The position numbers and the translations under genes are program-made. Positions 1 through 32,284 of a stretch of DNA of 32,284 nt are shown here, piece by piece; position 1 is the first letter of the stretch; the number at the start of each line of letters is the position of its first letter. Below the pieces are notes generated by a model. The model saw nothing but the letters and a program-made list of their open reading frames with translations. It was not told the DNA's origin and did no database searches. Source of the DNA: Spirochaetota bacterium (GTDB lineage Bacteria > Spirochaetota > UBA4802 > JAGODF01); the NCBI GenBank assembly GCA_017998375.1, contig JAGODF010000005.1, positions 1 through 32,284 on the forward strand, given 5' to 3'.

Positions 1-1
1 C

Positions 2-310
2 GGCGATTTTTCGCAGAGAAATCCCCGGGCTTCCATCTGGTTCCTTGATTCACGTTCGCCGGATGGCGTCACTCGCGTTTTCCTCGGGACAATGACGACC
101 CGAGGTCTTGGACTGAGGGACTATACCGGGCGTATCAACGTGTCGGTAAGCGATATTTTATCTACGCCCGACAGGGACATTATCATCGGAACCATGGACG
201 CCGCCATACGGAAAGTCGGAGCCGAAGGGGACCGGATACGCGCCCACATCGAGACATTCAACCGCTCGGAGAGGTTGGACAGGGATATTACGGTGTGGCG
301 GCGTTCCTGA
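2..310 (+). CDS. 3' end of an unrecognised protein (partial)
   Basis: The frame is open from the left edge of the window to a TGA at 308-310, giving at least 102 residues of a C-terminal region. The protein begins outside the window, so the ATG at 92 is probably internal. The visible part is mixed alpha/beta in character (a WFLDSR segment, then a VFLGTM segment) and ends in a charged helix. There is no membrane segment and no motif I can assign. It converges with the minus-strand gene ending at 337. It is likely a real coding tail because the reading continues uninterrupted upstream of the first ATG with ordinary composition, but its function is unknown. Confidence 0.55.
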   Translation, partial: GDFSQRNPRASIWFLDSRSPDGVTRVFLGTMTTRGLGLRDYTGRINVSVSDILSTPDRDIIIGTMDAAIRKVGAEGDRIRAHIETFNRSERLDRDITVWRRS

Positions 311-336
311 ACGAAACGCCGCCTGCATCATGGAAT

Positions 337-1143
337 TCAGCCGATCATCTCGCTTCCATCGGGAAAGACGATGTCGCCCGCATCCGCGAGTTTCAAGGCA
401 ATGTTGAGGATAACCTCCTGCGCCTGGATGACGGACTCTTTTTGCACGGGCCCCATGTAATCAACATCTTCCTTCAACAGCATGGCCGCCCTCTCCGACA
501 TGTTGCCGTAGATTTTCGAAGCAACCGCGCTGGTGCACCCCTTGAGGGCCAATCCCAGGCACTGTGAATCCACTTCCCTGAGAATCTTTTGAATTGACAC
601 ATCATGCAGTTCGGCGATTTTTTCAAAACTCAAGCTCCCGATTATAGCATTGACCGTTCCCGTTGAGCTTTGCATATCGGTTGCCGCGTCTGGGCACGGA
701 GCGTCCGCGACCGGGAATGAGTCGGTATCCCCCAGCTTTTTTCTCAGCTTCAACCAGTGCTTGTCCCAAAGGTCAATATCCTTCCCGAGAAAACAGGAAA
801 GCTTATCGGCAACTATCCGGGGATTGTCCCCGGCCTGGATGGCCACCACACCCTCCAGTATGAGAACATTATTCAGAAGGTTTGCCCCCTTGAGGCCGCT
901 CGATAGCATTCTTGTCCTGAGAACATCCCTCACGACGACCGGGTCCGTCCCATCGATTACCATTTGAAGGCCTTTTTTCAAAAAGGTATCTTTTAGATTG
1001 GCAAGGTCATCCTCAAGAACAAGAAGCCCCATCTTTCGTGATTTCTCAGCCAGCACTACGAGCGTTTCCATGAGCTTGATGGACTCTTTTTTCTTGTCCC
1101 TGGGGCACTGGAGTCTGTCGAAGAAGGCGATCTCGTAAGTCAT
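337..1143 (-). CDS. Soluble MotA-loop / FliG C-terminal domain fusion protein
   Basis: 268 aa, no signal peptide and no membrane segment. Residues about 20-80 match the cytoplasmic loop of the flagellar stator protein MotA: an SRKMGLLVLE stretch places R36 and E44 with the same eight-residue spacing as E. coli MotA R90 and E98, followed by FLKKG and VDGTDP. Residues about 94-119 match the MotA C-terminal tail (ILEGVVAIQAGDNPR). The two channel helices that normally lie between these parts are absent. After a linker, residues about 164-260 match the FliG C-terminal torque domain. K201, R218, E225 and D226 fall at the positions of E. coli FliG K264, R281, D288 and D289, while Q234 replaces R297. 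An AAGGAG site lies 7 bases before the ATG, and the TPR gene ends 11 bp upstream. The homology is seen directly. A role such as motor brake, decoy or assembly factor is inference. Confidence 0.85.
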   Translation of the reverse strand: MTYEIAFFDRLQCPRDKKKESIKLMETLVVLAEKSRKMGLLVLEDDLANLKDTFLKKGLQMVIDGTDPVVVRDVLRTRMLSSGLKGANLLNNVLILEGVVAIQAGDNPRIVADKLSCFLGKDIDLWDKHWLKLRKKLGDTDSFPVADAPCPDAATDMQSSTGTVNAIIGSLSFEKIAELHDVSIQKILREVDSQCLGLALKGCTSAVASKIYGNMSERAAMLLKEDVDYMGPVQKESVIQAQEVILNIALKLADAGDIVFPDGSEMIG

Positions 1144-1154
1144 AAAATTTCTCC

Positions 1155-1457
1155 TTAATATTTATCCCGCAGCACGCGTACCATGCCGCGGTATTCTTCG
1201 CTTTTCCGGACACTCTTGAGGTCCGCGTGGTTTTCCAGAAGAAAGAGATTGGGAAAACCCTTCCGTACGGATTTCTGCAACCACGAGACTGCTTCCCTGT
1301 TGTGCTTGCGGGCACCATGGAGACAGGCCATGTTGAAGTATGGCTCTGGATTCTCAGGCATTTTTTCTATCGCCTTCAGGTAGCATTGCCGTGCGCTGTC
1401 ATACTGCTTCAGGCGGGAATGCGCCAGTCCCACCGGGAGCGTTGACATCGGCGCCAT
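1155..1457 (-). CDS. TPR-repeat protein fragment, probably the 3' part of a frameshifted Ank-TPR gene
   Basis: 100 aa if started at the ATG at 1457. Residues about 9-75 form tetratricopeptide helices (GLAHSRLKQYDSARQCYLKAI, then PEPYFNMAC), and the C-terminal part resembles the usual end of TPR proteins (ADLKSVRKSEEYRGMV). There is no Shine-Dalgarno site before 1457, and an in-frame stop sits three bases upstream of that codon. The frame overlaps the end of the ankyrin gene (1399-1725) by 59 bases in a different frame. One extra base near 1440-1450 would explain the split: the ankyrin frame stays sensible up to GADVNA and this frame becomes sensible at LPVGLAHS. The MotA/FliG fusion starts 11 bp downstream, so the two are probably cotranscribed. 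Confidence 0.6.
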   Translation of the reverse strand: MAPMSTLPVGLAHSRLKQYDSARQCYLKAIEKMPENPEPYFNMACLHGARKHNREAVSWLQKSVRKGFPNLFLLENHADLKSVRKSEEYRGMVRVLRDKY

Positions 1458-1725
1458 TCTTTATATACAGATCGAACCACATCTGGTCCCCGCGTCCCAC
1501 TATCCCATGAAATGGGCTTGTTCCTCGATCGCTTCGGGCGTTGACATCCGCACCTTCCTTTATCGCATTTTTCAGGAGGTTGATGTTGATGGTTCTTTCG
1601 AAACCGCCAAATAAATCCAGGGCTTCCTCCAGGTCCTTGTCGGGATCGCCTGTCCCGGACGCGTGCGCAATTGAACAAAGACAGAGAAAGGCCATGATGA
1701 CGAATGATGACAGGATGGACTTCAA
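1399..1725 (-). CDS. Secreted ankyrin-repeat protein, apparently frameshifted at its 3' end
   Basis: I choose the TTG start at 1725 because GAGGAG lies 10 bases before it and it yields a clean signal peptide (MKSILSS, a hydrophobic core, cleavage after AHA). An ATG at 1776 would put about 17 charged residues in front. The mature part contains roughly two ankyrin repeats (LLKNAIKEGADVNARSDRGTSP; then LYIKNGADVNA). The last dozen residues do not resemble an ankyrin repeat, and the frame stops at 1399 just where a TPR reading frame takes over in another phase. It is therefore either a truncated protein or the 5' half of a broken Ank-TPR gene. It is first in a likely operon with the TPR fragment and the MotA/FliG fusion. 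Confidence 0.65.
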   Translation of the reverse strand: MKSILSSFVIMAFLCLCSIAHASGTGDPDKDLEEALDLFGGFERTININLLKNAIKEGADVNARSDRGTSPFHGIVGRGDQMWFDLYIKNGADVNAPGGTGAFPPEAV

Positions 1726-2186
1726 TGGTAGTGATCTCCTCAAGGTATGCTTGTTATTACACAAAAGCATATTCACAAAAGCATTTACAAGAAAATTCCA
1801 TAATAATATAGAAAATATTTATTAATTCAGGCAATGTGCTATTCAATAAATCATGAATTATTTCCTTGCGGGGCACGTTAATCGATATCGCAAACGATGA
1901 AGCGTTTAAAGATTTTTACAAGTGGCGTTCTTCAATGGTTCAGGATATTTTTGTCATACGATAATACTAACGATTTTAGTTAGTAGAAAATATTCATAAT
2001 ACATAAAATATTTTTGCAATTATAAACTCATTTTTATAATTTGCAGGAGATGCCCCTTGTTGCGACTATTATGCAATGTAAATTTTTCATTACAATTATT
2101 ACCATGCATAGTGGATAATGTGACGATCCATTGATGATTTACGACATAAAGCGATGCGTAAAATCCGAAAAAAGCTGGAGTGTGAC
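1726..2186. other. AT-rich divergent intergenic region
   Basis: About 460 bases between the minus-strand ankyrin gene and the plus-strand secreted protein. It is strongly AT-rich with short homopolymer runs. I see no convincing gene, tRNA, terminator or long repeat. It presumably holds the two outward-facing promoters, but no clean -35/-10 pair stands out. Confidence 0.4.
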
Positions 2187-2540
2187 ATGAAAAGAACCAT
2201 TATCGTACTGGCGCTGGTTGCCGTCCCGGCAATACTATTCGCGGCATCATCAGTGTATTTCTGCCCTCAGACGGGAGCCGTGGGTATCGCGTGGGGCGGA
2301 AACAACCTCGATCAGAGAGCATGGGGCGAATGTACACGATCGGGAGGTAGGGCGTGCAGTCGATTTATGTATCGCCCCGGGAGGGGATTTGGTAGTTTCG
2401 CGAAAGGGCAGAATTATCAGAGCCGCAGGTGGATTCAGGGGATTGCATGTGGATATCGTTCACAGGTCGAGGCGGACAACAGGGCGTTGTATGAATGTCG
2501 TAATGGGGGAGCTCAAAATTGCAATGTTCATCATCGATGA
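2187..2540 (+). CDS. Small secreted cysteine-rich protein, DUF4189-like
   Basis: 117 aa from the ATG at 2187, preceded by GGAG at a 6-base spacing. The start at 2154 would only add a charged extension before the signal peptide. Residues 1-19 form a classical signal peptide (MKRT, hydrophobic core, cleavage near LFAAS). The mature domain of about 97 residues carries a twice-repeated pattern: A-x-x-x-C-T-R-S-G-G-x-x-C and A-L-Y-E-C-R-N-G-G-x-x-x-C. It also has a G-x-G-I-A-W-G type opening. This layout resembles DUF4189 domains, which are small periplasmic or secreted disulfide-linked proteins of unknown role. The family call is by pattern only. It is isolated, with AT-rich flanks on both sides. 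Confidence 0.7.
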   Translation: MKRTIIVLALVAVPAILFAASSVYFCPQTGAVGIAWGGNNLDQRAWGECTRSGGRACSRFMYRPGRGFGSFAKGQNYQSRRWIQGIACGYRSQVEADNRALYECRNGGAQNCNVHHR

Positions 2541-2836
2541 CGCAACTAACCGAGCATAATACAACCAGATTGATCGGCCCCTGTCGACATTATTGCCCGG
2601 CAAGGTGCACGATCATAAATCGTAGTACTAAATTATTTCATATCCCGAATGGATTAAGAAATAATAATATATTCTTTTCTCAATGAATGGATTGTTTTGT
2701 TGAATAGTTGATAAATCCGATCATGTCCAGATAATACTCTACCACTACAACAATTGGTTAAACCATAATGCAGAACAACCGGTTAAAACATGGGTTTCAT
2801 TGTAAAGAGAGTGCTTTCTCAAAGAAAAATCGATAT

Positions 2837-4255
2837 ATGAAAAATTACCTTATACTATTGATAATGCTGGTCGCAGCAACCGGATGTGCCACTCTGCATG
2901 ACCATGTGAAAGAGGGTGATCTCACAAAGGTTAAAGCCGAACTATCAAAGAAAGATGCGAACGTAAATGCCAAAGATAGAGATGGCAATACTCCCTTACA
3001 TATAGCGATAGAGCAAAGGCAATACGATAATCTTGCAATAATCAAAATGCTTATTGCCAAAGGAGCGAATGTAAATATTATCAATAAGCATGGAGACACT
3101 CCCCTGCATGTGATTGCCTCAAAACGCGATGATGATTACCATGAAAAGTTAAAATTAATTTTATCGAAAAAAGCGAAAACAAATATTCAAAATGCCGATG
3201 GACATACTCCGTTACATTTGGCTCTCATGAGCCATAATTATTCAAGGAAGGCGATCAACCTTCTCATTGCAAAAAATTCGCCAATCAATGCAAGGGATAA
3301 CAATGGCAATACTCCTTTACATATAGCGGTAAAGTATATGCTTCACGGCCCAATGAAACTGCTTGTTTCAAAAGGGGCAAAATTGAACATTCAAAATAAT
3401 GAGGGCTATACTCCGTTAGATCTGGTTTCCGACCCAATATTTTTTACTGCAAATTCTGAAGAGGCGAAATATCTAATCTCCAAAGGCGCCGTGCATGGAC
3501 CAAATATAAAACATAAAATATGGGAACGAGATGAATATCAAAGACAGCAGGATGCCCGTGCTGATGAATATCGAAGACGGGATGCCCGTGCTCGAGAGGA
3601 GGAACGCCGATCGTTAAAAAGATTAATGGGACGCGTAGATGCTAATATCGCTCAAGCTCGACGCGAAGAGGCAAGAAATAAAAGCGAAGAAAATCGAAGA
3701 GAAAAAGCGAAAGGCGGAAGCTGCGTATCGGGCAATTGTATAAACGGCACGGGCACATATTACTATCCCAACGGAAGCACTTATGCGGGTCAATTCAGCG
3801 GCGGCTACAAACACGGGAATGGCGTGTTAAGCTGGCCGAATGGCGATAAATTCAGTGGCAGTTTTATCTCTGACACGAGGTATGAAGGATACTATTACTG
3901 GGCCAATGGTGTTTATTGCCGTCAGAGAAGCGGTGAGTGCATACCGGGAACCGAAGCTCGTGTTTCGGGAAGCGTACCCCGCGGTCGGGGCAGCAATTTA
4001 TGCAAAGCGGCATGCGCGACGGGCCAGCTGTCCTGCATCGTGCGATCTAAAGCATGGAAAAACATTGATATAAATGTAAAATGCTACAGGCAGGCGCAGG
4101 CCTGCCTTCAGAATTGTGACAATTGCGGAAGATATGAATGCGGTGAATCGGGCAACGGTGGAAGTTACATTGGGGGTTCCGACGGAGGAGGATCCGATGG
4201 TGGAGGTACCGATGATGAAGGATCAGGCGAAAGCGGAAGCATCGGAGGTTCGTGA
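2837..4255 (+). CDS. Lipoprotein with ankyrin repeats, charged helix and MORN repeats
   Basis: 472 aa. The ATG at 2837 is chosen because it gives a lipoprotein signal with lipobox A-T-G-C at Cys17; the frame is open from 2768, but that would bury the signal. After the signal come about five to six ankyrin repeats (residues about 25-225; recurring DGNTPLHIA and GANVN motifs). A very charged Arg/Glu-rich helix follows (about 230-295), likely a coiled coil. Next are about two to three MORN units (about 305-355; GTGTYYYPNGSTYAGQF and GNGVLSWPNGDKFSGSF), then a Cys-rich segment (about 358-445). The tail is Gly/Ser/Asp-rich low-complexity sequence. Ankyrin and MORN units are protein-binding repeats; the partner is unknown. 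It is probably anchored to a membrane facing the periplasm or surface. It converges on the adenylate cyclase gene. Confidence 0.85.
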   Translation: MKNYLILLIMLVAATGCATLHDHVKEGDLTKVKAELSKKDANVNAKDRDGNTPLHIAIEQRQYDNLAIIKMLIAKGANVNIINKHGDTPLHVIASKRDDDYHEKLKLILSKKAKTNIQNADGHTPLHLALMSHNYSRKAINLLIAKNSPINARDNNGNTPLHIAVKYMLHGPMKLLVSKGAKLNIQNNEGYTPLDLVSDPIFFTANSEEAKYLISKGAVHGPNIKHKIWERDEYQRQQDARADEYRRRDARAREEERRSLKRLMGRVDANIAQARREEARNKSEENRREKAKGGSCVSGNCINGTGTYYYPNGSTYAGQFSGGYKHGNGVLSWPNGDKFSGSFISDTRYEGYYYWANGVYCRQRSGECIPGTEARVSGSVPRGRGSNLCKAACATGQLSCIVRSKAWKNIDINVKCYRQAQACLQNCDNCGRYECGESGNGGSYIGGSDGGGSDGGGTDDEGSGESGSIGGS

Positions 4256-4287
4256 GATCTTCCCGGGTCGATAGAATTCAACGCGCT

Positions 4288-5928
4288 TTACTTCTCCTTG
4301 AATTCGTAATAGCCGTTCCATTTTGATATATTGAATGATCCTTCCTTCTCGGCTTGCATGAGCGCAAGGCATCGACCCTTGTAATAATCCACAAGTCCCT
4401 TGATTTGCGGATGCAGTTGAATGCTTTCGTAAATGGAAATTGCGGCTGGAAAATTTCCTTTAATGTATTCGCCCAGGGCTTTGTCGAGGATGCCTTGCGC
4501 ATCGTTTAATGCCGTTCTCGTCTTTTCATCCTTGTGATCATATACCTCATATATTTTCAGCGGGGAATTCTTCCCTTTGACCACGACATTGTCCAGCAAC
4601 AGCGTGTCATGGCGCGCCTTGAGGTGGCTCAATACGTCCTCGGATATGATGATGTCGGCCGTGTAGTACTTCGTCAGCGATTCAAGCCGGGACGCTATGT
4701 TCACCGGGTCGCCGATCACGGTGAAGTCCATCTTGGATTCCGATCCGATGTTGCCGGCGATGACCTGCCCGTAGTTGATGCCCACGCCGGACCTGACGGG
4801 CGGTTCCCCGTTGGCAATTCTTCTCTTGTTGTATTCATTCAGCCGTATCTGGATCTTGATGGCGGCGCTGACCGCGTTGTCCGGATCGACGAATCCCGCC
4901 ATGATGCAGTCCCCGATGAGCTTGTCGATTTCGCCCTGGTTGTTGTGGATCTCGATGTTCAGCTTGCCGAAATACTCGTTGAGAAAACGCACCACCGCCT
5001 CGGGATCGGCATTGTCGAACAGCGCGGTGAAGTTCCTGATGTCGCAGAAAAGGACGGCCATGTTGATTTTCTGGGGATGGCGCCGCGTCGGATCGATTCC
5101 ATCGTCCACCATCTGCGCGAGCGACTGCCTGGTGTATATCCTGAATATTTTCGACTTCCTTTCCGACTCGGAAAGCGCGCCCTTGAATCTCCCGGTCATC
5201 CGGTTGAATTCCTCGGCAAAATGTCCGATTTCATCCCGTGAAGACACCTGTATCCTGAAGTCGTAATCCCCTTCGCTTATCGTACGCACGCCTTCGGAAA
5301 GTTTCCGTATGGGATTGAGGATCGTGTTTGATAGCGCGATGCTCGCCCCGGTGGATAGCAGCAGGAATGCCATGAATACTGGCACAAGGAAAAGCAAAAG
5401 GCTTTTCGTCTGTTCCCTGATGATCATGTCTGAAAAACCGATGATTGCATATCCCACCTTGCCCATCATGGGATTGTTGATAATCCTGGAAAAATCGTAC
5501 ATCATTCCGCCGGTATCAAGAGGATCGGGATACTGCGCCCTCACGGTGTCGGCGGACTGGCGGTTTTCCAGGCTCCTTGCCACCCCATCCTGCAACTCCT
5601 GCGATATCACGCACTCCCGTCGCCTGTCGAAGCAGTATGCAATCCGATTATTTTTGTCGATTACGTATGCATACGTGACGTATCCGATTTTCTTCAGCTC
5701 TTCAATTTTTGAAACGATGGGCAGCTCGTCGATCCCGAGGTTGATTTGCGCCGTCTGCTCCAGGTGCATCGTTTCAAGGTTCATCAGCTGGAACACCTGC
5801 TCTTTCAGCAGCCGTTTTTCCCTCATGATGATGAAACCGGCGATCGTCGCGACGACCGCAACTATCAACAGGGTGGAATAGAGAATGATCCTGTGCCTTA
5901 TGCTGAAAAATCTTCCCCGGTCGGTCAT
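4288..5928 (-). CDS. Membrane adenylate cyclase, class III, with HAMP domain
   Basis: 546 aa. A TM helix at about 14-34 and a second at about 175-200 bracket an extracytoplasmic sensor region. A HAMP domain (about 200-255) follows, then a class III cyclase domain (about 287-465). The catalytic set looks complete. Metal-binding aspartates are D296 (LFCDIRNFT) and D340 (DKLIGD). The adenine-selecting positions are K336 and T403, and transition-state residues are N410 and R414 (VNIASR). K plus T/D favours ATP, so the product should be cAMP. The last 80 residues are helical and TPR-like, ending in a WNGYYEF motif. GAGG lies 8 bases before the ATG. The ligand is unknown; the periplasmic region contains two cysteines. 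Monocistronic, convergent with the ankyrin-MORN gene. Confidence 0.9.
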   Translation of the reverse strand: MTDRGRFFSIRHRIILYSTLLIVAVVATIAGFIIMREKRLLKEQVFQLMNLETMHLEQTAQINLGIDELPIVSKIEELKKIGYVTYAYVIDKNNRIAYCFDRRRECVISQELQDGVARSLENRQSADTVRAQYPDPLDTGGMMYDFSRIINNPMMGKVGYAIIGFSDMIIREQTKSLLLFLVPVFMAFLLLSTGASIALSNTILNPIRKLSEGVRTISEGDYDFRIQVSSRDEIGHFAEEFNRMTGRFKGALSESERKSKIFRIYTRQSLAQMVDDGIDPTRRHPQKINMAVLFCDIRNFTALFDNADPEAVVRFLNEYFGKLNIEIHNNQGEIDKLIGDCIMAGFVDPDNAVSAAIKIQIRLNEYNKRRIANGEPPVRSGVGINYGQVIAGNIGSESKMDFTVIGDPVNIASRLESLTKYYTADIIISEDVLSHLKARHDTLLLDNVVVKGKNSPLKIYEVYDHKDEKTRTALNDAQGILDKALGEYIKGNFPAAISIYESIQLHPQIKGLVDYYKGRCLALMQAEKEGSFNISKWNGYYEFKEK

Positions 5929-6052
5929 TGTTTATGCCTCAATAGGATAGTGCACTGACTTTACACATGATATTGAACTCAATTCTTGGAACTGTCTTCT
6001 CTTCCCGACTGCCCCCCAATATGCTGAAGGATTCTGCATATCACCACTGCAT

Positions 6053-7183
6053 TCACCTGCCGGCGCCGGCATGACGCGTCCAGCTGCGGCGCAGTGACAT
6101 TTCCCTCCCGAACATGGGCATCCGCTGTCGATATATCAGCGCGCCGTCGTTGAGGTTGAGTATCTTCAGGGATCCGGCAACCTTCATGTGTATCCCCTGT
6201 TCCTTTGATCCCGGGATTTCCCTCACCGCGAGATTGTCTCCCTTCAACTCCCACCGGTACATCGACGTTCCCATCGCGTGAGTCATCTCAAGCCGTCCGT
6301 CCGCGTGAAACGTGAGGGTATCTTTTGAATATTCCATACCAGTTTCGCGCCATGTGCCGACTATGCGGACGGGGTATCCGCTCCGGTCCGCGTCTTCAAT
6401 GAGAAGGTCACCCAGAAACTCCCCCTCCTTTTCGCGCACAACCTGCTCCTGTACCCGCACAATTCCGTTCTTGTCGATGATGACCACGGCGGGGATGCCG
6501 GTTATGCCGAAATCGTTCATCTCCTTGCAGCCCTTCCGCGGTCCCTTGTCGATGGTCCCGGTGAGCGAGGGGAACGTCGCGCCGGCGTTCTTCATGAACT
6601 GGATGTCGGCATACCCGCCGCTGTCGATGTTGACGCCGAGCACCACGAGCCCGTCCCGGGCATATTTTTCATGGAGTTTCTGGGTCTCTCTCATCGCCTG
6701 TATGCATGGCGCACACCACGATGCCCAGAAGTCGAGCAGCACCACTTTGCCCTTGAGCCGTGACAGCGATATTTTCCTTCCGGGAGAATCGGCAACGGGC
6801 AGGTTGAAATCCGGCGCCGGATCGTTCACCCTTGTCCATGTGAACGATTTTTTTCCGGCGGAGTACGATACCTGCCTGTTGCCGGGCAGTACGATTTTCC
6901 TGTCGCCACCCGGCTGAATCCAGATGGTGCCCCCTCCTGCCGGGTATATCACTTTCTGGCCGTTGGTTAAAACGCGTGCCGTGGCGGACTTATTGCCGTG
7001 TCTGATGGTGTATGTTTTGCTGTCGCCATTGTCCTCATCGAGGAGCAGGCCCGCGGGATCGAAATCCAATGCCGCCATTTCTTCCGCGAGAATCCTGTCC
7101 GCTTCCGATGGCGCCGCGATCCCCGACACGGTGATGATTGGAAGAATAGCAAGAAAGATGAGGCACGCACTTGTTCGATACAT
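6053..7183 (-). CDS. TlpA-like thioredoxin-fold protein with extra N- and C-terminal domains
   Basis: 376 aa from the ATG at 7183, which has GGGAGG five bases upstream and opens a signal peptide (cleavage near GIAA, residue 24). An ORF start at 7219 lacks these. Residues about 30-118 form an unassigned beta-rich domain. Residues about 122-262 are a TlpA/ResA-type thioredoxin domain with catalytic C157-A-P-C160 in WASWCAPC and cis-Pro231 in GIPAVVIID. The last 105 residues look like a small beta-barrel or lipocalin-like domain (GTWRE, then LTFHADGRLEMT). TlpA proteins reduce or isomerise periplasmic disulfides, and that is the likely activity. No cytochrome c maturation genes are nearby, so the substrate is unknown. 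Confidence 0.85.
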   Translation of the reverse strand: MYRTSACLIFLAILPIITVSGIAAPSEADRILAEEMAALDFDPAGLLLDEDNGDSKTYTIRHGNKSATARVLTNGQKVIYPAGGGTIWIQPGGDRKIVLPGNRQVSYSAGKKSFTWTRVNDPAPDFNLPVADSPGRKISLSRLKGKVVLLDFWASWCAPCIQAMRETQKLHEKYARDGLVVLGVNIDSGGYADIQFMKNAGATFPSLTGTIDKGPRKGCKEMNDFGITGIPAVVIIDKNGIVRVQEQVVREKEGEFLGDLLIEDADRSGYPVRIVGTWRETGMEYSKDTLTFHADGRLEMTHAMGTSMYRWELKGDNLAVREIPGSKEQGIHMKVAGSLKILNLNDGALIYRQRMPMFGREMSLRRSWTRHAGAGR

Positions 7184-7437
7184 TATTCCTCCCGCTGAAC
7201 GCTTGGCGCTCTCCGGCATGATAGTCTGCGATAGCCGACTGTGTATTACCCGGTGCTCTGTGGTTCACGTCAATAATAATTGTATCCGCGCTGATTACTG
7301 TATACTATAAATAGCTTGCGCATATCAATGTATTAAAATATTTTGGGATGCAATAATAGAGCTGCAGTATGTCTATTTATGTCGCTCCGAAAACAATTCA
7401 TGATGGTCAAAACTGTCGCTATTTATGGAGATGCCCC

Positions 7438-7752
7438 ATGAAGAAGGTGATCATCCCGTTATTTGCATTAATGCTTTTCGTTATAACGCCTTGTCGGCTT
7501 ATGGGGCTCAACAGGCTTGCCGTCAGCCCCGACATGAGCAGGATAGCTGTCGTAATGCCGGGAAAGAACTGCGTTCGCGTGTTCGACCTCAGAGGAAAGA
7601 AAATCCGTGACTTGGAGGGGCACGAAGGTGCTGTAATGAGCCTTGACTTCAGCACAGATGGAAAAAGAGATGGAGCAATACATTTTATCAGCGCGGATTC
7701 GGAAAAAGTCCTTTCATCTTGCGAGAAAGATTACACTCGGGGGCGCATGTGA
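7438..7752 (+). CDS. Truncated secreted WD40-repeat protein
   Basis: 104 aa from the ATG at 7438 (GGAG 8 bases upstream). It has a signal peptide (MKKVIIPLFALMLFVI). About one and a half WD40 blades follow: LAVSPDMSRIAVVMPG, VRVFDLRGKKIRDLEGHEGAV, and LDFSTDG. After that the WD40 pattern stops and about 28 unrelated residues lead to a TGA at 7750. Real WD40 propellers need several blades; the intact paralogue at 9227-10183 has about seven. So this is probably the 5' remnant of a longer gene, perhaps cut by a deletion. Its stop overlaps the GTG start of the next gene in a GTGA arrangement, so translating this remnant may still matter for expression of the downstream gene. Confidence 0.55.
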   Translation: MKKVIIPLFALMLFVITPCRLMGLNRLAVSPDMSRIAVVMPGKNCVRVFDLRGKKIRDLEGHEGAVMSLDFSTDGKRDGAIHFISADSEKVLSSCEKDYTRGRM

Positions 7753-9131
7753 GAACCAAAGCAAGAATACTGAATCATTTCCTTGTGGTTGCCTGTATCA
7801 CGGCATCGCTTATCGCCGTTCAATGCGCCAGATCGAGACGCATTTCGGCGCTCATGAATGAAGGGGATGCCCACTTCGACGCGGGGCGGTATGAACAGGC
7901 GCTGGCGTCGTACAATAAGGCGGTAGAATCGGACCCCGAAAACAAGAAGGCGATGGCAAAACAGGACGAGGCTAGAAACAGGCTCCGCGAGTGGGCTGTT
8001 TCCATCGCACTGGAAGCTAAAAGATCGGAAGACTCCGGTTTTCCCGCAACCGCGTCAATCCTGTATAAGAAATCATCGATAATTACCGGCGATACCGAGC
8101 ACAAGTCCAAATCCCAGTCGCTCTGGGAAGCGGTAAGGAATCAGCTGGCCTTCAAGGTGGATTTCAAGGCAAGAAGGGGAAGCGTTCTTGAAGATATCAA
8201 TCTATTTTATTTTAATAACCGTTTTGATCAAGCCGTTTCGAGGCTGCCGGGAAATCCCTGGATAGCGGTGAGCAGGAATTCCGCCGCTCCCCATGTCACC
8301 TTCGCCGTCGAGCTCGGGAGACCCGTCACGGCCAGGAAACAGGAGGTGATCAACAGGAGCACAAGGTATGTTTCCGGAACATCCGAGGTCCCCAACGAGA
8401 GATACGGAGCCCTCCAGGGCCAGCTTGACCAGGAAAAGAAAGCCTATGCCGACAGCAAGTGGGAGGAGGACAAGTACCAGAAGGAAGTCTCATACTTCTA
8501 TGCGCAATCCCTGCAGACCGGGCCCGGCGGTAAGAAAAATCCGTACGTCGAGGAGAAGTACAGGGAATCATTGAGAAATCTCGGCTACATCCGGGAGAGG
8601 CGCAACAGCATGCAGAACAATATAAACAGCCTCGGATACCAGCTTGCGAATACGCCCCGGACATCGAGGATCAACCAGTACAGCAACTACGCCTATGCTG
8701 ACACGAATCACACCATCAGCGTTTCGGCACCAGTTCAGATCGTCGCGCATCGCGATGGAATGTCGTATAATTATTTCATCGACAGGCTGGTCATCGAGCA
8801 CAGCGATTGTACCCATCCGGCACATCCCGTTGCCGGCATTAATGAAGATCCGCTTGTTCTTCCCGATGAAGAAGCGATCGGGGATGAACTCATAAACGAC
8901 GTGATAACCAGAACGAAGAGCGCGATGTCCAGGGAATTCTTAAAGCATCAGGAGCAGATCCGAAACAAGGCGAACGGTGAAATATCACCGGAGAAAAAAA
9001 TGGAATCTCTCATTGCCTGCGCGATGCTCGATCCGCAGAGCATAGAGGATGCGGAGTGGCAGCCAATCATAAGCCAGCTTGTTGTAAAAGTGGGCAATGG
9101 GGGAACTCTCGGCCCCGAACTCCTGAAGTGA
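7749..9131 (+). CDS. Envelope-anchored TPR protein of unknown function
   Basis: 460 aa from the GTG at 7749, which overlaps the stop of the WD40 remnant (GTGA) and has a G-rich stretch just upstream. An ATG at 7719 is possible but lacks a ribosome site. Residues 1-28 form a hydrophobic signal ending in IAVQC, a poor lipobox (Gln at -1), so lipidation is uncertain. Residues about 35-75 form a TPR pair (GDAHFDAGRYEQALASYNKAVESDPEN). The middle contains a conserved-looking beta region and a Gln/Lys/Glu-rich helical stretch (about 205-310). The C-terminal 150 residues resemble no family I can name. The reading frame is long and uniform. A structural or envelope role is inferred only from the signal and the TPR. 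Confidence 0.8.
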   Translation: MRTKARILNHFLVVACITASLIAVQCARSRRISALMNEGDAHFDAGRYEQALASYNKAVESDPENKKAMAKQDEARNRLREWAVSIALEAKRSEDSGFPATASILYKKSSIITGDTEHKSKSQSLWEAVRNQLAFKVDFKARRGSVLEDINLFYFNNRFDQAVSRLPGNPWIAVSRNSAAPHVTFAVELGRPVTARKQEVINRSTRYVSGTSEVPNERYGALQGQLDQEKKAYADSKWEEDKYQKEVSYFYAQSLQTGPGGKKNPYVEEKYRESLRNLGYIRERRNSMQNNINSLGYQLANTPRTSRINQYSNYAYADTNHTISVSAPVQIVAHRDGMSYNYFIDRLVIEHSDCTHPAHPVAGINEDPLVLPDEEAIGDELINDVITRTKSAMSREFLKHQEQIRNKANGEISPEKKMESLIACAMLDPQSIEDAEWQPIISQLVVKVGNGGTLGPELLK

Positions 9132-9202
9132 GGCATTCCATTGTTCACAACGATCGATGCGTCATGGAGCGGGATAAATGCAGGGAATTAATCGGCTGCG
9201 CT

Positions 9203-9214
9203 CTGTTCGAACAG
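9203..9214. repeat. 12-bp perfect palindrome between convergent genes
   Basis: CTGTTCGAACAG is a perfect inverted repeat located between the TPR gene stop (9131) and the end of the WD40 gene (9227). It could be a DNA-binding site or a chance palindrome. It has no T-tract and no long stem, so it is not a convincing terminator. Confidence 0.3.
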
Positions 9215-9226
9215 TAGATTATTCCA

Positions 9227-10183
9227 TTATTCATCCGTCTGTCGGAATATGCTCACGACGCGCAGAAGGCTGCCGTCGGATTTCCATACATACAGCTTTC
9301 CGGAATAGGTCCCGGCGGCCAGGTATTTACCGTCGGGGCTGAAGGCGCCACCCATCACGGAATCATGCCCGTGCCGCACCTTGAAGTTCCTCAGGAGCTT
9401 TCCTTCCAGGTTGAAGAGCCTGACTTCTCCGGCGGCCGCCACGAGTATCGAGTTGCCGGGGCCGGCTTTAATGTCGTGTATTTCTCCCGTCCCTGCGATT
9501 ATTTCACGGAAGGACGATCCATCGCTATTCCTTACCATCAGCCTACCATCTCCCGTGCTGATAACGATGGCTTTACCGTCGGAGACGTAACAGACTTTCC
9601 TGACGGATGTTCCGATGCCGGAGTATGAATTGATTAACTTTCCTCGCGCATCGTGGACCGTGAAAACGTCCGGCTCGATAACCATCGCGACACAATCGCC
9701 GTCGGGCGACAAGGCCGCGTCGGCGATAGTTTTACCGCCCGCGGGGAATCGGCACACAAGTGAGTTCTTCTTGTTCCAGAGGCAGACCGATTGGGGGGTC
9801 GCTGTGGCCGTCAGCGCCCCTCCCCTGCTGAAAGAGATCCTGATCACGCCATCGCACTCGCCACCCTGAGGATCTTTGATCGTTTTTATTATGCTGCCGC
9901 TTGGCTTGCGAAAGATGATCCTTCCGTCAGATAGACCAGTAACGATAGAACCGCCTTTCGAGAAGGTGACACATCCGGTCATTGTCGTGTCATGGCTGAC
10001 GACTCTGTGTGTTTTCCCGAGATTGTCCGACAGCATGAAATCGCTGGTTCCCGCGAGGAACGCGATACTCTTTCCATCGGGACTGAAGGCGATGCTCCGG
10101 ATCTCGTTGTAATCATTTCCCGGCAGGGTGCCCGATAATGCCGCGGATAGTACAACCGTGGTTACTATTACTTTTATTTTCAT
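9227..10183 (-). CDS. Secreted WD40 beta-propeller protein
   Basis: 318 aa from the ATG at 10183, which begins a signal peptide (MKIKVIVTTVVLSAALSGTLPG). AGGGA lies about 10 bases upstream. The frame stays open upstream to 10489, but that extension has no signal and odd composition. The mature protein contains about seven WD40/propeller blades, each with an SPDG-type turn and a hydrophobic strand: IRSIAFSPDGKSIAFLAG near the start, ALSPDGDCVAM in the middle, and GAFSPDGKYLAAGTYSGKLYVWKSDG near the end. This count is consistent with a closed seven-bladed propeller. Such proteins are binding scaffolds; no catalytic motif is seen. It is related to the truncated WD40 gene at 7438-7752. Confidence 0.85.
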   Translation of the reverse strand: MKIKVIVTTVVLSAALSGTLPGNDYNEIRSIAFSPDGKSIAFLAGTSDFMLSDNLGKTHRVVSHDTTMTGCVTFSKGGSIVTGLSDGRIIFRKPSGSIIKTIKDPQGGECDGVIRISFSRGGALTATATPQSVCLWNKKNSLVCRFPAGGKTIADAALSPDGDCVAMVIEPDVFTVHDARGKLINSYSGIGTSVRKVCYVSDGKAIVISTGDGRLMVRNSDGSSFREIIAGTGEIHDIKAGPGNSILVAAAGEVRLFNLEGKLLRNFKVRHGHDSVMGGAFSPDGKYLAAGTYSGKLYVWKSDGSLLRVVSIFRQTDE

Positions 10184-10522
10184 CCCGACTAATTCCCTGA
10201 AATCGATGATCGTTTGACAATTAAATACAACCATAGATTCAGTGGTTGATGATGCATGTGTCAATGAATTATTAATCATCCGCGCCACGGGCACGTTCGT
10301 CCTGCGCGAGACACGCCTCCTTGAGGGCGCCCTGTCAGCCGCGCCGGTCGCCGCCATCGCGCTCGTCTTCCCGACTCGCTCTATTTGCACAAGCGCTATG
10401 CCGTATGGAAAGCGATGTGCGCTTCCACAACGCCGGGCACCCATCTGCGCGATGCTTCCGAACCATGTATCGAGCCCCGTGAAACTCACAAAAATCGTTA
10501 CTTTACCGAAATGAAATTATAA

Positions 10523-10551
10523 TTGACTTTCTTCAACTGTTTCGCATAATA
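10523..10551 (+). promoter_or_regulatory. Putative sigma70-type promoter
   Basis: TTGACT, a 17-base spacer, then ATAATA (or CATAAT with 16). It points toward dispersed repeat copy A and the small secreted protein gene at 10821. If used, its transcript would carry the repeat in a leader of about 260 bases. Confidence 0.4.
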
Positions 10552-10614
10552 TTTGAAACGTTCAGGATATATGTATTCATGGGGGCGCGAAAGCACCGCG
10601 ATTTTGGGCGGTTA

Positions 10615-10739
10615 AATTTATGGGGCCCCGTCAAGTGGCTTATTTTCGTAAATAGGCCTGTTATCCCGAAGTGCGCTTTGAATAAAAGCGCTCATGCAGG
10701 CAGGAGCCGCACTCTCGGGTGGGAGCAGCATCCCGGATA
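10615..10739 (+). repeat. Dispersed repeat, copy A
   Basis: One of three related elements of about 120 bp in this window (others at 11323 and 13802). It shares a 51-bp stretch (10626-10676) that is identical to copy C. After that the copies share a weaker tail with blocks resembling GGAACC and CTCCGGGAT. The first 62 bases align with no gaps in all three copies. There is no terminal inverted repeat and no transposase. Copy A lies upstream of the small secreted protein gene. Confidence 0.7.
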
Positions 10740-10820
10740 TTACTAGCAAATTATTTATTGTTTTTAATAAATAAATATTTTTTTTATTCTACAACTAAAA
10801 TAATTTTAAAGGTGAAGCAT

Positions 10821-11186
10821 GTGAATAAAAAATTATTTTCCATCTTACTGGTGACGGCAGTTTGCGCGGCTGTATGCATTTCCCTGATGAAAAATGAATC
10901 ATACTCCCAAGCCAACTGTGTTCGCGTTGATAAGAATTATGTTCACACACATTTCGGCCAGGCAGAACAGTTATGGTTAACGAATGTATGCAATCGGCCC
11001 ATTTTAATAACAACTCGTTTTAGCTCTAACATGTGTTGTAGTGTTTCTGGCTACTCGGGGTCCCTAATGACTCACTACCTTATCCCCAATGAAAGAAGGC
11101 ATTTTGTCCATGTACAAAAATCTATCGGTTGTGGACCACAGCAAAGATGCCAATATAATTACAATTATACAGTACAAATGCGATAG
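10821..11186 (+). CDS. Small secreted cysteine-containing protein, unrecognised
   Basis: 121 aa from the GTG at 10821, which has AAGGTG seven bases upstream. The upstream ATG at 10719 would add 34 residues in front of the signal peptide and reads through repeat copy A. Residues 1-30 are a signal peptide (VNKKLFSILLVTAVCAAVCIS). The mature part of about 90 residues has six cysteines, including a C-C pair (SSNMCCSVSG) and a C-G-P-Q-Q-R-C segment, with many aromatic residues and a YNYNY stretch near the end. It looks like a small disulfide-stabilised beta domain. I recognise no family. A decayed duplicate of its 5' end lies 50 bp downstream (11236-11315), so this gene has been tandemly duplicated at least once. 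Confidence 0.65.
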   Translation: MNKKLFSILLVTAVCAAVCISLMKNESYSQANCVRVDKNYVHTHFGQAEQLWLTNVCNRPILITTRFSSNMCCSVSGYSGSLMTHYLIPNERRHFVHVQKSIGCGPQQRCQYNYNYTVQMR

Positions 11187-11235
11187 TTAAAGCCATATTG
11201 CTAAATTTTTCTTATTCTCAAGTAAAGAGGCAGTT

Positions 11236-11315
11236 ATTAATAAATAAATTTTTTCCATCTTATCGGTAACCGCTATTTGCATGACTATATTCATTTCCTT
11301 GAGGAAAAATGAATC
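11236..11315 (+). pseudogene. Decayed duplicate of the 5' end of the gene at 10821
   Basis: This stretch aligns with 10821-10904 almost without gaps. Both share blocks such as TTTTCCATCTTA and GAAAAATGAATC, and both encode a signal-peptide-like segment (FSILSVTAICMTIFISL here). The start codon is lost and a TAA follows two codons later. The same phase then stays open through repeat copy B to a TGA at 11443-11445, so the duplicate runs directly into the repeat. Confidence 0.7.
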
Positions 11316-11322
11316 GCGCTTT

Positions 11323-11442
11323 AATTTCAAGGGCTCCGGCCAAGGGGCTTTTTTCGGGGCCAGCGCTGTTTTCACGAAGTGCGCTTCTTATAACAGAGCT
11401 TATTTCAGCAGGAACCTCGATCCGGGATTGGAGCATCTTCCT
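11323..11442 (+). repeat. Dispersed repeat, copy B (most diverged)
   Basis: Related to copies A and C. The first 62 bases align without gaps, from AATTTCAAG to AAGTGCGC, and there is similarity in the tail (AACAGAGC, GGAACC, CCGGGAT). It is directly fused to the decayed signal-peptide duplicate and lies in the leader region of the large lipoprotein gene. Confidence 0.6.
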
Positions 11443-11527
11443 TGATGTTTAGTTTAATCAATTGAATTGAATGAGTTGGGAAGATTCATTCATTGCTGTG
11501 ATTATCCCAAGTGTGAGGACACAACAC

Positions 11528-13597
11528 ATGAAAAACCATGCCACCATCTTCCGCCGCATCATGAGGTTAACCGCCCTTCTGCTCGTTCCCGGGCTCTTCG
11601 CCTTTACCGCCTGCTTCGAGGACGGAGGCGGCAACGACACCAATCCCGAGTCGTATAATTCCTCACTTTTCGTGAGTAAAAGCGAAATCGGCCCCGGCGC
11701 GGAGTGCGCCAACGGGGGCGTCAGGATCGACATGGGGTTCGACGTGAACCGGAACAATGTCCTTGATCCGGAGGAGGTCACCAACACCGAGTATGTCTGC
11801 CACGGTGAGGACGCCTCCTCCCATCCTTTTGTGGTGTACACCTGGCCCACGCCGAACGAAACCGACGTGACCAGGAGCGCGAAGGTGAGCGTGGTCTTCA
11901 ATACGGAGATGGACCCCGCCACGGTGACGGAAAGCACCCTGACCGTGTCAGACGAGTACGGCGACCCCGTGAGCGGCACCGTGGAGTACAATGATATTAC
12001 CGCCGTCTTCACGCCGGACAACCGCCTTGCGCCAGGCATGAAGTACACCGTGACAGCCTTCCCTGCCATGGAAAACGTCATGGGGACCGCATTGGGATAC
12101 GAGCACAAGGTGTTCTTCCATACTTTCGATAAATACACCGTGGCCTACCACGCAAATGGCGCCACTGAAGGGACAGTCCCCGCTGAGGCGTACTACGCCG
12201 ACGGAAGCGGCGTGAACGTCGCCGGGAACACCGGCAGTCTAGCGAAGACCGGCTCACCCTTCATGGGATGGTGCACCGCTTCCGACGGCACAGGGACCTG
12301 CTATGATGGTGGCGAACCCATCACCATCAGCTCCGCCGACGTGGACCTCTACGCCCGCTGGGGGCACTCCATCTCGTTCAACAAAAATGACGACGGCGCC
12401 ACGGGCACCATGGACCCGCAAACGATGGCCACCGGTGCCAAAGAAAACCTGAGCGCCTGTACTTTTACCAAGCCGGGCTGGCATTTCACCGGATGGTCCA
12501 CCACGCCGGGCGGTGAGGTGGAGTACGAGGACGGGGCGGAGTTCAGCATGGGAACTGGGAACGTAGTGCTGTATGCGAAGTGGATTGATGATCCCTTCAC
12601 TTTATTCACCACTCCTGGGCAGCAGGTCACCATAACCGTGGGCACTGTTCAATTTAAGATGAGATATGCCAACAACCAGGCGAGCATCATCTTTCCTTTT
12701 TCGCCAAATATTGAAACGCCTGTCGACGGTAACCCGGCAACATTGACGAGAAAGTTTTTCATGAGCGAAACGCAGGTGACCAACGCTCTCATGGCTGAGG
12801 TACTGCAGTGGGCGTATGACAACGGTAAATTCAGTACAACAGTAGGCGACCACAACGGCCTTGACAGCACAACGGCAAAATATGGCGCCCAGCAGCTTCT
12901 TGATCTTGATGATTCTTATATGAAAATCAATTATTCAGCAGGCAGTTTCACGGTAGATTCCGGGTTTGAAGACCACCCGGTGGTGAGTGTAACTTGGTAC
13001 GGAGCCATCATGTTCTGCAACTGGCTGACCGAGATGCGTGACGGGAACACAACAAATGTGGTGTACACCGGTATTGACACAACATGGGTCGACACAGAGA
13101 CAGTTGAAAACGCCGACAGAAACGGATATCGTCTGCCCTCGAGCCAGGAGTGGGAATACTCGGCAAGGTATATTGGTACAACCCTGCCGATAGGAGGCAA
13201 TCTTTCCACTGAGTATGTAGCGCAGGGTGTAAATTCAGGACATGCGACCCTGACAGCGGGGTACTACTGGACGCCTGCGGATTACGCGAGCGGAGCGATA
13301 AGAGACTATAATAACGTGACAGATACCAGAGCTGTAGCTTGGTACTCAGGAGACCCTGACATGGGTGGAAGTGACACACTGATGCCGGTAGCGCAGAAAA
13401 CAGCGAACCATCTTGGTCTCTACGACATGAGCGGCAATGTCTGGGAGTGGTGCTTTGATTTGATCGGTTCTTGCCGCGTGTATCGGGGCGGCAGCTGGAA
13501 CAACACTGCCATCCCCATGCAGGTTGGTTACTTGTTCTACAACCCCCCGTCTAGCGAGTACATCGTCATAGGCTTCCGCTTTGCGAGGACTCAGTAA
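11528..13597 (+). CDS. Large lipoprotein with Ig-like, InlB-type repeat and formylglycine-generating-enzyme-like domains
   Basis: 689 aa from the ATG at 11528 (GAGG 9 bases upstream); the frame is open from 11471. The lipobox is F-T-A-C at Cys29. Domains in order: a DUF7151-like Asp/Asn-rich module (about 45-90; GFDVNRNNVLDPEEV), a bacterial Ig-like Big_5/SbsA-type domain (about 92-188), and two InlB/Listeria-Bacteroides repeats (about 190-275 and 276-345; FTGWSTTPGG and LYAKW). A sulfatase-modifying-factor (FGE) fold follows (about 365-689; YRLPSSQEWEYSARY, MSGNVWEWCFD, YRGGSW, GFRFART). The C-terminal FGE cysteine pair is missing: nothing between YRGGSW and GFRFART is Cys. So this domain is probably a binding module, as in many surface proteins. 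It is likely displayed on the outer surface. A strong terminator follows. Confidence 0.88.
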   Translation: MKNHATIFRRIMRLTALLLVPGLFAFTACFEDGGGNDTNPESYNSSLFVSKSEIGPGAECANGGVRIDMGFDVNRNNVLDPEEVTNTEYVCHGEDASSHPFVVYTWPTPNETDVTRSAKVSVVFNTEMDPATVTESTLTVSDEYGDPVSGTVEYNDITAVFTPDNRLAPGMKYTVTAFPAMENVMGTALGYEHKVFFHTFDKYTVAYHANGATEGTVPAEAYYADGSGVNVAGNTGSLAKTGSPFMGWCTASDGTGTCYDGGEPITISSADVDLYARWGHSISFNKNDDGATGTMDPQTMATGAKENLSACTFTKPGWHFTGWSTTPGGEVEYEDGAEFSMGTGNVVLYAKWIDDPFTLFTTPGQQVTITVGTVQFKMRYANNQASIIFPFSPNIETPVDGNPATLTRKFFMSETQVTNALMAEVLQWAYDNGKFSTTVGDHNGLDSTTAKYGAQQLLDLDDSYMKINYSAGSFTVDSGFEDHPVVSVTWYGAIMFCNWLTEMRDGNTTNVVYTGIDTTWVDTETVENADRNGYRLPSSQEWEYSARYIGTTLPIGGNLSTEYVAQGVNSGHATLTAGYYWTPADYASGAIRDYNNVTDTRAVAWYSGDPDMGGSDTLMPVAQKTANHLGLYDMSGNVWEWCFDLIGSCRVYRGGSWNNTAIPMQVGYLFYNPPSSEYIVIGFRFARTQ

Positions 13598-13640
13598 CCT
13601 TTTGGATTTTTAATTTTTTACCTTTTTTTCTTCGGGGAGT

Positions 13641-13672
13641 CCAGAGGGGTTTCCCCTCTGGATGATTTTTTT
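13641..13672 (+). terminator. Rho-independent terminator of the large lipoprotein gene
   Basis: A perfect 9-bp stem (CCAGAGGGG / CCCCTCTGG) with a TTT loop is followed after four bases by a run of seven Ts. It lies 43 bp after the stop codon of the lipoprotein gene. Confidence 0.9.
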
Positions 13673-13801
13673 GGAAAATGAACCATTGTGTATGAGATAA
13701 TAACAATACTCTTCAATTCGATGACAAAATCCTTCAACACGGATCATTTGAATTCATTCTGCATCAATAAAAAGGTGTTTTTCACGAAAATTGAGTTTTT
13801 A

Positions 13802-13925
13802 AATTTTAAGGTCCCCGTCAAGTGGCTTATTTTCGTAAATAGGCCTGTTATCCCGAAGTGCGCATTTCATAACGGAGCATGTGTCCGCGGGAACCGCGCT
13901 CCGGGATGGGGCAAATTTCCCGAAT
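13802..13925 (+). repeat. Dispersed repeat, copy C
   Basis: 51 bases (13813-13863) are identical to copy A, followed by a diverged tail (GGAGCATG, GGAACCGCGCTCCGGGAT). It lies between the large lipoprotein gene and the minus-strand DUF3592 gene and ends almost at that gene's stop codon. Confidence 0.75.
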
Positions 13926-13927
13926 CC

Positions 13928-14419
13928 TCATCGAAAGAACCGTACGATAGCGTAAATCAGTGATACCAGCGTCCAGACCGCCAGCCAGATGGCGCCGATG
14001 ACATAGAAAATCCAATGCAGCCAGTTCGCTTTTTCCAGAACCGCGTCGGCGGGACTATCCGGGTTGTAAAATACCACGACAGCGGTACCCGGCGAATATT
14101 TTTTCAGGATTGGCTCAAGATACCGCGGGCTTGATCTTTGATCGACGCTCAGGGACAACCGGTCGGATCTATATTTCTTTCCACCGACAGCGTATTCATA
14201 TTCAATGACGGGATAATACGATAACTTCGATTCCGCGGCTCCATCATTGCCGCGGAGACTTCTTTCAGTAGTGCTTTGAACCACTTTTGTGGCGATGACC
14301 TTTCCGGTTACACCGGGCCATCTTAGAATAGACTCCGCCTTTTTCTGGAAACAATAACCCAGCCCCAGCAAGCCGATTCCAATAACGATGCAAAGAAGAA
14401 AGATTTGTTTCCAGGTCAT
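13928..14419 (-). CDS. DUF3592 membrane protein
   Basis: 163 aa from the ATG at 14419 (AAAGGAG about 8-10 bases upstream). A frame extension to 14503 is unlikely. One TM helix lies at about 5-22 and a second at about 133-158. Between them is an extracytoplasmic beta domain with the DUF3592 signature: W-x-G-V-x-G-K-V, then YYPVIEYEYAVGGKKYRSD, and PGTAVVVFYNPDSPADAVLE. Function of the family is unknown; it is often a small membrane protein with a beta-barrel-like insert. Monocistronic. Confidence 0.85.
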   Translation of the reverse strand: MTWKQIFLLCIVIGIGLLGLGYCFQKKAESILRWPGVTGKVIATKVVQSTTERSLRGNDGAAESKLSYYPVIEYEYAVGGKKYRSDRLSLSVDQRSSPRYLEPILKKYSPGTAVVVFYNPDSPADAVLEKANWLHWIFYVIGAIWLAVWTLVSLIYAIVRFFR

Positions 14420-14834
14420 ATGTGTAACTCCTTTAATAAATTGGGAATCGCGTCCCCCCGCTGGACACCCTGTTTTGCATACACGGAAAGCGATGAATAT
14501 CATTCATCGTCAATTATACATATGATATTGATTTTCTTCATGCCTCTGATTATATTTCAAACAAATAATCATTATAAAAAAACCTTCCAAGTCAAGAGTA
14601 CTCCAAGGCAAGTCTAATAATACTTTTAATCCACTCCTCTGCAAGGATGCCGAGCCCGTTTAAGCACCATTCTTTCAAGTCACACAAGCTAAAAGTATTG
14701 ACAAACGTGTTGCTTGGTAATAGCCTATTGTGAACTTTACTGGCAAGAGGTTCATCCTCCCGGAGATGGTTCATGTCGCATAAAAACAGATTGTCCTTTA
14801 ATTACCTTTTTTTATCTGAGGATATAAAATAGTT
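14420..14834. other. AT-rich divergent spacer, possible gene remnant
   Basis: About 415 bases between the DUF3592 gene and mntA. A minus-strand frame of 60 codons (14592-14774) reads as a helical peptide with several Leu/Trp/Ile residues but has no clear ribosome site and matches nothing I know; it may be a gene fragment. On the plus strand TTGACA at 14698-14703 with TAGCCT after 17 bases is a weak promoter candidate for mntA. Confidence 0.35.
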
Positions 14835-15131
14835 ATGCCACTGAATATATCGATACCCCATGATGCAATCGCTGATTTTTGCGCAAGGAACCGAATCCGT
14901 CGGCTATCCTTTTTCGGATCGGTCACCCGCGATGATTACAGCCCTGAAAGCGATGTTGATGTACTTGTCGAATTCGAGCCAGAAGCGAAAGTAGGACTCC
15001 GTTTTTTCGAAATGGAAGAGGAGCTTTCCAGGCTTCTTGGACGCCCTGTCGATCTCAACACCCCCGGTTTTCTAAGCCCCCATTTCCGGGACCAAGTTAT
15101 CGCCGAAGCCGAGGTTGCCTATGTTGCCTGA
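14835..15131 (+). CDS. mntA: MntA-type nucleotidyltransferase antitoxin
   Basis: 98 aa. It carries the minimal nucleotidyltransferase signature G-S-x10-D-x-D (FFGSVTRDDYSPESDVDVLV; the Asp pair binds metal). A helical C-terminal half follows (LRFFEMEEELSRLLGRPVDL), the usual size and layout for MNT-domain antitoxins. In characterised HepT/MntA pairs this enzyme transfers AMP groups onto a tyrosine of the HEPN toxin and so silences it. The next gene overlaps it by 11 bases and is exactly such a toxin. A GAGG lies about 13 bases before the ATG, a rather long spacing. Confidence 0.9.
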   Translation: MPLNISIPHDAIADFCARNRIRRLSFFGSVTRDDYSPESDVDVLVEFEPEAKVGLRFFEMEEELSRLLGRPVDLNTPGFLSPHFRDQVIAEAEVAYVA

Positions 15132-15462
15132 AAAGGATCGTGTCCGACTCATGGATATGCGCGACCATGCTCGCGAGGCGCTCCAGTTCGTTACCGGGAA
15201 AAATCGGGAAGACCTCGATGAAAATCGCATGTTAAATTTATCCCTCGTCCGCCTCCTTGAGATAATTGGAGAAGCGTCTTCCCGCGTAACCGAATCCACG
15301 AAAAAGTCTCATCCCGAAATACCCTGGCAACAGATATCGGGATTACGCAACCGCCTCATCCACGGTTACAACCAGGTTGACCTCGATATACTCTGGAACA
15401 TCCTTCAAGATGATATTCCCGTTTTACTTGCAAACATTGAAAAAGTATTCCGATCAAGTTAA
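15121..15462 (+). CDS. hepT: HepT-type HEPN ribonuclease toxin
   Basis: 113 aa from the ATG at 15121, which has GAGG six bases upstream and overlaps the end of mntA by 11 bases. The C-terminal half contains R-N-R-L-I-H-G-Y, matching the RX4HXY motif: Arg and His are the HEPN RNase pair and the Tyr is the residue modified by MntA. The protein is all-helical (RDHAREALQFV, LVRLLEIIGEAS), as expected. In known pairs the toxin cleaves RNA (tRNA in one studied case). The module is complete and appears intact. It sits next to a structured inverted repeat (15532-15617) and is often carried on mobile or plastic DNA. Confidence 0.9.
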   Translation: MLPEKDRVRLMDMRDHAREALQFVTGKNREDLDENRMLNLSLVRLLEIIGEASSRVTESTKKSHPEIPWQQISGLRNRLIHGYNQVDLDILWNILQDDIPVLLANIEKVFRSS

Positions 15463-15571
15463 TACTCCGCGCCGGTTGCCGGCCCCGTCGAGGCCCCGCA
15501 TGAGCCACTGCCGCCGCATTTTCGTCAAAAAAGATAAGAGTACGATAAGCCAAGTCTTTTAGTACACTCAT
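15356..15571 (-). CDS. Doubtful small ORF starting inside the inverted repeat
   Basis: 71 codons from an ATG at 15571 that has a very good ribosome site (AAAGGAG, four bases upstream). The first 35 residues (MSVLKDLAYRTLIFFDENAAA and on) look plausible. The rest runs antisense through the end of hepT and is rich in Arg and Gly. It may be the 5' remnant of a gene truncated against hepT, or no gene. I list it because the ribosome site is strong and sits in the hairpin loop. Confidence 0.22.
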   Translation of the reverse strand: MSVLKDLAYRTLIFFDENAAAVAHAGPRRGRQPARSINLIGILFQCLQVKREYHLEGCSRVYRGQPGCNRG

Positions 15572-15617
15572 ACTACTCCTTTACTGCTCTTTTACTGCTC
15601 TTATCGTACTCTTATCT
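15532..15617. repeat. 18-bp perfect inverted repeat enclosing about five 11-bp tandem units
   Basis: The arms AGATAAGAGTACGATAAG (15532-15549) and CTTATCGTACTCTTATCT (15600-15617) are exact reverse complements, 50 bases apart. The interior contains degenerate direct units of 11-12 bp starting at 15560, 15571, 15582, 15593 and 15605 (pattern near TACTRCTCYTT); the last unit forms part of the right arm. Read on the minus strand, the hairpin is followed by six Ts like a terminator, and its loop holds AAAGGAG and an ATG at 15571. Confidence 0.65.
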
Positions 15618-15670
15618 CAAGCCCATTGCTCTTATATAAGACGAGTAGCGCCCTTCCCGGGGAAAGCCCC

Positions 15671-15699
15671 TTGACATCCTCCGTTCCATGGCCGACAAT
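15671..15699 (+). promoter_or_regulatory. Putative promoter of the DUF2889 gene
   Basis: AAGCCCC precedes TTGACA, then a 17-base spacer and GACAAT. The predicted transcription start lies about 40 bases before the ATG at 15746. The same AAGCCCCTTGACA context recurs at 28298. Confidence 0.55.
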
Positions 15700-15745
15700 C
15701 GCACCACCCGTGCCCAATGGAAACTTTACGCAAGGAGACATGCCC

Positions 15746-16309
15746 ATGCAAGCGCTGAAGGAACTCGCCGGTGAGAAAGTGCACACCAGGTCGATCACGA
15801 TAGCGACGCGCCCCCTCGAAGACAACCGCATCCTGGTGGAGGGGGAGCTCGTGGACACGCGGCTCACCGAATACTACCTGCTCTCCGGAGAAAAAAAGCA
15901 GCCGGGCGTGCTCCACCGCATGATCGTCCGCCTGCTCTGCGAGGGCGCGCGGCTGAAGATACTGGACGCCGAGGCCGAGATGCCGGGCATCCCGAGGGAG
16001 GAATGCGGCGGCCTGGCGGAAAGCGTCAAATCCGTCATAGGGCTTTCGATCAGCGCGGGATTCACCGCGAAGCTGAAATCGGCGATGGGCGGCGTGAAAG
16101 GCTGCTACCACCTGCTCTCCCTGATCAACGCCATGGCGCCGGCGGCCGTGCAGGGATACTGGTCCAACCGCGCGCGGAAACCGCTGGCGGTCCGCGGGAT
16201 CAGCGCGAAGGACGCGATGAAATATCTTCCGCTGAACTCATGTTACGTGTGGCGCGAGGACGGGCCGATGGTGAAACAGATTGCGGAAGAGATCGCCAGG
16301 CGGAAGTGA
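15746..16309 (+). CDS. DUF2889 family protein
   Basis: 187 aa from the ATG at 15746, with AAGGAG eight bases upstream; the ATG at 15740 is too close to the ribosome site. The DUF2889 pattern is visible: an N-terminal R-S-I-T-I-A-T-R strand, VEGELVDTRLTEYY, VLHRMIVRLLCEGARLKILDAEAEM, then C-x-x-L as ECGGL, GLSISAGF, and GGVKGCYHLLSLI. The latter G-C-x-H-L box with the earlier Cys and Asp/Glu residues could hold a metal. No signal peptide, so probably cytoplasmic. The family has no established function. It is convergent with the arginine decarboxylase gene, 15 bp apart. Confidence 0.85.
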   Translation: MQALKELAGEKVHTRSITIATRPLEDNRILVEGELVDTRLTEYYLLSGEKKQPGVLHRMIVRLLCEGARLKILDAEAEMPGIPREECGGLAESVKSVIGLSISAGFTAKLKSAMGGVKGCYHLLSLINAMAPAAVQGYWSNRARKPLAVRGISAKDAMKYLPLNSCYVWREDGPMVKQIAEEIARRK

Positions 16310-16324
16310 CCGCGCCGGGGTCGG

Positions 16325-16867
16325 CTACAGGATGAACACGCTCGCCGCGATGACCGTGGTCCAGAGCCCGTCCTTGTTTCCTTCTGCGGACTGGCAGATG
16401 TGGCTGGTCCTGATGATGTTCCCGCTCGCGCGGTAGACTTTCTTCCGGTGGTCCCAGGCCTCGTTCGGGTCGAAGGGAATTCCCAGCGTCGTCGCCAGCA
16501 TGGTGGCCGCCAGGTCCTCGGCGTAATCGCCGGCGTCCTCGCCGGTCATGCCGAAGGCGTGGTGCTCGGAGAGGTAGCCGTAATTGTTCCGGTCCTTCGG
16601 CATGGCGATGCCTATCGCCGCGGAGGCAAGGCGGTTGGGCTCGCTGGTCTCGTTGCGCGCCATGACGCAGAAGGTGATCTGCCCGGGAAGCAGAAGCTTC
16701 ACGCCCTCCGCCCTGGTGATGATGTCGCAGTTGGGCGGCAGAATGCTGGAGACATAGACCAGGTTGAATTTCTCTATCCCCGCGCACCGCAGGGCCACTT
16801 CGAAGGAAGTGAGCTTGTCCCTGTGGACGCCCACGCCCTTCGTGAGAAACAGTTTTTTCGGCACCAT
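16325..16867 (-). CDS. Pyruvoyl-dependent arginine decarboxylase
   Basis: 180 aa from the ATG at 16867 (GGGAGGAACC directly upstream). The N-terminal extension to 16978 overlaps the agmatinase and is not needed. The self-processing site V-S-S-I-L-P-P is present at residues 39-45. In this family the chain breaks between the two serines (here S40 and S41), and the second serine becomes the pyruvoyl cofactor. Other family blocks follow: [35 protein letters not shown], and [13 protein letters not shown]. The enzyme converts arginine to agmatine and CO2. The agmatinase gene lies directly upstream, 29 bp away, so the pair forms a short putrescine pathway. Confidence 0.93.
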
Positions 16868-16896
16868 GGTTCCTCCCTCGCGCCCGCGGGCTGATA

Positions 16897-17772
16897 TTAC
16901 TTCACGCCGGGGCTGTTTACCGACAGCATCACGTAACTCAGGAGCTTGTACACCAGCTTCGCCGCGAGGAAATCGCACTGCCTCTTCTCCTCGTGCGGGC
17001 AGAGCTCCACGACATCGAACCCGACGATCTTCTTATTTACTGAAACCTTCCGGAGCAGGCGCACCACGTCGTACCAGAAAAGCCCGCCCGGCTCCGGCGT
17101 CCCCGTGGCGGGCATCAGCGACGGATCGAAGACGTCCAGGTCGATGGTGATATACACGGTGTCGGAAAGCAGGGCGATGACATCGTCCATCCACGCCGTG
17201 GTACCGTTGATGTTCTCCGCGTAGAAGATCCGGCCGTTATCGATATTTTTCTTTTCCGATACGTCCATGCTCCGGATCCCCGCCTGGACCACGGGAGCGA
17301 ACTCCCGGATGCGCGCCATCACGCAGCCGTGATTGTTGGGCGATCCAAAGAGCTTGTCGCGCATGTCGGCGTGGGCGTCCAGCTGGAGCACGGTAAGCCC
17401 GGGGTGGGCGTCCACGTGCGCCCGCGCCGCGCCTATGCTCACCGAGTGCTCCCCGCCGATGACGACCGTAAACTTTCCGTCGTCGATATGCCCCGCCACG
17501 CGCTCCCGGACCGCGGCGATCATAGCTTCCGGGGTAGCGTCCTCCTCCACCGGATCGTCGGTGAAGATGCCGTGCCGGTACACCTCGGTATCGGTCTCGA
17601 TGTCATAGAGCTCGAGATAGGCGGACGCGCTCAACAGCGCCTCCGGCCCCCGGTCGGCGCCTTTCATCCAGGTGCTCGTCCCGTCGTAGGGCACGGGGAC
17701 TATCGCTATCTTCGAATGCGCCCTGGAGGAGTGCTCCCCGGGAAGGTTGCAGTATCGCGTGCGGTTATTCAT
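16897..17772 (-). CDS. speB: Agmatinase (ureohydrolase family)
   Basis: 291 aa from the ATG at 17772; TTG or GTG starts at 17787 and 17784 are alternatives, and no start has a strong ribosome site. The binuclear manganese motifs of the arginase/agmatinase family are all present: GGEHS (H109), LDAHADMRD (D132, H134, D136) and [10 protein letters not shown] (D211, D213). PGGLFWYDV and GFDVVELCP follow as in agmatinases. The reaction is agmatine to putrescine plus urea. The coupled neighbour is the pyruvoyl arginine decarboxylase, which supplies agmatine, and this supports agmatinase over arginase. First gene of the pair. Confidence 0.92.
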
Positions 17773-17898
17773 AACGCCATTCACCAATTCATCATTGTTC
17801 AGTCAACGCATATGATCGCTGCCGGCATGTCCCCCGGGGAACGGCAGAGAGGGAACAAGCATAGGCAACCGAAGTTCGATCATGAAACAGGCCCCCCA

Positions 17899-17916
17899 TA
17901 CTCCATACGGAGTATA
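17899..17916. promoter_or_regulatory. Palindrome upstream of the agmatinase operon, possible operator
   Basis: ATACTCC and GGAGTAT form a 7-bp inverted repeat around a 4-base centre, about 130 bp before the agmatinase start and about 130 bp before the divergent lipoprotein gene. It has no T-tract. It could bind a dimeric repressor or be chance. Confidence 0.3.
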
Positions 17917-17976
17917 TCCCCATGGAGACACCGTGTCAACACCGAAAAGCAAGGAGATCCCTATAACAATAAACAC

Positions 17977-18005
17977 TTGACAAATATCATTTTTAGATTA
18001 TTACA
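17977..18005 (+). promoter_or_regulatory. Putative promoter of the AT-rich lipoprotein gene
   Basis: TTGACA, a 17-base spacer, then ATTACA, in strongly AT-rich DNA about 40 bases before the ATG at 18046. A TATAAT also occurs slightly further down but at a poor spacing. Confidence 0.45.
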
Positions 18006-18045
18006 TATAATATTCATTCGTTATCAATATATCGGATATACACCA

Positions 18046-18825
18046 ATGGAAAGAACTTTACAAATTATACGGGTAATAACAGCGAACGCATACGTAACCG
18101 TAGCAAGTATTGTTATTGCTTCCTGTGCTTCGCCACAGCCTACATTTAACGCTGTAGAACATGGGCTCAATTCAGTAAGGTTCTGCGCTGATGACCAATG
18201 CACAGGCAAAGAAATGGGGTTCACACTGACCATCCAGGACAATCATGTCGTAGCATATTTAAATCTTCAAAACACTGGTGATCTCAACATAATAACCAAT
18301 TCCAGAAATGAAATCTTCACTGATCCCAGAATAATAATAAAGTCTTCCGATGGACCCATCATTGGGAATATTAAATTGAACGACACAACCATAGATGCTG
18401 ATATCGTACGTGAATCTGTAAAAATAATACCCGTAGAGAGTTCCAATGGAAAAGCACATTATGAAATAAAAAAAACCATTAGTAACCCATATGAAGTCAA
18501 CAAGCAAACAAGGCAATACGGTGATAACGACATCATCCCCCAGGCTATAAATATTGATTACCAGCATCAAAAAGATCAGGGATGCTTCATATACCTTACT
18601 TTTAACTTGAAATATGAATCACTGAAAGATAAAATCCCAAACGAGAAAACGCTCAACATCGAAAAAACGCTTTTAAAGAGCATATGCAGCCCTCCTGTCT
18701 TTTTCTATCTAAAGAGAGGCATACCAGGTGGCTATCTTCCCGCCAAGGCGGTAAAGGGCAAACCTGGTGGAAATCCTCCCCCCAAGTCTGAAAAAAGCAC
18801 ACAGGAAGGGACCGATCTCCTGTAA
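18046..18825 (+). CDS. Lipoprotein of unknown function in an AT-rich island
   Basis: 259 aa. The ATG at 18046 is chosen because it gives a lipoprotein signal (VASIVIASC; Cys about residue 27). The frame is open far upstream only because it is antisense to the agmatinase gene. The mature protein is beta-rich with two early cysteines (FCADDQC). A regular pattern follows (GFTLTIQDNHVVAYLNLQNTG, IIKSSDGPIIGNIKLNDTTI). The C-terminal 40 residues have a repeated Pro-Gly/Lys-rich element (GIPGGYLPAKAVKGKPGGNPP). I recognise no family. It is much richer in A and T than both neighbours, which suggests recent acquisition. The ribosome site is weak. A GC-rich hairpin follows the stop. Confidence 0.75.
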   Translation: MERTLQIIRVITANAYVTVASIVIASCASPQPTFNAVEHGLNSVRFCADDQCTGKEMGFTLTIQDNHVVAYLNLQNTGDLNIITNSRNEIFTDPRIIIKSSDGPIIGNIKLNDTTIDADIVRESVKIIPVESSNGKAHYEIKKTISNPYEVNKQTRQYGDNDIIPQAINIDYQHQKDQGCFIYLTFNLKYESLKDKIPNEKTLNIEKTLLKSICSPPVFFYLKRGIPGGYLPAKAVKGKPGGNPPPKSEKSTQEGTDLL

Positions 18826-18832
18826 AACCTCA

Positions 18833-18855
18833 CCGGCCGCCTGTCTGGCGGCCGG
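18833..18855 (+). terminator. GC-rich hairpin after the lipoprotein gene
   Basis: A 9-bp perfect stem (CCGGCCGCC / GGCGGCCGG) with a TGTCT loop, 8 bases after the stop codon at 18825. There is no T-run after it, so it may act as a weak or Rho-assisted terminator. Confidence 0.45.
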
Positions 18856-18907
18856 CATCCGGCGGATCAGATCGACCGCCGCCTCACACTACCCTTTTTA
18901 TCATATA

Positions 18908-18946
18908 TATACAAGTTCTTCATAATTTCTTAACATTATTTTGCGA
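18908..18946 (+). promoter_or_regulatory. Candidate PhoB operator (Pho box) of pitA
   Basis: Four hexamers spaced exactly 11 bp apart: TATACA, TTCATA, TTAACA and TTGCGA, each separated by 5 bases. This is the periodicity of PhoB/PhoP binding sites. It lies about 60 bp before the pitA start. Matching arrays precede pstC, pstS and pstB. Confidence 0.6.
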
Positions 18947-19008
18947 TTATAATACCGGACACACCACTGCCCGTGTCATAATCCAGATCCCGCAAGGCGC
19001 CAACTGTC

Positions 19009-19995
19009 ATGGAATACTACATCATCTTCCTCATTTTCCTCGCCCTGGTGTTCGACTTCATCAACGGGTTCCACGACTCGGCGAACTCCATCGCAACGAT
19101 AGTGTCGACGAGGGTGCTCTCCCCCAAGTACGCCGTCATCTGGGCGGCGTTTTTCAACTTCATCGCGTTCCTCTTCTTCGGGCTCCACGTGGCGGGCACC
19201 ATAGGCCGGGGGATCATCGACATCACCATCATGGACAGCGAGATAATACTGGCCACGCTCGCGGGCGCCATAGTCTGGGACCTGATCACCTGGTACTTCG
19301 GCCTGCCCACCAGCTCGTCGCACGCGCTCATGGGCGGGCTCATCGGCGCCGCCCTGGTCAAGGCGGGCACCGCCTCCCTGGTCTGGTCGGGGATAGGGAA
19401 GACCGTGCTCTTCATCTTCGTCTCCCCGCTCATGGGCCTCGCCCTGGGACTGGGCATAGGCACCATCGTCTACCGCGCCTTCAGGAATTCCGTTCCCTCG
19501 CAGGTGGACCACATATTCCGGAAGGGTCAGCTCGTGTCCGCCGCGCTCTACAGCCTGGGGCACGGCGGCAACGACGCGCAGAAGACCATGGGGATCATCG
19601 CCGGGCTCCTGTTCAGCTCCGGCATGCTGCAGGGCGCGTTCCACGTGCCGCTCTGGGTGGTCCTGTCCTGCCACGGCGCCATCGCCCTGGGAACCATGTT
19701 CGGCGGCTGGCGCATCGTCAAGACCATGGGCCAGAAGGTCGCGAAGCTGAAACCGGTGGACGGCTTCTGCGCCGAAACCAGCGCCGCCACGACGCTCTTC
19801 ATCGCGTCGTTCTTCGGGATACCCGTGAGCACCACCCACACCATCACCGGTGCCATCATGGGCGTGGGCTCGCTCCGGCGCCTCACCGCGGTCCGCTGGG
19901 GCGTCGCGGGGCAGATCGTCTGGGCCTGGGTGCTCACGATCCCCTGCTCGGCGCTCATTTCCGCGGCGGTGTATTTCATCGCCGCGCGAATGTAG
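19009..19995 (+). CDS. pitA: Low-affinity inorganic phosphate transporter (PiT family)
   Basis: 328 aa integral membrane protein with about 10 hydrophobic segments. The two duplicated PHO4 signatures are clear: near the N-terminus DFINGFHDSANSIATIVSTR, and in the second half YSLGHGGNDAQKTMGIIAG. A third landmark, GIPVSTTHTITGAIMGVG, mirrors the earlier LPTSSSHALMGGLIG. These transporters carry metal-phosphate with protons or sodium. The ATG at 19009 starts directly at the first TM helix; the ribosome site is weak. It lies upstream of pstC in the same direction, and a Pho-box-like array precedes it, so expression probably rises under phosphate limitation. There is no phoU-like pit accessory gene beside it. 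Confidence 0.93.
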   Translation: MEYYIIFLIFLALVFDFINGFHDSANSIATIVSTRVLSPKYAVIWAAFFNFIAFLFFGLHVAGTIGRGIIDITIMDSEIILATLAGAIVWDLITWYFGLPTSSSHALMGGLIGAALVKAGTASLVWSGIGKTVLFIFVSPLMGLALGLGIGTIVYRAFRNSVPSQVDHIFRKGQLVSAALYSLGHGGNDAQKTMGIIAGLLFSSGMLQGAFHVPLWVVLSCHGAIALGTMFGGWRIVKTMGQKVAKLKPVDGFCAETSAATTLFIASFFGIPVSTTHTITGAIMGVGSLRRLTAVRWGVAGQIVWAWVLTIPCSALISAAVYFIAARM

Positions 19996-20047
19996 CAGGA
20001 ACCGGGCCGATTATCCGCATGCCATCATGACCGTACGCCTCGATTTT

Positions 20048-20097
20048 TTGATAATTACCACATCATATCTTTATAATTTTTTCATATGGTATAAGTA
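20048..20097 (+). promoter_or_regulatory. Candidate PhoB operator (Pho box) of pstC-pstA
   Basis: Hexamers at 11-bp steps: TTGATA, CACATC, TTTATA, TTCATA and TAAGTA, the last about 30 bp before the GTG start of pstC. The TTTATA / TTCATA core matches the array upstream of pstB. The second unit is a poor match. Confidence 0.6.
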
Positions 20098-20130
20098 TCA
20101 TTAATCGATACGGAACGAGGAGCGTATCCG

Positions 20131-21024
20131 GTGGCGAAAAAAAAACACAACAGCATCATCTACGATTCCATCATCAGGAAGCTTTTCCTGGTCATAGGGT
20201 TCTCCAGCATCGGGGTCCTGTTCCTGATCATGTTCTTCCTTTTCCGGGAGGGAATCCCCATCTTCGGGATGATCGGCGTGGGCGACTTCCTCCTGGGCAC
20301 CAGCTGGTATCCCACCGGGACGCCTCCCCGTTTCGGCGCCTTTCCCCTCATCATCGCCTCGGTCCTGACGACGCTCATGGCATCCGCCATCGCGGTACCG
20401 CTGAGCCTTTCCATAGCGGTCTACCTTTCGCAGATCGCGAAACCCTTCGTCAGGGAAATTGTCAAGCCGGTGATCGAGCTCATTGCGTCCATACCGTCGG
20501 TCATAGTTGGATTTTTCGGCATGGTGGTCCTGGCGCCCGCGCTGCAGCAGTATTTCAACGTCGACACGGGGCTGAACATGCTGAACGCGTCCCTCATGCT
20601 CGCCTTCATGGCCATACCGACCATCGCGAGCATCTCGGAGGACGCAATCTCGTCGGTTCCGGACTCGCTGGTGGAGGCGTCGTACGCCCTGGGGGCGAAC
20701 CGCTGGCAGACGATCTATCATATCATCCTCCCCGCCGCCCTCTCCGGGATATGGACGGCGATCATCCTCGGCATCTCCAGGGTGATAGGCGAGACCATGG
20801 TGGTTCTCATGGTCGCGGGCGGCGCGGCGATGCTCCCCAACTCGATATTCTCACCTGTCCGCCCCCTCACCGCGAACATCGCCGCCGAGATGGCGGAGGC
20901 GCCGCACCGGGGGGACCATTACTTCGCGCTCTTCGCCATCGGTATAATTCTTTTTATCATAACGCTGATTTTCAACCTGCTTGCGAGCTATCTTTCGGAG
21001 AAATACAAGTTCAAGTATAATTGA
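20131..21024 (+). CDS. pstC: Phosphate ABC transporter permease PstC
   Basis: 297 aa from the GTG at 20131 (GAGGAG eight bases upstream). Six TM helices are expected. The first spans about 17-37 (LFLVIGFSSIGVLFLIMFFLF). The permease loop with the EAA-type motif lies near residue 185-205 (EASYALGANRWQTIYHIILP), where the ATPase PstB docks. The PstC-typical segment SVIVGFFGMVVLAP and GETMVVLMVAGGAA follow the family. With PstA it forms the inner-membrane channel for phosphate delivered by PstS. It is followed by pstA 53 bp downstream and is expected to be induced with it by PhoB. Confidence 0.94.
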   Translation: MAKKKHNSIIYDSIIRKLFLVIGFSSIGVLFLIMFFLFREGIPIFGMIGVGDFLLGTSWYPTGTPPRFGAFPLIIASVLTTLMASAIAVPLSLSIAVYLSQIAKPFVREIVKPVIELIASIPSVIVGFFGMVVLAPALQQYFNVDTGLNMLNASLMLAFMAIPTIASISEDAISSVPDSLVEASYALGANRWQTIYHIILPAALSGIWTAIILGISRVIGETMVVLMVAGGAAMLPNSIFSPVRPLTANIAAEMAEAPHRGDHYFALFAIGIILFIITLIFNLLASYLSEKYKFKYN

Positions 21025-21077
21025 CGGATGGATTCCCGCACCTGTGCTTAACATAGTAGAAGCATGCGTGGGAATAA

Positions 21078-21941
21078 ATGGTAAGTGAAATGACAAAAGC
21101 GCAGTTCATAGAAAAATCGATGTTCTCTGTGGTCAGGGTGATGTCCCTGCTGGTGATCGCCTTCCTGCTCTTCCTCCTGGCCTACGTGTTCCAGAAGGGA
21201 TTTTCCGTGCTGTCCTGGGAGTTTTTATCTGAAATGCCGCGGAACGAGATGACGCGGGGCGGCATCTACCCGGCGATCATCGGCACCTTTTACCTGATGA
21301 TAGGATCCGCGATCGTGTCGATACCCGTCGGCGTGATCACCGCGATCTATCTCACCGAGTACTCGTCCAGTCCCAGGCTCGTGAAGATACTGCGCCTGGG
21401 CATCAACAACCTGGCGGGCGTGCCCTCAGTGGTCTTCGGCCTGTTTGGCCTGAGCTTCTTCGTGGTGTTCCTCGACTTCGGCACCTCGATACTCGCGGGC
21501 TCGCTCACCCTGGGCGCGATGAACCTGCCGGTCATCATCCGTTCGACGGAAGAAGCCCTGCTGACGGTGCCCACGACGTACCGGGAGGCGTCCCTGGCCC
21601 TGGGCGCCACGAGGTGGCAGACCATTTACCGCATAGTCATCCCGGAGGCGCTGCCGGGCATCCTGACGGGGATCATGCTCGGCTTCGGAAGGGCCGCCGG
21701 GGAAACCGCTCCCATCATGTTCACCTGCGCCACCTTCTACACGCCGAACATGCCGGTATCGGTCTTCAACGAGGTGATGGCGCTGCCGTACCACATCTAC
21801 GTGCTCGCCACGGCCGGGACCCATATCGAGCTGACGCGCGGCATCCAGTACGGCACCGCCATCATCCTTATCCTCCTGGTCCTGCTGCTGAACATCAGCG
21901 GCATCCTGCTCCGCTACAAGTTCAGGAAAAAATTCAAGTAG
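21078..21941 (+). CDS. pstA: Phosphate ABC transporter permease PstA
   Basis: 287 aa from the ATG at 21078 (GGGA close upstream; a second ATG four codons later is an alternative). Six TM helices are predicted from hydrophobic blocks. The coupling loop motif is EASLALGATRWQTIYRIVIPEA near residue 174-195, and GRAAGETAPIMFT follows as in PstA. It pairs with PstC and shares the PstB ATPase encoded in the opposite-strand operon. The stop is 47 bp from the end of phoR, which is convergent, with no obvious shared terminator hairpin. Confidence 0.94.
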   Translation: MVSEMTKAQFIEKSMFSVVRVMSLLVIAFLLFLLAYVFQKGFSVLSWEFLSEMPRNEMTRGGIYPAIIGTFYLMIGSAIVSIPVGVITAIYLTEYSSSPRLVKILRLGINNLAGVPSVVFGLFGLSFFVVFLDFGTSILAGSLTLGAMNLPVIIRSTEEALLTVPTTYREASLALGATRWQTIYRIVIPEALPGILTGIMLGFGRAAGETAPIMFTCATFYTPNMPVSVFNEVMALPYHIYVLATAGTHIELTRGIQYGTAIILILLVLLLNISGILLRYKFRKKFK

Positions 21942-21988
21942 CGTCTCCGCGTGAGGCACATCGGAAAGAAGTGCGGTGAAGTTGCCTG

Positions 21989-23746
21989 TCAGGCGGGTTT
22001 CGGAATGATGACCGTGAATGAAGTGCCGGAATCCCGGGAATCCACCTGCAGCTCCCAGCCCAACAGCTGCGCGGAGTGCTTCACGATGGCCAGCCCCAGC
22101 CCCGTGCCGCCGGTGTTGCGGGAACGCCCCTTGTCCACCCGGTAGAAGCGTTCGAAGATCCTTTCCAGCGAGTCGGCGGGTATGCCGATTCCCGTGTCGC
22201 GGATCTCCACGGCGATCTGCCGCTCCGTTTCGGAGACGGTGACGGTCACGGAACCGTTTTCCCTGTTGTAGTTGATGGCGTTGTCGATGATGTTGAAGAA
22301 GACTTCCTCGGCGAGGAAGGCGTTGCCGTTCACGGGCGCGGGCCTGTTCCCCGGGGAGTAGCCGAGGGCGATATTCATCGCCTGTGCTTTCGGCGACAGT
22401 ATCTTCGCGCAGTTGGCGATGATCTCGTCGATCCGGATCTTCTCCTCTTTCATGAAGGACGCGGTCTCGATCCTGTTGAGCTTCAGCATGTCGGTGATGA
22501 TGGAGGCCTGGCGGTCCACGTTGGCCAGGGCGCTCTCGATGAACTCGCCGCACATGGCGCGGTTGTCGAGGTTGCGGCCGATGGTCTCCAGGTATCCCTT
22601 CACGATGGCGATGGGCGTTTTCAGCTCGTGGGAGAGGTTGCCCACCAGGTCGGTCTTCAGCTGCTCTATCTTCTTCCTCTCGGTGATATCGTGGAAGATG
22701 AGGAGGAGCCCCTGGAGCCTGGAGTATTCCCTGATCGCGTTCAGGAACACCTCGTAGCGCATCCCGCCCACCTGCTCCTCGAAACAGGCGCCGGACTGGG
22801 TCTTGATGGAATATTCGATTTTCGAGTTAATAGAGCTGTTCCGTATCACCGTATAGAAGATCTTCCCCTCGGTGGCTGCCGCGCTTTCGGTTCCCCAGAG
22901 TTTGATGAACGAACCGTTGGCGATCATGATTTTCATGTCCGAGTCTATGAACGCGATGGGATCGTGGATGCTCTCGATCAAAGTCCTGAGCTTGCTCCGC
23001 TCTATCATCAGGTTGGTGATTTTCGCGTCCATGGAATCGGCAAGGTTGTTGAGCGACTTCTGCAGCACGCCGACCTCGTCGTCCCTGTAGTTCTGGATGC
23101 GCGTGGTCAGGTCGCCGCCTGCGAAGCGGTTCGCGAACTCTATCGACCGCGTGATGGGCCGCGAGATGTAGCGCGAAATGAGTATGTTCAGCAGAAGCGC
23201 GATCGCCAGGAGCACGGCGCCGGTGAAGAGAATGGTCCGGCGCGCGGTCGCGACGGACGCGTCGACCTCGTACAGCGGCTTGGCCACGCGGATGAAGATA
23301 TCCCCGTGTTTCTTCGCGTGATAGAGCATGCCGGTTTTGAGCGTATTGCTGTAGCGGATGCTGGAGCCGAAACCGCCCCCGGCGGCCTGGAGTATTTCCC
23401 TGCGATAGCGATGGTTGTCCATCGAATCCGGCTCCCCGGAGGAATCGCCGATCACGACGCCGGACGCGTCGACGAGCGTGATCCTAAGATCGATTATCTC
23501 GGAGAGCCTCCGGAGCACCGGCCGGACCTGGTCGCGCCGGTACGCCGGTCGTTTCGCGTCGCCGGGATCGAGTTCCAGGGCTATAAAGGAGATCTTCTCG
23601 GACATTTCCCGCGTGAGGATCTTCAGGTGGATGTCCCTCACGAGGCCGCTGAAGAAAAACATGAGGAAGAGCGTGAGGAGAAGTATCAGCAGGGAATAGA
23701 GGACAATGAGCTTGCCGCCAGTTCTGTGCAACGCCGTAAACCGCAT
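21989..23746 (-). CDS. phoR: Phosphate-responsive sensor histidine kinase PhoR
   Basis: 585 aa. TM1 at about 13-33, an extracytoplasmic domain of about 135 residues, TM2 at about 171-191, HAMP (about 192-245), PAS (about 255-355), HisKA with H373 in NLSHELKTPIAIVKG, and HATPase. In the last, an N-box IIDNAINYN (about 487-494), G1 DTGIGIP (517-523) and G2 GGTGLGLAIVKH (546-557) are visible. AAGGAG overlaps the end of phoB and stands five bases from this ATG. Spirochaete and Gram-positive PhoR types also carry a periplasmic domain, unlike the E. coli form. It is expected to phosphorylate PhoB when Pst transport is idle. Last gene of the pstB-phoU-phoB-phoR operon. Confidence 0.92.
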   Translation of the reverse strand: MRFTALHRTGGKLIVLYSLLILLLTLFLMFFFSGLVRDIHLKILTREMSEKISFIALELDPGDAKRPAYRRDQVRPVLRRLSEIIDLRITLVDASGVVIGDSSGEPDSMDNHRYRREILQAAGGGFGSSIRYSNTLKTGMLYHAKKHGDIFIRVAKPLYEVDASVATARRTILFTGAVLLAIALLLNILISRYISRPITRSIEFANRFAGGDLTTRIQNYRDDEVGVLQKSLNNLADSMDAKITNLMIERSKLRTLIESIHDPIAFIDSDMKIMIANGSFIKLWGTESAAATEGKIFYTVIRNSSINSKIEYSIKTQSGACFEEQVGGMRYEVFLNAIREYSRLQGLLLIFHDITERKKIEQLKTDLVGNLSHELKTPIAIVKGYLETIGRNLDNRAMCGEFIESALANVDRQASIITDMLKLNRIETASFMKEEKIRIDEIIANCAKILSPKAQAMNIALGYSPGNRPAPVNGNAFLAEEVFFNIIDNAINYNRENGSVTVTVSETERQIAVEIRDTGIGIPADSLERIFERFYRVDKGRSRNTGGTGLGLAIVKHSAQLLGWELQVDSRDSGTSFTVIIPKPA

Positions 23747-23748
23747 GG

Positions 23749-24444
23749 CTACTCCTTGAATCCGTATCCTATGCCGGAGAGAGTTTTTATCACCCTCTTG
23801 TAGGGCCCCAGCTTTTTCCGGATGTTCATGATGTGCACGTCGATGGTCCGGTCGATGACGTACACGTCCTCGCCCCGGATGCTGTTGATGATATTGTCCC
23901 GCGTGAAGATCTTGCCCGGGTATTTCATGAAGAGGTTCAGGATGAGGAACTCCGATTTCGTGAGCTGAAGGTCCCGCCCCTCGATGGTGGCCTGGAAATT
24001 CTCAGGGGAGAGTTCCAGGTCCTTGTATTTCAGCTTTTCCCTGGCCCCCTCCTGCGGCGGCGCCTCCCGGGGCTCGGCCCGCCTGAGCACCGCCTTCACC
24101 CTGGACAGGAGTTCTTTGATGCCGAAGGGCTTGCTCACGTAATCGTCCCCGCCCAGCTCCAGGCCCAGCACGCGGTCGAACTCCTCGGTCCGCGCCGAGA
24201 GGAAGATTATCGGTATGGCCCGGTACTCGTCCGAGGAGCGCAGGCGCCTGCAGAATTCGTATCCGTCCATCCCCCCCATCATTATGTCGAGGATGATAAG
24301 GTCCGGCAGGGCATCACCGAGGGCCGGCAGCGCCTCCTCGGCCGACGGGGACGTCTTCACGTCGTACCCGGCTTCCGCCAGGTTGACCTTCAGGATGTTC
24401 CGGATGTCCTTCTCGTCGTCGATAACAAATATCAGTTTGCCCAT
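23749..24444 (-). CDS. phoB: Phosphate regulon response regulator PhoB (OmpR family)
   Basis: 231 aa. An N-terminal receiver domain (1-122) has the acidic pair D9/D10, phospho-acceptor D53 (LIILDIMMGGMDG), and K105 (YVSKPFG). The C-terminal winged-helix DNA-binding domain (about 137-231) shows LTKSEFLILNLFMKYPG, the recognition helix region VIDRTIDVHIMNIRKKLG and the terminal wing IKTLSGIGYGFKE. The linker is Pro/Glu-rich. It binds direct repeats; the 11-bp-spaced hexamer arrays upstream of pitA, pstC, pstS and pstB are the natural targets. The gap to phoR is 2 bp and to phoU 9 bp, so all are one transcript. Confidence 0.93.
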   Translation of the reverse strand: MGKLIFVIDDEKDIRNILKVNLAEAGYDVKTSPSAEEALPALGDALPDLIILDIMMGGMDGYEFCRRLRSSDEYRAIPIIFLSARTEEFDRVLGLELGGDDYVSKPFGIKELLSRVKAVLRRAEPREAPPQEGAREKLKYKDLELSPENFQATIEGRDLQLTKSEFLILNLFMKYPGKIFTRDNIINSIRGEDVYVIDRTIDVHIMNIRKKLGPYKRVIKTLSGIGYGFKE

Positions 24445-24453
24445 GGCGGCGGC

Positions 24454-25107
24454 TCACTCCTGGTGCCTGATGTCCTCGCCCTCTATGTAGTAGACCGCCC
24501 GCTCCGCGATGTTCGTCGCGTGGTCCCCTATCCGCTCCAGCGCCTTCGCCACCATGATGAGCCCCAGCGACGGCGAGAGCGTCGCCGGGTTTTCCGCCAT
24601 GTAGCTGAAAAGCTCCCGGTAGATCTGCAGGTTGATCTCGTCCACCTGCCGGTCCATCGCTATACACTCCCGGGCCAGGTCCGCGTTCTTTTCCGTGATG
24701 GCCCGAAACGCCATCTTTAACATGGCGATCGTCAGGTCCCCCATGCGGGGGATGTCGACCAGTGGCTTCAACAGCGGCTTCCCCAGCGAATCGAGCGCTT
24801 CCTTCGCGATGTTCGTCGAGAGGTCGCCTATCCGCTCCAGGTCCGTATTCGTCTTGGTGATCGTCAGTATGAGCCGCAGGTCCGCCGCCGCGGGCTGCCG
24901 CGTCACCAGGAGGCGTATGCACTCTTCATCTATTAATACTTCCAGTTTGTCAAGCTCGGAATCGCGGCGGATGACCAGCTCCGCCAGCCGCGAATCCTGG
25001 TTTTTCAGCGAGTCCACGGAATCGCGTATCGATTCGATGGCGAGATCTGCCATCTGGTATATCTTCGCCGATATGGCCTGCAGGTCCTGCTCCAGGTGGG
25101 TAGACAT
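24454..25107 (-). CDS. phoU: Phosphate signalling regulator PhoU
   Basis: 217 aa. The protein is almost entirely helical, with two PhoU three-helix repeats. The first (about 10-95) contains a Glu/Asp patch SRLAELVIRRDSELDKLEVLIDEECIRLL. The second (about 110-205) contains DLARECIAMDRQVDEINLQIYREL and ends with IMVAKALERIGDHATNIAERAVYYIEGEDIRH, the classic PhoU box with metal-binding E/D residues. PhoU links the Pst transporter to PhoR and restrains the regulon when phosphate is plentiful. It is located between pstB and phoB, with gaps of 10 and 9 bp. Confidence 0.95.
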   Translation of the reverse strand: MSTHLEQDLQAISAKIYQMADLAIESIRDSVDSLKNQDSRLAELVIRRDSELDKLEVLIDEECIRLLVTRQPAAADLRLILTITKTNTDLERIGDLSTNIAKEALDSLGKPLLKPLVDIPRMGDLTIAMLKMAFRAITEKNADLARECIAMDRQVDEINLQIYRELFSYMAENPATLSPSLGLIMVAKALERIGDHATNIAERAVYYIEGEDIRHQE

Positions 25108-25117
25108 GCCCTTCTCC

Positions 25118-25891
25118 TTATCCGAATTTTCCGGTTATGTAATTCTCGGTCATTTCTTTGTTCGGCTTGGTGAAAACGATGTCGGTCCTGTTCACCTCGA
25201 TGAGCTCGCCCATGTAGAAGAACGCGGTGTAGTCGCTTACGCGGGCGGCCTGCTGCATGTTGTGCGTCACGATGACGATGGTGTACATTGTTTTCAGGTC
25301 CTGTATCAGGTCCTCTATCTTCTGGGTCGATATCGGGTCCAGGGCGGACGCAGGCTCGTCCATCAGGATCACTTCCGGCTGGATGGCGATGGTGCGCGCG
25401 ATGCAGAGCCGCTGCTGCTGGCCGCCGGAAAGCCCCATGGCGGAATCGTGGAGCCGGTCCTTCACCTCGTCCCAGAGGGCGGTTTTCTTCAGCGAATCCT
25501 CCACGGTCTTCTCTATCACGAACCTGTCGCGTACGCCGTTGATGCGCAGGCCGTAGGCGATGTTCTCGTAGATCGACTTGGGGAACGGGTTCGATTTCTG
25601 GAACACCATCCCCACCCGGCGGCGGAGGTCGGTGACATCGAAGGCGGGCCCGTAAATCGAGGATTTGTCCAGCTGGATGTCGCCGTCTATGCGGATATTG
25701 GGGATGATATCGTTCATCCGGTTGATGCTCCGGAGGAACGTGGATTTTCCACAGCCCGAGGGCCCTATCAGCGCCATCACGCTGTTGGGACTGATGGACA
25801 GGTTGATATTCGACAGCGCCTGCTTGTTCCCATAGAAGAACGACAGGCCCTTTGCCTCGATTTTGTACTCAACGCCGGTTGCAGTGTCCAT
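25118..25891 (-). CDS. pstB: Phosphate ABC transporter ATP-binding protein PstB
   Basis: 257 aa. Walker A is G43-P-S-G-C-G-K-S50, followed by the PstB-typical [11 protein letters not shown]. The ABC signature LSGGQ is at 154-158 and Walker B ILMDEP at 175-180 with the catalytic Glu179. The switch His is in [28 protein letters not shown]. The protein couples ATP hydrolysis to phosphate import through PstC and PstA. It starts the opposite-strand operon pstB-phoU-phoB-phoR, apart from pstCA, which lie about 4 kb away on the other strand. The divergent intergenic region with pstS carries an 11-bp hexamer array for each direction. Confidence 0.96.
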
Positions 25892-25984
25892 GATCCGGTA
25901 TCCGCCGAAATTCCTTGTGCTATGATTCCCCGATCCGCGGGGAGAGACCTTATATCACTCGTCATAGATAAAGAATATTCACGT

Positions 25985-26023
25985 CTTGAAGTTTTAATAA
26001 TGAAAATATAAAGTAATTATGAA
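25985..26023 (-). promoter_or_regulatory. Candidate PhoB operator (Pho box) of the pstB operon
   Basis: On the minus strand, hexamers at 11-bp steps: TTCATA, TTTATA, ATTATT and TTCAAG, about 95 bp before the pstB start. The TTCATA and TTTATA units are the same two found upstream of pstC in reverse order. Confidence 0.55.
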
Positions 26024-26049
26024 GATCGCCCCGAAATACGGTTATTCAC

Positions 26050-26088
26050 TATTCACGCAATATTCAGCAAATCTTCATTTTTTTCTGA
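26050..26088 (+). promoter_or_regulatory. Candidate PhoB operator (Pho box) of pstS
   Basis: Hexamers at exact 11-bp steps: TATTCA, TATTCA, TCTTCA and TTCTGA. It is the most regular of the four arrays and lies about 78 bp before the pstS start, so a -10 element and leader fit between. Confidence 0.65.
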
Positions 26089-26165
26089 CACCGGCTCCGT
26101 ATCTATTCCCCGAACGGTTTGAATGCAATCCGTTCGTGAACCACAATAACAAGGGGGTCTCAAAT

Positions 26166-26996
26166 ATGATACGTATCGGCAAGTACGGCAAGGCCGCGGC
26201 GACAGCCGTGTGCGCGGCGGCGCTGGCGGTGTCCGCGTGTTCCAGGGACGCGTCGACGAAAATCGTGGTGAAGGGCTCCACGACCGTCCTTCCCATCATC
26301 CAGAAGGCGGCGGAAGAGTTCCACGCGACGAGGAAAATCTCCGTGTCGGTATCGGGAACGGGTTCCGGTGACGGGGTCAAGTCCATCATCGAGGGGAACT
26401 GCGACATCGCGATGTCGTCGCGGGAAATGAAGCCCGCAGAGCTCGAGAAGGCCAGGGCAAAGGGCGTGAAAGTGGCCGAGATAGCCATCGCGTACGACAT
26501 GATCGTGCCGGTGGTCAATCCCCAAAACCCGATATCCCAGATCACTCTGGACCAGCTCAAAGCCATATACGACGGCTCGGTAAGCACCTGGAACCAGGTG
26601 GGCGGCGGCAGGGACAACATCGTCGTCGTGTCGCGCGACACGAGCTCCGGCACGTTCGAAGTGTGGGAAAGCAAGGTGATGAAGAAGGCGGACGTGCGCA
26701 GGGACGCGCTCCTGCAGGCGTCCAACGGCGCCGTGGCATCGGCGGTCACGTCGAACCCGAAGGCGATGGGCTACGTGGGTTTCGGCTATCTCAACGCTTC
26801 GCTTAAGCCGCTCAGGGTGAACGGCGTGGAGCCGACGCTGGAGAACGGCAAGACCGGGAAGTACCCGATTTCGCGCAAGCTCTACCTCTACATCAACGAG
26901 GGCAGGCTCTCCGCCGAGGCAAAAAGCTTCGTAGACTACATCCTCTCGCGGGACGGGCAGAAGCTCGTGAAGGCGGCGGGATTCATAGAACTTTAA
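26166..26996 (+). CDS. pstS: Phosphate-binding lipoprotein PstS
   Basis: 276 aa from the ATG at 26166 (AAGGGGG about nine bases upstream). The frame is open from 26019, but only this start gives the lipoprotein signal, with lipobox V-S-A-C. Phosphate-binding loops of the family are visible: KGSTTVLPI, SGTGSGDGVKSIIEG, SSREMKPAE and the later SRDTSSGTFEVW. The second half continues with ASNGAVASAVTSNPKAMGYVGFGY. The protein captures phosphate in the periplasm and hands it to PstC/PstA. The porin gene follows after 13 bp. The upstream operator array points to PhoB control. Confidence 0.95.
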   Translation: MIRIGKYGKAAATAVCAAALAVSACSRDASTKIVVKGSTTVLPIIQKAAEEFHATRKISVSVSGTGSGDGVKSIIEGNCDIAMSSREMKPAELEKARAKGVKVAEIAIAYDMIVPVVNPQNPISQITLDQLKAIYDGSVSTWNQVGGGRDNIVVVSRDTSSGTFEVWESKVMKKADVRRDALLQASNGAVASAVTSNPKAMGYVGFGYLNASLKPLRVNGVEPTLENGKTGKYPISRKLYLYINEGRLSAEAKSFVDYILSRDGQKLVKAAGFIEL

Positions 26997-27009
26997 AGGA
27001 GGATGCACA

Positions 27010-28170
27010 ATGCGTTTAAAATTTTTCTTCAGTACCCTCGCGCTGATGCTGGCGCTTTTCGCCGCGGCGGCCAACGCGCAGCAGGTGACGTCGACGACGG
27101 AAGCGCCCAGGGTCGAGCCCGTCAAGGTATCCGGCACCATGTACCTAGAGTGGGTAAAGACCATGGAGAATCGCCTCGAGGCGGAGAACGTGAATACTTT
27201 CAGGATCCAGCGGGTGTACCTCGACTTCAGAAAGAAGATCGACGACGTGTGGAGCGCCCGGGCGACCCTGGATGTGGGCAACGACAATGGCGCCACCGAC
27301 ACCCGGTATCAGGCGTACATCAAGTACGCGTATCTGCAGGGGGCGTTCAACCTCGGCTTCGGCACACTGACCGCCCAGTTCGGGATGATAGGCACTCCGG
27401 TTATCGGCCTCATCGACAGCCAGAGCGACTACCGGTGGCTCAACCAGAACTACATTGACGCCGCCAAAGCGCTTCTGTATCGCCAGAGCAACGCGACAGG
27501 GGCCACACCGGGACAGTCGATCGACAGCTCGGCCGACCTCGGCCTCAGCCTGAGCCTCAAAGTCGCCAGCATGGTAACCATCACCGGAGCCATCACGAAC
27601 GGTGAGGGATACAAAACCGGCGATGAACTGGCCGCCGGTGACGACGGCAAGGCGATGTACGGCATGCTGACAGTGACCCCGATAAGCGGCCTCTTCCTCT
27701 CCGGTTTCTACATGAACCGCGTGACCGACGATGCCGAAGCCGGCGACAACTATGTCAACTACTACGGCGCCAACGCGATCTACGTGTTCCAGGGGATCAG
27801 GGTCGGCGTATCGTACGTGATGGCCAAGGTGAGCACGTTCGCGGTCGGCGATCCGGAAGCGGAGGTTGCCGAGTACACTCTTATCGACGCCTTCATCATG
27901 GCGAACCTGAAGGGTTTCACCGGCATGCCGATACTGCTGGCAGGCCGCTACGCCATGGGTTCCACCGAGTACGCGGAAGGCTACGGCGCGTCGAACGGTT
28001 TCACGTCCGATGTCACCATCTGGGCCGTCGGCGTCGGCTACCAGTTCAACGACAACGTGCGCGTGATGGCGTACCTGGAAGACCAGAGTTCATCCTCGAG
28101 CGATATCGCCGCCCGCGAGTGGGACAACTCCAACAGAAACTTCTACGTAAAGGCGGAAGCGAAACTGTAA
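27010..28170 (+). CDS. Outer-membrane porin-like protein cotranscribed with pstS
   Basis: 386 aa from the ATG at 27010 (GGAGG seven bases upstream, 13 bp after pstS). A signal peptide ends near ANAQ. The rest shows alternating hydrophobic and polar residues with aromatic girdles: VSGTMYLEWVKTMENR at the start, FRIQRVYLDFRKKIDDVWSARATLDVG, and YQFNDNVRVMAYLEDQSS near the end. It ends in VKAEAKL, not the more usual terminal Phe. This is a beta-barrel pattern similar to phosphate-selective or related general porins. Its position suggests it admits phosphate or phosphate compounds when PhoB is active. The function is inferred from context, since I see no specific phosphate residues. Confidence 0.8.
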   Translation: MRLKFFFSTLALMLALFAAAANAQQVTSTTEAPRVEPVKVSGTMYLEWVKTMENRLEAENVNTFRIQRVYLDFRKKIDDVWSARATLDVGNDNGATDTRYQAYIKYAYLQGAFNLGFGTLTAQFGMIGTPVIGLIDSQSDYRWLNQNYIDAAKALLYRQSNATGATPGQSIDSSADLGLSLSLKVASMVTITGAITNGEGYKTGDELAAGDDGKAMYGMLTVTPISGLFLSGFYMNRVTDDAEAGDNYVNYYGANAIYVFQGIRVGVSYVMAKVSTFAVGDPEAEVAEYTLIDAFIMANLKGFTGMPILLAGRYAMGSTEYAEGYGASNGFTSDVTIWAVGVGYQFNDNVRVMAYLEDQSSSSSDIAAREWDNSNRNFYVKAEAKL

Positions 28171-28194
28171 CTTGCACAGAAGAGCATGATATCA

Positions 28195-28226
28195 CGGAAA
28201 GGGGCCGCGGAAGCGACCCCTTTCCG
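28195..28226 (+). terminator. Hairpin terminator of the pstS-porin operon
   Basis: CGGAAAGGGG pairs with CCCCTTTCCG around a 12-base loop, 24 bp after the porin stop. The following bases (CATTAATTG) are only weakly T-rich, so termination strength is uncertain. Confidence 0.6.
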
Positions 28227-28297
28227 CATTAATTGCAGTCGGCTCACCGACGAATAGCAGGCTGTGGTACTATCACCCTCCTCATGCGAAAAGCCCC

Positions 28298-28326
28298 TTG
28301 ACATTGAACACTGAATGCGGTGAACT
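28298..28326 (+). promoter_or_regulatory. Putative promoter of the gene at 28358
   Basis: AAGCCCC precedes TTGACA, then a 17-base spacer and TGAACT. It shares the AAGCCCCTTGACA context with the promoter at 15671. An apparent TTG start codon at 28298 coincides with this -35 box and is rejected. Confidence 0.5.
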
Positions 28327-28357
28327 CATTGCATCTCCATCAATCGAGGAAACGCGC

Positions 28358-28891
28358 ATGACCACATTCACCATCGATCGCCGGGACAGTCCCTGGACCG
28401 GTATGACGGGCAGCGCCGAAGAAGAAGCGGCCACCATGAGGATCCGCGCCCTGCCCTTCGACGCCGCCGCGTATTCCGGGTTTGAGCACCTGAAGAAATA
28501 CGACACCGCCGCCGGCCCCCTGATATTCAGGGCCCGGGAGAAAAAGGAGGTGGGAGTCAACAGCCGACATTTTTCCGACCTTGCCAGGGCGGACGCCACG
28601 AGAGCCGGGCGGGATACCGGCATTCCGATCGGGAGGTTCCTCGATCCGACATTCGCGTCACTGTCCCCCGGCACGCTCGCTGCCTTTCTCATCGAGTCAC
28701 AGATTATCATTACCTACTGGCATATAGGCTCCGACTTGAATCTGGAGAGCGAGAAGCATGACCGCTCCGAATACATCGCGTATTTTATGGGAAAGCACAC
28801 CTATTTTACCAACGAGAGAAACGTGGATCCGCTGCGATTTGCGGTGGAGATTGATCTCACGACGGGTGATATGTTTTTGCGCGGGTATTGA
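28358..28891 (+). CDS. Unrecognised soluble protein
   Basis: 177 aa from the ATG at 28358 (GAGGAA seven bases upstream). There is no signal peptide or membrane segment. The first third is polar and Glu/Ala-rich (GSAEEEAATMRIRALPFDAAAY). The middle has a hydrophobic helix AAFLIESQIIITYWHIG, and the end a strand-rich segment with FAVEIDLTTGDMFLRGY. I know of no family with this order of features. It stands alone between the pstS-porin terminator and a strong terminator/tRNA region, with its own putative promoter. Confidence 0.7.
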   Translation: MTTFTIDRRDSPWTGMTGSAEEEAATMRIRALPFDAAAYSGFEHLKKYDTAAGPLIFRAREKKEVGVNSRHFSDLARADATRAGRDTGIPIGRFLDPTFASLSPGTLAAFLIESQIIITYWHIGSDLNLESEKHDRSEYIAYFMGKHTYFTNERNVDPLRFAVEIDLTTGDMFLRGY

Positions 28892-28925
28892 GGGGGGAGT
28901 TGGTAAAGCCCGACCCCTGCAATGG

Positions 28926-28958
28926 TCACCGAGTAGGGCGAAGCCCGTATCGAGGTGA
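28926..28958 (+). repeat. Short nested hairpin before the terminator
   Basis: TCACC and GGTGA enclose an inner GGGC-GAA-GCCC stem with small bulges. Together with the terminator immediately after, this gives two stem-loops in a row downstream of the gene at 28358. It could stabilise the transcript end or be a dispersed hairpin repeat. Confidence 0.35.
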
Positions 28959-28971
28959 AGCCATCACGCAC

Positions 28972-29007
28972 AAAATCCCCGGCGCTTCGCGCCGGGGATT
29001 TTTCTTT
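28972..29007. terminator. Strong bidirectional Rho-independent terminator
   Basis: A perfect 14-bp stem (AAAATCCCCGGCGC with its complement) closes a three-base TTC loop and is followed by a T-rich run on the plus strand (TTTTTCTTT) and a shorter one on the minus strand. It serves both the gene at 28358 and the tRNA on the minus strand. Confidence 0.9.
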
Positions 29008-29013
29008 GCGGTG

Positions 29014-29087
<74 letters not shown>

Positions 29088-29280
29088 GGAATTCCGCCCT
29101 TCGGGCGGCATGCGACCACACATACAGAAACCGAAAAAGAATCAAGCAAATTTTTCATCCCGGGCGCGGCCTCATCCCGCTCCCCCGAAATAAATGATTG
29201 AAATAAGCCGTCCGCCATGCCACCGTTCTCTGGGCGATGGCATCCCCGCCCTTACCACGCGACGGAGCACGGCACACACG

Positions 29281-31503
29281 ATGATAAAGAAACTGATCCG
29301 CCGGGCCATGCGGAACTACGAGGACACCAACCTGGTCGTCAGGATGAAGGCAAAGCTTTTCATGCTCTGCTGTCTCATGGTGCTGATTGTCCTGCCGGTC
29401 ATCATCGCGTACAGCGCCTACAACGAGGTACGCAATCCCGCTTACGATTACAGCATCAACCGCATCGTCATCGCCGCCGAGGCGGTCACCATGGCGCTCT
29501 CGCTCCTGGTGTTCATCCTCCTGGTGAAAGGGCGCTTCTCGCTGTCGGCGCACCTCCTTATCGCGCTTTTGTTCGTCGCCACCTGGACCGTCATGATGAT
29601 GGACACCACCGGTTCGCCGCTCATCCGCCTGGACAGCGTCGTCTTCATCCTCGGCATCCTCACGCTCACGCCGCTGGCGGTAATCCGGCGGAAGGGCGCC
29701 ATACTCGCGTACGGCGCCGCGAACATCGCGGCGTTCATCGCCTTCGCGGCGTACGCGAAAAACCAGCTCAACCTGGGCACGCTCGACTTCATCGATTACC
29801 TCGCCGACACCACCATCGTCATGTCGTTCATCACCCTCACCTCGTTCAGCGTCTTCGTCATCAACAGGCGCGCACTGGACCAGATGGAGCGCGACCTTGC
29901 CGACCGCGAGCGGGCGGAGCGCGCGCTCGTGGAATCGCAGCGGAGGCTGGCCGATATCATCAACTTCCTCCCCGACGCGACGTTCGCCGTGGACCTGGAC
30001 CGCCGCGTGACAATCTGGAACGGCGCCATGGAGGAGCTCACCGGCATCCCCGCCCCGGGGATCATCGGCACCAGGGCGTACTCGGTCCCGTTTTACGGGC
30101 ACGAGCGCCCGGCCCTCCTGGACTACGTGCTGGACCACAGCGATGAGACCCGGAAGCTCTACCCGGAGATACGCGAGGAGGGCGATACCGCCACCTGCGA
30201 AATTTTCGTGCCGGAGCTGGGCACCGACGGGGCGTACCTCTGGTCCACGGCGAAACCGCTCTACGGCCCGGCGGGCGAGATCACGGGGGCGATAGAATCG
30301 ATCCGCGACATCACGGAGCGCAGGAAAGAGGAGAGCGAGAAGGCCCGCCTGGAGGAGCACCTCCTCCACGCGCAGAAAATGGAGTCGGTGGGCAGGCTCG
30401 CCGGCGGCGTGGCGCACGATTTCAACAACCTCCTCACCACCATCATGGGAAACACCAGCCTGGTGATGATGGACCTGGGCCCCGGAAATCCCGCGGCCGC
30501 GCAGCTGAAGGACGTAATGAAGGCCGCGGAGAGCGCGTCCACTCTGACCAAGCAGCTCCTCGCGTTCTCGCGCAAGCAGGTGATATCGCCCCGTCCCATC
30601 GACCTCAACGCCCAGATAACGCGCACCGCCCAGCTCCTGGAGAGGGTCATCGGCGAGGACATTCGCCCGGTGATGCTGCTGGACCCGGGCCTCGGCCCCA
30701 TCATGGCGGACCCGGGCCAGGTGGAGCAGATACTCATCAACCTCGCGGTCAATGCCCGGGACGCCATGCCCGGCGGCGGCACCATCACCATCGAGACCAG
30801 GCCCGCGCGCATCGACATCCCGCCCCGCGACGCGAACCCTATCATGAAACCGGGAGACTACGCCGCGCTCACCATCACCGACACGGGGACCGGGATGACG
30901 GACGACGTCATCAGGCACATATTCGATCCTTTCTTCACCACAAAGCCGGTCGGCAAGGGGACGGGCCTGGGCCTCGCGTCGGTCTACGGCGCCGTGCGGC
31001 AGAACGGCGGCGCCATCCAGGTGAAATCGGCGCCGGGACGGGGCACCGCCATGACGGTCTACTTCCCGGCCGCGGACGCGCACCCGTGGACCGGCGAGCC
31101 CGCCCCGGACGACGGCGCCCTTCCCCGCGGCACCGAGGCGGTCCTGGTCGTGGAGGACGACGCGAAGGTGCGCGACTTCATCGTGAAGGTGCTGTCGGAC
31201 CTGGGATACCGCGTGCAGGCGGCCCACAACGGAACCTCGGCGCTGGAGACCGCCGGCGGGCCCGGCGCCGGCTTCGCCATTCTCCTGATCGACGTCATCC
31301 TCCCCGACATGACGGGGCCTGTGCTCGCCGCCCAGATAGTGAAGGGCGCGGGCGGGCCCCGGGTGCTCTTCATGTCGGGTCACGCGGAAAGCGTGATCGT
31401 GCACCACGGCATCGTGGACGGCGGTATCAACTTCATCCCCAAGCCCTTCACCGCGCGGGACCTCGCGCGCAGGGTCCGCGGCGTCCTGGACATGAAAAAT
31501 TAG
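29281..31503 (+). CDS. Hybrid histidine kinase with membrane sensor, PAS and receiver domains
   Basis: 740 aa from the ATG at 29281; an upstream ATG at 29194 is possible, and neither has a strong ribosome site. About six TM helices (28-195) form a MASE-like sensor with no large loops. A short coiled coil (about 200-222) and a PAS domain (about 225-345) follow. HisKA has H379 in AGGVAHDFNNLLT, the H-D-F-N-N-L kinase type. HATPase shows NLAVNARDAMPGGG, DTGTGM and KGTGLGLASVYG. The C-terminal receiver (about 618-738) has acceptor D671 (ILLIDVILPDMTGP) and K721 (FIPKPF). The output partner and signal are unknown, and no response regulator lies nearby. Downstream is a HAMP-like protein 104 bp away with its own promoter candidate. 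Confidence 0.9.
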   Translation: MIKKLIRRAMRNYEDTNLVVRMKAKLFMLCCLMVLIVLPVIIAYSAYNEVRNPAYDYSINRIVIAAEAVTMALSLLVFILLVKGRFSLSAHLLIALLFVATWTVMMMDTTGSPLIRLDSVVFILGILTLTPLAVIRRKGAILAYGAANIAAFIAFAAYAKNQLNLGTLDFIDYLADTTIVMSFITLTSFSVFVINRRALDQMERDLADRERAERALVESQRRLADIINFLPDATFAVDLDRRVTIWNGAMEELTGIPAPGIIGTRAYSVPFYGHERPALLDYVLDHSDETRKLYPEIREEGDTATCEIFVPELGTDGAYLWSTAKPLYGPAGEITGAIESIRDITERRKEESEKARLEEHLLHAQKMESVGRLAGGVAHDFNNLLTTIMGNTSLVMMDLGPGNPAAAQLKDVMKAAESASTLTKQLLAFSRKQVISPRPIDLNAQITRTAQLLERVIGEDIRPVMLLDPGLGPIMADPGQVEQILINLAVNARDAMPGGGTITIETRPARIDIPPRDANPIMKPGDYAALTITDTGTGMTDDVIRHIFDPFFTTKPVGKGTGLGLASVYGAVRQNGGAIQVKSAPGRGTAMTVYFPAADAHPWTGEPAPDDGALPRGTEAVLVVEDDAKVRDFIVKVLSDLGYRVQAAHNGTSALETAGGPGAGFAILLIDVILPDMTGPVLAAQIVKGAGGPRVLFMSGHAESVIVHHGIVDGGINFIPKPFTARDLARRVRGVLDMKN

Positions 31504-31522
31504 TCCCCCGACCGCGAACCGC

Positions 31523-31551
31523 TTGACTTTCCTCCCGGGTATGGCGATCAT
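31523..31551 (+). promoter_or_regulatory. Putative promoter of the HAMP-like gene
   Basis: CCGCTTGACT forms a -35 box (TTGACT), followed by 17 bases and GATCAT. The predicted start lies about 50 bases before the ATG at 31608. Confidence 0.4.
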
Positions 31552-31607
31552 TTCACCGCGCGGCGGGCCCGTCCCGCCGCACATCAGCGCGCACGGAGAA
31601 ACCCGCC

Positions 31608-32264
31608 ATGGAACAGACCAAACGCACGAAGCTCATCCTGCATAAATCACAGGTGAAGACCACAGTATCGGTGATGGGGGTGATATTCCTCGGCATCGCC
31701 GTCATTGTCAGCCTCATCGCTTTCAGCGTGAACTACAACCACCGCCAGTTCTCGCGCATCACCGACCAGAACGCGATGATGATACAGCGCATCGACAACA
31801 TCGCCGCCATCCAGGACAACATGGTGGAGGACCTTATCAACCTCACCCGCGAGCTCCCCGACTCCCGGCAGAAGATCGTCATCCAGGAGTTCGCCATGGA
31901 CCACTACAAGAACATGGCGGTCATACAGAAGAACGCCGCCGACACGCGAAACAACATCACCGCGATCAACACCATCATCCGCTACAACAACATCCTCCTC
32001 ATTCTCATCATCGTCGTGGTGATCATACAGGGTATCGCCCTCTGGTTCATCGGCATAAGGATCAGCCACAGGTTCACGGGCCCGCTGGTGGTGATATCAC
32101 GCTTCCTGCGCGATTACATAGAAGGAAAGAACCCGGAACTCCGCCCCCTGCGCAAGGGCGACGAGCTCCAGGAGTTCTACGACCTCTTCTCCGAGGCCGT
32201 GGAGACGGTGAAGAAAAGGGAGCGCGCCCTCAGGAAGGGCGATGGCGGGGAGGCCCCGCGATGA
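31608..32264 (+). CDS. Two-TM HAMP-like membrane protein, possible signalling subunit
   Basis: 218 aa. TM1 at about 19-40, a periplasmic helical segment rich in Asn/Gln/Met (about 45-120), and TM2 at about 128-150. A HAMP-like region follows (about 150-200; SHRFTGPLVVISRFLRDYIEG, LRKGDELQEFYDLF), then a short charged tail with no kinase, cyclase or chemotaxis output domain. Such HAMP-only proteins usually work with a partner. Its stop overlaps the start of the next gene (ATGA), so the partner may be encoded there. GGAG lies upstream of the ATG. Confidence 0.8.
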   Translation: MEQTKRTKLILHKSQVKTTVSVMGVIFLGIAVIVSLIAFSVNYNHRQFSRITDQNAMMIQRIDNIAAIQDNMVEDLINLTRELPDSRQKIVIQEFAMDHYKNMAVIQKNAADTRNNITAINTIIRYNNILLILIIVVVIIQGIALWFIGIRISHRFTGPLVVISRFLRDYIEGKNPELRPLRKGDELQEFYDLFSEAVETVKKRERALRKGDGGEAPR

Positions 32265-32284
32265 AGATACCATTCGCGCTTCCC
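32261..32284 (+). CDS. First codons of a gene coupled to the HAMP-like protein (partial)
   Basis: ATG at 32261 overlaps the previous stop as ATGA and has GGAGG about seven bases upstream. Only eight codons are in the window (MKIPFALP), consistent with a start of a secreted or membrane protein but too short to call. Confidence 0.55.

Follow-up and report, generated by a model that had tools for sequence, protein, structure and literature searches.

Can one soluble protein carry both faces of the stator-rotor contact of the flagellar motor and, if so, what might it do there? The question is raised by a gene of a Spirochaetota bacterium at positions 337-1143 of the window, by which we mean the whole stretch of 32,284 nucleotides analysed here (contig JAGODF010000005.1). 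These coordinates, given in the preliminary description, are correct; the open reading frame and its translation place the gene on the minus strand and yield 268 amino acids. A plus-strand reading of the same positions is interrupted by stops and was ruled out. The choice of start is backed by a Shine-Dalgarno sequence, TTAAGGAGAAATTTTATG, immediately 5' of it and by an N-terminus common to the relatives, in which M, Y and C13 are invariant. The locus comprises the following features, where TM stands for transmembrane helix.

Positions 337 to 1143, minus strand: fusion gene, encoding a TM-less MotA cytoplasmic domain, a disordered linker and FliG_C (open reading frame, translation, Shine-Dalgarno sequence, full-length relatives).
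Positions 907 to 1107, minus strand: MotA cytoplasmic loop (TM2-TM3 loop), residues 13-79, carrying R36 and E44 (NCBIfam, PDB matches, alignments).
Positions 778 to 888, minus strand: MotA C-terminal tail, LEGVVAIQAGDNPRIVADKL, residues 86-122 (alignments to MotA).
Positions 628 to 735, minus strand: linker, residues 137-172, mostly predicted disordered (AlphaFold2 model).
Positions 367 to 630, minus strand: FliG_C torque domain, residues 172-259, carrying K201, R218, E225 and D226 (Pfam, PDB 1qc7, Foldseek, alignment).
Positions 1144 to 1160, minus strand: ribosome-binding site AAGGAG 5' of the ATG (sequence read).
Positions 1155 to 1776, minus strand: upstream open reading frames, TPR (1155-1457) and ankyrin-like (1399-1776), 11 bases from the fusion start (open reading frame list, sequence read).

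The N-terminal half derives from the cytoplasmic parts of MotA. Pfam names no domain there, FliG_C being its sole match in the protein; NCBIfam models of MotP, MotA and PomA match residues about 16-79 and a second stretch (E 8.1e-20 to 1e-13), and solved MotA structures match as well (8ucs at 2.9e-16, 6ysf at 3.1e-16). The assignment to MotA, which the preliminary description had staked on there being significant matches, thus stands. Residues 13-77 of the fusion align with residues 66-130 of the MotA encoded in the same genome, and residues 89-119 with MotA 215-245. In the global alignment MotA jumps from residue 138 to 212 between fusion residues 85 and 86, and TM3-TM4 is therefore absent from the fusion: about 73 residues comprising helices 3 and 4 are gone, residues 80-85 standing in place of the MotA stretch that bears them. 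TM1 and TM2 are likewise missing, residues 1-48 and 139-211 of the genome's own MotA having no counterpart. Indeed, TM3 and TM4 are present in all aligned MotA proteins and in none of the fusions. The NCBIfam models, the solved structures and the alignment with the own MotA thus bear out the earlier proposal of a MotA loop and tail without channel helices. The charged residues had been matched properly too, since multiple alignment equates R36 with R90 and E44 with E98 of E. coli K-12 MotA, both charges being kept. The MotA of flagellar stators (8ucs_C, 6ysf) therefore has the loop and the C-terminal tail, including R90 and E98, in common with the fusion, but possesses four TM helices that form a pentameric channel with MotB, whereas the fusion is devoid of any TM helix, of the channel, of the MotB contact and of a membrane anchor. 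Moreover, the MotA part of the fusion branches separately from MotA proteins of the same order.

The C-terminal half is FliG_C. Pfam PF01706 matches residues 172-259 (E 6.1e-27), as does PDB 1QC7 (2.4e-22), in agreement with the earlier assignment of residues about 164-260. Alignment with E. coli K-12 FliG places K201, R218, E225 and D226 at K264, R281, D288 and D289, the pairing that had been proposed; R297 is replaced by Q234 and its charge is lost, so that four of the five FliG charges checked are kept. This domain, with equivalents of K264, R281, D288 and D289, is shared with FliG proteins (1qc7, 8ucs_H, 8umd), which differ from the fusion by their FliG_N and FliG_M domains and by R297. 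Pfam found neither FliG_N nor FliG_M in the fusion, and the NCBIfam FliG model TIGR00207 reached 86.8 bits (cut-off 226.7) over its positions 240-333 of 338. Because these two domains are missing, the fusion cannot replace FliG in the ring. On sequence grounds it belongs with neither protein: the helices of a MotA are lacking, and so are the N and M domains of a FliG. The AlphaFold2 model, built on an alignment of 11 rows, has a pLDDT of 82, with both helical domains mostly above 90 and residues 141-169 below 50, and all modelled helices fall in the loop-plus-tail and FliG_C regions. Its pTM is low (0.54), the relative placing of the two halves not being predicted. Foldseek matched the model to 1qc7_B (TMt 0.93, rmsd 1.1 over 88 columns) and 8ucs_H (TMt 0.92), and also to MotA chains at probability 1.00 but with weaker E-values (5e-4 and above).

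The preliminary description had advised checking the same genome for full-length MotA and FliG. Both are encoded there, FliG in two versions, which are 54% (over residues 172-262) and 31% identical to the fusion. Together with the spirochaete sheath protein FlaA, which is also encoded, they indicate a spirochaete, presumably with periplasmic flagella. PilZ proteins are encoded separately in this genome.

We propose, with a probability of about 0.4, that the fusion is a brake, clutch or buffer that competes at the MotA-FliG interface or bridges it. According to a review (PMC6680979), the stator-rotor contact pairs MotA Arg90 with FliG Asp289 and MotA Glu98 with FliG Arg281, and these contacts act in stator assembly and torque. 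Their counterparts in the fusion are the pairs R36-D226 and E44-R218, and both halves match the solved MotAB-FliG complex 8UCS (MotA half 2.9e-16, FliG half 2.7e-20). The MotA-derived half would offer a FliG-binding face (R36, E44) and the FliG_C half a MotA-binding face (K201, R218, E225, D226), both on one soluble cytoplasmic chain with a flexible tether of ∼35 residues. The FliG_C half would bind stator MotA and the MotA half rotor FliG_C; the protein would thus rival or bridge the real contact and, in the motor of the periplasmic flagella, serve as brake, clutch or buffer. When unbound, the halves may cap each other, either within one molecule or head to tail, and stay inactive until opened by a signal or by parts of the motor. 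A precedent is YcgR, reported (PMC11800159) as a soluble protein that binds MotA as well as FliG and slows the motor. By analogy with the c-di-GMP brake or clutch proteins YcgR and MotI, the fusion would likewise touch MotA and FliG as a soluble protein; unlike them, it contains no PilZ domain (Pfam) or known ligand site and is built from the motor's own surfaces. We favour this competition because the faces of both partners are present, the charges are kept, the pairing recurs and YcgR provides a precedent. The motor role is less secure because FliG_C is eroded or not recognisable in some relatives and the gene neighbours are unrelated. Besides, MotA binds FliG as a membrane pentamer, and a soluble copy may bind weakly, which counts against this proposal.

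How far the architecture extends was addressed by a survey of 393 Spirochaetota genomes with an alignment (A3) spanning the TM3-TM4 junction as query; one further genome, G048, came from a separate search. An initial close-relative scan of genome contigs had returned ordinary MotA and FliG genes and no fusions. The wider search, which the preliminary description had recommended, did find fusions, and the TM-less MotA domain occurs in about 20 of the 393 genomes. Full-length relatives are present in two genomes of the same order (G004 and G041; 55 and 46% identity over the alignment), and more distant ones (31-35%) in G011 (two copies), G020 and G116. G016 has the two halves on two contig ends, which are probably one gene. 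The MotA-FliG_C order is also found in G193, G221, G132 and G374, and the reverse order in G057 and in G216, where the protein (805 aa) includes leucine-rich repeats and two MotA domains. The two domains are separate adjoining genes in G273, G308 and G244, and the MotA domain stands without a recognisable FliG_C in G202, G105 and G048. Two MotA cytoplasmic modules are seen in each of G048 and G116. Two of these layouts are detailed here.

G048, contig C1, positions 8017 to 9858, minus strand: protein of 613 aa that has two TM-less MotA-like modules side by side and lacks FliG_C.
G273, contig C3, positions 1932 to 5712, minus strand: gene row of FliG_C (224 aa), PcfJ-like (568 aa), TM-less MotA (151 aa) and FliG_M plus FliG_C (243 aa).

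The recurrence of MotA and FliG_C together, in both orders or as neighbours, suggests that the two domains act on each other. All 20 genomes carrying the TM-less MotA module also have FliG_N, which is weak support for a motor role since 347 of the 393 sampled genomes have it (chance about 0.08). Both faces on one molecule with a long tether, and the presence of MotA and FliG in the same genomes, would also suit a buffer that caps unassembled MotA faces and free FliG_C against premature stator-rotor pairing. This we find improbable, as a module so sporadic (about 20 of 393 genomes, though nearly all have the motor) argues against a general assembly need.

The same survey bears on whether the pair works at the motor at all. 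In the main rival to our proposal, MotA-cyt and FliG_C would be a reused docking pair, binding each other or sister copies in an adaptor of a non-motor pathway. The partners do differ, from leucine-rich repeats (G216) and a PcfJ-like gene (G273) to doubled MotA-cyt (G048, G116), and contact positions of the FliG_C half have eroded in several relatives (one G011 copy, G011a, and those of G020 and G116). We found no conserved gene neighbourhood: neighbours vary between genomes, are unrelated to motility, and flagellar genes are not near. Broader reuse of flagellar domains is further suggested by a soluble FlhA-FliG_C fusion.

G004, contig C31, positions 7967 to 9931, minus strand: protein of 654 aa with a zinc ribbon, the FlhA cytoplasmic part (PF00771, positions 314-654) and FliG_C.

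However, few polar columns are kept as well as those of the rotor-facing charge pair, a nearly complete charge set persists in the window copy and its nearest relatives, and the module was not found in the listed flagella-less f49 genomes. We therefore regard a docking role outside the motor as possible but doubtful. As separate observations, G004 has both the shuffled FlhA-FliG_C protein and a MotA-FliG_C fusion, and G024, G009 and G035 encode stand-alone FliG_C proteins (92-113 aa) that contain nothing else of FliG.

One lineage points to the switch complex. In G202, SQDEIDALL-like peptides, reminiscent of the EIDALL of FliM, occur in three TM-less MotA proteins and in two neighbours.

G202, contig C12, positions 6085 to 13681: peptides ISQDEIDALLGG, SADEIDELL, SDEEIDALLGG, TQDEIDSLL and SQDEIDQLL, with an adjoining PARG-like gene.

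Of ten regex matches among 256,534 residues, with duplicated loci counted, nine fall within this cluster, as if members imitated the switch complex in soluble form and titrated chemotaxis signals (CheY-P). The regex finds no such peptide in the window protein or in the other members scanned, and the likeness to the FliM N-terminus is short, which makes switch signalling a very unlikely role. Returning to the stator-rotor contact, a tentative and rather doubtful extension of our proposal is that Spirochaetota possess a hitherto undescribed family of soluble proteins recombining motor surfaces (TM-less MotA, FliG_C and, in one lineage, FliM-like peptides). These would be self-complementary stator-rotor regulators, brakes or clutches made from copies of the gear teeth and inherited apart from the motor genes.

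Conservation was compared across 22 TM-less MotA domains. The R90 and E98 columns reach 0.86 and 0.82, the mean over MotA-conserved columns being 0.74, and other conserved polar columns are mostly lost (K114 0.36, Q60 0.32, N107 0.45). The excess is only modest, and the ARREGLLALE motif may owe its conservation to folding. In a tree of the MotA part, most TM-less domains separate from ordinary MotA, with long branches remaining, and the reverse-order copy of G057 groups among MotA proteins. A tree constrained to hold all TM-less domains in one group was not rejected (p-AU 0.376). One that joins the window group to MotA of its own order was marginally rejected (p-AU 0.047, for a group named after seeing the tree), and a recent fusion from the genome's own motA is thereby marginally disfavoured. 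The FliG_C tree gives no resolution of how the FliG_C halves are related. From these sequence comparisons, the TM-less MotA module looks old; one origin is compatible with p-AU 0.376 but less than secure, given the long branches and the place of the G057 copy. A decaying or accidental joining of motA and fliG fragments would account for the patchy distribution and the eroded FliG_C of some lineages. Nevertheless, full-length relatives 31-55% identical exist in different families with open frames and a common start and junction, the Shine-Dalgarno sequence is good and the TM-less domains look like an old group (the own-order grouping above). Conservation largely refutes a functionless accident, which we consider hardly credible.

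The preliminary description knew of no described protein with this build. In this it was half right: we found no published description of a MotA-FliG_C build in a search outside subscription journals, which is not proof of absence, but an NCBIfam model already matches residues 9-210. NF047717 (LIC10244 family PerRA/PerRB upregulated protein, Leptospira) aligns at its positions 8-201 of 252 (E 9.7e-14), a stretch that takes in the TM-less MotA part, the linker and the beginning of FliG_C, and has a length similar to that of the fusion. The score of 51.4 bits against a curated cut-off of 475 does not make the fusion a member by the NCBI rule, and the last 50 model positions are unaligned; no genome of the Spirochaetota sample reaches this cut-off. 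The family is named by locus tag and regulation and carries no domain description or function. LIC10244 is listed as a hypothetical protein, at 6.61-fold, in a perRA/perRB double mutant table (PMC8638967), and is absent from the passages of PMC11800159 that count FliG and MotA copies in L. interrogans. The fusion could point to a function for a Leptospira family named only by its locus tag, and it shows that the cytoplasmic domain of MotA does not need the channel to exist as a module of its own. YcgR and other known motor brakes are built from domains unrelated to the motor. By carrying both motor surfaces, a protein such as this would naturally compete for the torque contact and could be a small soluble model of it.

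Finally, the ribosome-binding site of the fusion shares bases with the stop codon of the TPR gene that precedes it, which suggests co-transcription, and the TPR and ankyrin-like frames are probably on one transcript with it; they are not conserved as its neighbours in relatives. The ankyrin-like frame (1399-1776, minus strand) likely encodes a signal peptide. It overlaps the TPR frame (1155-1457) in a different reading frame, and both (1155-1776, minus strand) are possibly a single frameshifted gene. As had been noted before, the fusion is not beside other flagellar genes: a Pfam scan of 30 open reading frames of the window revealed none. A phage origin was rejected, viral contigs containing no relative, and so was a role in a defence system, the protein having no PADLOC match. 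Elsewhere in the window, positions 19009-28170 hold phosphate uptake and signalling genes (PHO4 transporter, ABC permeases, ATPase, binding protein, PhoU, sensor kinase and response regulator), together with a possible phosphate porin.
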